Origin: Desulfosporosinus sp. FKB
Lineage (GTDB): Bacteria; Bacillota; Desulfitobacteriia; Desulfitobacteriales; Desulfitobacteriaceae
NCBI RefSeq assembly: GCF_002196705.1
Contig: NZ_NADJ01000026.1
Coordinates: forward strand, 1 to 64,000
DNA length: 64,000 nucleotides
Direction of reading: 5' to 3'
The notes beneath the pieces are model-generated. The model was not told the DNA's origin. It was given only the letters and a program-made list of their open reading frames with translations, and did not search any database. The translations under genes were made by a program, and so were the position numbers. This document shows, in pieces, positions 1 to 64,000 of this stretch (its first letter is position 1; each line of letters starts with the position of its first letter).

Positions 1-139
1 TAATGTCCTTGACGACACGGATGATCTGAGTCTTTTGCGAGACACTCTGATTGAACAAAGGCGTGAGTGCAAAGCAGATAAGTAAAGAAAGCACAATGCA
101 GATTACTCCAAGCACCGTGCGGTTTTTTAGAAAGCCCAT
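1..139 (-). CDS. CpaB-like pilus assembly protein (SAF-domain type), N-terminal fragment
   Basis: Only the first 46 residues are in the window; the gene continues beyond position 1. The ATG at 137-139 is preceded by a good AAGGAGG-type ribosome binding site. The product starts with a short basic stretch (MGFLKNRT), then one hydrophobic signal-anchor helix (roughly residues 8-27), then a polar segment ending RVVKDI. This fits the start of RcpC/CpaB-type Flp pilus proteins, which carry an N-terminal membrane anchor followed by a SAF domain. The prepilin peptidase and pilin-like gene just upstream support a Tad/Flp pilus context. The identity rests mainly on context because the SAF domain itself is not visible. 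Confidence 0.5.
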   Translation of the reverse strand, partial: MGFLKNRTVLGVICIVLSLLICFALTPLFNQSVSQKTQIIRVVKDI

Positions 140-152
140 AGGGTGTTCCTCC

Positions 153-596
153 TTAAGTTAAAAAGTAGGCTGCCAGGCAGCCGAGGGAAAGAAATGGCGC
201 GAGAGGATATGACTTTTGAGCAGTCCTCCCGCGCAGTTTTTGGATTATTGTATTACCTGTATGGAATACCAGCAGGGCGGTTAAGCCTATGACCGTTGCG
301 GTTATGCTTTTGCTGAAGCCCAGTACCAGCCCCGCAGCCGCCATGAGCTTGATATCCCCGCCCTCCATACCGCCAAAAAGCAGTGCGGCTATTAAAAAGA
401 ACACGGCGGTGAAAATTCCGCCCAGCTTCACCGGTTCAAAGGTGAGCAGTCCGGTCAGAGTGATCCCAAAGCAGATTCTGTCGGGGATGATTTTCTTTCG
501 TATATCAAAGACCGAGGCCGACAAGAGCAGTGCTGCAAATAAGCCGCCCTGTACAAGCGGAGCCAGCTGTACCAAAGCGTCCGGATCAGTTCCCAT
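153..596 (-). CDS. Type IV prepilin peptidase, A24 family (CpaA/TadV-like)
   Basis: A 147-aa polytopic membrane aspartyl protease that would cleave the leader peptide of Flp-type pilins. The two catalytic Asp motifs of family A24 are visible: SVFDIRKKIIPDRI (first Asp, in the cytosolic loop after the first helix) and the GxGD-type motif GGMEGGDIKLMAAAGL. Hydrophobic helices fill most of the rest. The length matches small TadV/CpaA enzymes, which lack the N-methyltransferase domain of PilD. It follows the pilin-like gene and precedes the CpaB-like gene. Its start codon lies in the downstream copy of a 37-bp tandem duplication, and there is no convincing ribosome binding site, so translation may depend on coupling with the upstream gene. 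Confidence 0.8.
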   Translation of the reverse strand: MGTDPDALVQLAPLVQGGLFAALLLSASVFDIRKKIIPDRICFGITLTGLLTFEPVKLGGIFTAVFFLIAALLFGGMEGGDIKLMAAAGLVLGFSKSITATVIGLTALLVFHTGNTIIQKLRGRTAQKSYPLAPFLSLGCLAAYFLT

Positions 597-642
597 AATT
601 GAACAGTACCAAAGCGTCCGGATCAGTTCCCATAATTGAACA
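569..642. repeat. 37-bp perfect tandem duplication spanning a stop/start junction
   Basis: Positions 569-605 and 606-642 are identical. The unit carries the last codons and stop of the pilin-like gene and the first codons of the prepilin peptidase gene. In one unit the ATG of the peptidase reading frame overlaps the stop of the pilin frame, which suggests the ancestral genes overlapped. The duplication separates them. Confidence 0.95.
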
Positions 643-853
643 TATCGACTATGCGCTGCTTCAGTGTCGGCAGAACAGTTTCGCCGAACAGGGCGTAGAG
701 ACCGCCGAGGACGAGGGCGCCGATGACGACTGACATCAGGATTTTGATGGCGGTATCTACAAAGCCTTCTCCGCGCTGGGAGAGGAGAAGGGTCTGAGCC
801 ATAACCGCTTTTTCCATGATCTTAGCGTTTACCTTGTTTACGAATTTTTTCAT
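623..853 (-). CDS. Small single-pass membrane protein, Flp-pilin-like (DUF6133 type)
   Basis: A 76-aa protein with an amphipathic N-terminus, a GEGFVDTAIKILMSVVIGALVLGGLYALF segment (split here as GEGFVDTAIK and the following roughly 20-residue hydrophobic helix), and a short polar tail ending MFNYGN. Small proteins like this recur in clostridial conjugative elements beside prepilin peptidases. The G-x-G-F-V-D context before the helix resembles a pilin processing site. Start: ATG at 853 with GGAGG seven bases upstream. It is the probable substrate of the neighbouring A24 peptidase, but this is inference from position and shape. Confidence 0.7.
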   Translation of the reverse strand: MKKFVNKVNAKIMEKAVMAQTLLLSQRGEGFVDTAIKILMSVVIGALVLGGLYALFGETVLPTLKQRIVDMFNYGN

Positions 854-890
854 TGTGATTTACCTCCATTTTTTATTGGCAATTTTTAAT

Positions 891-1238
891 TTAAATACCG
901 CCCATACGTAAGGAGCCGCTTTGCTCCGGCACTTCTTCCGAAACGGGCGGATCTGCCGCAACACTTTGCTCAAGGGGTTTTTTCCCCGGTTTATCTTCCC
1001 GCCTTCTTTGCTGCTTCTTATAGGTAAAGGCGGGCGGAATGCCTTCCAGGTCTTTGCACCGCTTGACCCTGTATCTTTCCGTGTCATTTTTGTAAAGGTA
1101 ATACCAGTCCTCGTCGAAGCTGTATACTCCCGCCACACCTGTGGCCAATCCGTCCCTGTAAATAAGCTGATACTTAAAAAGAGGGCTGGGATCGCACACG
1201 ACTCTGATCAGATCCAGTTCCAACTCTACTACTTTCGT
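891..1238 (-). CDS. Hypothetical mobile-element protein, apparent ACG start
   Basis: A 115-residue reading frame beginning KVVELELDLIRVV and ending in a charged, Pro-rich tail. No family recognised. The body (KYQLIYRDGLATGVAGVYSFDEDW) looks like a compact soluble domain. The frame has no ATG. The only well-placed initiator is ACG at 1236-1238, eight bases after a perfect GGAGG. An upstream GTG at 1271 lies inside a terminator hairpin and is unlikely. The next gene (pilin-like) follows after 37 bp. Either ACG is used inefficiently, a mutated ATG has lowered expression, or an alternative GTG inside the ribosome binding site is used. Confidence 0.55.
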   Translation of the reverse strand, partial: TKVVELELDLIRVVCDPSPLFKYQLIYRDGLATGVAGVYSFDEDWYYLYKNDTERYRVKRCKDLEGIPPAFTYKKQQRRREDKPGKKPLEQSVAADPPVSEEVPEQSGSLRMGGI

Positions 1239-1262
1239 GTTTACCACCTCCGTATATGCAGC

Positions 1263-1291
1263 AAAAAACACCGGTGGTTTAGGCCGGTGTT
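1263..1291 (-). terminator. Intrinsic terminator in leader of the 891-1238 gene
   Basis: An 8-bp stem (AACACCGG / CCGGTGTT) with a 9-nt loop, followed on the minus strand by six T. Only 24 bases separate it from the next start codon, leaving no room for a promoter. Confidence 0.85.
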
Positions 1292-1303
1292 AAACTGCGG
1301 ATT

Positions 1304-1323
1304 AAAAAACAGCCTTTCGGCTG
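1304..1323 (-). terminator. Intrinsic terminator with GAAA tetraloop after the YodL-domain gene
   Basis: CAGCC-GAAA-GGCTG followed by six T on the minus strand, just after the stop at 1336. It forms a tandem pair with the terminator at 1263-1291. Confidence 0.85.
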
Positions 1324-1335
1324 CAGCTGTTGGGG

Positions 1336-1896
1336 TTACATATTCATCTCCGGTTCTTGGTACAGCCCCTGCTCCTGCGGCTGGAAGGATACCTCCTTAA
1401 ACCCGAAGCGATCTACATAGTGAAAGGTGCTGCCGGATGCATCATATAACTCGATAACATCGGACATAGAGAGGCTATGCCCCTCATAACCGGACGGGTG
1501 GTCGAGATTGAATTTGGCGAAGAGCGCCTCCAGATCGTTGGTGTCCGCCTCGCCGTCGTAAACCACCCGGTAATTGTCCGGGTCAGGCTCTCCGAAATTC
1601 TCCAGTAGCTCGTCGTATCCGATGAATTTCATCATGGGATCAACATCGGGTCTGAGCAGCCAGACACGGCAGCTCTTTAGGATTTGCGTATTGCCCTCCG
1701 GGTCTATCCTGCCTTTCGCCAGCCGTGCGAACACGCCGTCTTTCCATTCCACGTCTAAACCCTGTTTTTCTATAAGATAGGACTTTAGCTCGTCGGTCTG
1801 GAACAGCAGATCGACAATGGCTTTGCCCTTTTCAACATAGCCTGCCGTGTTGCCGTAGTAAAGGATGCGGTTGTTTTTAATCTGAATACTGTTCAT
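1336..1896 (-). CDS. YodL-domain protein of mobile elements
   Basis: A 186-aa protein. The C-terminal half carries the YodL-like pattern seen in clostridial conjugative elements: NYRVVYDGE, then LEALFAKFNLDHPSGYEGHSLSMSDVIEL, then YYVD-like FHYVDRFGF (longest motif spread over residues 115-165). The N-terminal half resembles antirestriction/defence-modulating accessory domains only vaguely, and I make no claim for it. The role of YodL domains is not established. Start ATG at 1896 with AGGAGG. It follows the SLH protein gene by 33 bp and is probably cotranscribed, ending at tandem terminators. Confidence 0.7.
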   Translation of the reverse strand: MNSIQIKNNRILYYGNTAGYVEKGKAIVDLLFQTDELKSYLIEKQGLDVEWKDGVFARLAKGRIDPEGNTQILKSCRVWLLRPDVDPMMKFIGYDELLENFGEPDPDNYRVVYDGEADTNDLEALFAKFNLDHPSGYEGHSLSMSDVIELYDASGSTFHYVDRFGFKEVSFQPQEQGLYQEPEMNM

Positions 1897-1929
1897 GGAA
1901 CCTCCTTTCCCGGCGTTAAGATTGCCGCA

Positions 1930-4900
1930 TTACTCGAAGTAGAAGGTGACGGAATAAGTGATGTTGCTCTTGTTGTACATGCAGTCATGGTTGGTATAGT
2001 AGTAGAACTCCAGCTGACTGTAGATTCCCGGCGACAGGGTGCGGCTGAAGGTGATGCCGTTGGTCGTCGGCGAGTAGTCCAGCTGATCCCACTGCCCGGT
2101 CAAAATGTTGTAACCGCGCACACGCCCGAAATCCTGACCGCTGTGTCCGGAAACGGGAGGCACCGTGAAGGTGTAGCTAGTAATTGTCGCCCCCGCGATG
2201 CCTTGCTCCAAAATTACGGATTCAGGGCCGGTTAGCGTCATGCCGCCGCCTCTATCTGGATCAGACACAAAGAACACAATGGCAGCCCAGGGCGATTCAG
2301 CTCCGGTGGAATCCACGGCTTTTACGCGTACCACATTTTTCCCCAGCGGATAATTGGTACTGGTCTGTGCCGGACGCCCTTCCCATACATAGGTGATGGC
2401 GTCGCCGTCAGGATCGGCGCTGGAGGCGGTGATTGTGATCGGTACGCCGGGTGCGACGCTGTTGCCGTCCGGAGTACGGGTGATCACCGGTGTTGTGGGA
2501 GCTGAGTTGTTTACTGTGAAGCTTATATCTGTCCAGTCGGAATACAGTCCCCATGCGTCCTTTGCCCGAACCTTCACGGTATGGGTTCCCACAGCATAGT
2601 AGCTGTCAGCAGTGTTGCCGGAATATTCCAAGCTTACTGCGTCGCCGTCAGGATCGGCGGCGTAAGCTGAGAGGTTAACCAGAAGCTTTCCGTCTTTTGC
2701 GGTTCGGGTGACCGACGCGCCGCCAGTCGGCTTGTTCGGCGCGTTATTGGTGACGGTGATGTTCTGAGAATAGCTGAATGTTCTGCCTGCGCTGTCGGTC
2801 GTACCGGCAGTCAGGGTATAGCTGCCGGTGGCGTTGATGGTGATGCTGCCGCCGCTGTTTGAGAGACTTCCGCTGTAGCTTGCCGGGGTGCCTCCCTTGG
2901 TCAGCAACCAGGTGAGGCTTCTGCCCTCCAGTCCGAATGTGGCCGGCAGGGTTACGCTGAAGCTAGAGCCGATATGCACGGAGGACGGAACGATGAACGG
3001 GAAGCTCGCAATTGGCTTGACGGTCGCTGTGTTGGACGTAAAGGTGAATTTCCTGCGGTTTGTGTCCGTAGCTTCAGCAATCAGCTTTACCGCAATGGTT
3101 TTATCCGTGCTGATGGTAAGACTGCCGCCGCTTGCTCCGACTGAGCCTGCCGCGTATTGGGTGTAGGGCTTTGCTTCGCCGCCATCCACAGAGATGAGCC
3201 AGTTGACGTTCGCTCCATCAAGCTCCGCACCTAAGGCGGTAACGGCAATTGGGTCACCGCTGTAGATAAGCGGCGGGACGCCGATGCTCATGGTCGGGAT
3301 AGGAGATATTGTGAAGCTCCGGCTCTTAGTAAAGGTGCGGCCGGTTGGGTCCGTCAGCATGAGAGTCAGTTCATACTGTCCTTTTGAGGGGAAGGTAATT
3401 GTGCCACCCGCTTTAGCTAGGTTTCCGGCGGCATAGGCTGAATAGGGCTTTATCTCACCTCTGCCCTGACAGATCGTCCAGTCCGCCGTGAGGTTCTCCA
3501 AATCCGTTCCGCTGACGCCGATCGTTCCGGCTTCGCCAGCGTACCATGGCTCTGGGATAATGAGCGAAACGGACGGAATGGGATAGACTGTGAAATTTCG
3601 GCTTTCGGTGAAAGCACGGCCGTTGGTATCCGTCATCGTGAGGATCAGCTGGTACTGTCCTTTCGACGGGAAGGTGATTAAACCGCCATCCTTGGCCAGA
3701 GCACCGAAAGTATAATCAGAGTAAGGCTTCTCATCGTCATCCCCTTGCTTGATTGTCCAGCCCGCTGTAAGGTTCTCCAGATCCGTACCGCTGACGCCGA
3801 CCGTTCCGGCTTCCCCGGCATGCCAGGTCTGCGGGAGGCTCAGTGACATCGATGGGATAGGATAGACCGTGAGGTTTCTGCTTTGAACAAAGGTGCGGCC
3901 GGTGGGGTCCGTCATGGTAAGAGTCAGCTCATACTGTCCCTTTGTCGGAAAGGTCAGGCTGCCGCCCTCTTTTGTGAGCGTACCGGATGCGTAATTGTAA
4001 TACGGTTCGGCACCGCCGTCATCTTTCACGACTGTCCAGTCCGCGGTAAGGTTCGCCAAATCCGTACCGCTGACGCTGACTGTACCGACTTCACCAGCAT
4101 ACCAGACCAGAGGCGCGCTGAGTGAAATCGACGGGATCGGATAGAGCGAAGTGGATGCGCTGTAAGAGAACGCTCTGCCCAGCGCATCTGTCATGGAGGC
4201 GGTGAGGGTATAATCTCCGACCTGCGTAAAGCGTATTTTCCCGCCGTAGGCGTTCAGGCTTCCCTCCATGACATCCGAAGGTTCAACCTGCTCGCCGTCC
4301 TTGGTGATTGTCCACTCCACCGGCAGCACGTTATTGTTGCCGCGTGTTCTCAGGTCGATGGTGCGATCAGTGTGAGTCGCTTCGGGAAGCTCAAAGGAAA
4401 TGCCTAACACCGGCAGGACTTCGATCCTGCCGCCGTTCTCGAATAAAAATACCCGGCCGGTTTCATCAGTAATGCGCGCGATCAGTTCATAGGTCCCGGC
4501 ATGCTTGAAGCGGATGGAGCCGCCGCTGTTATCAAGCGTCCCGTCGACATACGTCCCAAAATCCTGGAATCCGAGGCCGTTCTCCAACAGCCACTCAACC
4601 TTCAGGCCGCCCAGCTCGGAGGTTTCCGGAACCACGCTGACAGTGGTATCGGTGTGAGCGGTTTCCGGCAAGGTATACGAGATACTGGGGACGGGATACG
4701 TCTTGACCGGCGCGGTATAGCTGTAGGTTCTGCCGGCCGGATCGGTGAAGGCGGCTTTCAGAACATACTCACCCTTGTCTGTAAAACGGATAAAGCCGCC
4801 GTCGTTGGTCAGCTCGCGCTGAACCGCGTCGACAAGGTCAACAGCTTTTCCGTCCCTTGTCAGCGACCACTCGATTGCGGCATCGCCGAGATTCTCAAAG

Positions 4901-6564
4901 CATGTTTCCACATGGACCGTTTCGTCGGTGTGGGTGATCTCCGGCGCATAAAAGCCGATGGAGCCTACAGGGTATACGGTGACCGTATCAGAAGCTTTAA
5001 AGGTTCTGCCGGTTTCATCGGTGAGCGTCCCGGTAAGCATATATACTCCCTTGTCCTTGAAACGGACCGTGCCGCCGTCGTTGGTCAGTACACCGTCAAC
5101 CGCATCCGCAATGGCAGCCGCCTCGCCGTTTTTGGTAAGACTCCAATTGACTGTCAGTCCGTCAGCCTCCGTCAGCACAGTTGAGACGTCGAAAGATGTA
5201 TCCGTATGGGAGGCAGACGGGGGGTCAAAGGAAATTCCGGCAACCGGATAGACCTTGGTGCTTTCGCTGTGGGTGAATACGCGGCCGGTATTGTCTGTTA
5301 TGGACGCTGTGAGTGTATATTCACCCTTATTCCTGAACACAAAGGTACCGCCTTCATTTCCGAGCGTTCCCTCCAGAATGTCGGTCGTCTGAACGGTTTC
5401 TCCGTCCTTCGTTGCCGTCCACACAATGTCGTGGCCGTAGAGCTTTTCCAACGGAAAAGTAAACGTGATTGATTTGTCCGTATGGGTTGTTTCCGGCAGG
5501 TCAAAGCTCAGTTCGATAACCGGATGCACCGTAATTTGCTTAGACAGCACGGTTTCTTTTCCTCTGGCGTTTTTCGCCGTGGCGGTCAGAGTATATTGTC
5601 CGTCCGCCTTGAACTGGATTGTGCCTCCCTCCAGACCGAGGGTTCCGCTGATTGCGTCCGCCAGCTCTACGGGCTTCTGAGAGCCGTCCATAGCAGTTCT
5701 GGTCAGTGACCAGGTGTAGCTTTTCATATACTTCCATACAGGCATAACCTGGATTTCGCTGTCGGTGTGAGCGGTTTCGGGAAACTCAAAACTTATCTGA
5801 GCATTAGGATAATATGTGTGGCCCCCCGAGCCTCCGGAACCGCCGCTCGGATTGCCCTGCGTTGGCGTGGGAGTCGGTGTAGGAGTTGGGGTTGGCTGAC
5901 CTTCAACCGGATTCGTCGGTGTGGGCACTGGCTGCTTCGTGGGTTCAGGCACAGGGCTCGGCGTCGGTGCGCCCGGAGTCTGTGACGGATTTGTCGGCGT
6001 TGGTACGGACGGTTCCGGCTTGGTCTTGTCGTTCAGATTTTCGGCTTCGCCCTTGGTCACCGGATCGTTGGGGTGGATTTTATTATCATCCGTGTCCCCG
6101 ATGATTCCGTCCTCGCGGCCGATGATGACATATCCTTTGTCATCATCCTTGATATCCAGCTGATCCTGATACCCGCTGTGCCCCTGAGTGTTTTCGGCTT
6201 CCTCGTTTTTCCCCTCCGCTCTTACGAGCATCTTGATGATTTCGGCACGGGTGATGGGATCATCAGGATGGAAACCGTCAGGGTAATCGGCGGGGTTAAT
6301 GATTCCGGCGTCTATCAGCGCCTCGATGTATTTCTCCGACCAGTGACCATCTATGTCGGGGAAGCTGGGCGGGTCTTTTTCCGCGTTTGTGATGTCAAGC
6401 GAAAGATCCCGCGACAGAATCGCGGCGTACTCACCGCGGGTGATGATATCGTCCTGCCCGACAAAGCTCTCCGGATGCAGGCGGTATGCCGTATAGATGC
6501 CGCCGCATATCAGAAGAAGCAGAGCAAGGGCAATGATGGCGATGTGCTTTCCTTTCTGTTTCAT
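1930..6564 (-). CDS. Large SLH-domain surface protein with eleven beta-sandwich repeats
   Basis: A 1544-aa probable cell-surface adhesin. Order: N-terminal signal anchor (residues about 8-28); SLH-like segments (about 38-175, with FPDIDGHWSEKYIEALIDAGII and TRAEIIKML hallmarks, split over two motifs); a Pro/Thr-rich wall-spanning linker with (PT)n (about 185-240); a Gly/Ser stretch; eleven repeats of about 90-95 residues, each with a W-x-(L/I) core, GG-x-(I/L)-x-F, and a (E/Q)YTLT-x-TD-x-x-GR-x-F ending; two PKD/cadherin-like modules (NNAPNKPTGG, ADPDGDA); and a unique C-terminal domain. Repeats 1-6 carry HTD near the start and 7-9 carry AGE(A/V)GT. SLH proteins bind pyruvylated wall polymer. 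Within an ICE this could promote mating-pair contact, which is inferred. Confidence 0.8.
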   Translation of the reverse strand: MKQKGKHIAIIALALLLLICGGIYTAYRLHPESFVGQDDIITRGEYAAILSRDLSLDITNAEKDPPSFPDIDGHWSEKYIEALIDAGIINPADYPDGFHPDDPITRAEIIKMLVRAEGKNEEAENTQGHSGYQDQLDIKDDDKGYVIIGREDGIIGDTDDNKIHPNDPVTKGEAENLNDKTKPEPSVPTPTNPSQTPGAPTPSPVPEPTKQPVPTPTNPVEGQPTPTPTPTPTPTQGNPSGGSGGSGGHTYYPNAQISFEFPETAHTDSEIQVMPVWKYMKSYTWSLTRTAMDGSQKPVELADAISGTLGLEGGTIQFKADGQYTLTATAKNARGKETVLSKQITVHPVIELSFDLPETTHTDKSITFTFPLEKLYGHDIVWTATKDGETVQTTDILEGTLGNEGGTFVFRNKGEYTLTASITDNTGRVFTHSESTKVYPVAGISFDPPSASHTDTSFDVSTVLTEADGLTVNWSLTKNGEAAAIADAVDGVLTNDGGTVRFKDKGVYMLTGTLTDETGRTFKASDTVTVYPVGSIGFYAPEITHTDETVHVETCFENLGDAAIEWSLTRDGKAVDLVDAVQRELTNDGGFIRFTDKGEYVLKAAFTDPAGRTYSYTAPVKTYPVPSISYTLPETAHTDTTVSVVPETSELGGLKVEWLLENGLGFQDFGTYVDGTLDNSGGSIRFKHAGTYELIARITDETGRVFLFENGGRIEVLPVLGISFELPEATHTDRTIDLRTRGNNNVLPVEWTITKDGEQVEPSDVMEGSLNAYGGKIRFTQVGDYTLTASMTDALGRAFSYSASTSLYPIPSISLSAPLVWYAGEVGTVSVSGTDLANLTADWTVVKDDGGAEPYYNYASGTLTKEGGSLTFPTKGQYELTLTMTDPTGRTFVQSRNLTVYPIPSMSLSLPQTWHAGEAGTVGVSGTDLENLTAGWTIKQGDDDEKPYSDYTFGALAKDGGLITFPSKGQYQLILTMTDTNGRAFTESRNFTVYPIPSVSLIIPEPWYAGEAGTIGVSGTDLENLTADWTICQGRGEIKPYSAYAAGNLAKAGGTITFPSKGQYELTLMLTDPTGRTFTKSRSFTISPIPTMSIGVPPLIYSGDPIAVTALGAELDGANVNWLISVDGGEAKPYTQYAAGSVGASGGSLTISTDKTIAVKLIAEATDTNRRKFTFTSNTATVKPIASFPFIVPSSVHIGSSFSVTLPATFGLEGRSLTWLLTKGGTPASYSGSLSNSGGSITINATGSYTLTAGTTDSAGRTFSYSQNITVTNNAPNKPTGGASVTRTAKDGKLLVNLSAYAADPDGDAVSLEYSGNTADSYYAVGTHTVKVRAKDAWGLYSDWTDISFTVNNSAPTTPVITRTPDGNSVAPGVPITITASSADPDGDAITYVWEGRPAQTSTNYPLGKNVVRVKAVDSTGAESPWAAIVFFVSDPDRGGGMTLTGPESVILEQGIAGATITSYTFTVPPVSGHSGQDFGRVRGYNILTGQWDQLDYSPTTNGITFSRTLSPGIYSQLEFYYYTNHDCMYNKSNITYSVTFYFE
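3301..4137 (-). repeat. Three near-identical tandem 279-bp repeats in the SLH protein gene
   Basis: Protein repeats 7, 8 and 9 (93 codons each: 4137-3859, 3858-3580, 3579-3301) are much more alike at DNA level than the other eight. This indicates recent tandem amplification or gene conversion. Copy number could vary by recombination. Confidence 0.85.
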
Positions 6565-6597
6565 GGGTTTTCAGTCCTTTCTCTAAATTTTGATAAC

Positions 6598-6627
6598 AAA
6601 AAACCGGAATCATTAATTGACTCCGGT
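6598..6627 (-). terminator. Intrinsic terminator in the leader of the SLH protein gene
   Basis: A 6-bp stem ACCGGA / TCCGGT followed by six T on the minus strand. The next start codon is 33 bases downstream, with only a ribosome binding site between. Confidence 0.75.
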
Positions 6628-6645
6628 CTCAATTCTCTATTGGTT

Positions 6646-7233
6646 TCATAGCTTCAACTCCATGCCGCCCGGCTCCTGCTGCTCCTTTAAGAGTGCTTCC
6701 AGGGCTTCCGGCGACGGATGAATGAGCTTTCCTTCAATCATCTCAAAAACGCAGAAGTCATCCCTGTCGCAAATCATCATCCTGTGTTGGTAGTCCTTCT
6801 GCATCTCGATATAGTCCTGTACCTCCTTGGTACTGCACAGCCATACGCCGGAGGTGTATCTTCCGTCCGTCAAAAAGCAATAGCCGCTGTACTTTGGCTC
6901 GTGGCTTTTCAAATCCAACGCGTCAGCCGGACGGATCTGTGAGAGCTGAAGCCGAGCATGGTCAGATAGGATTTCCGGCTTCGCGATCCCAAGCACATCA
7001 CTTCGGTTCCAGCGAACCTGCTCTCCGTTTGCAAGGGAGACTGTAAAGACGGATCGCCCGATAGGATTGCTATTGCTTCCGTTTCCTCCAGTGCAGTAGT
7101 ACAGCTGATGCTTTGCGTTCTGGTTTTCTCCCTGCAAGGAGGAAGGTCGGAGCAAAATGACCCTACCGCTGATGGGCATGTCATATCCAGTTTGCTGGCA
7201 GTCCTCCTGTGTGAATAAATCTTTCTCAGTCAA
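6646..7233 (-). CDS. Hypothetical protein of conjugative elements
   Basis: A 195-aa soluble protein with no family I can name. It starts TEKDLFTQEDC and has a charged, Glu-rich C-terminus (LEALLKEQQEPGG). The TTG start at 7231-7233 overlaps the stop of the upstream AbrB-like gene, suggesting translational coupling. A later ATG would remove about 18 residues. It is the last gene before the terminator that precedes the SLH gene. Its place among AbrB proteins and a Dam methylase fits the accessory module of a conjugative element. Confidence 0.6.
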   Translation of the reverse strand: MTEKDLFTQEDCQQTGYDMPISGRVILLRPSSLQGENQNAKHQLYYCTGGNGSNSNPIGRSVFTVSLANGEQVRWNRSDVLGIAKPEILSDHARLQLSQIRPADALDLKSHEPKYSGYCFLTDGRYTSGVWLCSTKEVQDYIEMQKDYQHRMMICDRDDFCVFEMIEGKLIHPSPEALEALLKEQQEPGGMELKL

Positions 7234-7522
7234 GGCGAATCGGCCCCTTTCGTTTTTCGATTATGTCCAGCAGTTTTGCGGCTATGGATATCAATGTTTC
7301 CTCCGGCATATCGCGGATGGCAGCGCGAACGAATGCTTCCACCGCCTCCGGCGACTGATCGCCGATCTCAATCAGATCAATCTTTTTTGCCGTGATGATA
7401 CCCTTCTGGATTCCGAGTCGCACAATATCTCCATGCTCCATTTCGGTGGCAGCACGAAGTGCCTTCGGAATCAGTACGCGTCCCTTGTCATCCAGGATTT
7501 TATAAATGGGCTTTGCTTTCAT
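7226..7522 (-). CDS. AbrB/SpoVT-type DNA-binding protein
   Basis: A 98-aa protein whose N-terminal 45 residues are a swapped-hairpin AbrB domain: KILDDKGRVLIPKALRAA followed by GDIVRLG. Such proteins bind DNA as dimers and act as transition-state regulators or antitoxins. The C-terminal half is helical (EAVEAFVRAAIRDMPEETL). No toxin partner is apparent next door. The start ATG (7522) overlaps the stop of the preceding gene as ATGA, so the two are translationally coupled. GGAGG precedes it. It probably regulates element genes, which is inferred. Confidence 0.8.
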   Translation of the reverse strand: MKAKPIYKILDDKGRVLIPKALRAATEMEHGDIVRLGIQKGIITAKKIDLIEIGDQSPEAVEAFVRAAIRDMPEETLISIAAKLLDIIEKRKGPIRLD

Positions 7523-7953
7523 ACGAAGTATCCCTCCTTTCTCATAACCTCCCGAACCGTGTCGGGATGAATTCCAAGCTGACCAAATAGCTCGCGGAGC
7601 TCGTCTGGCAGATTGTCTAAGATATCCGATTCTTTAAAGACGATGATTCCTGGTGCGCAGATGATTTCCAGGTCGCTGCCCTCCGGTATCTCCGCTGCTT
7701 CCAGCAGAGTGTTGGGCAGAGTCAAGTCGATTTCTTCATCGTCCTTCTGCCATCCGGCTAGGGGCAAAGCAGCTTCCACTCCATGAGGTGTGACGACAAG
7801 CTGAGGATACAGGCTTTCCGTCTCTTTCTGATTCACAATGAGAGTGACACGCACCTCGTCGCCAAACTTCAGTCCTGCGCTGACGAGCTGCTCCGCAGGA
7901 AGAGTGATGAAGCCATGTTCATCCAAGATGGCCCGCATTTCAAACAGTTTCAT
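7519..7953 (-). CDS. Two-domain AbrB-like protein
   Basis: A 144-aa protein. The N-terminal part (MRAILDEHGFITLPAEQLVSAGLKFGDEVRV, split here by its core LDEHGFITLPAEQL and GDEVRV) resembles a degenerate AbrB domain. A second segment (LPNTLLEAAEIPEGSDLEIICA) resembles another. The C-terminus is helical and acidic. With the 98-aa AbrB protein it forms an overlapping two-gene unit, consistent with a heteromeric regulator. Start ATG 7953 with GGAGG. Family assignment is weaker than for its partner. Confidence 0.65.
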   Translation of the reverse strand: MKLFEMRAILDEHGFITLPAEQLVSAGLKFGDEVRVTLIVNQKETESLYPQLVVTPHGVEAALPLAGWQKDDEEIDLTLPNTLLEAAEIPEGSDLEIICAPGIIVFKESDILDNLPDELRELFGQLGIHPDTVREVMRKEGYFV

Positions 7954-7982
7954 ATCGATGTACCTCCTATAGATTTGATTTG

Positions 7983-8924
7983 TTATTCCATGCCGTATGA
8001 TCCGGCGTGATCAAAGAGCCCCAGCTGAGACGGCATGTCCCTCAGCCTTTCGCTGGTATCGTAATTTGAGATTAGAACTTCAGCGTATTCGCAGCCGTTG
8101 TCGTAGCGCTGAGCAAGGTTATTGATACGGCTGACCGCTTCAATGTTGAAGTCTTTATATAGCTCCCGAATGAATTCGCAGTCGTTGTAGCTGACCAGCC
8201 ATTTCCCCTGGCATGATGCAAGAGTATCCCGCAAACGGTAGTGATCCTCTTTTCTGAACACCACCTTGTAGTGTCCCTCCGTCTGATAATATGGCGGGTC
8301 ACAGTAGATAAAGGCGTTTTCACGGTCATACTGCTTGATCAGGGCTTCAAAGTCCTTGTTCTCAATGACCGTATCCTTAAGCCTCCGGCTGCCCTGCCAG
8401 AGAAGGTGAAAGGTTTTACGAATGTCGAAGGGCTGGCAGCCATAGCTGGTGCATCCGCTTCCGTAGCTTAAGCGTATAAGACGGTAAAAGGCAGCGGCAC
8501 GTTTGACCTCATTAATCTGTGCGTTTTCAAGAAGGATCGCTTTGATTTCTTCAAACTGCGGTTCCGAAAGATACCGCTCAGCGATCTCCAGTTCCTCCTG
8601 AAGATACTCGTTTGTGAATTCCTCCTTCTCCAGATATTTTTTAAGGACATTGAATTCATCCCGTCCGTTCAACGGGAAGAAGTTCAATTCCTTGAGAAGG
8701 GCGAAGGGCCTGTCGCGGACACAGCGGAACAGATTTGCCAAGTCTGAATTGAAATCGTTGTAGACCTCCATAGCGGCATCCGGAGGCCGTCCGAACAGCA
8801 CCCAGCCTCCGCCGCCAAAGACCTCAATGTACCGTCCGAATTCCTTCGGCATACGCTGATAGATCAAATCCCGCAGAGCCTTTTTGCCGCCAACCCAGCT
8901 GATGATGCTGTTCATTTTCATCAC
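7983..8924 (-). CDS. D12-class DNA N6-adenine methyltransferase (Dam-like)
   Basis: A 313-aa enzyme transferring methyl from SAM to adenine in DNA. Motif I-like SAM-binding sequence near the N-terminus (SWVGGKKALRDLI, then EVFGGGGWVLF) and the catalytic DPPY motif (FIYCDPPYYQTEGHY, around residue 222) are in the order of alpha-class D12 enzymes. An internal insert between them would hold target recognition. No restriction endonuclease is adjacent, so it is probably an orphan methylase that protects or regulates the element. The start region MMKMNS overlaps the stop of the small Cys-rich gene by 4 bp (ATGA). Recognition site is unknown. Confidence 0.9.
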   Translation of the reverse strand: MMKMNSIISWVGGKKALRDLIYQRMPKEFGRYIEVFGGGGWVLFGRPPDAAMEVYNDFNSDLANLFRCVRDRPFALLKELNFFPLNGRDEFNVLKKYLEKEEFTNEYLQEELEIAERYLSEPQFEEIKAILLENAQINEVKRAAAFYRLIRLSYGSGCTSYGCQPFDIRKTFHLLWQGSRRLKDTVIENKDFEALIKQYDRENAFIYCDPPYYQTEGHYKVVFRKEDHYRLRDTLASCQGKWLVSYNDCEFIRELYKDFNIEAVSRINNLAQRYDNGCEYAEVLISNYDTSERLRDMPSQLGLFDHAGSYGME

Positions 8925-9124
8925 CTGCCTTTGCTCGGACGGCTGAATTTATCAACGTCGGTTCTCAGACAGGAGCCGTCAGGACTCCAGCAAATAAAGC
9001 CGACGCCAGGATAGGAACATCCTATACAACAGTTTGGATCTTTGGGCGGAGGTAAGGAATACTTAATCGGCGGATCGGTTACTCCCGCAACTGTTTTTTC
9101 TTCTGGTGTTACATCATAGTTCAT
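8921..9124 (-). CDS. Small cysteine-rich hypothetical protein
   Basis: A 67-aa protein with a Cys cluster (NCCIGCSYPGVGFICW, plus one later Cys), suggestive of a small metal-binding fold. No family recognised. ATG at 9124 is preceded by GGAGCTG. Its stop overlaps the start of the methylase gene (ATGA), which supports it being a real, translationally coupled gene. It follows a terminator whose T-tract ends 25 bases before the start codon. Confidence 0.6.
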   Translation of the reverse strand: MNYDVTPEEKTVAGVTDPPIKYSLPPPKDPNCCIGCSYPGVGFICWSPDGSCLRTDVDKFSRPSKGR

Positions 9125-9149
9125 AGTTCAGCTCCTTTCTCGGAAAAAC

Positions 9150-9182
9150 AAAAAAGGCGCTGCCATTTTGTAAGACAGCGCC
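9150..9182 (-). terminator. Intrinsic terminator in leader of the 67-aa gene
   Basis: A 7-bp GGCGCTG / CAGCGCC stem followed by six T on the minus strand, 25 bases before the next start codon. Confidence 0.85.
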
Positions 9183-9230
9183 TTCCCGTTCTTTTATTAA
9201 GTTGTATAACTCACAGCAATCTGCTGCAAC

Positions 9231-9271
9231 AAAAAAGCGCCCTTCAGCTTCATTAGAAACCTAAGAGCGCT
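9231..9271 (-). terminator. Intrinsic terminator after the 168-aa gene
   Basis: A 9-bp stem (AGCGCTCTT / AAGGGCGCT, one G-T pair) followed by six T on the minus strand. It forms a tandem pair with 9150-9182. The 48 bases between them hold only a weak promoter-like sequence. Confidence 0.75.
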
Positions 9272-9293
9272 ATTTGTCCGTTCACTTTTTCAT

Positions 9294-9800
9294 TCATCCC
9301 ATCACCTGACCTCCGTATCCAAGGTCGGGTGAGCTGTTTTTCATCTCCTGCTCGAGCTTTAAGGAATAGTTTTCATGATTCCATAAGCTGACGTAGATCT
9401 CGCCGTCAGGAGTTTTAATCGAACGCTGTTCCAGACCTTCGCCGTAGCCGTCACTGTTCTGTCCAGTCACAAAGTCAAGAAGTTCAGCGGTTTCCTCTCC
9501 TGAGAGGGACTCCTTCAGTCCAGCGCTCATGACTCCCCACAGCTCACCGTCGACGATTTCAACTGACGGGTACATGCTATACACCTTTTTATTGAGAGCT
9601 TCGTCGTGGATGTATTCGGCAAGTCCTCGGTCGTTTTCGAAGAACCGATTCTCCTTGGCTATGGCGGCAAGAATTTGATCCTCATACGCCACCGCTTCTC
9701 TGGGTGAGATATCCTCCTCCCGCTCATCTTCCGAGCAGTCGTACTGAGGATAGCTGAAAATCTTCAGAGGGAAAAAGATACGAATTGTTTCATTTGCCAT
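9294..9800 (-). CDS. Hypothetical protein of conjugative elements
   Basis: A 168-aa acidic soluble protein starting MANETIRIFFPLKIF. No function recognised. I chose the ATG at 9800 because GGAGG lies seven bases upstream; the ATG at 9815 sits within that ribosome binding site. The protein has a regular alpha/beta look (EDQILAAIAKENRFFEND, SVEIVDGELWGVM). The 3' end is followed by tandem terminators and the 5' leader contains another. It appears to be the outermost gene of the GC-rich island. Confidence 0.6.
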   Translation of the reverse strand: MANETIRIFFPLKIFSYPQYDCSEDEREEDISPREAVAYEDQILAAIAKENRFFENDRGLAEYIHDEALNKKVYSMYPSVEIVDGELWGVMSAGLKESLSGEETAELLDFVTGQNSDGYGEGLEQRSIKTPDGEIYVSLWNHENYSLKLEQEMKNSSPDLGYGGQVMG

Positions 9801-9847
9801 TTTGACTTCCTCCATTCGTTTTAGTATGAGTCCCTAAAAAAGGGCAT

Positions 9848-9886
9848 AAAAAAAGCGGGGGTATCTTCGTTAGAAAATACTCCCGC
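9848..9886 (-). terminator. Intrinsic terminator upstream of the 168-aa gene
   Basis: A 10-bp stem (GCGGGAGTAT / ATACCCCCGC, one G-T pair) followed by seven T on the minus strand, 47 bases before the start codon at 9800. Confidence 0.8.
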
Positions 9887-9973
9887 AAATTTTCAGGAAT
9901 CAGTTATATTCAATTAAATAAATTAGAATTTGTAGCTTCACATTGTTGATATAAACTGCGACAAAAACAATGC

Positions 9974-10486
9974 TTATATTGTACGGCTATAAAGAAGATG
10001 AGGTATGTCTTTGTTTTTATAACGTCTAATAAACTGCTTCTTTATACACATGCCAAGTCTTTCAGCCACTTTTCTTGAAGCCGTATTCTCCGGTCGAATT
10101 TGCGCCGTAATTTCATCTAGATGCAAAATATTAAAAGCATAATCAACACAAGCAGAAGCGGCTTCAAAGGCATACCCATTTCCCCAATATGATTTTTGAT
10201 AAATATAGCCAACTCCGACATAGTTTTCATCATCTACTTGTTCAGAAATTAACCCGGTGACTCCAATTAACTTATCAGACGCTTTTTCTATTACTGCCCA
10301 GTAACTATAACCGTCCCTATTATATCTCATAATATTTTCGTCAATCCACTGCACTACTTCCTCATCAGAAAAGGCATGTTCCCAAGCATACATGACATGA
10401 ATGTCCTGCAAAATTGAGCAGACAGAACTATAATCATCTGTTTGTATTTTCCGCATGTACAAACGTGGTGTTCGCAAAATAACCAT
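9974..10486 (-). CDS. GNAT acetyltransferase, RimJ/RimL type
   Basis: A 170-aa N-acetyltransferase using acetyl-CoA. The family pattern is visible: N-terminal ILRTPRLYMRKIQTDDY, a core VGVGYIYQKSYWGNGYAFEA that places the acetyl-CoA pyrophosphate-binding turn (Q-x-x-x-G-x-G/A type) near residue 100, and IRPENTASRKVAERLGM near the end. Substrate could be a protein N-terminus, a drug or a small molecule. I start at the ATG at 10486 (MVILRTPRL) because AGGAG precedes it; an in-frame ATG 57 bases upstream lacks a site. Base composition is AT-rich, unlike the island at its 3' side. The gene stands alone. Confidence 0.8.
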   Translation of the reverse strand: MVILRTPRLYMRKIQTDDYSSVCSILQDIHVMYAWEHAFSDEEVVQWIDENIMRYNRDGYSYWAVIEKASDKLIGVTGLISEQVDDENYVGVGYIYQKSYWGNGYAFEAASACVDYAFNILHLDEITAQIRPENTASRKVAERLGMCIKKQFIRRYKNKDIPHLLYSRTI

Positions 10487-10712
10487 GTCAAAATTTCTCC
10501 TGCCAAATATATTTGATCTACCTTTTGCACGAATTATGAACATTGATAAATTCCTGTTTGTTTATATGTTCTATATTTATCATTTTATTGCCCAACCATG
10601 AGAAATTCAAGCATGGACTCTGAAATACCGAATGTCATCTATGAAACGCCCCAAAAAACAGGGTCAAAAATCGCAGTTTTTTGCCTCAATTTTTACCCAT
10701 TTTTTGCACAAA

Positions 10713-10732
10713 AACCACTACATATAGTGGTT
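10713..10732 (-). terminator. Intrinsic terminator after rlmD
   Basis: A perfect 8-bp stem AACCACTA / TAGTGGTT with a 4-nt loop, followed on the minus strand by TTTTTG, just after the stop at 10741. Confidence 0.85.
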
Positions 10733-10740
10733 GACCTGCC

Positions 10741-12132
10741 TCATTTGCCCTTAGAACCACTATTCGTCATCATTATTATACACTCAACGTGCACCGTCCA
10801 CGGAAACATATCCACCGGCTGCACCTCAGCCACCTGATATCCCCCGCTCTGCAATATCCCCAGATCCCGTGCCAACGTCCCCGGGTCACAGGAGACATAG
10901 ATGATCTGCTTCGGCTGCAATTCCAATAATCGCTCCAACACGCTCTTGTGCGCCCCGGCCCGAGGCGGATCGAGGACTACAATATCCGGTTGGTCGGTGA
11001 TTTTCCGGAAGGTATCCTCCACTTTTCCAACAATGAACTCCACATTATCAATCTGGTTATGCTTAGCATTTTCCTTAGCATCTTCCACAGCGCAGGGGTT
11101 TTCTTCAATTCCCCAGACCTTTTTAGCTTTTGCCGCTAAAGCCAGAGTAATAGTCCCAATTCCGCAGTAAAGATCCCAAACCACTTTCTCATCTGAAAGC
11201 TCTGCCCAATCCAACACCGTTTGATAAAGTCTGCGGGTCTGAGCAGGATTGACTTGAAGGAAGGCCAGGGGAGAGATCTTGAACTTAGCTTCCAACACGC
11301 TCTCGGTAAAATCCCCTTGACCAGCGATACGCACCGGTTCTCCTGAACCGGTGATACCCCAGACCCAGCGGAGTCCTAAGGCTGTATCTTCAGGTCCTGG
11401 CACCTTTCCTTCTTTGTTCTGCTCGGGCCATACCTCAGACCTTTGTGCATCCGGCAGAAAACTATCCCTCAGAGAAACATTTTCCATGGAATCCAGAATC
11501 AGCATTCCTTCTCCTTGAGAATTTTCCCTCAAGGTAAGCGAGGTCAGCCGGGAAAGGGATTTCTCATTCTGTTTGCTCAGAAGTTTTTCCACTTCTCCTA
11601 CCCAACGATTCATTCTTTCACTGATCAAAAGGCAGTCGCTAAACCGAACCGTCGCTTTGCTTTTCTCCTGATAGTAACCAATGCTGCCCGTCTCTCCGCA
11701 ATGGAGACGGGCTTTGTTGCGGTAGCGCCACGGATGATCCATACCAATAGTTGGATGAATTTTAACGTTATCCATTTGTATTTTACCGATTCTGGCAAGA
11801 GCATCAGCCACCCACTGTCTCTTCCAGACTAAAGTCTGCTCATCCTTAAGGTGCTGCAGTTGGCAGCCGCCGCAAACAGAAAAAACGCTGCAAGGCGGGT
11901 CGACCCGGTCTTCAGATTTTTTCATAATCCTAAGCAGTTTTCCTCGCTGCCAGTTTTTCTTCGTTTCTACAATCTGGACCTGGCCTATTTCCCCGGGCAG
12001 CAAGCCAGGTACAAAGGTAGCTTTGCCCTCATAATATCCCACGGCCATTCCGTCTGAGGAAAGACGCAGACATTCCAAATTAATAACGCCGATGGCATTG
12101 ATTTTCCCTTTAACCGGATACTTTGATTTCAC
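10741..12132 (-). CDS. rlmD: 23S rRNA (uracil-5-)-methyltransferase, RlmD/RumA family
   Basis: A 463-aa SAM-dependent RNA m5U methyltransferase of the TrmA/RumA family. N-terminal TRAM domain (about residues 15-70); iron-sulfur Cys cluster (CSVFSVCGGCQLQH plus a later Cys in FSDCLL); Rossmann SAM site (WDLYCGIGTITLALA); DPPRAG; and the catalytic Cys in YVSCDPGTLARDL with the general-base Glu in HVECI. Length is normal. GTG start at 12132 follows GGGAGG. The extreme C-terminus carries about nine extra residues (TNSGSKGK) compared with the usual end of the family. Firmicutes have more than one paralog, so U747/U1939 or tRNA specificity is not settled. Confidence 0.9.
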   Translation of the reverse strand: MKSKYPVKGKINAIGVINLECLRLSSDGMAVGYYEGKATFVPGLLPGEIGQVQIVETKKNWQRGKLLRIMKKSEDRVDPPCSVFSVCGGCQLQHLKDEQTLVWKRQWVADALARIGKIQMDNVKIHPTIGMDHPWRYRNKARLHCGETGSIGYYQEKSKATVRFSDCLLISERMNRWVGEVEKLLSKQNEKSLSRLTSLTLRENSQGEGMLILDSMENVSLRDSFLPDAQRSEVWPEQNKEGKVPGPEDTALGLRWVWGITGSGEPVRIAGQGDFTESVLEAKFKISPLAFLQVNPAQTRRLYQTVLDWAELSDEKVVWDLYCGIGTITLALAAKAKKVWGIEENPCAVEDAKENAKHNQIDNVEFIVGKVEDTFRKITDQPDIVVLDPPRAGAHKSVLERLLELQPKQIIYVSCDPGTLARDLGILQSGGYQVAEVQPVDMFPWTVHVECIIMMTNSGSKGK

Positions 12133-12321
12133 CTTTCTTCCTCCCCAATATATTCCAGTTCATTGTAATTCAGGTATCCATACTTTCCAATAGCTTTCCC
12201 TCTGCAAACCTATAGTTCGCTCCTCTTTCGCATATGTCCACAAATCCGTTTTGGAGTTGGTACTCAAAGAAAGGTTGATTTGCCCACAAAAGTGAATTCG
12301 TCTATGGAAAGTTGCTTCATC

Positions 12322-14169
12322 CTATCGGCTTCTTTTCTTTCTGCCTGCAATAATTTCCACTCGAAAACCTTTCCGGCTCTGCCGAACGGTAGCTGCCATA
12401 AATCCGAAAAACATGGCCGCCCATATTCCGCCCGTTACGATAACTCCCAGAAAAACTCGCCAAGCGGTTGACCATAAGAGGGGGCGGCTCAAAAGATAGA
12501 TTCCATAAAACAGCCCTGACCTTAAACCTCCTTCGTAGGTAACAGCCGGAAGGTCTCTAAGAGCGAAAACCAACTCACTTGGCAAAAAAAGATAGGTTAA
12601 GCCTAAGGCTAATAAAAGTATGAAAAACAAGTTTATCAGGTACATAAACAAGGAAGCACCTGGGGCTATCCGCTGCTGAGGCGTATCGGGATTGTAACGG
12701 CAGTTATTAATCGAATAAAAGAGCCCGATAGAACTTGATCCTAAAGCGAGGAACACCGCTCCAACGACCAAAGCAATAATGAGAGTCTTGGAAACCCCTA
12801 TAGCCAATGCAGTCCCAACTAACAGTGCTTCCATTAACACCAACGTAGGTAAAATAGCGGCCAATAACTTTCCCCAGACGACTGGCCATCCTGCAAGAGG
12901 CACGCTGTTTAAGAGCCAGTCTGATTCTCCCTCACGGCCAAAAGATTGTAAAGCCATATTTCCGCTGAACATAATGGTATACATGATTAACACGGTCATC
13001 AATGTACTGCCGGAAGTTTTAACAGACGAAAATAAAAACTGTCCGACAAAGAAAAGCATAATAATCAGAGGTACTAAGTAGCCGAACCACTCCCGGGTAT
13101 CACGCTTCATTGAGAGCAAATCCTTTTTGGCTACGGCCCACATTCCTAACCAGGGAGATGATGGCGATACAACGTCTTGCATAAGGAAAGCAAGGGAAGG
13201 GGCCTTCTGCAGTTTCCCGCTCCCCTCTTCTGCCTGAGCCTTTCGCCGTTTTCCTCTTTCACCTTGACTGAGGGAAATGAATCCTCTGCGGAATCCTTTC
13301 TCAACAAGATTAAAAGCGACTAAGAAAAGTAATATCCCGACCAAAAGTATTAACAGACTCCAGGCTAACCCACCTAAGAAATTTTGAGATACACCCGCAA
13401 CGAGTGCCGACGAACCCCATCCCCAGGGGAAAAATTTCATGACACTAAGCATCTGTTTTTGTTGTTCCAGCCAAGAGCCAATATCGAATTTGTTTCGGCT
13501 GTTGATTAACATATTCGGAAGTTGAAAACTAATGGCAATGATAATTCCTGCCAAAGCCCCTATAAAGCCGATAGCTTCCTTACTGCGATGGGGCGGAATA
13601 ATACGCATTACCAGCAGATTGATCAGTTCAGCGATCGCTGTCCCTATTGCCCATAAACCAAGGCCGACCAATAAAACCAAGATATAGAATGAAACTCCGG
13701 CTTTAAAAAGCAATCCGCAAAACAGTCCAGGTAAGAAGGCAAACAAAACGACCGTTAAAAAATTGCTGCCAATAATCACTAACGATTTAACCGCAAACAC
13801 AGCTTTAATAGGTACCGGTGCCATGAACAAAAGCTCAAGATCATCGGACATATAAAGGGCAACAAATGCTCCTGTAATACCAAAAAAGATCTGAGCCCCT
13901 AAGCCGACCATAAACAGCATCGAAAGGAAGCCCTGAACTGTATTGGGGGACAGAGCCTTTAAAGAACCATAAGCGTAAATCCCTAGAGAAGCAATAATTG
14001 CAATGGCCCCTATTAAAAGCCCTGCCATGCCCATAAGGGCTCCCACCGGCCTGTGACGAAGTTTGTTCCAACTAACTCGCAGCTGATTTCCAAGCAGGAG
14101 CAGAAAATTCTGCCAAAATGATTGTTCCGGCGGCGGACTTTCCAAAGGCGGAGGCAATAGGATTTTCAT
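12322..14169 (-). CDS. ABC-2 type transporter permease (large, exporter-like)
   Basis: A 615-aa polytopic membrane protein with about 12 hydrophobic segments in two halves separated by a basic cytosolic region (around residues 300-350: RRGFISLSQGERGKRRKAQ). It pairs with the ATPase encoded 4 bp upstream, whose stop lies just before the ATG at 14169; a GGGAGG ribosome binding site is present. Such two-gene ABC-2 units export lipids, peptides or drugs; the substrate cannot be read from sequence. Length is about twice that of a simple ABC-2 permease, as in YhaP- or bacteriocin-type exporters. Confidence 0.75.
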   Translation of the reverse strand: MKILLPPPLESPPPEQSFWQNFLLLLGNQLRVSWNKLRHRPVGALMGMAGLLIGAIAIIASLGIYAYGSLKALSPNTVQGFLSMLFMVGLGAQIFFGITGAFVALYMSDDLELLFMAPVPIKAVFAVKSLVIIGSNFLTVVLFAFLPGLFCGLLFKAGVSFYILVLLVGLGLWAIGTAIAELINLLVMRIIPPHRSKEAIGFIGALAGIIIAISFQLPNMLINSRNKFDIGSWLEQQKQMLSVMKFFPWGWGSSALVAGVSQNFLGGLAWSLLILLVGILLFLVAFNLVEKGFRRGFISLSQGERGKRRKAQAEEGSGKLQKAPSLAFLMQDVVSPSSPWLGMWAVAKKDLLSMKRDTREWFGYLVPLIIMLFFVGQFLFSSVKTSGSTLMTVLIMYTIMFSGNMALQSFGREGESDWLLNSVPLAGWPVVWGKLLAAILPTLVLMEALLVGTALAIGVSKTLIIALVVGAVFLALGSSSIGLFYSINNCRYNPDTPQQRIAPGASLFMYLINLFFILLLALGLTYLFLPSELVFALRDLPAVTYEGGLRSGLFYGIYLLSRPLLWSTAWRVFLGVIVTGGIWAAMFFGFMAATVRQSRKGFRVEIIAGRKKRSR

Positions 14170-14173
14170 AACT

Positions 14174-14947
14174 TTAGCCCTCCCCCAGACTCTTAATCAG
14201 TTCAGCATTTTCATGACCGCCTGTAAGCTCTAAGAAGATATCTTCCAGGCTTTCTCCTTCATGTCCTACTTTCTGCCGCAGCTCTTCAGGACTGCCTTGA
14301 GCAATCAGCGAGCCATCTTTAAGAATGCCAACGCGATGGCACATCCTTTCGGCAATCTCCAGTATATGTGTGGATACAAAAACAGCAGCCCCTTGTCGAG
14401 CCATTTCCTGCAAAACATCTTTGAGCAAACGAGCACTTCCCGGATCAAGACCAACAGTAGGCTCATCGAGAAGAATTACCTTGGGCTGATGGATAAGAGC
14501 TGATGCCAATACCACCTTTTGGCGCATGCCATGAGAATAGCCTTCCAGCAACTCATCCGCTCGTTCTTGAAGTCCGAACAAATTCAGCAGCTGTTCTGCC
14601 CTCTCTTTCACGACATTCTTAGGTACTCTGTAAAGGGCAGAAATAAGGTACAAGAATTCTCTTGCCGAAAGCTTACCATATAATTTAGGCTGATCTGGCA
14701 CATAGGCCATTAAAGACTTAGCTTGAGTAGGCTGTTTGCTAATATCATAGTTACAGATCAAGGCCTCTCCTTCACTAGGGTCCAGCAAACCTGTCAACAT
14801 TTTAATAGTCGTCGTTTTCCCGGCACCATTCGGCCCTAAGAAACCAAATATTTCACCGCTTTTAACTTCTAAATCAAGCCCTTTTACCACAGGTACCGCC
14901 CCATACCGTTTCGTCAATCCATGAGTCTTGATTAAAACAGATTCCAC
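14174..14947 (-). CDS. ABC transporter ATP-binding protein
   Basis: A 257-aa nucleotide-binding subunit with all motifs intact: Walker A GPNGAGKTTTIKML (about 37-50), Q-loop region, signature YSHGMRQKV, Walker B VILLDEPTVGLDPG and the switch His in STHILE. The SHGMRQ signature and GLDPG context are typical of ABC-2 drug or bacteriocin exporters. GTG start at 14947 follows AAGGAGAG. Operon with the following permease, which it must energise. Confidence 0.9.
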   Translation of the reverse strand: MESVLIKTHGLTKRYGAVPVVKGLDLEVKSGEIFGFLGPNGAGKTTTIKMLTGLLDPSEGEALICNYDISKQPTQAKSLMAYVPDQPKLYGKLSAREFLYLISALYRVPKNVVKERAEQLLNLFGLQERADELLEGYSHGMRQKVVLASALIHQPKVILLDEPTVGLDPGSARLLKDVLQEMARQGAAVFVSTHILEIAERMCHRVGILKDGSLIAQGSPEELRQKVGHEGESLEDIFLELTGGHENAELIKSLGEG

Positions 14948-15095
14948 AATTACAACTCTCCTTCTCGGTTCTTCTAGAATATAAATGAAGAAGTTGTTTT
15001 AATTTTTATGATTAATGCGTCTGACAAAACAACCCCGAAGCTGACCTAAGTAGTATCGTACATCTATGCCAGGAACAATTCAAAAAAGGTGATCA

Positions 15096-15812
15096 TTAAT
15101 AACGCTGAATCCAAAGGGCAAGAGCCATCAAAATATTCCAGGTCCCGTGAGCTACAACCGATGGCCATATACTGGAAGAGCGTTCATATAACCATGTAAG
15201 TACAATTCCTCCCAGAAATAAGGGCAAAAACCGAATAAGGTCAAAATGTAACATCGCAAAAAATATTCCGGTCAGAATTATTCCTCTGCCCTTGCCGTTA
15301 GCTTCCCGCAGCGGCGGGTAAATTAAACCGCGAAAGAGCATTTCCTCTTTGATTGGTGCTATGACTCCCCCCAGTAAGGTGAGGAGAGCGAATTCCCAAG
15401 GATAGCTTGCCCCTTTAACAGCAAGGGCAAAACTTTGTGGTGCAGGAATACCTAAAATTTTAGTCAATTCGTTCCCCAATAAACCAATACTAAAAAACAA
15501 AAAGAATCCTGCCCCTAATCCTAAAAGTAAAAAACGTTTACTGGGTCTCACAAAACCTAAATCTGAAAAGGGACGACGGATAAGGCGCATAAAAACCCAG
15601 ATAACAGTAATGTATAAGAAAACATCTCCCAAGCCAACTCCCAAAAATCTTATCACTCCGGGTATCGAAACGAGATCCTTAGGGGTTTCCAACCAGCCAA
15701 GCGGAAATTCAAGAAGAGTGACAAGAGCTATCAAAAATAATCCTTGCCATATGTTCCAGACCGGGTGTCTTGGAGGAATTAGAGAGTCTTTCTTTTTAAC
15801 TTTATTAGCCAT
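15096..15812 (-). CDS. CPBP family intramembrane glutamic protease
   Basis: A 238-aa membrane protein with seven or eight helices and the CPBP/Abi motifs: EEMLFRGLIYPPLRE (catalytic Glu-Glu and Arg), FAMLHFD (motif 2 His) and a C-terminal SVVAHGTWNIL (motif 3 His). Family members include Rce1-type prenyl-protein proteases and bacteriocin self-immunity proteins; here the substrate is unknown. The start at ATG 15812 (MANKVKKKD) has GAGGTTG eight bases upstream; a TTG start 48 bases upstream lacks one. It lies alone between the ABC pair and the CoA-transferase terminator. Confidence 0.8.
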   Translation of the reverse strand: MANKVKKKDSLIPPRHPVWNIWQGLFLIALVTLLEFPLGWLETPKDLVSIPGVIRFLGVGLGDVFLYITVIWVFMRLIRRPFSDLGFVRPSKRFLLLGLGAGFFLFFSIGLLGNELTKILGIPAPQSFALAVKGASYPWEFALLTLLGGVIAPIKEEMLFRGLIYPPLREANGKGRGIILTGIFFAMLHFDLIRFLPLFLGGIVLTWLYERSSSIWPSVVAHGTWNILMALALWIQRY

Positions 15813-15898
15813 AGTACTGTCAACCTCAATCTCATGATACTTGAACCCTTCCTTTTCCAATTCTAAGGGTTCACGGCTCTAATGTCCAGAGATGAGAA

Positions 15899-15933
15899 AA
15901 GAAGGGGTCCCGAATTAGGAAACTCCCCTTCTT
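15899..15933 (-). terminator. Intrinsic terminator after the CoA-transferase gene
   Basis: A perfect 9-bp stem AAGAAGGGG / CCCCTTCTT with TTTTC on the minus-strand side. Confidence 0.8.
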
Positions 15934-15998
15934 ATAGTTAAGGATGATAAATTTAATTATGACCCAAGTTTTAAGGCAGATATGGTTACTTTATGAGC

Positions 15999-17354
15999 CT
16001 AAGCTTTTTTTCTCCAAATCTTAAGCTTCTTGGCTTCTTCTATAAGTTCCTCTCGGAAATCAGGATGCGCAATCGAAATCAGGGCTTCTGCCCGCTGCCA
16101 AGTAGATAGTCCTTTTAAGTTGACCTTACCATACTCAGTGACGACAAATTGCACTGTTGGTCTCGTATCCGTAATTACAGAACCCAAAGTCATTGTACCT
16201 TTGATTCTGGAGTGAATGTTTCCTTCTTTATCTTTGTAGGTAGAAGGCAAGCAAATGAAGCTTTTGCCACCTTTAGAATGGTAAGCTGCTTCCACAAAAT
16301 CCAGCTGTCCGCCGGCTCCGCTGATCATACTTGATCCGGCGGATTCAGAACAAACTTGACCAGTGAGATCGATTTCCAAAGCACTGTTGATTGAAACAAA
16401 TCGATCGATCTGAGACGCTATAAATGGAAAGTTAGAATAGTCAACCGGGTAGCCCGCTAAAGACGGGTTATCCCGCATGAAGTCATAGAGTTTCTGAGTA
16501 CCCGCAGCAAAGGAATAAACAATTCTGCCGCGGTCTAAGTTTTTACACTTTCCCGTGACCTTACCTGCTTCCACCATATCTACAAAACCGTCAACCAGCA
16601 TTTCCGTGTGAATCCCCAGATCCTTAAGATCTGACTCGGCAATCATTTGGCCTAGAGCATTCGGCATTCCGCCAATACCCAGTTGGATGCATGCTCCATC
16701 ATGAATTTCCGGCAGGACATAAGAAGCAATCTGTCGGTCAATATCCGAGGCAGGAGCTGAGGGCAAGATCGGAAGTCCTCTGTGGCCGCCTTCGACAACG
16801 TAATCCACTTTAGAAATATGGACCATGTGATCATAACCGCCATGAACCTTAGGCATATCTTCGTTGACTTCGACGATAACATTACGGGCCTTTTCAATCG
16901 CCGCAGCATAGTGTGAAATTGACACGCCAAAACTGAAATAACCATGTTCATCCATCGGGGCTACTTGAATAGCCACAACATCTGTTTGTAAGTTTTCACG
17001 TATCCAGCGAGGCATTTCTGAATATTTAAGCGGTATATAATAAGCTAAACCTTTCTGAGCCCATTTTCGTTCACGTCCGCCAAGATGCCAGCTATTCCAG
17101 GTAAAATGTTCTCCAGTAGGGTCACTCTCAACACAAGCTATTGGAGTTAAAATGACACCTCCACGCATATTTACGTCATGAAGTTCATCTTTGCGCCGTG
17201 CCAATGCTTCATCTAACAGAGTCGGCATGCTGGCAGCCCAACCAAATTCCACCCAATCCCCACTTCGAATCACTTTTACTGCTTCATCAGCTGTAACACA
17301 TTTTTTCTGATACTCTTCCCTAATCAATGCTGCATCCCCCTTACTTAATTCCAT
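15999..17354 (-). CDS. Acetyl-CoA hydrolase/transferase family CoA-transferase (4-hydroxybutyrate/butyrate:acetate type)
   Basis: A 451-aa class I CoA-transferase that would move CoA between a short acyl-CoA and acetate. Family marks include the glycine-rich loop LGIGGMPNALGQMI and the segment SINSALEIDLTGQV containing the probable catalytic Glu, followed by SESAGSSMISGAGGQLDF and a C-terminal GLSTWQRAEALI. The pattern lies between 4-hydroxybutyrate CoA-transferase and butyryl-CoA:acetate CoA-transferase, so the acyl group is open. Start chosen at ATG 17354 (MELSKGD) with GGGAG upstream. A consensus -24/-12 promoter lies at 17438-17457, so transcription should be sigma-54 dependent. Monocistronic, ending at a strong terminator. 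Confidence 0.85.
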   Translation of the reverse strand: MELSKGDAALIREEYQKKCVTADEAVKVIRSGDWVEFGWAASMPTLLDEALARRKDELHDVNMRGGVILTPIACVESDPTGEHFTWNSWHLGGRERKWAQKGLAYYIPLKYSEMPRWIRENLQTDVVAIQVAPMDEHGYFSFGVSISHYAAAIEKARNVIVEVNEDMPKVHGGYDHMVHISKVDYVVEGGHRGLPILPSAPASDIDRQIASYVLPEIHDGACIQLGIGGMPNALGQMIAESDLKDLGIHTEMLVDGFVDMVEAGKVTGKCKNLDRGRIVYSFAAGTQKLYDFMRDNPSLAGYPVDYSNFPFIASQIDRFVSINSALEIDLTGQVCSESAGSSMISGAGGQLDFVEAAYHSKGGKSFICLPSTYKDKEGNIHSRIKGTMTLGSVITDTRPTVQFVVTEYGKVNLKGLSTWQRAEALISIAHPDFREELIEEAKKLKIWRKKA

Positions 17355-17437
17355 GAATCTCTCGCTCCCAGAACAAAGCCCTAAGTACCGCATTTACTTA
17401 GTCCAAGAATTAGTTAATTTGGAGAGTAATGAATTAT

Positions 17438-17457
17438 CTTTGCAATTTCTATGCCAA
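17438..17457 (-). promoter_or_regulatory. Sigma-54 (-24/-12) promoter for the CoA-transferase gene
   Basis: On the minus strand: TTGGCAT-AGAAA-TTGCAA. The GG and GC dinucleotides are exactly 10 bases apart as RpoN requires. The site is about 85 bp upstream of the start codon at 17354 and shares its spacer (AGAAATTGCAA) with the promoter at 58041-58060. Confidence 0.8.
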
Positions 17458-17665
17458 TGACTATTCAATGGATTCCGAATCTTTTGTTTAGTATGCAACA
17501 AGCCTTTAAACAGGAAATATCTAGTTGAATGTTCCGATTTATCAGATAATAATGTCCACTTTCGTTGACAGTAAAATTTTAAAATTCTATTGTAGGCTGA
17601 TTAGCCTTCATTTTTTTGCAATGTCTACATATAGATACATGTATATCAAAGTTGTCATTTATTCA

Positions 17666-17702
17666 AAAAGCAGGTTAAAGTTTTAATGCTTAACCTGCTT
17701 TT
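17666..17702 (-). terminator. Intrinsic terminator after the isocitrate dehydrogenase gene
   Basis: A 13-bp stem (AAAAGCAGGTTAA / TTAACCTGCTTTT). It closes the synthase-dehydrogenase unit. The rest of the 17355-17797 gap holds the sigma-54 promoter and AT-rich sequence. Confidence 0.85.
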
Positions 17703-17797
17703 CAATAAGTTGAATTTTGTCAAACTTTAGACTATATATTAAGATTTAAGCGTTTTTGATCGCTTTTTCAGGAATTCAGTCATATAATTATGCTTTC

Positions 17798-18802
17798 TTA
17801 TGCTTCCATACTCTCAATAATTGCCAGAGCCATTTCTTGAGTTCCAGACGTTCCTCCTAAATCGGGAGTGATATACTCTCGATGGGTTAAAACATTGTAT
17901 ACGCCTTTCTCAACCCTCTGAGCTTCCTTAGCAAATCCCAGATACTTAAGCATTTCAACCCCTGAAAGAATCATCGCCAGAGGGTTCGCAATATTTTGGC
18001 CGGCAATCTGAGGAGCACTGCCATGAACAGCTTCAAAAACAGCTCCCATTTCTCCAATGTTTGCTCCCGGGGCAACTCCTAAACCTCCAACCAAGCCTGC
18101 GACGAGGTCGGATACAATATCACCGTACAAATTCGGCAGGACCAGCACATCAAACTGTTCAGGGATTTGTACTAAATTCATGCACAAAGCATCAACAATG
18201 CGATCTTCACATTCAATATCAGGAAAATCCCGAGCCACATTACGGACACTTTCCAAGAAAAGCCCATCACTCAGCTTCATGATGTTAGCCTTATGGACAA
18301 TTGTCACACGTTTTCGTCCTTCCCGCCGGGCAAGTTCAAAGGCATACCTGCCGATTCGCTCAGATGCTTCGCGGGTAATTACTTTGATTGACTCCGCAGC
18401 CTGATTTCCAACGTTATGCTCAATTCCGGCGTAGAGGTCCTCAGTATTTTCGCGGACAACTACGATATCAACATCTTGATATTTTGAGGGTACATTCGGC
18501 AAATTCCGCAAATGGCGCACATTGGCAAAAAGCTGTAACTGCTGCCGCAGGGATACATTGACACTACGAAATCCCTTGCCAACGGGAGTAGTGATCGGCC
18601 CCTTGATGGCAACTTTATTGCAGCGAATTGTCTCCAATACTTGCTCCGGCAAAGGAGTGCCATATTTAGCAATACAAGCCTCTCCTGCTTCAACAACTTC
18701 CCATTCCAAGGGGGCCTGACTCGCCGTGATAACTTTCCGGGTAGCCGCACTAACCTCAGGTCCTATCCCATCACCAGGAATTAATGTTACCTTAACTGTC
18801 AT
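17798..18802 (-). CDS. NAD-type isocitrate / isopropylmalate dehydrogenase family enzyme, likely isocitrate dehydrogenase
   Basis: A 334-aa decarboxylating beta-hydroxyacid dehydrogenase. Visible motifs: N-terminal [11 protein letters not shown]; substrate-binding [32 protein letters not shown]; the metal/substrate segment [21 protein letters not shown]; and the NAD site [16 protein letters not shown]. The [11 protein letters not shown] motif with Ser favours isocitrate (or homoisocitrate) over isopropylmalate. The gene follows a homocitrate/Re-citrate synthase homolog by about 90 bp, so the pair would make and oxidise a tricarboxylate toward 2-oxoglutarate. ATG start with GGGAG. Aconitase is not in the window. 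Confidence 0.85.
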
Positions 18803-18889
18803 TGAATAATACTCCCTTCTATACGAAGAAAAACTAGGCGTCTAAAGAGGCGGCTCACACGCCGCCTTTTGAACTTGGTCTTAGGATTA

Positions 18890-20017
18890 TTATTTTTTTT
18901 GTTTTAACATATCCCCGTAAATATAAACCAGCTCTTTGTCAAACAAGGAACGTTTCATATCGACTGCCAGAGCACGTACTTTTTCAAGCATTACCACGGC
19001 TTCTTCTTCAGTGATTTCTTTGCCATATTCTTTAAATTTGGCTTTGATCGAAGCAGTTCCGGAGTGTTTGCCAATAACAATCTGACGTTCCAGACCGACA
19101 TCTTCCGGACTGAAAGCTTCGTAAGTTCGAGGATTCTTTAAGGCACCATCAGCGTGGATTCCTGATTCATGGGCAAACATGTTGCTTCCCACGATAGATT
19201 TCCAAGGAGGAAGCATGCGACCTGAAGCACGGGCAATATATTCAGAAAGTTCAACAAAGCGTTCGGTAACAAAGCTTAAATCGGTGTCCAGCAAGAACTT
19301 AAGAGCCATAACTACTTCCTCTAATGCCGCATTACCGGCTCGTTCACCTAAACCGTTGACAGTCACTCCAACGTGAGAAGCGCCAGCCTTAACGCCCGCT
19401 AAAGCATTGGCTGTGGCCATGCCGAAATCATCGTGGGTATGCATTTCAACATTGATCCCAGCTTTTTCGATTAACGTTTTTATATTATCGTAGGTGGTGA
19501 AGGGATCAAGGATTCCGACAGTATCACAATAACGCAGGCGATCAGCACCCGCTTTTTTGGCTTCTTTAGCAAATTGGACAAGGAAATCCATACTGGAACG
19601 AGAAGCATCTTCGGCATTGACAGAAATATACACCCCTTCTCGTTTAGCAAATTCTGTCGCCTTAATCATCCGCTCGAGAACATCTTCGCGAGTCGTCTTG
19701 AGTTTATGTTCAATGTGAATATCAGAAGTAGAAATTGAAATGGCCACCGCATCAACACCGCAGGCAAGAGATGCTTCAATATCTGAGATTACCGCTCGAT
19801 TCCAACCCATAATACTTGCTTTTAAGCCAAGTTTTGTTATCGCGCTGATAGCCTTTTTTTCATCCCCTCCCATGACAGCGACCCCTGCTTCAATTTGATG
19901 CACACCAACCTCATCGAGTAAACGAGCAATGCGCAATTTCTCTTGATTGGAAAAAACGACTCCTGCCGTTTGCTCCCCATCCCGTAACGTTGTATCTACA
20001 ATCGTTAAATGTCTCAA
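18890..20017 (-). CDS. Homocitrate synthase / Re-citrate synthase family (NifV-like)
   Basis: A 375-aa DRE-TIM metallolyase condensing acetyl-CoA with a 2-oxo acid. Signature DTTLRDGEQTAGVVF at the N-terminus, metal-binding HTHDDFGMATANA near residue 200 and NGLGERAGNAALEEV are all intact. Length equals NifV-type homocitrate synthases; the regulatory domain of LeuA is absent. No nif genes are present and the partner is an isocitrate dehydrogenase, so the oxaloacetate-using Re-citrate synthase role known from anaerobic Clostridia and sulfate reducers is a serious alternative. TTG start at 20017 follows GAGGAG. Confidence 0.8.
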   Translation of the reverse strand: MRHLTIVDTTLRDGEQTAGVVFSNQEKLRIARLLDEVGVHQIEAGVAVMGGDEKKAISAITKLGLKASIMGWNRAVISDIEASLACGVDAVAISISTSDIHIEHKLKTTREDVLERMIKATEFAKREGVYISVNAEDASRSSMDFLVQFAKEAKKAGADRLRYCDTVGILDPFTTYDNIKTLIEKAGINVEMHTHDDFGMATANALAGVKAGASHVGVTVNGLGERAGNAALEEVVMALKFLLDTDLSFVTERFVELSEYIARASGRMLPPWKSIVGSNMFAHESGIHADGALKNPRTYEAFSPEDVGLERQIVIGKHSGTASIKAKFKEYGKEITEEEAVVMLEKVRALAVDMKRSLFDKELVYIYGDMLKQKK

Positions 20018-20286
20018 TTGGACACACTCCTCTTCTTCAACTTGAAAATATGCTATACTACGCAGTCAATATTTATTCTCTATACTAGCATAATACCTCT
20101 TAACTTTGAAGAAGAAGAAAATGCGTATATTGTATACTTTACGAATTAATTGATAGAGAATTTAAATTTAACTTTTTTCAATATTTTATATTTTTAATTA
20201 CCTATTTTTCTTATTTTCTTATCATTATCTTATCTAAGATAAAATATGACATGGTTTTTAAGATTTATTTCATCCTGAAGTTAAAA

Positions 20287-20323
20287 GGAGTTGACCTACT
20301 TTAAAGGATAATAGGCCAACTCC
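20287..20323 (-). terminator. Terminator after the gat operon (probably bidirectional)
   Basis: A 12-bp stem with one mismatch (GGAGTTGACCTA / TAGGCCAACTCC). On the minus strand it is followed by TTTTAAC; on the plus strand by TTTTT. The rest of the 20018-20497 gap is AT-rich leader of the synthase gene plus the dispersed repeat below. Confidence 0.75.
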
Positions 20324-20360
20324 CTTTTTACTTCAGCGCGATAGCATTTGTTATGGGCTA

Positions 20361-20440
20361 GGCGCTTTCGGCGAAAGTGTCCACAGGACACTTTCGTCAC
20401 CGAAGCCCCGATGTTCAGCTTTAGCTAATCGAGTTCACTG
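20361..20440 (+). repeat. Dispersed structured repeat, copy 1
   Basis: About 80 bp. A perfect 11-bp hairpin with loop ACA (20372-20382 / 20386-20396) is flanked on the right by a conserved arm (CGAAGCCCCGATGTTCAGCT, then TTAGCTAA-CGAGTTCACTG). The reverse complement matches 63591-63669 closely outside the hairpin. The hairpin arms differ between copies by paired changes. No ORF and no transposase nearby. Confidence 0.85.
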
Positions 20441-20497
20441 AAAAGTGATTAATACCGAACCAATATATAATAAACCACTATATTATTTAGAAAGCTA

Positions 20498-21949
20498 TTA
20501 GTCTGACAGTTTCTTTTTAAGCAGCTGATTGACAAGGCCCGGATTCGCTTGTCCTTTTGTCGCTTTCATAATCTGACCGACTAAGAAACCAATGGCCCGC
20601 TCTTTTCCAGCATGATAATCTTCGACGGATTGGGGATTAGCAGCGATTACCCCGTCGATGATTCCCAGCAGCGCGCCTTCATCGCTAATTTGGGCAAGCC
20701 CTTTCTCCTTGACGATCTGTTCGGCATCCTTGCCGGAAGCATACATTTCTTCTAAAACAGATTTAGCAATTTTTCCGCTCAGAGTTCCCTTATCAATGAG
20801 CTTAATCAATTCCACCAGCTGTTGGGCCGAAACAGGCGAATCCGCAATTTGGCATTGATTGCTGTTCAGCAATCGTGTCAAATCCCCCATAACCCAATTC
20901 GCTAAACCCTTAGCCTCTGCACCTTGGGCTAAACCCTGGTCAAAATAATCGGCCATGGCTTTAGTTTGAGTGACTACTGCCGCATCATAAGCTGATAACC
21001 CTAACTCTTGCAAGCGGTTCCGACGTTCCCGCGGAAGTTCCGGCAAAGTTTGGCGAATCTCTTCCACCCACTGCCGGTCAATGACTAAAGGAACGAGATC
21101 CGGCTCGGGGAAATAACGGTAATCATGAGCCTCTTCTTTGGACCGTAAGGCCAAGGTAATCCCCCGTCCTTCATCCCAAGTTCGAGTTTCCTGAATTACT
21201 TCTTCTCCTTCATCAAGAACACGTGCCTGACGGGCAATTTCATATTCCATACAGCGCCGGACAGAACTGAAAGAATTAAGGTTTTTAGTCTCAGTTCGGG
21301 TTCCAAAGGTCGCTGAACCAATTGGCCTTAAGGAGACATTGACATCGAAACGGACCGAACCCTGTTCCATACGGCAGTCGGAAACGCCTGTGTACTCCAG
21401 GATCTGAACCAATTGTTCCAGATAGGCCAAAACTTCCGGAATAGAACGCAAGTCAGGTTCAGAAACGATCTCCAAAAGAGGAACTCCTGCACGGTTATAA
21501 TCGACGGACGAGGCATCTGAGGTTGTGATGGTTTCCCCGCTGTGGACAAGTTTCCCGGCGTCTTCTTCCATATGAGCCCGGGTGATTCCTATCCACTTTT
21601 TCACTCCGTCAACTTCAATTTCCAAACCGCCATTTTTACAAATCGGCAGATCAAATTGGGATGTCTGGTAGTTTTTCGTCAAATCCGGATAGTAGTAGTT
21701 CTTGCGGTCAAATTTGGAGAAATCGGCAATTTCACAGTTTAAAGCTAAACCTGCTCCAATAGCATAATTGACAACTTCTCGGTTTAAGACCGGAAGCGTC
21801 CCCGGCATCCCTAAACAAACAGGGCAGACATGGGTATTTTGTTCTCCCCCAAACTCAGTTGTACAACCGCAGAATATTTTCGTTTTCGTTTGAAGTTCTA
21901 CGTGAACTTCTAAACCACAAACCATTTCATAGCGATCAGCGACTACCAC
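20498..21949 (-). CDS. gatB: Aspartyl/glutamyl-tRNA(Asn/Gln) amidotransferase subunit B
   Basis: A 483-aa subunit of the GatCAB complex, which phosphorylates and then amidates Glu-tRNA(Gln) (and Asp-tRNA(Asn)). It begins [23 protein letters not shown], containing the family hallmark GLEVHVEL and the Zn-site cysteines ([15 protein letters not shown]). The helical C-terminal tail ends in the YqeY-like module ([17 protein letters not shown]). GTG at 21949 is nine bases from GGAGG; a TTG six bases upstream is too close to the site. The start overlaps the end of gatA, so coupling is expected. asnS is also present, so the main role is probably Gln-tRNA(Gln). Confidence 0.95.
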
Positions 21950-23414
21950 GAGCAAGCACCTCCCCGGAAAGATTCGGTTTTAACGTGTGATAATTTGTAG
22001 TTTGCTCGAAGGTATAAGCCACGCGGTAAAGTGTTCCCTCATTAAAGGCCTTGCCCATCAATTGCATGCCAATGGGCAAACCATTAACGAAACCTGCAGG
22101 AATTGAGATAGCCGGAATCCCTGCCAGATTAATCGGAACCGTTGTAATGTCCGAAAGATACATGGTTAAAGGATTGGACTTTTCTCCAAATTTAAAGGCC
22201 GGTGTCGGTGCCGCGGGGCCCAGCAAGACATCAAATTTTTCAAAGGCCTGATCAAAGTCTTGTTTGATTAAGGTCCGAACTTTTTGGGCTTTGAGATAAT
22301 AAGCATCATAATAACCGGAACTCAAGGCATAGGTTCCCAACATAATTCTGCGCTTAACCTCCTGCCCGAATCCATCTGCCCGAGTCTTCCGGAACATACC
22401 TAAGACATCGCCGGCTTCAGCCCGATAGCCATAACGAACGCCATCATAACGGGCAAGATTGGAACTGGCCTCGGCAGTTGCGATCAAATAATAGGCCGGG
22501 ATAGCATATTCTGTGTGGGGCAAAGAACATTCGCTCACTTCAGCCCCTAAGCTGCGCAGGGTTTCAACGCATTTTTGAATCCCTTTAGCGACCTCCGGGT
22601 CAATCCCTTCCCCGAAATATTCACGGGGAAGGCCAATTTTCAAACCCTTAATATCATTGATCAGGAATTTCGTATAATCAGGCTTATCATAGCGAACTGA
22701 CGTGGAATCCATGGCATCATAACCGGCAATCGCATTCATCACCAAAGCATTGTCACGAACGGTTTTAGTTAGAGGACCTATCTGATCAAGGGAGGAAGCA
22801 TAGGCGATAAGGCCAAAGCGAGAGACAGCTCCGTAGGTTGGCTTCAAGCCAACGACGCCGCAAAAGGCTGCCGGCTGACGAATCGATCCCCCGGTATCAG
22901 ACCCCAGGGAAAAGGCAGCCAAGTCAGCTGCGACAGAAACTGCCGCGCCGCCGGAAGAACCTCCGGGAACGCAGTCTAAATTCCAGGGATTGCGCGTTTT
23001 CATATAGGCCGAATTCTCGGTCGAAGAACCCATGGCAAACTCATCCATATTTAATTTGCCTAGAAGAATACTTCCGGCATCCTTTAGGCGTGTTGTTACC
23101 GTAGCATCATAGGGAGGATAAAATTCCCGGAGCATTTGGGAAGCACAAGTTGTACGTACGCCTTCCGTACACATATTGTCTTTCATAGCCATGGGGATTC
23201 CTTCTAAGGCCCCCAGCTCTTCTCCCCGAGCGATCTTTTGGTCAATCTCTGAGGCTTGGGTTTGAGCGTCTTTTTCTAAGACGGTTAAATAAGCCTGTAA
23301 ATCTTTATCTAAATCCCCAATTCGCTCTAGGTAAGCGTTGGTTAATTCAGCAGCGCTAACTTCTTTATGGATAAGAAGTTCATGGAGCTCACTTATCGAT
23401 TTCTCAAATATCAT
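21936..23414 (-). CDS. gatA: Aspartyl/glutamyl-tRNA(Asn/Gln) amidotransferase subunit A
   Basis: A 492-aa amidase-signature glutaminase that releases ammonia for GatB. The catalytic Ser-cisSer-Lys triad is visible: MAMKDNMC (Lys near residue 79), [13 protein letters not shown] (Ser near 154) and [12 protein letters not shown] (nucleophile near 178). ATG 23414 ([10 protein letters not shown]) follows AGGAGGGG; the longer reading frame to 23489 has no site. It follows gatC by 19 bp and overlaps gatB by 14 bp. Confidence 0.95.
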
Positions 23415-23433
23415 AAATGCCAGCCCCTCCTTT

Positions 23434-23724
23434 CTATGTGAGACTAATTCTGGGAACTCTAAAAAATCCTTCTTCGGCATCCGGGGCATTTCTTAAGGTT
23501 TTATCGTGGCTAATTGAAGGTTTTACTTCGTCCTCCCGCAGCACATTATGCAGAGGAACAGCATGAGCCGTAGGAACAACGCCATCGGTGTCCAAGCGTT
23601 CCAGCATTGCAGCATAATCTAAAATAGAGTTCAACTGCAGGGTATAGTCTTGAATTTCTTGTTCGTTCAACTCTAAACGTGCCAATCCGGCGACATATAT
23701 AACGTCTTCACGTGAAATTGCCAT
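23434..23724 (-). CDS. gatC: Aspartyl/glutamyl-tRNA(Asn/Gln) amidotransferase subunit C
   Basis: A 96-aa subunit that wraps the GatA-GatB interface. It shows the family pattern [40 protein letters not shown] and the C-terminal LREDEV...[14 protein letters not shown] (written in parts). Start at ATG 23724 (MAISRED), preceded by AAGGAAGGTG; the GTG nine bases upstream is within spacing of that site too. First gene of gatCAB. Confidence 0.95.
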
Positions 23725-23814
23725 CAAATTCACCTTCCTTTGACTATTTTTTCGCTATCTATTTATAATAGCAAATCTGGAAGATTGGGGCAACATATGC
23801 AAATCATGCAAATA

Positions 23815-23880
23815 GGACGGTTCTTTGCAATATCCCGACAGGATACCACAAAGAACCGTCCCTGGTTCTGTCCCATTCCT
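23815..23880. repeat. REP-like palindromic element between ligA and gatC
   Basis: A perfect 13-bp inverted repeat, GGACGGTTCTTTG (23815-23827) and CAAAGAACCGTCC (23849-23861), with a 21-bp loop. It is followed by CTGGTTCTGTCCC, which can pair alternatively with the GGACGGTTCT arm or with GAACC. GGGACGGTTCTTTG-type sequences are, from memory, dispersed palindromes in many Clostridia. It may also act as terminator for ligA. Confidence 0.7.
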
Positions 23881-23891
23881 TCTCAACCCCT

Positions 23892-25928
<2,037 letters not shown>

Positions 25929-26861
25929 TTAGTTCGCTGAAAAATAAGTTGTCATCGGCGGAACAACTTGTTTTTTACGGGACAGAACACCTGGAAGCTC
26001 AACGCTGCCATTAACGAGTTCTTTACCGAAAGCTTTAGCAACTTCTTCCGGCTTATCCCCTTTAACGATCAATTCGGTATAGTCACTTAAAATATCGGTA
26101 ACCATTAAGCAGATATAACGCAGGTCTTGAGCAACGCGATAGTCCTCAAGTCCTTTATTTAAGTTTGCCCGCACGTCTTCAAATCCATCCATACCCATCA
26201 AGCTGACTTGACCGACACCAATCTTGTTGGATCCCATGGTGAAGGCTTTGAAGTCTTCTTCAATCATGCTTTGCGGGGTGCGTTCAGCAATATTAGAACC
26301 GGCTTTGAACATTTCAACACCAAAGGTTTTAGGATCAACGCCGGCAATAGCTGCCAGTTCAGCAGCAATAACTTTATCTGACTCAGTGCAGGTTGGGGAT
26401 TTGAAAATAACCGTATCGGAAAGAATAGCAGCCAGTAAGATACCAGCGATAGCTTTTTCAGGCACTAAACCTTTTTCCTTGTATGCTTGAGCAACAATGG
26501 AGCAGGTGGAGCCAACAGGTTCGATCCGTACATAAAGAGGCTCAGCAGTTTGGAAGCCGCCAACTTTGTGGTGGTCAACGATTTGTACAAGCTGAGCTTG
26601 ATCTGCACCTGCAACAGCTTGACCATATTCATTGTGGTCAACAAGGATCATTTTTTGTTTAGCTTCAACAGACGCTAAAACTTCAGGCACTGCAACTCCA
26701 TAATAGTTGAGAACAAACTCGGTCTCTTTATTGATTTTGCCTGCTGTAACAGGAACACAATTTTCAGCGCCGGTGAGTTCTTTTAAACGAGCTAAAGCAA
26801 TTGCAGAGCAAACTGAATCTGTATCTGGGTTTTTATGACCAACAATATAAATCTTATCCAT
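25929..26861 (-). CDS. ppaC: Manganese-dependent inorganic pyrophosphatase (family II)
   Basis: A 310-aa DHH-superfamily enzyme hydrolysing pyrophosphate to phosphate. Metal-binding motifs: VGHKNPDTDSVCSAIA (HxPDxD type), the ILLAAILSDT Asp, VDHHKVGGF (DHH) and the C-terminal SRKKQVVPPM basic substrate loop. No CBS insert is present, so it is the unregulated short form. ATG 26861 (MDKIYIVGHKNP) is preferred; the longer frame would start at a TTG. Spacing to pcrA and ligA is about 40 bp each, suggesting one operon. Confidence 0.95.
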   Translation of the reverse strand: MDKIYIVGHKNPDTDSVCSAIALARLKELTGAENCVPVTAGKINKETEFVLNYYGVAVPEVLASVEAKQKMILVDHNEYGQAVAGADQAQLVQIVDHHKVGGFQTAEPLYVRIEPVGSTCSIVAQAYKEKGLVPEKAIAGILLAAILSDTVIFKSPTCTESDKVIAAELAAIAGVDPKTFGVEMFKAGSNIAERTPQSMIEEDFKAFTMGSNKIGVGQVSLMGMDGFEDVRANLNKGLEDYRVAQDLRYICLMVTDILSDYTELIVKGDKPEEVAKAFGKELVNGSVELPGVLSRKKQVVPPMTTYFSAN

Positions 26862-26901
26862 TATAACACCTAAACCTTTCTCTTTAAAATTCAAAATGCA
26901 T

Positions 26902-29163
26902 TTAGAGCTTCGTTAGTTTGGCATATTCCGCCAGGAGTTTTTTAATTCCAATTCCACCGTCAAATACAATTGTCAATTCTGCTTGATTTCCTTCACCCTT
27001 GATTGAGACAATAATTCCTCGTCCGAATTTTACATGCTCAACCTTTTCTCCTACGTGATGAGCCTCACCTCCTTTAATGACGACCGGGCTGCCAAAATCT
27101 TTCTCCCAGGTGCCGGACCCCAATGGGGTTCTCCGATCCAGCTTGCCCTCCTGTCTCTGAAATGATTTGGGTGAAGTATTTGAACGCAGTTTAGGCGGAT
27201 CGAGTGGATCGATATCCGTCATTAGTTCTGACGGAATCTCCTCTAAAAACCGCGAAGGTGGATTATATTGGGTTTTGCCATAAAGCATACGCATCTCTGA
27301 ATTGCACAAGTAAAGTTTTTCACGTGCCCGTGTGATAGCTACATAACAGAGTCGCCTCTCTTCCTCCAATTCAGAGGGATCAAGAAAGGACCTGCTGCTG
27401 GGAAAAATTCCTTCTTCCATACCAACGACGAAAACGACGGGATATTCCAGGCCTTTGGCACTGTGCATCGTCATTAAGGCAATGGATTCTTCCGTAGGAT
27501 CCAGTTCATCAATATCCGCGACCAAAGACACTTGTTCTAAAAAACCGCTGACTCCGCCGAGGCTCTGCTCTGCTTCTCCGTCGCCTTCAGCTTGAGCTGC
27601 CAGGGCATCAAACTCCGTCGTAACGGACAGAAACTCCAACAGGTTTTCCAAACGGGCCTCGGCCTCCGGTGAATTATCTGCTTCGAGAATCCCCTGGTAG
27701 CCTGTTTTGTTCAAAATTTCCTTGACTAAGTCAGTCACAGTGGCATTTTGGGAAAACTCGACTAACCCTTGCATTAAATGGGCAAAAGCCAGTAAGGGTT
27801 TCTTGGCTCGGGCCGTCAATTCCGGAATATAATCTGCTTCCATTATCGCATCAAGAACGGGCATTCCTTGTTCATTGGCATATTCCAGAATTTTCTCCAG
27901 GGTACTTTCTCCTAAGCCCCGTTTGGGAACGTTGAGTACCCGGGCAAAGCTGACTTGGTCTGAAGGGTTATAGATAACCCTCAGATAGGCCAGCATATCT
28001 TTAATCTCTAAGCGCTGATAGAATTTCAGGCCTGAAAAAATCCGGTAAGGCAAAGCCGCTTTCATAAGCTGTTCTTCCAGGATTCGAGATTGGGCATTCG
28101 TACGATAAAGAATTGTAAAATCGCTGTAAGGACGGCCTTCCAGTTCATGCAAACGCTGAACCCGTTCCACCACATATCTTGCTTCATCCCGTTCATCATT
28201 GCTGACATAACAAACGATGGGCTGACCTTCCGAATTCTCTGTCCAGAGAGATTTTTCCTTGCGTCCTTCATTATTCCTTACAACGGCATTAGCAGCGTCA
28301 AGAATTTTTTGAGTAGACCGATAATTCTGTTCAAGCTTGATGACTTTAGCTTCAGGATAATCCCGTTCAAAATCAAGGATATTCTGAATATCAGCCCCGC
28401 GCCATCTGTAAACGGACTGATCATCATCGCCTACCACACAGAGATTGCGGTAACGACTGGCCAGCAGCTTTACCAGCACATACTGGGCGTGATTCGTATC
28501 CTGATATTCATCAACCATAATATAGCGGAATTTCTCCTGATAATAGTCCAGAACCCTCTCATCTTCTCGAAACAGCTTAACGGTAAGCATAATAATATCA
28601 TCAAAATCAAGGGCATTATTCGTCCGCAGTTTTTTCTGGTAATCCCGGTACAGATCAACGACTTTACTCTGGAAATAATCGCCGGCCTGGCTGGCAAATC
28701 CATCAGGATCGAGGAGTTTATTTTTGGCATCGCTAATCACTGCAGCAACACTGCGCGGAGAAAATTTCTTCTCATCCAGATTCTTTTCCTTCAAGCATCC
28801 TTTGATCAAGGCCAGTTGATCTCCAGCATCATAAATAACAAAATTCCGGGTATATCCTGGCATATGCTCAATATCCCGCCGCAGAATGCGAACACAAGCT
28901 GAATGGAAGGTGCTGACCCAAAGTCCCCGACCTTCACTGCCCACGAGGGCAGTCACTCGATCCCGCATCTCTTTAGCCGCTTTATTCGTAAACGTAATCG
29001 CTAAGATATCACCCGGTTCAACGCCCCGGGCAATTAAATGAGCAATTCGGTAAGTAAGCACGCGAGTCTTCCCTGATCCTGCACCGGCCAGAATAAGAAG
29101 CGGCCCTTCCTGATGCTCAGCAGCTTCTCTTTGTACTGAATTCAAATCGTCTAACCGATACAT
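26902..29163 (-). CDS. pcrA: ATP-dependent DNA helicase PcrA (UvrD family)
   Basis: A 753-aa superfamily 1A 3'-5' helicase for repair and plasmid replication. It has the Q motif LNSVQREAA, Walker A LAGAGSGKTRVLTYR, motif Ia TFTNKAAKEM, Walker B VDEYQDTNHAQY, motif III GDDDQSVYRWRGAD, QNYRST, and motif V MTMHSAKGLEYPVVFVVG (Val/Phe core split). The C-terminal tail holds a Tudor-like segment (VGEKVEHVKFGRGIIVSI) known to bind RNA polymerase. Start ATG 29163 (MYRLDDLN), with GAGGTGGAG upstream; the longer frame to 29259 has no site. First gene of the pcrA-ppaC-ligA-gatCAB array. Confidence 0.97.
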   Translation of the reverse strand: MYRLDDLNSVQREAAEHQEGPLLILAGAGSGKTRVLTYRIAHLIARGVEPGDILAITFTNKAAKEMRDRVTALVGSEGRGLWVSTFHSACVRILRRDIEHMPGYTRNFVIYDAGDQLALIKGCLKEKNLDEKKFSPRSVAAVISDAKNKLLDPDGFASQAGDYFQSKVVDLYRDYQKKLRTNNALDFDDIIMLTVKLFREDERVLDYYQEKFRYIMVDEYQDTNHAQYVLVKLLASRYRNLCVVGDDDQSVYRWRGADIQNILDFERDYPEAKVIKLEQNYRSTQKILDAANAVVRNNEGRKEKSLWTENSEGQPIVCYVSNDERDEARYVVERVQRLHELEGRPYSDFTILYRTNAQSRILEEQLMKAALPYRIFSGLKFYQRLEIKDMLAYLRVIYNPSDQVSFARVLNVPKRGLGESTLEKILEYANEQGMPVLDAIMEADYIPELTARAKKPLLAFAHLMQGLVEFSQNATVTDLVKEILNKTGYQGILEADNSPEAEARLENLLEFLSVTTEFDALAAQAEGDGEAEQSLGGVSGFLEQVSLVADIDELDPTEESIALMTMHSAKGLEYPVVFVVGMEEGIFPSSRSFLDPSELEEERRLCYVAITRAREKLYLCNSEMRMLYGKTQYNPPSRFLEEIPSELMTDIDPLDPPKLRSNTSPKSFQRQEGKLDRRTPLGSGTWEKDFGSPVVIKGGEAHHVGEKVEHVKFGRGIIVSIKGEGNQAELTIVFDGGIGIKKLLAEYAKLTKL

Positions 29164-29448
29164 TAACCACTCCACCTCACTTCTTGTACATATTATAACA
29201 TACTGTTCGTCCTGACTGTTGCTTGATTTCTGAGGGGCGGTTCCCTTGAAAGGACTCATTATAACTTTTCCCTATATCAAGTAGTAATGATTGTTATAAT
29301 GAAACCCTCATTATAGGTCTTTTATTCCAGTATTTTGCAGTATATTATCCCTTGCTGGAAAAATTAGCCGAAATATCCCTGCATTTTGGACATACATTGC
29401 TCATTTCCTTCTATTTTCACTTGCAAATTTCCTTAAAGCAACATAAAT

Positions 29449-29484
29449 AAGGTTAATGGAGACATACGTTGTTCCATTAACCTT
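29449..29484 (-). terminator. Intrinsic terminator after the corrinoid operon
   Basis: A perfect 12-bp stem AAGGTTAATGGA / TCCATTAACCTT with a 12-nt loop, then ATTTATG on the minus strand. The remaining 29164-29555 gap is AT-rich, with two TTATAAT-like boxes but no promoter I can fix. Confidence 0.75.
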
Positions 29485-29555
29485 ACTAATCTTTTCGAGT
29501 CTCTTAAGATAAATCGGACTAATCATCACTACCAATAAGGCATAAGTAATGAAAA

Positions 29556-31391
29556 TTACTCAAAAACCCCCTCAAAATCGAGGCCTTTCAAAAATTCGTC
29601 CTGGAATTCCTTCTTATTGGAAAGCTCAATATGCTCTGCCTGTTTAGCCATTGTCCCAGCCCGTCTTCGCTCCTCAAGGGAAAGTAAGGCCATTTTGGCT
29701 CCATCGCCGGCAGCATTGCCAATGGACTGAATTTTCTCCAAGGGCAATGGCGGCAGCAACCCGATTCCCAGAGCACTTTCTTTCTTAATATAATTGCCAA
29801 AAGCCCCGGCCAGGAGCACCCGGTCAATCTCTAAGGGAGTAATCCCCATTTCTCTGACAAGAAGCGTGATCCCGGCGCTGATAGCTCCTTTGGCTAATTG
29901 CAGTGCCCGAATATCCTTTTGGGAAAGAACAATATCCTCGCCGCTGGCCGTATCGTTTCCCCAAGCAAGTACAAACTCGTTGGTCCGCTCACCTTTTCGC
30001 AATCTCTCGCGTACCCGCGGAGGCAATTGTTCCAGTTCTTCCGGTTCACTGGCATACCGTCCCGAAGAAGTAATAACTCCTGCCCGATACATTTCAGCAA
30101 TGGCATCAATCAGACCAGATCCACAGATACCTCGGGCTTTTCCTTCACCGATAATCTTTAATTCCACATCCCCAGTTATGTTTACACCTTCGATCGCACC
30201 TTCTGCAGCCCGCATTCCATAACGGATTTCAGCTCCTTCAAAGGCCGGCCCGGCTGCCGTTGAACAGGTCAGAATCCTGCCCTTACCGCTGAGAACCATC
30301 TCTCCGTTTGTTCCAATATCAACAATGAGGCTGACCCCATCTAAACGATCAGCTCCTGCCGCTAACATAACTCCCACAGTATCCGATCCCACATAACCGG
30401 CCACATTCGGCAAGACTACGACTCGCCCGGCAGCGAGGATATCGAGGCCCAGCTCTTGAGCTTCAACATCAACCATTTGCTGAAAAACCGGGATGAAAGG
30501 GGCAGGGGCTAAATAGGTGGGATCAATACCCAAAAACAGATGGGCCATTGTTGTGTTACCGACAACCACAGCCTGATAGATTTCTTCTTGGGGAATTTCG
30601 TTTTCCTGACACAGCTTAGCAATGATTTTATTAAGTCCCCCCATCACTTTCTTTTGAACTTCTTGCAATTTCTCGTAACCACCTGCCGCGTAGGTTATAC
30701 GCGAGATAACATCGGCTCCGTAAATCTGCTGCGGATTTGTCATGGCACCGCTGTCAACGATGATACCCTTAATTATATCCAGGAGGTAAACGACAACCGT
30801 CGTGGTGCCGATATCGACAGCGATACCATAGCCATGGTTTGAGGTATCATGGGATTCTACAGCTATCAGTCTGTTGCCGTCCAACACTGCTGTGATCTGA
30901 AAACCACCGTCGCGCAATACTTTTGCCAAGGTTGCCGCAGCGGAACGGCTAAAACAGATAGTTTCCTTGCCTGGTAAAGAAGAAACTAAGCGATCCCAAT
31001 CGGACATTTGATCCTCAACCGTCGGCCGCGCTAGTTTAAGGGGATGCTTCGTTATGCTGGGACTCAGAGCAATTTGCTGCAGCTCGGCAAAATCCGCCTT
31101 CCGCTGATAAACGTCCTTCTGTTCTTCAAGATGAATCACTGCATTCTGTGTAAGAGTATGTTGACAGGCCAGGACCCATCCGGCCTCTAATTCTGAAGCA
31201 GATAAAAACTTCTTTTCAGCCAACGTGGGAGAATAAGGGGTATCGGTCTTGACTTGAACTTTACATTTCCCGCAGGTTCCTTTACCTCCGCAGTTGCTCT
31301 CAACTTGTCTCCCGGCTAAGCCAATTGCTTGTAAAATGGTTGTTCCATCCTCAACCTGGACAACTTTGTTCGAAAACTTGACGTCAATCAT
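29556..31391 (-). CDS. Corrinoid-protein reactivating ASKHA ATPase with N-terminal [2Fe-2S] domain (RamA/DUF4445 type)
   Basis: A 611-aa protein that would reduce inactive Co(II) corrinoid back to Co(I) using ATP. The N-terminal ferredoxin domain has CGGKGTCGKC plus a later Cys (ACQHT) for a [2Fe-2S] cluster. A middle linker is followed by an ASKHA fold with AVDIGTTTVVVYLLD (phosphate 1), LIVDIGTNGEMVL (phosphate 2) and a C-terminal VLLAGAFGNYIKKESALGIGLLP (in two parts; adenosine motif). ATG 31391 follows AAGGAG. It is the last gene of the operon with the UroD-like methyltransferase and corrinoid protein, as in O-demethylase and methylamine-type systems. Confidence 0.9.
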   Translation of the reverse strand: MIDVKFSNKVVQVEDGTTILQAIGLAGRQVESNCGGKGTCGKCKVQVKTDTPYSPTLAEKKFLSASELEAGWVLACQHTLTQNAVIHLEEQKDVYQRKADFAELQQIALSPSITKHPLKLARPTVEDQMSDWDRLVSSLPGKETICFSRSAAATLAKVLRDGGFQITAVLDGNRLIAVESHDTSNHGYGIAVDIGTTTVVVYLLDIIKGIIVDSGAMTNPQQIYGADVISRITYAAGGYEKLQEVQKKVMGGLNKIIAKLCQENEIPQEEIYQAVVVGNTTMAHLFLGIDPTYLAPAPFIPVFQQMVDVEAQELGLDILAAGRVVVLPNVAGYVGSDTVGVMLAAGADRLDGVSLIVDIGTNGEMVLSGKGRILTCSTAAGPAFEGAEIRYGMRAAEGAIEGVNITGDVELKIIGEGKARGICGSGLIDAIAEMYRAGVITSSGRYASEPEELEQLPPRVRERLRKGERTNEFVLAWGNDTASGEDIVLSQKDIRALQLAKGAISAGITLLVREMGITPLEIDRVLLAGAFGNYIKKESALGIGLLPPLPLEKIQSIGNAAGDGAKMALLSLEERRRAGTMAKQAEHIELSNKKEFQDEFLKGLDFEGVFE

Positions 31392-31426
31392 CTCTGTCAC
31401 TCCTTCCGAAACTATTTTTGTCTATG

Positions 31427-31600
31427 TTAACGTTGTACCCAAAACCAAATAAAATTGTAGGCAAAATCATCTAATTTCTCCCATTCCTTTTTTACAATTT
31501 CCTCATTCCCAGGAAAATCTCCTAGTTCTTCGAGTTTTAATTCCCAGGGCACACAAACGCCCGGCTTGGGATTAATAAGTGCTTTTTCCTGATCTGACAT
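31427..31600 (-). CDS. 57-aa small protein in the corrinoid operon
   Basis: A short gene that automated calling may miss. ATG at 31598-31600 is preceded by a perfect AGGAGG. The product is acidic and aromatic-rich: it starts MSDQEKALINPKPGV, has a central PWELKLEELGDFPG and ends NFIWFWVQR with four aromatic residues. No transmembrane helix is convincing. It sits 18 bp after the UroD-like methyltransferase and 35 bp before the ASKHA reactivase, in the same orientation. No family recognised. It may be a small accessory subunit of the methyltransferase or reactivase, which is inferred from position. Confidence 0.7.
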   Translation of the reverse strand: MSDQEKALINPKPGVCVPWELKLEELGDFPGNEEIVKKEWEKLDDFAYNFIWFWVQR

Positions 31601-31618
31601 TAATTTTCCTCCTATCTT

Positions 31619-32791
31619 CTAATAAACCCCAAATTCCCGGGCAGCTTCGATCATGGTGATGAGATTTTCCTGTTTGGCATCTCCCATGATGACCCCGCCG
31701 GAATCCAAAATAAACCCGCCGTCACGGCCTAATTCGTCAATAGATCTTTTGACCTGCTCCCGAATCTTTTCCGGAGTTCCATAGGTTAACAGGGTCGTAG
31801 GCACACCACCCTGCAGACAGAACCTGCCGCCTAAAACTTCTTTTGCTTTCCTGGCATCTGTCGTATCAATTTGAAAGATAATACTTCTCTCAGGCAATTC
31901 GGCAATTTTCTCCAGATACGGAGTCCAATCACCTTCGGCATAAAACAACATCCGTTTGCCTTTGGCCCACAAGCCTTCAATCGTCGCCTTCAAGGAAGGC
32001 CAGTAGAAAGTTTCCCATTGACGGGGATTAAGGAAAGGATAAGCACCGCGATGCAGAGGGGCAAAGCAGGGGAAACGGGTATCTGCTCCGGCGCCGGCCA
32101 GACCACAATTAACGTTATGAGGAGTTATGGCCTCACAAGCGGCTAATACTTTCTCCGGACGACGGCGCAGATCCAGAAGAATTCCTTTCATGCCTCTCAG
32201 AGCATCCCCCAGAGTATCAAAAGGGGCTTTCGTAAATCCGGTTCCCTGCCCGACGATTCCATGTTCTTTGGTCCATTTTTCGTAAGCGGCTGCCGTTATG
32301 CTTCCGGACATCGCGAAAGCAGCCGCACCTTTGATGAGAGCGATTGTTGAGCGATATGATCCCGGATTGGCAAGTTCAGTACTTATGTTAGGCAAAAAAT
32401 GATTAACGAGCCATTCCGTCGGGCTGGCGGTAAATTCGTCATAATCATCGGGCTTCATATATTCTTCTTCATTGTATTGAAAGGTTGAGTTTTCATCGAC
32501 TCCGATACCTGGAAATTTATACAATTTTGAACCCATAGCATCAAACATCGGCGGCCACCACAGGCATGGACCACCCTTGAAAATATCAAAATCCAAGCCC
32601 GGCAGCATTTCCGAGACAATTGAGTTACTTTTATCAAGATCATAAAAAATTTCCTGGAACGTTGTACCTTTATACTTTACAACCCACTCCCCAATACCGA
32701 AGGCAACGGGAACCATATCTGGTTTTCCGCAATCCATAGCAGTGATGTAACGATTTAATCGTTGTTGATAAAGGGTTTCCTTATCGTTCAT
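31619..32791 (-). CDS. Uroporphyrinogen-decarboxylase-family corrinoid methyltransferase
   Basis: A 390-aa TIM-barrel protein of the UroD/MtaA superfamily. It is not a heme enzyme here, because it neighbours a corrinoid protein and its reactivase. The C-terminal pattern EGDWTPYLEKIAELPERS, then FCLQGGVPTTLLTYGTPEKI, then GGFILDSGGVIMGDAKQENL, is typical of the MtaA-like and O-demethylase group. The usual His/Cys zinc ligand before EGDW is Tyr-Ala here (FYAEGDW), so metal binding may differ. It could be the substrate:corrinoid methyltransferase (methyltransferase I) or the second methyltransferase. No MttB/MtgB-type gene is nearby. ATG 32791 with GGAAGGGG. Confidence 0.8.
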   Translation of the reverse strand: MNDKETLYQQRLNRYITAMDCGKPDMVPVAFGIGEWVVKYKGTTFQEIFYDLDKSNSIVSEMLPGLDFDIFKGGPCLWWPPMFDAMGSKLYKFPGIGVDENSTFQYNEEEYMKPDDYDEFTASPTEWLVNHFLPNISTELANPGSYRSTIALIKGAAAFAMSGSITAAAYEKWTKEHGIVGQGTGFTKAPFDTLGDALRGMKGILLDLRRRPEKVLAACEAITPHNVNCGLAGAGADTRFPCFAPLHRGAYPFLNPRQWETFYWPSLKATIEGLWAKGKRMLFYAEGDWTPYLEKIAELPERSIIFQIDTTDARKAKEVLGGRFCLQGGVPTTLLTYGTPEKIREQVKRSIDELGRDGGFILDSGGVIMGDAKQENLITMIEAAREFGVY

Positions 32792-33017
32792 AGTCCCTTA
32801 TACCCCTTCCTCTTAAAAACAGCCGCATCCATATCAAAAGCCCTATAGAGCGTTAAGAAATAGCGGTTGAACACAATCGCTTGATTAACCCAAATACTGC
32901 TTTGCCGGTAAAGATACAAAGTTTTGTCCAAAATAGATTAACCCTACATACAAAACGGTATTGGCACCATTGTAGTAGGGTATTAATGGTTTCATAACAT
33001 ATTTCGATAGTGTGGTC

Positions 33018-33671
33018 TCACGACTGTGAGACCGAACCCTCTCCGGTTCCTAAAATATTACGGTAGATCTTTAAGGCTTCTGTTACATCGTTAGCGTAAA
33101 AATCTGCCCCCGTGTATTCTTTTACCTGCTGATTAACCGGATACCCTCCAACTACAACTTTAACTTGATCTCTAAGTCCTGCATCAATGAGCAGATCCAC
33201 AACCTTTTTGATCGATCCGACACAAAAGGATAGCAAAACACTGATTCCTAAGATTACGGCCTTTGTTTCGCTTACCGCTTGAACAAATCTCTCGGGTGTT
33301 ACATCAACCCCTAAGTCAGAAACTTCGTAACCAGAAGAACGCAAAAGATAAATAATTATATTCTTACCCAGATCATGAATATCACCTTCGATGGTACCCA
33401 TGATGATCGGTTGAAATCCCTTATTGGATCCCTTGACAGGGATATGAGGTTCCAAAATTCTCATTACTTCTTTAAGAATTTCTTCAGACATGATAAGATC
33501 CGATAAAAAGTAATCGCTGTCACTGTACTTTTCTCCGACTATTTCCACACCCCGCCGGCAGCTCTCAATAATATCGACAGCGCTGCAGCCGGCCTGAATT
33601 CTTTCGTTTACCAGCCTTAACGTCTTTTCTTCATCAAGATTTGCCATTGCTATTTGCAGTTCGTCTTCCAC
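33018..33671 (-). CDS. Corrinoid (B12-binding) methyl-carrier protein, MtaC/MtbC type
   Basis: A 217-aa methyl carrier. The N-terminal helical cap (about 1-85) is followed by a B12-binding Rossmann domain with the lower-ligand motif GDIHDLGKNI (His near residue 110), ILGISVLLSFCVGS and a C-terminal VVGGYPVN. The methyl group is passed between cobalt and the UroD-type methyltransferase. GTG 33671 is eight bases after GGGGG and is preferred over the TTG at 33686. It begins about 20 bp after the GntR gene. A 226-bp gap separates it from the methyltransferase gene; an 8-bp hairpin (33014-33033) overlaps its stop codon. Confidence 0.88.
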   Translation of the reverse strand: MEDELQIAMANLDEEKTLRLVNERIQAGCSAVDIIESCRRGVEIVGEKYSDSDYFLSDLIMSEEILKEVMRILEPHIPVKGSNKGFQPIIMGTIEGDIHDLGKNIIIYLLRSSGYEVSDLGVDVTPERFVQAVSETKAVILGISVLLSFCVGSIKKVVDLLIDAGLRDQVKVVVGGYPVNQQVKEYTGADFYANDVTEALKIYRNILGTGEGSVSQS

Positions 33672-33690
33672 CTTATGAACCCCCAATTAG

Positions 33691-34458
33691 CTAGTCTTTT
33701 TTGTACCAGCCATCATAGCTGGTTAGTTTATACCGATCTCCTCTGTAAACAGCTTTACTCCACCCCACTGGTTTAAGGTCTGAATTATAAATGGTCTGCT
33801 CAATCAGAAAAACCGGGGCATGAGGAGGGATTCCTAGAATTAAGGCTTCTTCATGAGAACAGGACGCAACCTGTAAAACCTTCTTCGAACTCACCGGCAC
33901 ATATTCCGTATGCGCTGCTATTAGGCCCGGCAAACTTGGATCTTTTAGTTCTGATTCAAGGATCGGTTTACTTTTACTATAAATTGTGTATTTTACCTCA
34001 TAAGATAGCCGTTCATTTTCAGCCGCAAGTACCGTCCGAAAAAACAAAAACCTTTTGTCTTCCCCCTGAATCTCAAACTTCGCCTTAAGGGCTTCGTCTG
34101 ACCTAACAATTTTAGCTTCTAAGAGAGTTGTTTTATAATTAAGCCCTCTTTTTTTTATTTCTTGATTAAAATCATTTAATTCAAAAACGATATTATTCAG
34201 TTTGGGGGTCGCTACAAACGTACCTTTTCCCTGCTGAGCATAAACCATGCCCGCTGCCACCAGCTCGGAAATTGCCCTCCGTACCGTCATTCGACTTATT
34301 TCGTAGCGCATAGCGATATCGTTTTCTGTCGGTAATGACTCTCCTGGTTTCAAATCTCCTCGGCGAATCTGTCCCTCAAGCAGCTTAAAAAGCTGGTAGT
34401 ATATGGGGATAACTGAATTTTTATCGATGACTGTTTCTTCTTGACTCACCCAAAACAC
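33691..34458 (-). CDS. GntR family transcriptional regulator, HutC/UTRA type
   Basis: A 255-aa regulator with an N-terminal winged helix (IPIYYQLFKLLEGQIRRG, LPTENDIAMRYEISRMTVRRAISEL in parts) and a C-terminal UTRA effector domain (VLQVASCSHEEALILGIP, VFLIEQTIYNSD, YRGDRYKLT). It heads the corrinoid operon and probably controls it in response to a methylated substrate or product. Start is uncertain between GTG 34458 and GTG 34449. Confidence 0.9.
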   Translation of the reverse strand: MFWVSQEETVIDKNSVIPIYYQLFKLLEGQIRRGDLKPGESLPTENDIAMRYEISRMTVRRAISELVAAGMVYAQQGKGTFVATPKLNNIVFELNDFNQEIKKRGLNYKTTLLEAKIVRSDEALKAKFEIQGEDKRFLFFRTVLAAENERLSYEVKYTIYSKSKPILESELKDPSLPGLIAAHTEYVPVSSKKVLQVASCSHEEALILGIPPHAPVFLIEQTIYNSDLKPVGWSKAVYRGDRYKLTSYDGWYKKD

Positions 34459-34598
34459 CTATTCCTGCTTATAATTGTCTGCTAAATTTCGAATTTTTTT
34501 AAGTTTAACATGCTAAAATATGGGTGTCAATCATCAAAATAAGGTGAAGGAAATCTCCTTCACCCTAGCCGGTCTCTAGTTTTGCACGTTGAAAAAGC

Positions 34599-35990
34599 TT
34601 AAAACTCACATGTGTTGGCAGTTCTCGGGAATGAAACGACATCGCGAATATTTGACATTCCCGTTAAATACATGATAACCCGTTCGAAACCCAGGCCATA
34701 GCCTGCATGTTTGACGCCGCCATACCTGCGCAAATCAAGATACCAGTAATAATCCTCTTCCTTCAAGCCAAACTCTTTCATTCTGTTTTCCAGAACCTCA
34801 AGGCGCTCCTCCCGCTGACTTCCGCCAATAATCTCTCCAACTCCAGGAACAAGGAGATCCATAGCTGCTACGGTCTTATTATCATCGTTGAGCCGCATGT
34901 AGAACGCTTTAATATCCTTGGGATAATCCGAGACAAAAACAGGTTTTTTGAAGATATTTTCTGTCAGGTAACGTTCGTGCTCTGTCTGCAGGTCTATTCC
35001 CCAGTGCACCGGATATTCAAACTCAGCATTTTCCTTTTCCAGAAGGCTGACAGCTTCAGTATAGGTAATATGGCCGAAATCAAAGTTCAAGATATTTTCC
35101 AAACGTTCAAAGAGTGTTTTATCCACAAATTTGTTAAAGAAGGCCATTTCCTCAGGAGCATTATCTAAGGCATAGCGGATAATATATTTCATCATCTCTT
35201 CAGCCAGTTTCATATTATCGGTGAGTTCCGCAAAGGCAATCTCCGGTTCTATCATCCAGAACTCTGCGGCATGTCTGGCCGTATTAGAGTTTTCGGCACG
35301 AAACGTAGGGCCAAAAGTATAGACGTTGCGAAAAGCCATACAATAGGTCTCCACATTTAGCTGGCCGCTGACTGTTAAACTCGTTTCCTTCCCAAAAAAA
35401 TCCTCGCCATAGTTAACAGCCCCCGCATCATTCCTTGGAGGGTTCGCCGGATCTAAAACCGTGACCTTGAACATTTCTCCGGCACCTTCGGCATCGCTCC
35501 CCGTGATGATAGGAGTATGTACATAAACAAAGCCTTTCTCCTGAAAGAACCTATGGATTGCATAAGCTACCACAGACCGAACTCGAAAAACTGCAGCAAA
35601 GGTATTTGTTCTTGGACGCAGGTGAGCAATTGTGCGTAAGTATTCGAAGGTATGACGCTTCTTTTGTAAGGGATAATCCCCTCCCGCAAGAGCCAGAATC
35701 TCAATATGTTCGGCTTTTAATTCAAAAGGCTGTTTTGCTCCCGGCGATGCAACTAGGGTTCCCTGGATACGAAGAGCTGAACTGATCGTTTGCTTGCCAA
35801 TTTCCAGAAAGTTGTCTAAGCTCTCGTCAAAGACTACTTGAATATTTTCAAAAAAACTACCATCATTAATTTCAATGAAACCGAATGCTTTGGAGGTGCG
35901 AATTGTTCGAACCCATCCGGAGATCTCCAGCTTTTGATTGAGAAACGTTTCAGTCTCTCGGAAAATTTGTTTGACGGTAACCGCTTGCAT
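34599..35990 (-). CDS. asnS: Asparaginyl-tRNA synthetase
   Basis: A 463-aa class IIb synthetase charging tRNA(Asn). N-terminal OB fold ([31 protein letters not shown] in parts), motif 2 region [26 protein letters not shown] (two parts) and motif 3 [13 protein letters not shown] near the C-terminus. The AsnRS-specific AEFWMIEPE and the end VVSFPRT match. ATG 35990 follows GAGGAGG; the five extra codons upstream overlap that site. With gatCAB present, the cell can still need amidation for Gln. No T-box is evident in the short leader. Confidence 0.96.
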
Positions 35991-36090
35991 AGTCTTCCTC
36001 CTCAAAAATCCCAGTGAGAGTTAAGAATTTCCTAAGTCTCAATTATACCTTATTGATATTCCAACTTCAAATTACGGTATAGGATTACCG

Positions 36091-38148
36091 TTAAGAGACA
36101 AATCTCATGCTTTGAGTTTTTAAGTCTTCCATCAATCGAATCAATTGTTCAACGCTATCACGAATTGAAGTAACCGTAGCACTCATTTCTTCAGTTGAAG
36201 CAGCAATTTCCTCTGCGGCTCCGGCATCTTCTTGAGACATGTCACTAATCACTTGTATCGAGCGTGCTATTGTTTCGCCCATCTGAACAACCTGATGAAC
36301 TTCTTCTGACATGATCTCCAATAAGCTGGAAACATCTCGCATCCCCTGAGAAATATCCATGAACTGTTGTAAGGCCTGATTACCGATACCGACTTGTTCA
36401 TGGATCAAGGAGAATGCTTCTTCCGTTGAGCAAGCTGAAATCTCAACGTTTCCAGTCACTTGATCGATTAATTCTGCAATCTGGGCGGCACTTTGCCGTG
36501 ATCCTTCCGCCAGTTTTCGAACCTCCTCAGCCACAACTGCAAATCCCCGTCCGGCTTCCCCGGCACGAGCTGCCTCAATCGCAGCATTGAGAGCAAGGAG
36601 ATTAGTTTGATCAGAAATTCCGGAGATAATTTGCGTAATTCCGCGAATTTGTCCTGTCTGATCTTTAAGAGTATGACTTACAGTTTGAATTTCTTCCACT
36701 TTAGAGGCTGAAACACTCATCTTTGCAGCTAAGTCCTTCATCATTACCTCTCCCCGCTGTGTACGCTCCGTAACATCGCCATTACTGCGTGAGATACGCT
36801 CCATATGCCCGGCCAATGATTCGACACTTTGATTAATCCCTAAACTTTGTTCTCCTATTTCACTTGTACTTTGGGCAATTTTTTGAGCTCCAACAGCTAC
36901 CTGATTGATGCTCTCGGCCACTTGTTCCACTCCGGAAGATGTTTGATCTGTTGCCGCTGAGATTTCTTTTGTCGACTCTTCAACACGACTTAAGGCTTTA
37001 TTAATTGAAGAACAAATATCCTTCGTGTTTCCAACCATCTTTTTCATAGCCTGAGCCAGAGTCCCCAACTCTCCGAACCAGTCGTCTTTAATAACAGTTC
37101 TTAAATCACCGGTCGCTAAGGCTTCCGCATTTTGAGCCAATTCAATCAGAGGACGGGTGAAACTTCGTGAAAATATGTAACCTGAAACCAACCCTAAGAC
37201 AAGTACCACTAATCCGATGAAAACAGCCCACTGGATTAAAGCATTTAATTGTTGAAGCACCGCTCCCCGCGAGAGGACAGCTTTAATGTAACCTTTCACC
37301 TGACCTTGATAGTCCTTAAACGGAATGAGCAGGATATTAGACTGTCCATCCCCGCTTACCACAAATTGAGATTGACCATTAACAAGTTCTTTGACTCGAT
37401 CCCCAGGGACCGGGTAATTATCTTTACCAATACCCGCCAGTAATCCTCCATTTGTTTTCACGCTTTTGACTAACGAGGCCGAGGGATCAAGAAGGTAAAT
37501 AAAATACTCTCCGGGGTTCTTCGTCTGCAAGGTTTTTAAAAAATCGTCGCCAAAATCCATGCCATATTCCGCACTGCCAACCCATTGATCTTGATACTTT
37601 ACAGGAACTACCACCCGAAAACCGTAGCCTTCGACGCCTTCTTCCAGGCCTTCGACTAGCTTATGGTCTGTATTGGCGGCCACAACCGTCGGCCGAATTT
37701 TCGAAAGGTCATCACCGAATTTATTAGGAGAATGCGCTCGATAAAAGGAAATGGCCGGAGCAAGATGAAATTGAAGCTGACTAAAGCCCTCCTTCTTCAC
37801 CTCTTGAAAAACAGGCTGAACCAACTGTGCGAGGGCAGTCCTGTCTCGTTCAGCCAAGGCCTTAGCTACGTCCGGGTTCATAGTCAGTGACAATACTGAG
37901 GATTTAGCGCGGTCCAGGCGATTGCTGAATTCATCCCGGATTCCCTGTTCCGCAAGCTTTTCTGTTTGCAGCTCGCTCGTATTAAGCATCTTCTCTGCAT
38001 TCCAAAGACCCGCCGCAGATAATACGACCACTACGAAAACAATGACAACACCTATTAAAAGAGTTACACGTGTTTTGATTGACATCGAAGGTTGAAATTT
38101 TATTTTTCTTCTCTCGTTTTGAACAGTTTTTTCGTTCATGATGTCCAC
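36091..38148 (-). CDS. Methyl-accepting chemotaxis protein with extracytoplasmic Cache domain
   Basis: A 685-aa chemoreceptor. TM1 (about 28-50), periplasmic-type ligand-binding domain of about 240 residues (Cache fold; FQLHFHLAPAISFYRAHSPNKFGDD-like segment around 105-130), TM2 (about 300-322), HAMP, then the long coiled-coil signalling domain whose hairpin tip includes RAGEAGRGFAVVAEEVRKLA. The QLQFHLAP...SFYRAH pattern is typical of double-Cache/Cache_3 receptors. GTG 38148 is seven bases after AGGAGG. Ligand unknown. No che genes are in the window. Confidence 0.9.
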   Translation of the reverse strand: MDIMNEKTVQNERRKIKFQPSMSIKTRVTLLIGVVIVFVVVVLSAAGLWNAEKMLNTSELQTEKLAEQGIRDEFSNRLDRAKSSVLSLTMNPDVAKALAERDRTALAQLVQPVFQEVKKEGFSQLQFHLAPAISFYRAHSPNKFGDDLSKIRPTVVAANTDHKLVEGLEEGVEGYGFRVVVPVKYQDQWVGSAEYGMDFGDDFLKTLQTKNPGEYFIYLLDPSASLVKSVKTNGGLLAGIGKDNYPVPGDRVKELVNGQSQFVVSGDGQSNILLIPFKDYQGQVKGYIKAVLSRGAVLQQLNALIQWAVFIGLVVLVLGLVSGYIFSRSFTRPLIELAQNAEALATGDLRTVIKDDWFGELGTLAQAMKKMVGNTKDICSSINKALSRVEESTKEISAATDQTSSGVEQVAESINQVAVGAQKIAQSTSEIGEQSLGINQSVESLAGHMERISRSNGDVTERTQRGEVMMKDLAAKMSVSASKVEEIQTVSHTLKDQTGQIRGITQIISGISDQTNLLALNAAIEAARAGEAGRGFAVVAEEVRKLAEGSRQSAAQIAELIDQVTGNVEISACSTEEAFSLIHEQVGIGNQALQQFMDISQGMRDVSSLLEIMSEEVHQVVQMGETIARSIQVISDMSQEDAGAAEEIAASTEEMSATVTSIRDSVEQLIRLMEDLKTQSMRFVS

Positions 38149-38268
38149 TTATAAACCTCCTCCTATAATTCAAAAATAACCGTCTCAAGTTGTTTAGCTG
38201 CTAGAGAAGTATTCTATATGTAAATAAACTCAAATAGTGTCGAGCAATTTTACTATATTTTCGCTAAA

Positions 38269-38317
38269 ATGAATGAAATCCAGACGACATAAAAAATGTC
38301 ATCTGGATTTCATTCAT
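38269..38317 (-). terminator. Very long-stem terminator after the MutS-like gene
   Basis: Two 22-nt arms (38269-38290 and 38296-38317) with a single G-T mismatch and a 5-nt loop. On the minus strand it is followed by TTTTAGC. Confidence 0.85.
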
Positions 38318-38332
38318 GGTTTATTTTTGGCT

Positions 38333-40165
38333 TTAGCAATAGGAAGATCCATCCACATCTATTCCCGCCATTTTGATTAAATACATGGCATTGCGGGTCG
38401 TTGAAACCCCGGGCCGAAGCTTATAGTCAAAAAGAATTTGATTATCTTTATAGTACTCCCGGAAATGGTAATTGCGGATTTCCCGGCGGCTTTCACGCTC
38501 TAAATCACCCAATTCTAAATCATGAGTAGATACCAGGCCCATAGCCCCGGCTTTGCTTAGCTGCCGAATCAGGATTTTAGCCCCGGCGTGACGGTCTTCA
38601 GAGTTTGTACCTTTAAAGATCTCATCCAAGAGGAAGAAAACTTCTGCATCCTGCTTTGAGGCCTCAACAATTTGTTTTATTCTTAACAGCTCCGCATAAA
38701 AAGAAGAGACATTTTCTCCCAAATTGTCACGGACTCGCATACAACTGAACAGCCTAAAAATAGAACAGCCAAATTCCTGAGCACAGACGGGGACTCCGGC
38801 ATAAGCCATAACCAAGTTAATACCAACCGTTCTAAGCAAAGTACTTTTTCCCGACATATTTGACCCGGTTATTAGCAAAATCCCGGATTCATTGCTAATG
38901 CTTAAATCATTGCAGACAGGGTTCTCCAAAAGCGGGTGACCTATCTTTAACGCCCTGACACCTGTTTTTTCGGAAGTCAAGACCGGCAAACACCACTCCG
39001 GATGGTCCGCCGCAACTAACGCTAGACTGCAGAGAGCTTCCAATTCTCCAATTGTGTCCACCCATACCTTAAAAGAACGGCCCGACTTTTCCTTCCATGC
39101 TTCCAAGGAAATCATACACTGCAGATCCCAGAGGGTAAGAACATTAACGACTAAAAACACAGCATTTCCGCGATTGGCGATCAAATCAGCTAAACGCGAA
39201 AGCTCCCTGATCTGTTCATAAGCTGCCTGTCCATCCCGGTCAAGTAAGTTCTCCTTCAGGTTTTGCAGATAATCCGCCTTAAAGGACCTCTTCTCAAACC
39301 TTTCTAACATTTTCTCATAAATCCGAATACTCTCTTTAAAGGTATAAACCGCATTCAGAGATTTTCCCCGTTGTTTACCCAGCAGAAGAATACCTGCTTG
39401 AAACATAAGCCCTATTAATGGGTACCAAAAGGATACCGTATGCTTCCAGAAATATAACATTAAAAACGTCAGGGTTATTAAGGGGAGGGTCCGAGCTGCC
39501 AGGAGAATCTCCCGGCGAAGATAGGTCGAATCATAGGTTTTAGCCCAATTAATAATTGTTCCAGGAGAAGTCAACGGACGCTTCGCCAACGTTGCTTCAG
39601 CCATAAACCTCTGTCTCCAAGCCATTGTTCCAGCCAGTTCCAGGATAGCAGCCTGCTTTCTGCGAATTGCTGCGCAGTTTTCTGGAAGCTCTGTCAAAGC
39701 CAGCTTAAGTTTTTCCCTGCCTCTGTAAGTCTTGGCTGTTGAAATCCATTGATACAGCGAGCCGATGCCAAAGATATCCAGATCATCGGCATAAGGGTGC
39801 TCAGGATCTTCAAAGTCTTGCCCTTGGTCAGTAAACGATTTCCATTCCCCCGTAATACGTTTTAACGATTGATCATAATTTTCACAGAGTACTTGAAGAT
39901 ACTTTTGCTTCTTTTTCAAGGATTGGTGCCAGATGACCAAGGCTATGAAGCATGCTAAGGTAATAAAAATAATGCCCTTTGCCCAGAAAGGCTTTTGATT
40001 GAGGTACAAGATTAGGGCTAAAACCGCTCCAGCTAAAAAGGTAAAAAGGCGGAAATTGCTGAGGCGATTGATGTGATGAGTTATTATTTCCAGCCTTTGA
40101 CCATAAATGGCTATTCGTTTTTGATACTTGACTTCCGGGGTTAAATGATTTTCGACCTCTTTCAA
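38333..40165 (-). CDS. MutS-family ATPase with N-terminal membrane helices
   Basis: About 610 aa. Two transmembrane segments near the N-terminus (FLAGAVLALILYLNQ, IIFITLACFIALVIW) and a further hydrophobic pair near residues 215-260 precede a MutS domain III-like helical lever. The C-terminal MutS ATPase has LLITGSNMSGKSTLLRTVG (Walker A), FFLLDEIFKGTNSEDR (Walker B and signature) and STHDLELGDLE. Mismatch-binding and Smr domains are absent, so it is not MutS1 or MutS2. This membrane-bound MutS-like class has no established role. TTG 40165 is eight bases after GGGGG; the ATG at 40180 lacks a site. Divergent from the DUF815 gene. Confidence 0.8.
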   Translation of the reverse strand: MKEVENHLTPEVKYQKRIAIYGQRLEIITHHINRLSNFRLFTFLAGAVLALILYLNQKPFWAKGIIFITLACFIALVIWHQSLKKKQKYLQVLCENYDQSLKRITGEWKSFTDQGQDFEDPEHPYADDLDIFGIGSLYQWISTAKTYRGREKLKLALTELPENCAAIRRKQAAILELAGTMAWRQRFMAEATLAKRPLTSPGTIINWAKTYDSTYLRREILLAARTLPLITLTFLMLYFWKHTVSFWYPLIGLMFQAGILLLGKQRGKSLNAVYTFKESIRIYEKMLERFEKRSFKADYLQNLKENLLDRDGQAAYEQIRELSRLADLIANRGNAVFLVVNVLTLWDLQCMISLEAWKEKSGRSFKVWVDTIGELEALCSLALVAADHPEWCLPVLTSEKTGVRALKIGHPLLENPVCNDLSISNESGILLITGSNMSGKSTLLRTVGINLVMAYAGVPVCAQEFGCSIFRLFSCMRVRDNLGENVSSFYAELLRIKQIVEASKQDAEVFFLLDEIFKGTNSEDRHAGAKILIRQLSKAGAMGLVSTHDLELGDLERESRREIRNYHFREYYKDNQILFDYKLRPGVSTTRNAMYLIKMAGIDVDGSSYC

Positions 40166-40339
40166 AATACAATCCCCCATACTACATTATCCATCCACGG
40201 AAACAATTTAAGTGCATTATACACTACTGTACCCATTATAACCACATTTTGGGAAGAAGGATTGTCCTTCTGCTCAAGTCATTCATTCTTCCTTTCTCTT
40301 TTGGGGAGTGCTATACTAAGTGTAAATGTTTGCCCTTCG

Positions 40340-40368
40340 CCCCCTTATCCCTAAACGGGCTAAGGGGG
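40340..40368 (+). promoter_or_regulatory. Leader hairpin upstream of the DUF815 gene
   Basis: An 8-bp GC-rich stem (CCCCCTTA / TAAGGGGG) with a 13-nt loop, 38 bases before the start codon. No T-tract, so it is probably an RNA leader structure rather than a terminator. Confidence 0.45.
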
Positions 40369-40405
40369 TGATTGATTAGGGGTACTATTATTGGAGGAAT
40401 CATCA

Positions 40406-41758
40406 ATGAATAGAAGCTGCAGCAGCACTAATTTATTTTTATTAGCCCTTGATTCCCTTTCCGTTTACCGTAACCTTTTAGAGGACTCCGTACTTCGAAA
40501 ACTCAGAGAGTTACTTGCAGGTTTGGAGAAGATGGATCTCCAATTACGTGACATTGTTAATGATTACAATGATTTTTACTTCGAACTTGTTAAGTGCCCT
40601 GGGCTTTCTCTCCCTCACCATATCCTTAACCAACTTATTTTCGAGGAAAATTCTTTTTCCTTTAACGCACAGGCTATGCACCTGTCAATGCCGGAAAATG
40701 CCCTTGATCAAGCAGTTGCCAATGACCTAAAAAACCTTGAAACCATAGCCAAGCTTGATTCAACAACCTTAAAAGCCGAAATAGCAAAACTCTATAAAAA
40801 TAACAGCACAGAAAATTATTTGCAAAGCCTGCCTGATTGGGAGTTTTCTCCGACCCTATTAGCCAATCGCGAACCCGAACATTTACGCGCCTTAAAAGAA
40901 AAATTTCTTACAAGCCCCTGCTGGGGCGATTGCCTGCAAGACCTCAAAGAGTTTCATCGTCAGTATGGGTGCGGTATCTTTGCCCGCAGTATCGCCTTTA
41001 TTTGGGAGAGAACTGAAGGCCGCGGCAGCCTTAAATGCGTTGAAAGGCCCGACCCCATTACCCTGCGTGACTTAGTCGATTACCATGATGAACGTTCCCG
41101 GGTTCTGGAAAACACGAGACAATTTCTTAAAGGTTATCCGGCCAACAACGTGCTTCTCTATGGTGACCGGGGAACCGGCAAATCTTCAACAGTCAAAGCA
41201 ATCCTCAATGAATATCATCCTCTGGGACTGCGCATGATTGAAATCCCCAAAGCCTTCTTGGCTGATTTTCCCCAAATTCTTCGGCTTCTGCATAACCGAT
41301 CGCAAAAATTCATTCTTTTCGTCGATGATCTGGTGTTTGGAGACAACGAAGAAAACTATACCTCTCTCAAAGCTGTTCTCGAAGGGGGCTTAGAAAGCAA
41401 AACCTCCAATATCCTCATTTACGCAACGTCCAACCGCCGCCATCTGGTGAAGGAATATTTCAGCGAAAGAGCGGGCTTGCAATCAAGTAATCGTGAGGAA
41501 GAAGTTCACGCCGGTGATAGTATGCAGGAAAAATTATCCCTTGCCGATCGATTTGGGATCAATGTCGTGTTCTCATCTCCGGATCAAAAGCAATACCTCA
41601 AGATTGTCGAGGGAATTGCCTCCCGCCGAAACTTAGCCATTGATCAGACAACATTACACAAAGAAGCTTTGCAATGGGCTCTTTGGTATAACGGACGTTC
41701 AGCGCGCACGGCAAGACAGTTTGTTGACTGGATTGAAGGACATCTTGCCGTCCATTAA
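40406..41758 (+). CDS. DUF815 AAA+ ATPase
   Basis: A 450-aa protein with an N-terminal helical region (about 1-200) and a C-terminal AAA+ core: Walker A LYGDRGTGKSSTVKAIL (near 255), Walker B FILFVDDLVF, sensor IYATSNRRHLV and the arginine-finger region DRFGINVVFSSPD. DUF815 proteins are widespread in bacteria and their cellular role is not established. The ATG at 40406 follows GGAGG exactly; an upstream in-frame TTG overlaps that site. Confidence 0.85.
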   Translation: MNRSCSSTNLFLLALDSLSVYRNLLEDSVLRKLRELLAGLEKMDLQLRDIVNDYNDFYFELVKCPGLSLPHHILNQLIFEENSFSFNAQAMHLSMPENALDQAVANDLKNLETIAKLDSTTLKAEIAKLYKNNSTENYLQSLPDWEFSPTLLANREPEHLRALKEKFLTSPCWGDCLQDLKEFHRQYGCGIFARSIAFIWERTEGRGSLKCVERPDPITLRDLVDYHDERSRVLENTRQFLKGYPANNVLLYGDRGTGKSSTVKAILNEYHPLGLRMIEIPKAFLADFPQILRLLHNRSQKFILFVDDLVFGDNEENYTSLKAVLEGGLESKTSNILIYATSNRRHLVKEYFSERAGLQSSNREEEVHAGDSMQEKLSLADRFGINVVFSSPDQKQYLKIVEGIASRRNLAIDQTTLHKEALQWALWYNGRSARTARQFVDWIEGHLAVH

Positions 41759-41834
41759 GTCGAAGTCAATTTAAATGCATAGTCATTCATACCGTGACAA
41801 ACAATGTAATAAACCAATAAAGGAGCTGTCACTT

Positions 41835-42083
41835 ATGGATGACTTTTTTAAAAACATTGCTGACTGCCAATTAATAAAAAATGCCTTATCCACAGGATGT
41901 CAATATCCCGCCGGATTTCCCAGGACGATGACCGGGGTTCTTATTCTAAGGAAAATATTGGAGGAAACCGGGTTTTCCTCACATTCATTGACCATATTCT
42001 CAAAAATTTTAAATCCCCTTTGGCCGGATACAAACTTTCTAGGCCTAAAGGGGATTGCTATTTGCTGTATTTTATTAAAATAG
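41835..42083 (+). CDS. Possible small protein, 82 aa
   Basis: ATG at 41835 has AAAGGAG nine bases upstream. The first part (MDDFFKNIADCQLIKNALSTG) looks like a genuine folded N-terminus, but the last third is compositionally odd and overlaps an imperfect inverted repeat (about 42009-42052: AATCCCCTTT / AAAGGGGATT). A +1/+2 frameshift could join it to another frame. No family recognised. It could be a decayed gene. Confidence 0.3.
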   Translation: MDDFFKNIADCQLIKNALSTGCQYPAGFPRTMTGVLILRKILEETGFSSHSLTIFSKILNPLWPDTNFLGLKGIAICCILLK

Positions 42084-42135
42084 CATGTTATAATATGTTT
42101 TTAAGCAAAATTCTTTATAAAGGAACGATTTTTTA

Positions 42136-43749
42136 ATGATTAGTACCAGCGGAATCACCCTAAGATTCGGAAAACGAGCCTTATTCGAGGATGTGAATGT
42201 TAAATTCTTGCCTGGAAACTGTTACGGCTTGATCGGAGCCAACGGAGCCGGTAAATCTACCTTCTTAAAAATTCTTTCCGGGGAACTTGATTCTTCAAGC
42301 GGTGAAGTCATCCTAACTCCAGGCGAACGAATTGGAGTTTTAAAACAGGACCACTTCCAATTCGAAGAGTATGACGTGCTGAATACAGTAATCATGGGAC
42401 ATGCCAAGCTCTACGAAATTATGGAAGAAAAAGATGCTCTCTATGCCAAACCTGATTTTTCTGAAGAAGACGGATTAAGGGCTTCTGTTTTAGAAGGGGA
42501 ATTCGCTGAGCTTAACGGCTGGCAGGCAGAGTCTGAAGCTTCTGAACTCCTGATGGGATTGGGAATTCCCAAAGACCTGCAAAGCAAAAAAATGAAGGAT
42601 CTGAGCGGTAATGAAAAAGTTCGCGTTCTACTCGCTCAAGCCCTCTTTGGCAATCCTAATATTCTCTTATTGGATGAGCCTACAAACCATTTAGATCTGC
42701 AGTCAATTTCCTGGCTGGAAAATTTCTTATATAACTATGAAAATACCGTCATTGTTGTCTCCCACGACCGCCATTTCTTAAACAAAGTTTGTACTCATAT
42801 TGCAGACATTGATTTTGGGAAAATTCAGCTCTATGTCGGGAATTATGATTTTTGGTATGAGTCAAGTCAATTAGCATTACGGTTAATGAGAGAGGCCAAT
42901 AAAAAGAAAGAAGATAAAATTGAGGAACTGCAAAAGTTTATCCAACGCTTTAGTTCCAATGCCTCCAAAGCCAAACAAGCCACCTCGCGTAAAAAACAGC
43001 TTGAAAAGCTGACTCTCGAAGACATCAGGCCCTCCTCCCGCAAATATCCTTACATTGCTTTTACGCCTGACCGCGAAGCGGGGAACAATATCTTGTCCGT
43101 TAATAACTTAACTGTCAGTATTGACGGAGAAAAGGTCCTTAACAACCTCTCCTTTATCATGAACAAGGGCGATAAAATTGCTTTGGTTGGTCCTAACGGC
43201 CAGGCAAAAACAACCTTATTTAAAGTTTTAATGGGAGAAATCATTCCTGATGACGGTGAATTCAGTTGGGGAATTACAACCACTCAAGCCTATTTCCCTC
43301 AGGATAACTCTGCTTACTTTGATACGGATCTTAATTTGGTCGATTGGCTGCGCCAATTTTCCCGAGATCAGGATGAATCCTTTGTGCGGGGGTTTTTAGG
43401 AAGAATGCTTTTCTCTGGCGACGAATCTCTGAAATCGGCCCAAGTTCTTTCCGGGGGAGAAAAGGTCCGCTGTATGTTCGCCAAGATGATGCTTAGCGGC
43501 GCTAACGTTCTTCTCTTTGACGAACCGACCAATCACCTGGATATGGAATCTATAACAGCTCTAAATAATTCACTCATCAATCTGGACGGAAATATTCTTT
43601 TTGTTTCCCAAGACCATCAGTTTGTGCAAACGATAGCCAATCGTATCATAGAAATAACTCCCAAAGGAATTGTCGATCGCAGAATGACCTTTGATGAATA
43701 TTTAGAAAATGAAGATGTTCAAGCCCTGTTAGAAACAATGTATCACTAG
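42136..43749 (+). CDS. ABC-F family ATPase (ribosome-associated, YkpA/YbiT-like)
   Basis: A 537-aa protein with two ATPase domains and no membrane part, as in translation factors of the ABC-F class that act at the ribosomal E site. Domain 1: GANGAGKSTFLKIL, signature LSGNEKVRVL, LLLDEPTNHLDLQS. Linker: coiled coil rich in Lys/Glu (about 255-290, KKKEDKIEELQKFI). Domain 2: GPNGQAKTTLFKVL, LSGGEKVRCMF, LLFDEPTNHLDMES. The second Walker A has Ala where the invariant Gly stands, and the first signature has Asn for Gly; these may be subfamily features. Ends at a strong terminator. Confidence 0.9.
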   Translation: MISTSGITLRFGKRALFEDVNVKFLPGNCYGLIGANGAGKSTFLKILSGELDSSSGEVILTPGERIGVLKQDHFQFEEYDVLNTVIMGHAKLYEIMEEKDALYAKPDFSEEDGLRASVLEGEFAELNGWQAESEASELLMGLGIPKDLQSKKMKDLSGNEKVRVLLAQALFGNPNILLLDEPTNHLDLQSISWLENFLYNYENTVIVVSHDRHFLNKVCTHIADIDFGKIQLYVGNYDFWYESSQLALRLMREANKKKEDKIEELQKFIQRFSSNASKAKQATSRKKQLEKLTLEDIRPSSRKYPYIAFTPDREAGNNILSVNNLTVSIDGEKVLNNLSFIMNKGDKIALVGPNGQAKTTLFKVLMGEIIPDDGEFSWGITTTQAYFPQDNSAYFDTDLNLVDWLRQFSRDQDESFVRGFLGRMLFSGDESLKSAQVLSGGEKVRCMFAKMMLSGANVLLFDEPTNHLDMESITALNNSLINLDGNILFVSQDHQFVQTIANRIIEITPKGIVDRRMTFDEYLENEDVQALLETMYH

Positions 43750-43762
43750 AATAATCAAGAGA

Positions 43763-43805
43763 GCCGTTGCTTTACGAACTGAAGTTTCTAAAGCAGCGGC
43801 TTTTT
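43763..43805 (+). terminator. Intrinsic terminator after the ABC-F gene
   Basis: A 12-bp stem (GCCGTTGCTTTA / TAAAGCAGCGGC, one G-T pair) followed by TTTTT. Confidence 0.9.
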
Positions 43806-43893
43806 CCAATGAATTATTTCCTAATCATTAAATTAATTTAATTCCTTCTGAGCAAACTATAGTTAATTTGAGCAAATCGGAGGGGATTCAGCC

Positions 43894-44502
43894 ATGATTA
43901 AATCATTATTGAAAGCTACAAGTTTAATAAACAAAATTGGCAAGATACAAGATTCCATCACCATTGGACTCCTAGGGGGCTTCATCGGTACTCTAGCAAT
44001 TGATATTTCTAATGCCTTGCTTTACAAAACTAAAAAAACGGAAGCAACCTTCGGTCATTTAGCTGCTTCCTTTTTCCGAACCCCAACGACAACCAGCAAG
44101 TATAAACCTACTGTTTTTTTGGGAGAATTGCTGCATCATTCGGTAGGTACTGTTATAGGAATACCATTATTCTATATTCTCAAAAAAACCGGAAAGGATC
44201 ATTATCTCGCCAAGGGGCTTGTTGCCTCCCTGTTAACTTGGATTTTTCTCTATACTGGCGGACAGGAAATTGGTCTGCTAAAAAAGCCCTCGAAAGTTAA
44301 AACCCATTATGCGGCGGTGTGGAACCATATTCTCTATGGTTTGGCCACTGTAAAAGCAATGGTATGGTTGGCTGACCCGGAAATTTTTTCATCACAACCT
44401 TTCCAAAGTGACCAAAAAACTATACAGCGGGATAATCTGCTAACTTGGAGTCAGTCCAACCAAGACTCCGTATCCTCCGAAGACCTTAACCCTTCCTATT
44501 AA
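43894..44502 (+). CDS. Hypothetical membrane protein
   Basis: A 202-aa protein with three or four hydrophobic segments (SITIGLLGGFIGTLAIDIS, SVGTVIGIPLFYIL, LVASLLTWIFLYTG) and a Ser/Asn-rich C-terminal tail. His residues recur (FGHLAASFF, LLHHSVGTV, WNHILYGLATV). Similar small membrane proteins occur in Peptococcaceae spore-formers, but I cannot name a family. ATG follows GGAGGGG. Its last 63 bases overlap the 3' end of the convergent GDYXXLXY gene. Confidence 0.65.
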   Translation: MIKSLLKATSLINKIGKIQDSITIGLLGGFIGTLAIDISNALLYKTKKTEATFGHLAASFFRTPTTTSKYKPTVFLGELLHHSVGTVIGIPLFYILKKTGKDHYLAKGLVASLLTWIFLYTGGQEIGLLKKPSKVKTHYAAVWNHILYGLATVKAMVWLADPEIFSSQPFQSDQKTIQRDNLLTWSQSNQDSVSSEDLNPSY

Positions 44503-44946
44503 ACCAGCCTGATAGGAGCGTTGCTGAAGATCTTTACCGCTGCCTTGCTCCACAAAATACTTGTCCAGAGAATAGTCTACGTGAAATGTACCCGAGGGCG
44601 TATAGACATCATTTCTAATTTTCCCTGCCAGATAAATTCCTTCTTTAGGCTTTGTTTCGCTGACTCGCTCAACTTCATAGAACTTGCCTGCAGGCTTCAG
44701 GCTCACATATAGGGTCTTTTTTCTTAGGTTCAGCAAGGCGTCGGGAGCCATGGACTCTGGAATTTCTGAAACTGCCAAGTTTATCGAGACGTAATCCCCT
44801 CGGAATAAATCCGTCGGATCAACTGCTTTAGTTTGCAGTAAGATTTCCTTTCCCAAAACTACCGTTGCCTCTGGCCTTATCGTCATTGCTGCAAGGATCA
44901 AGAGAGGGATTGCTGCTGTCAAAAGAAAGGTTCTTTTTTTAGTCAT
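44440..44946 (-). CDS. GDYXXLXY domain protein
   Basis: A 168-aa protein with an N-terminal signal anchor (FLLTAAIPLLILAAMTI) and the diagnostic motif FRGDYVSINLAVSEI, where GDYVSINL fits GDYxxLxY loosely. The exported domain is beta-rich. The family is nearly always encoded after a DUF2157 membrane protein, as here with a 4-bp ATGA overlap. Function unknown. Downstream end overlaps the convergent 202-aa gene. Confidence 0.85.
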   Translation of the reverse strand: MTKKRTFLLTAAIPLLILAAMTIRPEATVVLGKEILLQTKAVDPTDLFRGDYVSINLAVSEIPESMAPDALLNLRKKTLYVSLKPAGKFYEVERVSETKPKEGIYLAGKIRNDVYTPSGTFHVDYSLDKYFVEQGSGKDLQQRSYQAGLIGRVKVFGGYGVLVGLTPS

Positions 44947-46013
44947 ACTAATATACCCCCTTGTGATCGTTTCATCATTCGTTCAAAGTAATAGCCGAAC
45001 CCCAGAAGCAATAAACCGCCAACAATAAAAAACAAGGATTTCGGTAAATAAGCAAAGGTATCGATGTAATACCTGAAAATTGTAACGCAGACAAAAATCA
45101 AACTTATTAAACTGCCTTTTCTTATTTGCGCAAAGAGCAAAGCGAGAAAAGCCAGAGCAAAAATGATACTTACTAATCGGGTTGATTGCATAGGGATCAG
45201 AGCTCGCCAAAATTCCGGTATTGTCAAGCAAACACCGCTTATCCCCAGCAAAATATTGCCCTGTATTTTAAATATTCCCCGCTCCAGCCTATGGTTAACT
45301 CCATACATTAAAAGGCCAAGCACAAAGAAGATCGCAACAATATAAAGCCCTTCCAGTTTAAATCTCAAGGAAAGAACCAAAATCAGTTCCAAAGTGACTC
45401 CGTTGGCAAAGAATATAAGAAGTTTTGATCTGCCAAGGTAGTTGAAGGCAAAATACAAGAGAGGAACACCAATCACGGCTATATAGGGAACACCCTGCCG
45501 AATCGTCCCTGTTAAGTAAATTCCGAAGAGCAGATTAGCAAACAGCATTAAATACTTATCCTTAAGCTGAAATGCCATGGGAACAACTCCTACGGCCCAA
45601 AGGAGAAAGGCCCCGGAGAAATCCCCCCCAAAGTTATACATTTGACCGATAAGGAAAATGCCGGCACCGTAGACTAATGTACCCAGATAAATTAAACTTC
45701 GTCCTGTCCGGGGATAATGATCTGTTACAGCATATCCCGCAGCATTTGCTGCGCAATAGGTCCCAAATATAATACTGAGCTTTGCTAAGTTATTGAGTCC
45801 ATCCCAGTTGCTGGAAATTAAACTTAAAATACCCAGTCCCACCAGAATTGCGCCAATGGTTACTACAGTCCGTATAAAATTAAGCCCTTCTTTGATTTCG
45901 TAAAGTTCCAGGATGTCTTTCTTTTGCTGATCACTGATCAACCCGTTCCTTCCATAATAGTCTAACTCAGTGCTGATTAAGGAGAACTTGGTTTTATTAA
46001 TCGCTCTCTTCAT
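44943..46013 (-). CDS. DUF2157 polytopic membrane protein
   Basis: A 356-aa protein. A cytosolic N-terminal part (LISDQQKKDILELYEI, about 1-40) is followed by about ten transmembrane helices, starting with FIRTVVTIGAILVGLGILSLIS (in parts). This order is characteristic of DUF2157, whose function is unknown. ATG 46013 follows AGGGGG. Forms a translationally coupled pair with the GDYXXLXY gene. Confidence 0.85.
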   Translation of the reverse strand: MKRAINKTKFSLISTELDYYGRNGLISDQQKKDILELYEIKEGLNFIRTVVTIGAILVGLGILSLISSNWDGLNNLAKLSIIFGTYCAANAAGYAVTDHYPRTGRSLIYLGTLVYGAGIFLIGQMYNFGGDFSGAFLLWAVGVVPMAFQLKDKYLMLFANLLFGIYLTGTIRQGVPYIAVIGVPLLYFAFNYLGRSKLLIFFANGVTLELILVLSLRFKLEGLYIVAIFFVLGLLMYGVNHRLERGIFKIQGNILLGISGVCLTIPEFWRALIPMQSTRLVSIIFALAFLALLFAQIRKGSLISLIFVCVTIFRYYIDTFAYLPKSLFFIVGGLLLLGFGYYFERMMKRSQGGILV

Positions 46014-46142
46014 ATTTAGCGTTTTCAGCCCCCTTAATTCTTAAAATAAGTTAATCATTTTTTAGCAAACGGTTAATTTTCTCGTTTGTGATTAAAACAA
46101 GTGCGACTGTTTCAGCGTTGATTTTTCTATTCGAACTTTGGT

Positions 46143-46172
46143 TACCTATACCTATACCTATACCTATACCTA
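46143..46172 (+). repeat. Hexanucleotide repeat (TACCTA)5
   Basis: Five perfect tandem copies, about 125 bp upstream of the sigma-54 regulator start, in the divergent intergenic region shared with the DUF2157 gene. Confidence 0.95.
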
Positions 46173-46296
46173 TTCTTAATTGGCGAAAAATTTCCTTTTT
46201 TTGTCCCATAAACTTTCTGTATGGTTTGACACGAAAATACTCCCTAGTGACAACGACTTTTCTATATGTTAGTTTAAGAGCAAGGGAGTGATACAT

Positions 46297-48009
46297 TTGA
46301 ACTCATTATTCCTTGCTGACCTAATGGATCGAAATGTTAAGATACTCAGCTCTAAACCAACCCTTGCAAAGGCCTCCGAATTGCTTAATTCCCACCATCT
46401 TGTCCTGATGCAAAATGGCCAACCCTCTGAAGTCCTTGTTAGAGATTCAAAGTCTCTCAATATAGAGGCTTCTTCTTGGAAAAAGCCTCTAATTGCTTCC
46501 TTAGAAACTCAAGCACTATCCTTCTATGAAGAACATTTTGAAGATTTTCGCCCGGTGGTTATTATTGATCCTTCAGAGAGTATTATGGGAGTTATTTCAG
46601 CGGCCCAGTTAATACATAGACTTTTGAAACATTGTGAAATTACAAACTCATTTTTTGAAACGCTCCTCGACACTGTCAATGAAGCGGTCACCGTTGTTAC
46701 TAAAGAAGGAACCGTTAGCCATTGGAACTCAGTGGCTCAAGACACCTATTCAATCCCCCAAGGAAACATCCTGGGAAAACATATTGCTGACTTCTTCGAA
46801 CTCGAAACCTTGGAGACCTTAAAGATCTTAGACGAAGGTCGTCCCGTCCGCCAATCTTACCATAGTCCTCGCCCGGGAACCCATGTGCTCATCAATGCTT
46901 CTCCTGTCGTCTATAACGGAACAATCCTTGGCGCCATATCTTGCGAGCAGGATGTCACTCAAATTGTTCGACTGAACGAAAAACTGTCGAATACAAGCTC
47001 CGAACTGCGGGATCTGCAGAAAAAGATCCCCTCTCCTGAAGATCCTTTTAGTAAGATTATTGGCAAGGGGCAGTCCATTCGTCATACAATATCTGTTGCG
47101 CGCAAAATATCTTCAAGTGAAGCGACTGTTCTGATCACTGGAGAAAGCGGTGTCGGCAAAGAACTTTTCGCCCAGGCAATTCATATGGCCAGCCCCCGCT
47201 CTAAAAAACCTTTAATTACCCTTAATTGTGGTGCTATACCCGCAGCCCTCTTCGAAAGCGAGCTTTTCGGCTACCACGGCGGAGCTTTTACGGGAGCAGA
47301 AAGGAAAGGCAAACCCGGCAAATTGGAGCTGGCTCACGGAGGGACTCTTTTTCTTGATGAAGTTGGGGAATTGCCTCTGGGACTCCAAGTTAAACTCCTG
47401 CGTGTTCTCCAGGATCGCTGTTTTTATCGCTTGGGAGGAACGGAGCCCATCACTGTCAATACTCGCATTATTGCTGCCACAAACCGTAATTTAGAAAAAA
47501 TGATGCAAATGGGTGAATTTCGCGAAGACCTTTATTATCGTTTGAATGTTATTACCTTGGAAGTGCCGCCTCTCAGAGAACGTACTGAAGATATTCCGGA
47601 ATTGGCTCAAGCTTTTCTGCACGAATCCGCTCTCAAACACAACAGACCGATGCCATCCCTCGATCCCGCCGTCATCGTCGCCTTTCTCAACTATCACTGG
47701 CCCGGCAACGTTCGCGAACTTCACAATGTTGCCGAGCGCTTAGCAGTCTTGGCTGATGAAGGTATCATTGAAACCAAATATCTGCCTTTAGCCCTTAAAC
47801 GGTCCAAACTCGAACCCCTTCACTTGTCCGGCTCAATACGTTCCCAAATCAACTTCAACTCTTCTAAACAAGATAATAAGTCTAAAGAAATGGAAACTAT
47901 CTGCAGCATGCTTGAGAGAACCCACGGCAATAAAACAGCCGCAGCAAAACTTCTCGGTATTTCTCGCGGAACTCTTTATTATAAACTTAAACAGTACAAT
48001 TTGGGGTAA
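46297..48009 (+). CDS. Sigma-54-dependent transcriptional activator (CBS-like, PAS, AAA+, Fis)
   Basis: A 570-aa enhancer-binding protein. N-terminal CBS-type segment (about 1-115: VKILSSKPTLAKASELL, VVIIDPSESIMGVISAAQ), PAS domain (about 120-230: LLDTVNEAVTVVTKEGTV), AAA+ core with GESGVGKELFAQAIH, the sigma-54 contact loop GAFTGAERKGKPG, LFLDEVGELPL and the R-finger region, then a Fis-type HTH (GNKTAAAKLLGISRGTLYYKL). TTG 46297 is eight bases from GGGAG; a GTG at 46288 overlaps that site. The only such regulator in the window, so it is a candidate for both -24/-12 promoters seen (17438-17457 and 58041-58060). That link is inferred. Confidence 0.92.
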   Translation: MNSLFLADLMDRNVKILSSKPTLAKASELLNSHHLVLMQNGQPSEVLVRDSKSLNIEASSWKKPLIASLETQALSFYEEHFEDFRPVVIIDPSESIMGVISAAQLIHRLLKHCEITNSFFETLLDTVNEAVTVVTKEGTVSHWNSVAQDTYSIPQGNILGKHIADFFELETLETLKILDEGRPVRQSYHSPRPGTHVLINASPVVYNGTILGAISCEQDVTQIVRLNEKLSNTSSELRDLQKKIPSPEDPFSKIIGKGQSIRHTISVARKISSSEATVLITGESGVGKELFAQAIHMASPRSKKPLITLNCGAIPAALFESELFGYHGGAFTGAERKGKPGKLELAHGGTLFLDEVGELPLGLQVKLLRVLQDRCFYRLGGTEPITVNTRIIAATNRNLEKMMQMGEFREDLYYRLNVITLEVPPLRERTEDIPELAQAFLHESALKHNRPMPSLDPAVIVAFLNYHWPGNVRELHNVAERLAVLADEGIIETKYLPLALKRSKLEPLHLSGSIRSQINFNSSKQDNKSKEMETICSMLERTHGNKTAAAKLLGISRGTLYYKLKQYNLG

Positions 48010-48025
48010 TGAATTCCCAAATCCC

Positions 48026-48068
48026 AAAAACAGCCGATTTTTAGCGTCGTAAAAATCGGCTGTTTTTT
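48026..48068. terminator. Bidirectional terminator between the sigma-54 regulator and polC
   Basis: A perfect 13-bp stem (CAGCCGATTTTTA / TAAAAATCGGCTG) with T-tracts on both strands, shared by two convergent genes. Confidence 0.9.
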
Positions 48069-48138
48069 ATTGGTACTCTTTCTTTAGGAACTATTAAGAA
48101 TGATAGGAACTAACAATTAACACATTAAGTCCTTTTAA

Positions 48139-51100
48139 TCAGATGACATCAAAAAGACTTAATTGGTCACTTTCCGGAAGGCCTTGCAAACAGCCAAATC
48201 CTCTGAGCAAATCAATAGCCGCATTCCCAATCTTAGCACGTTTCTTCAGATCCTCGACTGAGTTGAAGACCTTCTCCCGTACAGCGTTATAGATACCTTC
48301 GGCCGCCACAGTCCCCATCCCGGATATACTGTTGAGGGGCGGTCTTAAGCCCTCTTCCTCAACCAGGAATTTTGTGGCATGGGATTTATATAAATCAATG
48401 GGCAGGAAATTGAAGCCTCTTTCATACATTTCCGCAACTAGTTCCAGGTCATCGTACATATCCTTGTCTTTAGGAGTCGCTTGATTGCCCAGCATCTCAA
48501 TTTCCTTCATCTTTGCCTTAACCTTTTCTTTGCCAAAGATCATAAATTCAGCGTCAAAGGCCTTTGCTCTAATGGTAAAGTAAGCTGCATAGTAAGCCTT
48601 GGGTATATGCACCTTGAACCAGGCAATCCTAAAGGCCATCATGACATACGCCGCAGCATGAGCTTTCGGAAACATGTATTTAATTTTGCGGCAGGAATCA
48701 ATATACCACTCCGGCACATCGTGCTCCCTCATCAACGCTTCATATTCAGCCCATTTTTCAGGGTCCTTGAGTGCCTTACCTTTACGAACCAGCTCCATGA
48801 TTTTAAAGGCCGTATTAGGCGGGAGCCCCTTCTTAATAAGGTAAGTCATAATATCGTCTCTGGTACACACTGCTTCACTTAGAGTAACCGTTCCTGCATC
48901 AATTAAATCTTTGGCATTGCCCAGCCAAACATCCGTGCCATGGGAAAGTCCTGATATACAGATTAAATCTGCAAAGGTAGTGGGCCTTGTATCTAAAAGC
49001 ATTCCCCTTACGAACTTCGTGCCAAATTCAGGGATTCCGAAGGTTCCCACCTTAGAATTGATCTGCTCCGGAGTTACCCCTAAAACCTCCGTCGAGGAGT
49101 ATATAGACATGGTTTCTTTATCATCCATAGGAATCTTTTGAGGATCGACACCGGTGATGTCTTGAAGCATTCTTATGACCGTCGGATCATCATGGCCCAA
49201 AATGTCCAGCTTAAGCAGGTTCTGGTCAATAGAATGGTAATCAAAATGGGTTGTGATGATGTCCGAATTCGAATCGTCTGCAGGATGCTGTACCGGGCAA
49301 AACTCAAAAATTTCCCTCCCCTTGGGGACAACGATAATTCCGCCCGGGTGCTGCCCTGTCGTTCTTTTTATCCCTGTACATCCTTTGGAGATTCTGATAA
49401 TTTCCGCCTTATTTACAGTACGACTCTTTTCCTCATAGTACTTTTTAACATAACCAAAAGCCGTTTTATCGGCAATCGTACCTATTGTTCCAGCCTTAAA
49501 CGTTGTCCCCTTACCAAAAATGACCTCCGTGTATTTATGAGCTTTGGCTTGATATTCACCGGAGAAGTTTAAATCAATATCCGGCTCCTTATCGCCATTA
49601 AAACCCAGGAAGGTTTCGAAGGGAATATCTATGCCATCCTTTGCCAAGGGCTCTCCGCAAACGGGGCAAACCTTGTCTGGCAAGTCAAAACCGATTTTGT
49701 AGCCATAATCGGAAAAGTCCGAGTACTTGCACTTAGGGCACCTGTAATGAGCCGGCAGGGCATTGACCTCAGTTATACCGGTCATATAGGCCACCACAGA
49801 CGAACCGACAGAACCCCTGGAACCAACCAGATAGCCGTCTTCATTTGATTTCCACACCAGCTTTTGCGCGATGATATACATCACCGAGAAACCGTTCTTG
49901 ATAATAGAATCCAGTTCCCTGTCGAGCCGCATCTGGACGATCTCCGGCAAAGGATCTCCATAAAGCTCATGAGCCTTGCTAAAGGCAATATCCTTGATTG
50001 TCTGCTCGCAGCCTTCAATATGCGGCGGACATTTTTCCGATGAAATCGGACTGATGGGCTGACACATCTCAGAAATCAGATTGGTGTTGGTAACCACTAC
50101 TTCATAGGCCTTTTCCGCTCCTAAATAGGAAAACTCCTCAAGCATCTCCTCAGTGGTTTTTAAATATAAGGGTGCCTGATTATCAGCATCCTTAAAGCCC
50201 TGTCCTGCTTCCAGGATGCGCCGGTATATTTCATCTTCAGGGTCCATGAAGTGAACATCACCTGTAGCGACGACAGGCTTGTTTAATTTTTCACCCAAAG
50301 CCACGATTTTTCTGTTGATGTCCTTTAAATAATCTTTGTCCGGCACCTGTTCTGTTCTTACGAGATAATCATTATTGCCTAGGGGCTGAATCTCTAAATA
50401 ATCGTATTCCTCAGCAATGGCTTCAATTTCTTCGTCGGATTTTCCCAGCAAAATAGCCTGGTAAAGCTCCCCTTCACTACAAGCACTGCCAAGGATTAAA
50501 CCTTCGGAGTATTGATTATAAAGGCTCTTGAGAATGCGGGGTTTTTTGTAGAAATAATCCAAATGAGAATAAGAGACCAGCTTATATAAATTCTTTAAAC
50601 CAACATAGTCTTTGGCCAGGATTATGGCGTGATAGGTTTTAAGCTTCTTATAGGCTTCCTTGGTAGCTGCTTCATCGTGACTATACCGGTCTATATCTTC
50701 AAGGGTTTCCGCTCCCCTTTGCTTGAGCTTTTCCAGCATAACCATAAAGACCTTAACAGTAGTATCTACATCATCTAAGGCTCTATGAGCGACTTCTACC
50801 TTAATACCCAGATTTTTAGCTATTCTCCCTAATTTATATGTTTTGAAATCAGGGAAAACCTCCTTGGCCAAGGACAAGGTGTCCAAATAGGTGTAATCGA
50901 ACTCATAGCCCAAAATGGCAGCATTGTGCTTTAAGAAGCCAAGATCAAATTCTGCATTATGAGCAACCAAAACACTGTCCTTAATAAAATCCAGCATCTT
51001 CGGAAAGACCTGTTCAATAGTTTCCGCATTCCTTACCATATCATCAGTTATTTTGGTGACCTCGACAACTCTTGCCGGAATAGACTTTTCAGGATTTACA

Positions 51101-52482
51101 AAACAACTGAATTGATCGATAACCTTTCCAGCCTGAAGTTTCATGATCCCCACTTCGGTAATTTTTTCTGTCACAGGCGAAAAACCCGTTGTTTCCAAAT
51201 CCAGTACGCAATACGTTGTGTCAATACTTTGTCCCCTGGGATTAGTGACGGAGGGCCTTTTATCCGGTGCCAGATAAGCCTCCACTCCGTAGATAATCTT
51301 CATATCAGGATTATCTCTGCCGACAAGCTTATGCGCCTCGGGAAAGGACTGAACCACTCCATGATCCGTTATGGCGATGGATTTCATGCCCCAGCTCATC
51401 GCTCGCTTAATCAAATCCGTGGCACTGGTCATTGCATCCATTTGGCTCATTTGAGTATGCATGTGCAGTTCGACCCGTTTTTCCTCTGCCGTATCCTGCC
51501 GTTTAGCCCTTTTCCTGCCGGCTGTTTCAACAATGGTATTGGCAATAAGCTCGACTTCCCCGGAAAATTTGCTGTAACCGGCATTACCTGATAAGCGGAC
51601 ACCCTTGGACTTTTTAAGCCTGGATAATACCTCGCCGTCTTCACCGGGTTTAAGGAAGGCTTTACAGGTCATGGAACTTGAGCCGTCATACAAATCAAAG
51701 GAAATTAATGTTTTTCCGCTTCTTAGCTCCTTGGCTTCTATATTGGAAAGTTCGCCCTCCAGAGCGATTCTTCCCTCATCTGGCGTGATATCAGTAATTT
51801 TAATAACCGACTCCTTGATATTAGTGTTTCTTCCTAATATCAAAGAGGAATTTTCTTTTTTTCCGCCGCTCTCGGTTTTTATTTCCCGCTTGTTCTCCGG
51901 GCCTTCCTTAGGGGGTACCGGAGCGTTATTGCTTGGCGCAGCCATGGTTTCCTTCTGCAGCAGCAGCATTTCCTCAACATATGCATCTTCTTGCACTCTC
52001 ATTGATTCATCAATGCTTACGTCATCAAGGAAATTTATTTGATAGGAAGTGCCGTAAAGGCTTTTTACGGCCTCCTGAATTAACCTATCGTAGCCTTTAG
52101 CCTTTAATAAGTAAGATATTCCTATTTTGAACTTAAAATTGATAGCGTTTTGAGTTATTTCATAATCGCTGTTATTGAGGGCTGATTTTAAGACCGGATT
52201 TTTGCCCGCCAACGACAAGACAATATTTTTAAGTTCTTCTTCTAAAGGCTTTCTGTCCGCTCCCTCCGTATACTCAATGGTGATTATGGAATCATTTAAA
52301 GCCAATCTGTTTTTGATAAACTTATTAATTCCTTCAATCTCTCGAATGTCGATATATTTATCGGAGCAGAGTTTCATTTCCAGGATTTTTGAGTTTTTGT
52401 TTAAAACAACAGCTTCAACAACTGCAGTATTTATGTTGCCTTCTGCTTCATAATCGCTAAAAATTTCATTAATTCTTTTCAT
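48139..52482 (-). CDS. polC: DNA polymerase III subunit alpha, Gram-positive PolC type
   Basis: A 1447-aa replicative polymerase with proofreading. Order: N-terminal domain (about 1-210), OB fold (about 220-315), PHP domain (VELHMHTQMSQMDAM, AITDHGVVQSFPEAH) split by an inserted 3'-5' exonuclease (CVLDLETTGFSP, VLVAHNAEFDLGFL, HRALDDVDTT), then palm/fingers with the zinc cysteines (CPKCKYSDF, CPVCGEPL) and catalytic acidic residues (DKEPDIDLNFSGEYQ), and the C-terminal HhH/duplex-binding region. Length is typical. ATG 52482 follows GGGAG. Confidence 0.97.
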   Translation of the reverse strand: MKRINEIFSDYEAEGNINTAVVEAVVLNKNSKILEMKLCSDKYIDIREIEGINKFIKNRLALNDSIITIEYTEGADRKPLEEELKNIVLSLAGKNPVLKSALNNSDYEITQNAINFKFKIGISYLLKAKGYDRLIQEAVKSLYGTSYQINFLDDVSIDESMRVQEDAYVEEMLLLQKETMAAPSNNAPVPPKEGPENKREIKTESGGKKENSSLILGRNTNIKESVIKITDITPDEGRIALEGELSNIEAKELRSGKTLISFDLYDGSSSMTCKAFLKPGEDGEVLSRLKKSKGVRLSGNAGYSKFSGEVELIANTIVETAGRKRAKRQDTAEEKRVELHMHTQMSQMDAMTSATDLIKRAMSWGMKSIAITDHGVVQSFPEAHKLVGRDNPDMKIIYGVEAYLAPDKRPSVTNPRGQSIDTTYCVLDLETTGFSPVTEKITEVGIMKLQAGKVIDQFSCFVNPEKSIPARVVEVTKITDDMVRNAETIEQVFPKMLDFIKDSVLVAHNAEFDLGFLKHNAAILGYEFDYTYLDTLSLAKEVFPDFKTYKLGRIAKNLGIKVEVAHRALDDVDTTVKVFMVMLEKLKQRGAETLEDIDRYSHDEAATKEAYKKLKTYHAIILAKDYVGLKNLYKLVSYSHLDYFYKKPRILKSLYNQYSEGLILGSACSEGELYQAILLGKSDEEIEAIAEEYDYLEIQPLGNNDYLVRTEQVPDKDYLKDINRKIVALGEKLNKPVVATGDVHFMDPEDEIYRRILEAGQGFKDADNQAPLYLKTTEEMLEEFSYLGAEKAYEVVVTNTNLISEMCQPISPISSEKCPPHIEGCEQTIKDIAFSKAHELYGDPLPEIVQMRLDRELDSIIKNGFSVMYIIAQKLVWKSNEDGYLVGSRGSVGSSVVAYMTGITEVNALPAHYRCPKCKYSDFSDYGYKIGFDLPDKVCPVCGEPLAKDGIDIPFETFLGFNGDKEPDIDLNFSGEYQAKAHKYTEVIFGKGTTFKAGTIGTIADKTAFGYVKKYYEEKSRTVNKAEIIRISKGCTGIKRTTGQHPGGIIVVPKGREIFEFCPVQHPADDSNSDIITTHFDYHSIDQNLLKLDILGHDDPTVIRMLQDITGVDPQKIPMDDKETMSIYSSTEVLGVTPEQINSKVGTFGIPEFGTKFVRGMLLDTRPTTFADLICISGLSHGTDVWLGNAKDLIDAGTVTLSEAVCTRDDIMTYLIKKGLPPNTAFKIMELVRKGKALKDPEKWAEYEALMREHDVPEWYIDSCRKIKYMFPKAHAAAYVMMAFRIAWFKVHIPKAYYAAYFTIRAKAFDAEFMIFGKEKVKAKMKEIEMLGNQATPKDKDMYDDLELVAEMYERGFNFLPIDLYKSHATKFLVEEEGLRPPLNSISGMGTVAAEGIYNAVREKVFNSVEDLKKRAKIGNAAIDLLRGFGCLQGLPESDQLSLFDVI

Positions 52483-52806
52483 GCTACTCCCTATATCTCT
52501 CCTAAGTTTTTAAATAAGAAATAGATGACTTTGGTCACTTATGGTATTAAAAAAGTCAAGCAAAGAACACTTAAAGACGAATTTTTGGCTAAGTAATTTT
52601 TTACTTCAAATTATTATACCAGCTATTACTGTTCTTTTCATTATCCGAATCCCTCTTTATCTTGGCAAAACTGATCTGCCCAAAACTTATCTAATCCCCG
52701 ACTGTAGTCCTCCAAGCCCCCAGAGCAACGAATTGTTCACCTAATAATTTGATTCGAAATTATTTTTAGAACTCACTTCCTACCAATTATTATCCAATAA
52801 TTAGAT

Positions 52807-52860
52807 AAAAAATAGGGAGTTTCGCAAATCTACTTTTATCAAGTGGTAAGCGATCTCCCT
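52807..52860 (-). terminator. Terminator of the proline dehydrogenase-pruA operon
   Basis: Interrupted stem (AGGGAGATCGC / GCGAAACTCCCT, two mismatches) followed by six T on the minus strand. The remaining 52483-52972 gap has a short hairpin (AAAGAC-GCT-GTCTTT, about 52897-52911) and no credible gene. Confidence 0.75.
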
Positions 52861-52972
52861 CTGTTTTTTTTCTATGAAACTACTTAGCGCGCTCAAAGAC
52901 GCTGTCTTTGCACTTGTCAATTTTAACACAGATAATTTCTTGTAACACTTTAGTTACGCCTTCGAAGCAAAC

Positions 52973-54604
52973 TTATTTCTCCGTCATATAAGAATAACTA
53001 ACCACGGTGCGGGGAACCATCATCTCTTTGATAGCCCGTTGGCTTATCCAGCGATATAAGTTGATGGCACTGCCCGCTTTATCATTGGTGCCTGAAGCAC
53101 GGCTTCCGCCGAAGGGCTGTTGTCCGACAACGGCACCGGTCGGCTTGTCATTAATATAGAAATTTCCGGCCGCATGATCCAAAGCTTTAGCGATCTTGAT
53201 AACCGCAGCTCTGTCCTGAGCAAAAACAGCGCCCGTCAAGCCATAGATTGTTGCCGTATCGCAGGCTTTCAGGGTTTCTTCCAATTTATCATTGGGATAG
53301 ACATAAACGGTCATAACCGGTCCAAAGATTTCTTCCACCATAGTCTTAAAGTTGGGGGTCTTGGCTAAAATGACCGTCGGCTCGACAAAGTAACCAACGC
53401 TGTCATCGCAGCCGCCGCCGATAATGATCTCTGCATCCTGAGATTCTCTGGCATAATCAAGATAGTTTTTGATATTTAAGAAGGAATTACGATCAATGAC
53501 AGCATTCATGAGATTGGTAAAGTCGCGGACGTCACCCATCTTAATCTTGCCGATTTCCTCTTCAAGGCGCCCTTTTAATTGACTCCAAAGACTTTCCGGA
53601 ATGTAAGCACGAGAAGCAGCCGAGCATTTCTGCCCTTGATATTCATTAGCCCCAAGAACCATTGCACAGGTGAGGGCTTCGATATCTGCCGATTCATGGG
53701 CAAAGATAAAGTCCTTGCCGCCCGTTTCGCCGACAAGACGAGGATATGAAACATACTTAGCGATATTACTGCCAACTTGGTTCCAAATCCCGTTGAATAC
53801 TGCGGTAGAACCGGTAAAGTGGAAACCCGCCATCTTAGGATGGTTTACCACCACTCTGCCAAAGTCAGTGCCCCTGCAAGGCACAAAATTGATAACCCCG
53901 GCGGGTAAACCGGCTTCTATTAAGATTTGCATGAAGTAGTAGTTGGAAAGCACAGCCGTTGATGACGGTTTCCATAAGACAGTGTTGCCAACGATTGCCG
54001 GTGCTGTCGGGAGATTGCCGCCAATTGAGGTAAAGTTAAACGGTGTAATTGCCGCTACAAACCCGTCCAGAGCGCGATATTCGACGCGATTCCAGACACC
54101 GGGTGTATTCATAGGCTGCTGCTTGTAAATTTCTTGAGCGTAGTAAGTATTAAAACGCAGAAAATCTGCCAGTTCACAAATCGCATCAATTTCCGCTTGG
54201 AAGGGGTTTTTGCTTTGGCCAAGCATGCAAGAAGCAGCCACTTTAGCTCGATATTTTCCTGTTAACAGATCCGCTGCTTTTAAGAAAATCGTTGCTCTGT
54301 GCTCCCAGGGCATATTTTCCCATTCTTCTCTTGCGGCCTCTGCAGCTTCAATAGCCTGAAGCAGTTCTTTTTCTCCGGCAACATGGTAATCACCGAGGAC
54401 TTTTTGGTGATCATGTGGACAGATCATTGGGGCTTTATTTCCGGTCCGTATTTCCTTACCGCCAATAATTATCGGCACCTCAACAGGGTTCGCCAATTGA
54501 CGGTCAAGCTCTGCCTTTAAAGCAGCACGTTCCGGGGACCCCGGCATATACCCTTTTACGGGTTCATTCTCAGGAAATTCGAGCTCAAAATAGGCATTAT
54601 TCAT
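52973..54604 (-). CDS. pruA: L-glutamate gamma-semialdehyde (1-pyrroline-5-carboxylate) dehydrogenase
   Basis: A 543-aa aldehyde dehydrogenase oxidising P5C/glutamate semialdehyde to L-glutamate with NAD+. Motifs: AAITPFNFTSIGGNLPTAP (split; nucleotide site), WKPSSTAVLSNY, HFTGSTAVFNGIW, ETGGKDFIFAHESAD (general base Glu) and catalytic Cys in GQKCSAASRAYI. The C-terminus QQPFGGSRASGTNDKAG is typical of the PruA/RocA group. ATG 54604 follows GGAGG. It ends the operon of the iron-sulfur flavoprotein dehydrogenase, whose P5C product it would use; HypD makes the same compound. Confidence 0.95.
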   Translation of the reverse strand: MNNAYFELEFPENEPVKGYMPGSPERAALKAELDRQLANPVEVPIIIGGKEIRTGNKAPMICPHDHQKVLGDYHVAGEKELLQAIEAAEAAREEWENMPWEHRATIFLKAADLLTGKYRAKVAASCMLGQSKNPFQAEIDAICELADFLRFNTYYAQEIYKQQPMNTPGVWNRVEYRALDGFVAAITPFNFTSIGGNLPTAPAIVGNTVLWKPSSTAVLSNYYFMQILIEAGLPAGVINFVPCRGTDFGRVVVNHPKMAGFHFTGSTAVFNGIWNQVGSNIAKYVSYPRLVGETGGKDFIFAHESADIEALTCAMVLGANEYQGQKCSAASRAYIPESLWSQLKGRLEEEIGKIKMGDVRDFTNLMNAVIDRNSFLNIKNYLDYARESQDAEIIIGGGCDDSVGYFVEPTVILAKTPNFKTMVEEIFGPVMTVYVYPNDKLEETLKACDTATIYGLTGAVFAQDRAAVIKIAKALDHAAGNFYINDKPTGAVVGQQPFGGSRASGTNDKAGSAINLYRWISQRAIKEMMVPRTVVSYSYMTEK

Positions 54605-54683
54605 TTGCAATTCCTCCTTGTTATTCAGCATGTAAGTCTAAATTTATTCACTTGTTTGAGTACTGCACTCCATCCTGGCCGCC

Positions 54684-55835
54684 TTAAACGACGGCAGGCT
54701 CCAGCAATAACTCTCCCCGGCGGAAACGGTCTAAACCAAACTTTTCAATGGGCATAAAACACTCCTGACCGAGAATTTTCTGCGTTAAAAGAACGGCTGT
54801 CTGGGGACCGACCATGAAGCCATGGCCGCTGAACCCTGCAGCTACCCACATTCCTTGAGCATCGGGAATTTCATCGAAAATCGGATTAGCATCCGGGCTC
54901 ATATCATAAAGGCCTGACCATTGACGGACGACATGGAGATTCTTTAAAAGAGGTAAGACAGTGATGGCTTGACGGGCAACATCCTCAAGGAACTCCCAGC
55001 TGGAATGAATATTAAAATCTTTAGGTTCATTTGGATCGCCCACGCCCATGATAAAACTGCCGTGAGGCGTCTGCTGACAGTACAAACGATGATGTAAGGA
55101 AATAACCATAGGACCTTGGCAAGGTTCGACAGCTTCAGTTACCAGTGCTTGGTGCCGCTGAGGGTAAAGCGGAAGCTCAAAACCAACCATCTTACAGATT
55201 GCACCGGCGGCAAAACCGCAGGCATTAATTACGATGGAAGTGTTAATATCCCCTTTGGTCGTCTGAACTGCGGTGACCTTGCCTTTTTCCCGTTTAATGC
55301 CAGTAACCGTCGTATAGATTTCATAGTTGACTCCGAGCCGCCGCCCCGCTTTATAGTAGGCATCGACCACATGAAAAGGATTGGCATGGCCGTCTGATTG
55401 ACAGAAAGTCGCACCGATCAAACCGTTGATATTTAAATGAGGTACGATCTCTTGAGCTTCATGAGGCGTAATCATTTTGGTGGGAATCCCCAGGCTATGC
55501 TGGACAGCCACGTTTTTTTTGTACTGCTCCCATTCACTCTCAGTATAGGCTACCATCAGATAGCCGCCCTGTTTAAATTCAATGTCCAAATCATAATCCA
55601 GTTCTTCATTCATGCCTTCGAAGCGTTTTACGCTGTCCCGGGCAAGGATAGCATTGGTTTCTGTCCCCCATTGCTGCCGCACTCCGGCACCGCAGCGTCC
55701 TGTTGCTCCCGAGGCAAGGTATTGCTTTTCAATAACGACAATGTCTTTGACACCCCGCAGAGCCAATTCATAAGCCAAGGCGCAGCCTGTAATTCCTCCG
55801 CCGATAATGACAACGTTAGCTGTTTTCTGCAACTG
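54684..55835 (-). CDS. FAD-dependent amino-acid oxidoreductase subunit (DAO family; HcnC / proline dehydrogenase beta-like)
   Basis: A 383-aa catalytic flavoprotein. N-terminal FAD fold VVIIGGGITGCALAYELA, then SGATGRCGAGVRQQWGTE, and C-terminal AAGFSGHGFMVGPQTA. The family covers sarcosine, glycine, D-amino acid and L-proline dehydrogenases; the last is the beta subunit of archaeal dye-linked L-proline dehydrogenase. It is encoded with four iron-sulfur/flavin partners and pruA, which makes L-proline (or D-proline/hydroxyproline) the best substrate guess. TTG 55835 is eight bases after GGGGG; upstream GTG/TTG are possible. Overlaps the preceding gene. Confidence 0.85.
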   Translation of the reverse strand, partial: QLQKTANVVIIGGGITGCALAYELALRGVKDIVVIEKQYLASGATGRCGAGVRQQWGTETNAILARDSVKRFEGMNEELDYDLDIEFKQGGYLMVAYTESEWEQYKKNVAVQHSLGIPTKMITPHEAQEIVPHLNINGLIGATFCQSDGHANPFHVVDAYYKAGRRLGVNYEIYTTVTGIKREKGKVTAVQTTKGDINTSIVINACGFAAGAICKMVGFELPLYPQRHQALVTEAVEPCQGPMVISLHHRLYCQQTPHGSFIMGVGDPNEPKDFNIHSSWEFLEDVARQAITVLPLLKNLHVVRQWSGLYDMSPDANPIFDEIPDAQGMWVAAGFSGHGFMVGPQTAVLLTQKILGQECFMPIEKFGLDRFRRGELLLEPAVV

Positions 55836-56103
55836 ATTCACCCCCCGCAAAGGTTCCCAGTTTCACTGGTTTTACCGTCGGCCGAAAGGTTGGCATTAGA
55901 ACTTCTGAAACAGGAACCCCATAGGCCTTAGACAGTTCTTGAGCAATTAACATCCGGCAAGTCCGTCCCTGACAAGGTCCCATCCCGGCACGGAGGACCC
56001 GCTTTATTTCATCAATAGTCCGGTAGCCTTGCTTAATCAGGGCTTGTATCTCCTCTAAAGTAATATCTTCACAACGACAGACAATGGTCTCCTTATCCAG
56101 CAT
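55816..56103 (-). CDS. BFD-like [2Fe-2S] subunit of the oxidoreductase
   Basis: A 95-aa protein with the four-Cys pattern of bacterioferritin-associated ferredoxin domains: VCRCEDITLEEI and, about 32 residues on, GMGPCQGRTC. Such modules sit at the C-terminus of HcnB or as a separate small subunit (gamma in proline dehydrogenases). They pass electrons between the two flavoproteins. ATG follows GGAGGGG and overlaps the previous stop. The tail after residue 70 (PTFRPTVKPVKLG) is typical. Confidence 0.85.
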   Translation of the reverse strand: MLDKETIVCRCEDITLEEIQALIKQGYRTIDEIKRVLRAGMGPCQGRTCRMLIAQELSKAYGVPVSEVLMPTFRPTVKPVKLGTFAGGESVAENS

Positions 56104-56596
56104 GCCTAACCCCTCCTAAGCGAATACTGCGCACTTCCATGGCCAGTTCCTGGGGCACGGCCAGCCACACTGTGTAGGTTTTATTTTTCGGACCGCCGGA
56201 CTGAATCCTTTTCACCTTAAAGGTACCCAGTTCTTTTCCGGCCCGGTCAACCCCAACGACCTCCTCCTCAACCTGAGGGACCGGGAGATATTCATAAGGA
56301 ATTCTCACCATAGCTTCCTCCGCACTATAGGAACCATCAACCACAAAAATGGCTAGTCCCGGACAACGACTGAGACAGACTCCACAGCCATTGCATTTGT
56401 CGAAGTCCATTTTCGGCAAGTCGTTAATATCCTGCATCGGCAGGATGGCACCCTGCTTACAGGCTTCCGTACAGGGATTGCAGGGAATCTTTTGAAAGCA
56501 TTCGATAATGGCAACCGGCCCTTTCTTCAACCGCTCCTGAGATGGGGTGACAGTCTTTAAATCTTCAGTTGTGGGAATTCCGGTTTTGTTTAACAT
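56093..56596 (-). CDS. 4Fe-4S ferredoxin-type subunit of the oxidoreductase
   Basis: A 167-aa iron-sulfur protein. Two Cys clusters: PCNPCTEACKQGAI (about 38-51) and CNGCGVCLSRCPGLAIF (about 66-82), followed by a beta-rich C-terminal domain (about 95-160) found in subunits of this complex type. It would carry electrons from the flavoprotein core, perhaps to an external ferredoxin or membrane acceptor. ATG 56596 overlaps the stop of the upstream FAD/NAD gene. Confidence 0.82.
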   Translation of the reverse strand: MLNKTGIPTTEDLKTVTPSQERLKKGPVAIIECFQKIPCNPCTEACKQGAILPMQDINDLPKMDFDKCNGCGVCLSRCPGLAIFVVDGSYSAEEAMVRIPYEYLPVPQVEEEVVGVDRAGKELGTFKVKRIQSGGPKNKTYTVWLAVPQELAMEVRSIRLGGVRHAG

Positions 56597-57684
56597 CCTG
56601 CTCCCCCCTTTTCCATCAGTTTTTTAAGTCCTTGCATCGTCTTTTGGCCTGCCGGTCCCGCCCGCAGTTCACTTAACTCTGCCAAAGCCTCAGCTTGAAG
56701 TTTCGGAGCAACATCCTTGCCGTAAGCTAAACTATAAGCAGCGCTTATTCCAGCCAGGCGTCCTTCCACCATAGCAGAGCTGGCTTCTTCGACTCCGCTG
56801 ACGTCCCCGGCTACATAGAGACCGGGACGGGTGGTTTCCAAATAGTCATTTCTTAGGGGCACGTGTCCGGAAAGTTCCGGAATATAGTTCATCTGACAGT
56901 CTGCTTGGAAACAGAGTTCTGTCAAGGGGCTCAAACCGACAGCCAGACAAATTACATCGACTTTCAAGTCCTCTTCGCTCCCTGGAATAGGCTGCCAATT
57001 CTCGTCCAATTGACAGATGATTGCGCCCTCAACACTTTCCCCTCCGTAGGCTTCCTTAATGGTATGGGAGGTCAGAATTGGAACACCGGCACGCCGAATC
57101 TTCGAAGCGTGAACTAAATATCCGCCGATAGTTGGTGCAGCCTCGATGATAGCGGCAACATCGACTCCTGCTTGCAGCAATTGATAAGAAACAATAAGTC
57201 CGATATTTCCGGCACCGATCATAAGAACGCGTTGTCCCGGGACAATGCCATGGACATTCATAAGAGTTTGAACCGCCCCGGCTCCGTAGATCCCTGGCAT
57301 ATCGTTATTGGGGAAGGTTATCATTTTCTCGGAAGCACCCGTGGCAATGATAATTTTTTGCGGCTTTATTTTTAGATGTTGACCGTTCTTCTCAGCGGTA
57401 ACCACACCATCCTCATAAATTCCTAAAGCAGTGGTTCCTGACCAAACTTCAACCTTTGCCTTAGTGGAACACTGCTCAATCAGCAAATTTCCAATCTGAT
57501 AGCCCCGCTCTCCAGCATACTGTTTGCGGGAGCCAAAAAACTTATGGGTTTGTTTAACTAATTGGCCGCCGAGTTTATCATCTCTTTCAATAATAAGTAC
57601 CCCGGCCCCTAAATCAGCAGCCGCTGCAGCAGCACATAAACCGGCCGGTCCGCCGCCAATAATGAGAACTTCTATCTCTTTCAA
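56590..57684 (-). CDS. FAD/NAD(P)-binding oxidoreductase subunit (HcnB / proline dehydrogenase alpha-like)
   Basis: A 364-aa pyridine-nucleotide-disulfide-type flavoprotein. FAD site VLIIGGGPAGLCAAAAAAD at the start, a second dinucleotide site VLMIGAGNIGLIVSYQLL around residue 155, and the C-terminal FAD contact GLYVAGDVSGVEEASSAM. It lacks a redox CxxC. The TTG start at 57684 overlaps the stop of the preceding [2Fe-2S] gene as TTGA, eight bases after AAAGGGG. A GTG nine bases upstream is possible. It belongs to the five-gene complex. Confidence 0.85.
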   Translation of the reverse strand: MKEIEVLIIGGGPAGLCAAAAAADLGAGVLIIERDDKLGGQLVKQTHKFFGSRKQYAGERGYQIGNLLIEQCSTKAKVEVWSGTTALGIYEDGVVTAEKNGQHLKIKPQKIIIATGASEKMITFPNNDMPGIYGAGAVQTLMNVHGIVPGQRVLMIGAGNIGLIVSYQLLQAGVDVAAIIEAAPTIGGYLVHASKIRRAGVPILTSHTIKEAYGGESVEGAIICQLDENWQPIPGSEEDLKVDVICLAVGLSPLTELCFQADCQMNYIPELSGHVPLRNDYLETTRPGLYVAGDVSGVEEASSAMVEGRLAGISAAYSLAYGKDVAPKLQAEALAELSELRAGPAGQKTMQGLKKLMEKGGAGC

Positions 57685-57995
57685 CGCAGGCACCCCTTTC
57701 CTTGCTGCGTCTCCACCTGCATGCCCTGTTTAACTTTTTCCACACAAATCCTGACATTAGGTTCCCCATCAACGATCATAAGGCAGGACGAACAATTGCC
57801 GATGGCACAGAAAAGGCCCCTTGGCCTATGCTTTTCCGGACTATGACCTAAGACCCTAACCCCTGCTGCATGGAGGGCAGCGGCTATGGTCTCTCCTGCA
57901 TAACCTTTAATTTCCTGGCCGTCGAAGAAAAAGGTTATCTCTTCTCCTCGCTGGAAATCCAGAATTGGATGCTCATTAATTCGCACAGATGTCAC
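57681..57995 (-). CDS. [2Fe-2S] ferredoxin-like subunit (HcnA / sarcosine oxidase alpha N-terminal type)
   Basis: A 104-aa protein with the plant-type [2Fe-2S] pattern CAIGNCSSCLMIVDG and a later Cys (VRICVEK). The opening FFDGQEIKGYAGETIAAALHAAG matches HcnA and the N-terminus of sarcosine oxidase alpha. First gene of the sigma-54-controlled operon. The start is GTG 57995 or GTG 57986; GAGGAG lies just upstream. Confidence 0.85.
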   Translation of the reverse strand: MTSVRINEHPILDFQRGEEITFFFDGQEIKGYAGETIAAALHAAGVRVLGHSPEKHRPRGLFCAIGNCSSCLMIVDGEPNVRICVEKVKQGMQVETQQGKGCLR

Positions 57996-58040
57996 TCTCC
58001 TCAGTTCCTAATCGACGAACTTAAATCGAACTTATATCTA

Positions 58041-58060
58041 AGTTGCAATTTCTGTGCCAA
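58041..58060 (-). promoter_or_regulatory. Sigma-54 (-24/-12) promoter for the flavoprotein dehydrogenase-pruA operon
   Basis: On the minus strand: TTGGCAC-AGAAA-TTGCAA, a full consensus match with GG and GC separated by 10 bases. It lies about 45 bp upstream of the first start codon of the minus-strand operon. Confidence 0.9.
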
Positions 58061-58107
58061 ATACTAAGCTTTTATATATTTGGGAAAATCTTTTTCAAAC
58101 CCTCTAT

Positions 58108-58139
58108 ATAAGCTCAATGTTGTAGTACAATAAGCTCAA
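58108..58139. promoter_or_regulatory. Direct repeats near the sigma-54 promoter, possible activator sites
   Basis: ATAAGCTCAA occurs at 58108-58117 and 58130-58139, 22 bp apart (two helical turns), with the small palindrome TTGTA-G-TACAA between. They lie about 50-95 bp upstream of the -24 element of the minus-strand operon and just before the plus-strand reductase gene. Confidence 0.45.
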
Positions 58140-58156
58140 AGAATCGGAGGTGTAAT

Positions 58157-59152
58157 ATGATACTGCTGAACCAAAGGGATATCCAACAAATCTTCACGAT
58201 GCATGATGCAGTAGAAGCAAATAAAAAAGCATTACGAATTTATTCAGAAGGCAGAAGCGTCGTCCCCTTAAGGATAAATATCAAGGCACCCGATTATGAT
58301 GGTCAGACTCTTTTTATGCCAGGCTACGTCCAAGAACTCGACAGTATGGGAGTTAAAGTCGTTTCCGTGTTTCCCCGCAATCAGGAAAAGGGTAAGCCTT
58401 CAGTCCCAGCAACAATGGTCTTAATTGATGGAGCAAGCGGCGAAGTATGCTGTATCCTGGACGGAACCTATCTTACTCAGCTTCGCACTGGAGCCGCTGC
58501 CGGAGCAGCTACCGATCTATTAGCCCGCTCGGATGCTCAAATAGGAGCGTTGATTGGAACAGGAGGCCAAGCCGGTACTCAACTTGAAGCCATGTTAACA
58601 GTAAGAAATCTTAAAGAGGTCCGGATTTTTAGCCGTAACCATGAACATGCCCGATCTTTCAGCGAACAAATGCAGCAACGGTTAGTGAACTTTGGAACAC
58701 TTCTTCGCCCTGTAGAAACCTCTGAAGAAGCGGTAACCGGTGCCGATATCATCACTGCTGTCACCACTTCATACCGGCCTGTTTTCCAGGGGCAGCTAAT
58801 AAAAGCCGGCGCACATATCAACGGTATTGGTTCCTATCTGCCAACAATGCAGGAACTCGACGAAGTTATCCTTCAGAAAGCCGCTAAGATCTTCTTTGAT
58901 TCTCAGGAAGCCGTCCTCGCTGAAGCCGGAGATTTTATTATTCCTTTAGAAAACGGCACCATCAGCAGTGATAAGTTTACAGGCGAAGTCGGCCAAGCTA
59001 TTTCAGGCCAACTTCCCGGACGGGAAACCGCCGAAGAAATTACACTTTTTAAAACTGTGGGAATGGCAGTATTAGATATTGTTACAGCTCATGAGATCTA
59101 CCAGAAAGCTTTAAATCAAGGGATTGGACTAAACTTTAATTTTAATTTCTGA
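58157..59152 (+). CDS. Ornithine cyclodeaminase-family reductase, probable delta1-pyrroline-2-carboxylate reductase
   Basis: A 331-aa member of the OCD/mu-crystallin family. Rossmann site IGALIGTGGQAGTQLEAML near residue 135, substrate region VSVFPRNQEKGKPSVPATM and LTQLRTGAAAGAATDLLA. The family includes ornithine cyclodeaminase, alanine dehydrogenase and pyrroline-2-carboxylate reductase (LhpI). It lies 15 bp before a trans-3-hydroxyproline dehydratase-like gene whose product is pyrroline-2-carboxylate, so reduction of that to L-proline is the best guess. ATG with GGAGGTG. Confidence 0.85.
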   Translation: MILLNQRDIQQIFTMHDAVEANKKALRIYSEGRSVVPLRINIKAPDYDGQTLFMPGYVQELDSMGVKVVSVFPRNQEKGKPSVPATMVLIDGASGEVCCILDGTYLTQLRTGAAAGAATDLLARSDAQIGALIGTGGQAGTQLEAMLTVRNLKEVRIFSRNHEHARSFSEQMQQRLVNFGTLLRPVETSEEAVTGADIITAVTTSYRPVFQGQLIKAGAHINGIGSYLPTMQELDEVILQKAAKIFFDSQEAVLAEAGDFIIPLENGTISSDKFTGEVGQAISGQLPGRETAEEITLFKTVGMAVLDIVTAHEIYQKALNQGIGLNFNFNF

Positions 59153-59167
59153 AAGGAATTGAAACAT

Positions 59168-60187
59168 ATGATGAATTTTAAACACTACATACATTGTATA
59201 GACGCCCATACGGCAGGCGAGCCTCTTAGGATTGTCACCTCCGGCTTTCCACCTATTCCTGGTAAAACGATGCTGGAAAAAAGGCAGTATATGCTGGAAA
59301 ACTATGACCACTTAAGAAAAATGATTATGTTAGAACCCCGGGGACACAGCGGAATGTACGGCTGCATTCTTGTGCCTGCCGTTACAGAGGATGGAGATTT
59401 CGGAGTCTTATTCACCCACAATGAAGGATTAAGCTCCATGTGCGGACATGGTATTATTGGGGTAACCAAGGTTGCTGTTGAAACCGGGATGATTGTTGCT
59501 CGTGAAGGTGAAACAATCGTTAAAATTGACTCACCGGCTGGAAGAATTACAGCCTTTGCCGATATCAAAAAAGGGGAAGTAGAACGAGTTAGATTTCAAA
59601 ATGTCCCCTGTTTTGTCTATCAAGAAAACATCACTGTCAAAGTCGAAGGTATCGGAGAGGTTACGGGTGATGTCGTTTATTGCGGCGCCTTTTATGTCTA
59701 TTTGGATTCCAAACAGATAAGCCTGTCAGTTACCCCGGAAAACACCGAAAAACTTGTCTCCATCGGCATGGAAATTAAACATAAAGTAATGTCAGTTATG
59801 GAATTTAATCATCCCTCATCCGGGGTCAATTGGCTATATGGAACGATTTTCTACGAAAGGCCTATCCGAGAAGGCAGCACACTTATGACCCGAAATGTTT
59901 GTATTTTTGCCGAGGGGCAAGTAGACCGTTCTCCTACAGGAACCGGAACAGGCGGGAGAGTTGCTCTGCACTATCATAAAGGTGATATGAAAAAGGACGA
60001 TACCCTGTTCAATTACAGCATTATTGACACTCCCTTTGCAGGAAAGTTTGTGGCAGAAACAAAGGTTGGAGACTTCCCTGCCATTCTTACAGAGGTATCA
60101 GGAACAGCACAAATCACCGGGTTTAATCAGTTAGTGCTTGATCCCAAGGACCCGCTGCCTGAGGGATTTAGGATCATAGGGAGTTAG
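59168..60187 (+). CDS. Proline racemase-family protein with Cys/Thr active site: probable trans-3-hydroxy-L-proline dehydratase
   Basis: A 339-aa protein of the PrdF/HypP family. The opening IDAHTAGEPLRIV and the first catalytic motif SSMCGHGIIG (Cys near residue 92) are intact. The second motif, DRSPCGTGT in racemases and epimerases, reads DRSPTGTGTGG: Thr (codon 59936-59938) replaces the second Cys. That Cys/Thr pair is the known mark of trans-3-hydroxy-L-proline dehydratases, which make delta1-pyrroline-2-carboxylate. A racemase or 4-hydroxyproline epimerase needs both Cys. The reductase for that product is encoded just upstream. ATG 59168 follows AAAGGA. Confidence 0.85.
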   Translation: MMNFKHYIHCIDAHTAGEPLRIVTSGFPPIPGKTMLEKRQYMLENYDHLRKMIMLEPRGHSGMYGCILVPAVTEDGDFGVLFTHNEGLSSMCGHGIIGVTKVAVETGMIVAREGETIVKIDSPAGRITAFADIKKGEVERVRFQNVPCFVYQENITVKVEGIGEVTGDVVYCGAFYVYLDSKQISLSVTPENTEKLVSIGMEIKHKVMSVMEFNHPSSGVNWLYGTIFYERPIREGSTLMTRNVCIFAEGQVDRSPTGTGTGGRVALHYHKGDMKKDDTLFNYSIIDTPFAGKFVAETKVGDFPAILTEVSGTAQITGFNQLVLDPKDPLPEGFRIIGS

Positions 60188-60241
60188 TGCAAAGACCCCG
60201 AAAGTTTGATGTATAACACTCTTAACTAGTTTTATTCTGTT

Positions 60242-60281
60242 CAATATTGTTCAAAGTGTTTAAACACTTTGAACAATATTG
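60242..60281. repeat. Perfect 40-bp palindrome
   Basis: Two perfectly complementary 20-bp halves centred on GTTT/AAAC, with no spacer. It lies 55 bp after the dehydratase stop. It can act as a hairpin terminator for the plus-strand pair, followed by TTTAAC, or as an operator for a dimeric regulator. Confidence 0.9.
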
Positions 60282-60418
60282 TTTAACATTTCTTGAGGAT
60301 TGTCTATTTCATAGAGCTTCAATTATGGTTACATTACAAATTACAATTTAAGCAAATAAAGGATAATTGGACCTATTACCGAATACTTACTTATTATTTT
60401 GGAAGGGGGATTAGATAA

Positions 60419-60772
60419 ATGGCTAATATCTTAATTGTTTCATGTGCAAAAATTCGTGATATTAGTTGTATTGCTTGCTTAAAATGCTTTAAAGCTGCTG
60501 AGCTAAAAGAGGGGGAATTTGCCAAATATGACTCGGTTCAGATTGTGGGCAACAGCAGCTGCGGTGATTGTCCCGGCCTAGTGATGCCTAAAGTCGGTTT
60601 AGTTATGGAAATGTCAGATTATTTAGATCGCGATATTGATGCCATTCATATTGGTAGCTGTGTCGTGAAAGCAAGAACTACTGCCGGCTGTCCAATCGAT
60701 CTTGACGGAATTAAAGCAAAACTAGAAGCAAAATTTGGTAAACCTGTCGTTTTAGGCACTCATAATTATTAA
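60419..60772 (+). CDS. CGGC-domain protein
   Basis: A 117-aa cysteine-rich protein. The CGGC-type motif appears as NSSCGDCPGLVMP near residue 45, with other Cys in VSCAKIRD, SCIACLKC and GSCVVKARTTAGCP. Such proteins are common in anaerobes and probably bind a metal or iron-sulfur cluster; function is not established. ATG with AGGGGG. It follows the 40-bp palindrome and ends at a strong terminator, so it is its own transcript. Its association with the proline locus may be incidental. Confidence 0.85.
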   Translation: MANILIVSCAKIRDISCIACLKCFKAAELKEGEFAKYDSVQIVGNSSCGDCPGLVMPKVGLVMEMSDYLDRDIDAIHIGSCVVKARTTAGCPIDLDGIKAKLEAKFGKPVVLGTHNY

Positions 60773-60780
60773 TACTTCGA

Positions 60781-60803
60781 CCCCGGCTTTGCCGGGGTTT
60801 TTT
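60781..60803 (+). terminator. Intrinsic terminator after the CGGC gene
   Basis: A perfect 7-bp CCCCGGC / GCCGGGG stem with a TTT loop and six T. Confidence 0.95.
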
Positions 60804-60884
60804 AATACTCACGCTTAAACAAGTATAGGTATTCAAAACTGGAAGGAATCGACACTTCCACTATAAAATACCCTTTGAATAAAT

Positions 60885-60931
60885 AAAAAAAAAACGCTCT
60901 CCTGATGTCTTTAGCAGACTGGGAGGGCGTT
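60885..60931 (-). terminator. Intrinsic terminator after hypD
   Basis: Stem AACGCCCTCC / GGAGAGCGTT (one G-T pair) followed on the minus strand by ten T. The rest of the 60804-61107 interval is AT-rich with no gene visible. Confidence 0.9.
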
Positions 60932-61107
60932 CTTTCTGGATATGTGGTACTTTATAATGTATTCAGATTACTAATCGCTAATTTTCCTAAGAAACATTAA
61001 TTTTAAAAGCAATGATCCATTAAGCGAAACCGTCATCGAGATCTCATGATACACTTTATCGGTGAACCTGATCTAATGAATATAGAGGCTGCTTTTCTAT
61101 GTTGAAC

Positions 61108-63465
61108 TTAGAAGGCTGTATGCTCTGTCCGGGCAATAATCTCCTCCTGCAGGGCTTCACTGAGATCGCAGAAATAATCGCTGTATCCGGCGACACGGAC
61201 GATGAGATCACGGTACTTTTCCGGTTCTTTCTGAGCAGCCCGCAGGGTTTTAGCACTGACAACATTAAACTGAATATGGTGACCGCTCAATTTGAAGTAG
61301 GAGCGAACGAGCTGGACTAATTTCTCAAGTCCTTCATCCCCCTCCACTACTTGGGGAGTAAACTTCAGATTCAGCAATGTCCCTCCTGTGCGGGCATGAT
61401 CCATTTTCGAGGCGGATTTGATAACCGCCGTCGGTCCTAAGCGATCAGACCCCTGAACAGGAGAAATCCCTTCGGAAAGCGGTTCCCAAGCCCTGCGGCC
61501 ATCAGCCGTAGCACCAATGACCGAGCCGAAATACACGTGGCAGGTAGTTGGCAGCATGTTAATGCGATAAACCCCGCCTTTCGTCGTTGGCCGCCCATTG
61601 ACTTCGTTATAATAGGCGTTGAAAATGTCAACCATGATTTCATCGGCGTAATCATCATCATTGCCAAAATGGGGAGTTTTGTTCAGCAACAACTGACGAA
61701 CTCCTTCGTATCCAGTGAAGTTTTGCTCTAACGCTTTCAGCAGTTGTTCCATGGTCAGGTCCTTTTGCTCATAAACATGACAACGGATGCCTGACAAGGT
61801 ATCTGTAAGGCTTCCCAGACCGACGCCTTGAATATAGTTCGTGTTATAGCGGGCACCGCCGTCGTTGTAATCCTTGCCTTTGAGAATGCAATCGTCGATG
61901 AGTATGGACAGAAAAGGTGAGGGCATATAGGCGGCATAAAGACGCTCGATGATATTGCTCCCCTTAACCTTAATGTCAATGAAATAATGAAGCTGCTTTT
62001 GAAAAGCCTCAAAAAGTTCTGCATAGGAACTAAAGTTTTGGGGATCACCGGTTTCCAGACCCAATTGCCGACCGGTCCGCGGATCGACCCCGTTGTGCAG
62101 GGTCAGTTCAAAAATCTTCGGCAAGTTGAAATACCCTGTAAGGATATAACTTTCTTTGCCAAAGGCGCCTGTCTCAACGCAGCCGCTGGTACCGCCTTGG
62201 CGGGCGTCCTCAATGGATTTACCCTGGCGCAGCAATTCTTCAACCACAGAGTCGGCATTAAAGACGGAAGGCTGACCCCAGCCTTTGCGGATGATGCGAG
62301 CCGCTCTTCTGATAAAACGATCAGGATTCTTTTTGCTCAGTTGAATATTGGAACTGGGCTGCAAAAGGCGCATTTCATCGATGACCTCTAAAACGAGGTA
62401 AGTGACATCATTGACTCCATCCGACCCATCCGCTTTAAGTCCGCCGCTGTTGATATTGGCGAAATCCGTATAAGTTCCGCTTTCCGCTGCGGTTACCCCC
62501 ACTTTAGGCGGTGCCGGCTGGTTGTTAAACTTGACCCAAAAACACTGCAAAAGTTCCTTTGCTTTTTCTTCGGTCAAAGTCCCATCAGCTAAACCTTTCT
62601 TATAAAAAGGATATAAATGCTGATCCAGCCTTCCCGGGTTAAAGGCATCCCATGTATTAAGTTCCAGGATAACACCGAGATGAACAAACCAGTAAGCCTG
62701 CAGAGCCTCCCAGAAATTTCTCGGGGCATGGGCAGGAACATGGGAACATACTTCGGCAATGGTTTCCAGTTCCACCTTGCGCAACGGGTCTGTCTCAATT
62801 TGGGCAATTTCTTTAGCTTTTTGGGCATACCGCTCAGCAAATGAAATGATCGCTTCAGCGCAGATCCTCATGGCCTTTAGTTCTTCCTGCTTCTGATACG
62901 CTTCTGCATCGTTTAAATAATCCAGCCTTGCCAAGTGATCATCAATTTTCCGGATAAAATTCAAAAAGCCGAAACGATAGATTTTATCATCAAGAACGGT
63001 ATGGCCTGGTGCCCTCTGTTCCATAAACTCCGTGAAAATACCGGCATCATATGCTTTTTTCCATTCCTCGGACATCTCCTGAAAAATCAAATCACGTATA
63101 GAATTTCCTTGCCAATAGGGAATAATTCGCTGTTCGTAAGCATCACGAACCTCCTGACTTACTTTAAAAGAAATCTTGGGCCGTGAGTCAAGAATATCTA
63201 AATCCTCAAGAGAGTGACAGCAAAGTTCAGGATAGGTATAAGTCGCCTTGGGCGCAGGCCCTCTCTCCCCTACGATCAATTCTCCCGGATTGAGGCAAAT
63301 CTCTTTGCGCTCCAGCATGTACTTAAAGGCCAACGCCCTGCGGACGGGTACGGAGGTATTGTTGGCTTGACGATAAAATTCCGTCATCAATTCTGCCCTT
63401 TCCGCTGAAATATAGGCTTCGGTTTCTAAACTCTGCTGCCGGAGCATGGTTACTCGTTCATTCAT
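61108..63465 (-). CDS. hypD: trans-4-hydroxy-L-proline dehydratase (glycyl radical enzyme)
   Basis: A 785-aa glycyl radical enzyme that removes water from trans-4-hydroxy-L-proline to give delta1-pyrroline-5-carboxylate. The thiyl Cys lies in GGTSGCVETGAFGKE near residue 430 and the radical Gly in RVAGYSDYF near the C-terminus. Many segments recall the C. difficile enzyme (EFMEQRAPGHTV, DAFNPGRLDQHL, GGARYNTNYIQGVG, ISPVQGSDRLGPTAVI). ATG 63465 (MNERVTMLR) follows GGGGAGG; the longer frame overlaps that site. The activase gene lies upstream in the same direction. Confidence 0.95.
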   Translation of the reverse strand: MNERVTMLRQQSLETEAYISAERAELMTEFYRQANNTSVPVRRALAFKYMLERKEICLNPGELIVGERGPAPKATYTYPELCCHSLEDLDILDSRPKISFKVSQEVRDAYEQRIIPYWQGNSIRDLIFQEMSEEWKKAYDAGIFTEFMEQRAPGHTVLDDKIYRFGFLNFIRKIDDHLARLDYLNDAEAYQKQEELKAMRICAEAIISFAERYAQKAKEIAQIETDPLRKVELETIAEVCSHVPAHAPRNFWEALQAYWFVHLGVILELNTWDAFNPGRLDQHLYPFYKKGLADGTLTEEKAKELLQCFWVKFNNQPAPPKVGVTAAESGTYTDFANINSGGLKADGSDGVNDVTYLVLEVIDEMRLLQPSSNIQLSKKNPDRFIRRAARIIRKGWGQPSVFNADSVVEELLRQGKSIEDARQGGTSGCVETGAFGKESYILTGYFNLPKIFELTLHNGVDPRTGRQLGLETGDPQNFSSYAELFEAFQKQLHYFIDIKVKGSNIIERLYAAYMPSPFLSILIDDCILKGKDYNDGGARYNTNYIQGVGLGSLTDTLSGIRCHVYEQKDLTMEQLLKALEQNFTGYEGVRQLLLNKTPHFGNDDDYADEIMVDIFNAYYNEVNGRPTTKGGVYRINMLPTTCHVYFGSVIGATADGRRAWEPLSEGISPVQGSDRLGPTAVIKSASKMDHARTGGTLLNLKFTPQVVEGDEGLEKLVQLVRSYFKLSGHHIQFNVVSAKTLRAAQKEPEKYRDLIVRVAGYSDYFCDLSEALQEEIIARTEHTAF

Positions 63466-63590
63466 TTCGACCTTTCCTCCCCTCGGAAACTTCAACATTT
63501 CTTGATACTTCTATTACCTTAATACTCAAAATACCAATACCTAAAAATAATGCTTGAATTACTTTACATTTTAAGATTTTAATACATAAC

Positions 63591-63669
63591 CAGTGAACTC
63601 GCTTAGCTAAAGCTGAACATCGGGGCTTCAGATACAATAATGTCCAGTGGACATTATTGCCGAGCCGCC
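63591..63669 (-). repeat. Dispersed structured repeat, copy 2
   Basis: 79 bp, inverted relative to copy 1 at 20361-20440. The conserved arm (TTAGCTAAAGCTGAACATCGG region) is followed by a perfect 11-bp hairpin with loop AGT (63635-63645 / 63649-63659). It lies in the 340-bp gap between hypE and hypD, so it would be in the hypD transcript leader. Confidence 0.85.
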
Positions 63670-63805
63670 TTTCCCAATTGGAATACTTAGCGGCGAAGGA
63701 GGACTCTACCCCACCTGAAGTTAACGAAGGATCCACCCCCACTTATATAAAATGCAACACTAAAGTTCAGCCCAACCATTCTTTTTTGATGATTAATTTT
63801 CAGTA

Positions 63806-64000
63806 CTAACCACCGATTTTAACCTTTAACCCATACTGTTCCAACTCACTTTTGATCCGCTCCATCTGCTCATTCTCAGGAGCTTGGATGTCCGGCAGCT
63901 GATATTCCAGACCCAACCGTTTGTATTTATCTACACCAGCCCGGTGATAGGGCAGCAAATGAAGTTCTTGAACTCTTTTCAAGGAGGCAACGAATTCTCC
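63806..64000 (-). CDS. hypE: Glycyl-radical enzyme activating enzyme, C-terminal part (HypE-like)
   Basis: The last 64 residues of a radical SAM activase that installs the glycyl radical on HypD. The C-terminal family motif HLLPYHRAGVDKYKRLGLEY is visible, followed by a tail ending LKVKIGG. The CxxxCxxC cluster and the start lie beyond the window. It is transcribed toward hypD, 340 bp away, with the structured repeat between. Confidence 0.85.
   Translation of the reverse strand, partial: GEFVASLKRVQELHLLPYHRAGVDKYKRLGLEYQLPDIQAPENEQMERIKSELEQYGLKVKIGG

Follow-up and report, generated by a model that had tools for sequence, protein, structure and literature searches.

Two genes on the plus strand are the subject of this analysis. 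They lie in a 64,000-nt stretch of DNA (the window), positions 1–64000 of its contig in a 5.12-Mb Desulfosporosinus assembly that is 100% complete with 2.5% contamination. The first gene (58157–59152) encodes a 331-aa protein of the OCD/mu-crystallin family (PF02423, 248 bits), a predicted delta1-pyrroline-2-carboxylate (Pyr2C) reductase. The second (59168–60187) encodes a proline-racemase-family protein of 339 aa counted from its ATG (PF05544, 360 bits), a predicted trans-3-hydroxy-L-proline dehydratase (T3LHypD). The ATG at 59168 is the best start of this reading frame, with TTG at 59159 as an alternative, and the 15-bp spacing of the two genes given in a preliminary description of the locus is borne out by the gap at 59153–59167. 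The residues on which that description drew are encoded exactly as it had read them: Cys92 at the first catalytic position, in SSMCGHG (TGC, 59441–59443, plus strand), and Thr257 in place of the second Cys of racemases, in DRSPTGTG (ACA, 59936–59938, plus strand). Thr257 is shared by 6/6 full-length Cys/Thr-type orthologues within Desulfosporosinus and is thus not a sequencing accident. Both genes are intact and under purifying selection; dN/dS, where computable given that dS is saturated in most pairs, is 0.02–0.07 for the dehydratase-like gene and 0.05–0.08 for the OCD gene.

Downstream of the pair, and convergent to it, lies the gene of the glycyl-radical trans-4-hydroxy-L-proline dehydratase HypD (61108–63498, minus strand; NF043068, 1375 bits at a cut-off of 1100). 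Right past the window edge, beside HypD, is an activase-like radical SAM gene (407 bits, cut-off 425), and the contig past the window also carries activases, a second glycyl-radical enzyme and a branched-chain-type ABC transporter. The second glycyl-radical enzyme (L041:5814–8207, minus strand; contig approximately 65813–68206) is 36% identical to HypD, has its own activase-like gene and adjoins HypD in several Desulfosporosinus genomes. Its best PDB match is 8id1 at 1244 bits, an entry titled simply 'Formate C-acetyltransferase', and its assignment as HplG was rejected (7vua, 370 bits). Two other features of the window are a CGGC-domain (PF08821) protein at 60419–60772 (plus strand), between the two dehydratase genes with no counterpart at the orthologous loci that were inspected, and a corrinoid methyltransferase cluster at 29556–34458 (minus strand) with a corrinoid activator-like protein with a 2Fe-2S N-terminus, a URO-D-type methyltransferase, a B12-binding protein and a GntR-like regulator.

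Divergent from the pair is an operon on the minus strand (57995–52973) for a flavin dehydrogenase complex. It runs from a 2Fe-2S subunit (57681–57995; PF13510) through a SoxA-like FAD/pyridine-nucleotide-type subunit (56590–57693; PF07992), a 4Fe-4S subunit (56093–56596; Fer4 domains) and a DAO-family catalytic subunit, the predicted L-proline dehydrogenase (L-ProDH) beta subunit (54684–55850; PF01266), to a P5C (L-glutamate gamma-semialdehyde) dehydrogenase (52973–54631; TIGR01236, 785 bits, cut-off 613.6). The best PDB match of the DAO-family subunit is 1y56_B (284 bits, next 171), which was deposited as sarcosine oxidase and which we take to be the L-ProDH beta subunit of Pyrococcus horikoshii. 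Opine dehydrogenases form a subfamily close to L-ProDH. The first four genes (54684–57995, minus strand) correspond to the complete gene set of an archaeal heterotetrameric L-ProDH of the PDH1 type, and the operon as a whole is predicted to encode such a complex together with P5C dehydrogenase. Upstream of it, the sigma-54 −24/−12 promoter TGGCACAGAAATTGCA (58044–58059, minus strand) is an exact consensus match and the only one in the 64,000-nt window, and the TGGCAY-N5-TTGCW site is kept in 5/5 Desulfosporosinus loci sharing the gene order. A candidate regulator of the island is a PAS/sigma-54 activator resembling PrdR (46288–48009, plus strand; NF041552, 532 bits, under the 795-bit cut-off), which is conserved near the locus in genomes G009, G017 and G032.

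The best PDB match of the racemase-family protein in a sequence search is 6r76, the T3LHypD of Thermococcus litoralis (364 bits), and the top four fold matches of its AlphaFold model (pLDDT 91) are all chains of 6r76, the first of them at 51% identity. Met91, Cys92, Tyr176, Thr257 and Thr259 align with Met103, Cys104, Tyr188, Thr268 and Thr270 of the T. litoralis enzyme, among which Met103, Tyr188 and Thr270 have been named previously (PMC9309405). At the corresponding sites, racemases have GGYLNMCGH, GGSFFAI or GGNFFAI, and SPCGTG; the second catalytic Cys of proline racemase and 4-hydroxyproline epimerase (SPCG) is absent from the window protein, where Thr257 stands instead. The preliminary description gave known T3LHypD the Cys/Thr pair; its statement that racemases and epimerases need two Cys goes too far, since epimerases with Ser/Cys and dehydratases with Ser/Thr are known (PMC4113996). 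In a maximum-likelihood tree of 66 proteins, the check that had been proposed for this protein, it falls with the characterised human and T. litoralis T3LHypD in one clade (support 99/94), which consists almost wholly of Cys/Thr proteins and leaves all proline-racemase references outside. The idea that the Cys/Thr pair arose separately in the Desulfosporosinus lineage was therefore rejected.

The best-scoring model for this protein is the NCBIfam dehydratase equivalog, at 394 bits and thus below the 540-bit cut-off, as are two other members of the clade (379 and 400 bits); this cut-off is a naming threshold, and is neither a biochemical test nor what delimits the dehydratase family. The window genome holds no second PF05544 gene above cut-off, and the D-proline reductase PrdA was not found in it, with positive controls from G118 and G301 scoring 979 and 951 bits. 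A Stickland proline racemase would thus be partnerless here. By every sequence criterion tested, the assignment of the racemase-family protein as a dehydratase is supported. Elsewhere in the tree, Cys/Cys proteins of Synergistaceae/Synergistales (L054, L055, L056, L065 and L079), some with the dehydratase-type GAFY, are nested inside the Cys/Thr clade. This may be a reversal from Thr to Cys and a return to two-Cys chemistry, but the AU test leaves the alternative standing (p = 0.34), and the reversal was not retained. A separate peculiarity is the motif YCGAFY (59678–59695), where Cys172 replaces the Gly that precedes GAFY, four residues ahead of the substrate-contacting Tyr176. Cys at this position also occurs in the other Desulfosporosinus dehydratases and at loci L044–L046 and L048, and it could allow redox control, comparable with the disulphide at the catalytic Cys of human L3HYPDH, which is thought to be regulatory.

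The OCD-family protein has as its best PDB match 6t3e, the Pyr2C reductase of T. litoralis (254 bits), followed by alanine dehydrogenase (176 bits), and 6t3e is also at the top for its predicted fold (TM 0.94). The position of Asp228 (Pseudomonas putida OCD numbering), which has a catalytic role in the P. putida ornithine cyclodeaminase (PMC3497308), is Asp in 1u7h and 1omo and Tyr in the window protein. OCD proteins encoded no more than 2 kb from a Cys/Thr dehydratase never have Asp here; the residue is Tyr or Phe, and Trp in one case. The missing Asp argues against deamination and is no proof of the substrate. Tyr or Phe as a signature of Pyr2C reductase was dropped, as Phe and Trp also occur in OCD proteins near Cys/Cys enzymes and Val in 6t3e; the sole informative feature at this position in these sequences is the absence of Asp. 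A PF02423 search of the window genome found no second OCD gene. The proposed tree placement was obtained in part: the window protein groups only with T3HypD-linked OCD proteins, and it does not group specifically with 6t3e; the deep branches are weak and give no clear placement relative to the assayed Pyr2C reductases. Relatives at 50–54% identity in Enterococcus, Carnobacterium and Acetoanaerobium have no T3HypD alongside, and because they sit in other gene contexts, the subfamily is not bound to one substrate. Two of these, both 54% identical to the window protein, are on plasmids of Enterococcus faecalis (L199 6001–6981) and Carnobacterium viridans (L200 2648–3640), where the neighbouring genes encode a TauE/SafE exporter together with a regulator of TrmB-like or helix-turn-helix type, and no dehydratase gene is near; they probably act on a different imino-acid substrate. 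With this reserve, the OCD-family protein of the window is most likely a Pyr2C reductase, a substrate suggested mainly by context.

Among 398 genomes sampled evenly from the phylum (Bacillota), a same-strand OCD gene lies within 500 bp of 6/9 Cys/Thr proteins versus 2/38 Cys/Cys proteins (Fisher p = 2e-4), so that the pairing exceeds chance and is specific to the Cys/Thr type. Outside Desulfosporosinus, an OCD gene is found within 2 kb at 30/72 Cys/Thr loci, and within the genus it directly adjoins the dehydratase gene in four other genomes. The motifs are identical in the six Desulfosporosinus genomes that have the Cys/Thr form, and three others have a Cys/Cys form, while the dehydratase gene is absent from most genomes of the genus. 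Since no other genus among the 27 of the class searched has PF05544 at E ≤ 1e-30, the gene was probably gained by horizontal transfer. Reciprocal decay is seen in sister genomes: in G009 (L031 10472–11083) the OCD gene is mostly deleted to a remnant with the dehydratase intact, and in G015 (L039 9244–9673) the dehydratase is fragmented with the OCD gene intact. In G012 (L040 9155–9328) only a dehydratase fragment is left. The pairing is not obligatory, as the G009 case indicates.

Several other readings of the locus have to be weighed. Despite Thr257, the racemase-family protein might act as a proline racemase or hydroxyproline epimerase that supplies D-imino acids to the neighbouring DAO dehydrogenase, the latter then being an LhpB/LhpE-type D-hydroxyproline dehydrogenase. 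We regard this as very unlikely, because the protein sits in the dehydratase clade, the DAO subunit is closest to 1y56_B, presumably an archaeal L-ProDH beta subunit, the neighbours are P5C dehydrogenase and HypD with no Pyr4H2C deaminase, and PrdA is absent. These observations stand against a shared fold and family, the adjoining DAO-type dehydrogenase complex, and the existence of Ser/Cys epimerases and promiscuous members (PMC4113996).

Alternatively, the dehydratase may be correctly assigned, with the OCD-family protein as a mere neighbour that works as ornithine cyclodeaminase, alanine dehydrogenase or reductase of a different imino acid. This is what its NCBIfam name would suggest, and it fits the 32% identity seen when its fold is aligned with that of alanine dehydrogenase 1omo, and the other settings of the relatives at 50–54% identity, the one from A. 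noterae being solitary and those from Enterococcus and Carnobacterium adjoining the TauE/SafE transporter. It is nevertheless improbable, given the Tyr that replaces the Asp228 of ornithine cyclodeaminase and 1omo, the gene's position beside the dehydratase in the four other Desulfosporosinus genomes, and the first rank of 6t3e by both sequence and fold. Hardly credible is a decaying remnant whose pathway no longer works. One partner is indeed broken in sister genomes (OCD in G009, dehydratase in G015 and G012) and most of the genus lacks the dehydratase, but both window reading frames are intact with low dN/dS where computable (0.02–0.08), and neither the sigma-54 site nor the neighbouring operons are broken.

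We consider it highly probable that the gene pair serves trans-3-hydroxy-L-proline catabolism and feeds, with HypD and the divergent operon, toward glutamate. Drawing on sequence, residues, phylogeny, synteny, gene absence and a promoter motif, we propose the following for catalysis, substrates, flux and regulation. Cys92 would take the alpha-proton off trans-3-hydroxy-L-proline and the 3-hydroxyl would be expelled; because Thr257 would be unable to reprotonate from the opposite face, dehydration would occur instead of racemisation. The product would tautomerise to Pyr2C, and its reduction by the adjacent OCD-family enzyme, with NAD(P)H as reductant, would yield L-proline. The divergent operon, with its four-subunit archaeal-type L-ProDH, P5C dehydrogenase and sigma-54 promoter, would oxidise L-proline to glutamate, and trans-4-hydroxyproline would enter the shared P5C pool through HypD. 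The simplest model is an island that would turn trans-3- and trans-4-hydroxyproline and L-proline into glutamate anaerobically. The central proposal of the preliminary description, a reductase and Cys/Thr dehydratase module from trans-3-hydroxy-L-proline to L-proline, is supported by the dehydratase clade, the active-site residues, the 6r76 and 6t3e matches, the conserved pair, and the lack of PrdA and of a second PF05544 or OCD gene. Its prediction that annotation by name would miss the pathway also held: the dehydratase scores below its naming cut-off, and 'ornithine cyclodeaminase family protein' is the sole NCBIfam model matched by the OCD protein.

Comparable systems are known. In the T. 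litoralis cluster, T3LHypD (OCC_00387) and a Pyr2C reductase (OCC_00362(7)) are encoded with two L-ProDH operons (PMC4364671). The dehydratase is orthologous to the window protein (52% identity), the Pyr2C reductase is likewise of the OCD family (40%), and flavin/FeS L-ProDH genes are clustered in both; however, the archaeon also has a Cys/Cys ProR/HypE (OCC_00372), which the window genome is without, and the window adds P5C dehydrogenase, HypD and the sigma-54 promoter. Pairs of t3HypD and OCD-superfamily Pyr2C reductase from Bacilli (navy cluster 5) have been assayed as purified proteins (Zhao et al. 2014 eLife, PMC4113996). The two reactions, the two superfamilies and the co-encoding match the window pair, known here from its sequence, whereas the hosts are species of Bacilli and different groups use separate OCD sublineages. 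Human L3HYPDH (C14orf149; 7qpo) shares the clade and the pair (Cys104/Thr273) and is 42% identical to the window protein, but it is eukaryotic with no operon, and it has a Cys104–Cys137 disulphide with a presumed regulatory role (PMC9309405). HypD itself links the window to the HypD pathway (PMC7077986), in which P5C is converted to proline by P5C reductase; by contrast, the P5C dehydrogenase and L-ProDH complex of the window point to glutamate, and a second dehydratase, predicted for the 3-hydroxy isomer, is linked. Work of 2012–2014 established both reactions, the Cys/Thr rule and the partnership with an OCD protein (PMC4113996; Visser 2012 and Watanabe 2014, both cited in PMC4364671). Enzymology and gene pairing, both published in 2014, are already known, and the locus brings no new chemistry.

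The sole part that may be new is the pairing of HypD with a T3LHypD-type dehydratase, recurring in several phyla. In the 398-genome sample, with phylogeny uncorrected, HypD is present in 8/9 Cys/Thr genomes versus 59/389 others (p = 3e-6), and Cys/Cys-only genomes are also enriched (12/33, p = 0.005). At 10 further loci, no more than 10 kb separates HypD from the dehydratase gene; most of these are in MAGs, where misbinning is possible, and they come from Thermodesulfobacteriota, Bipolaricaulota, Caldisericota, Ignavibacteriota, a Thermococci MAG and an unplaced MAG. A literature search found no description of a T3HypD–HypD linkage, which is weak evidence of novelty as key subscription papers were outside its coverage. 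We tentatively suggest, as a possibility somewhat short of probable, that anaerobes of several phyla have a module of linked genes for collagen hydroxyproline. Two dehydratases, a cofactor-free one of the Cys/Thr type acting on the 3-hydroxy isomer and a glycyl-radical one acting on the 4-hydroxy isomer, would supply one L-proline/P5C pool, directed in Desulfosporosinus to glutamate under sigma-54 control.

The locus mainly offers a helpful correction of annotation and has a limited novel aspect. The reading proposed here corrects an annotation as proline racemase plus ornithine cyclodeaminase, which would imply the wrong metabolism. The recurring linkage of 3-hydroxy and 4-hydroxy dehydratases in unrelated anaerobes could merit a short comparative study. 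Trans-3-hydroxyproline is a minor building block of collagen, and for Desulfosporosinus, an anaerobic sulfate reducer, the locus predicts that both hydroxyproline isomers of collagen can be taken to glutamate. If the linked module is real, a sulfate reducer could respire collagen imino acids.
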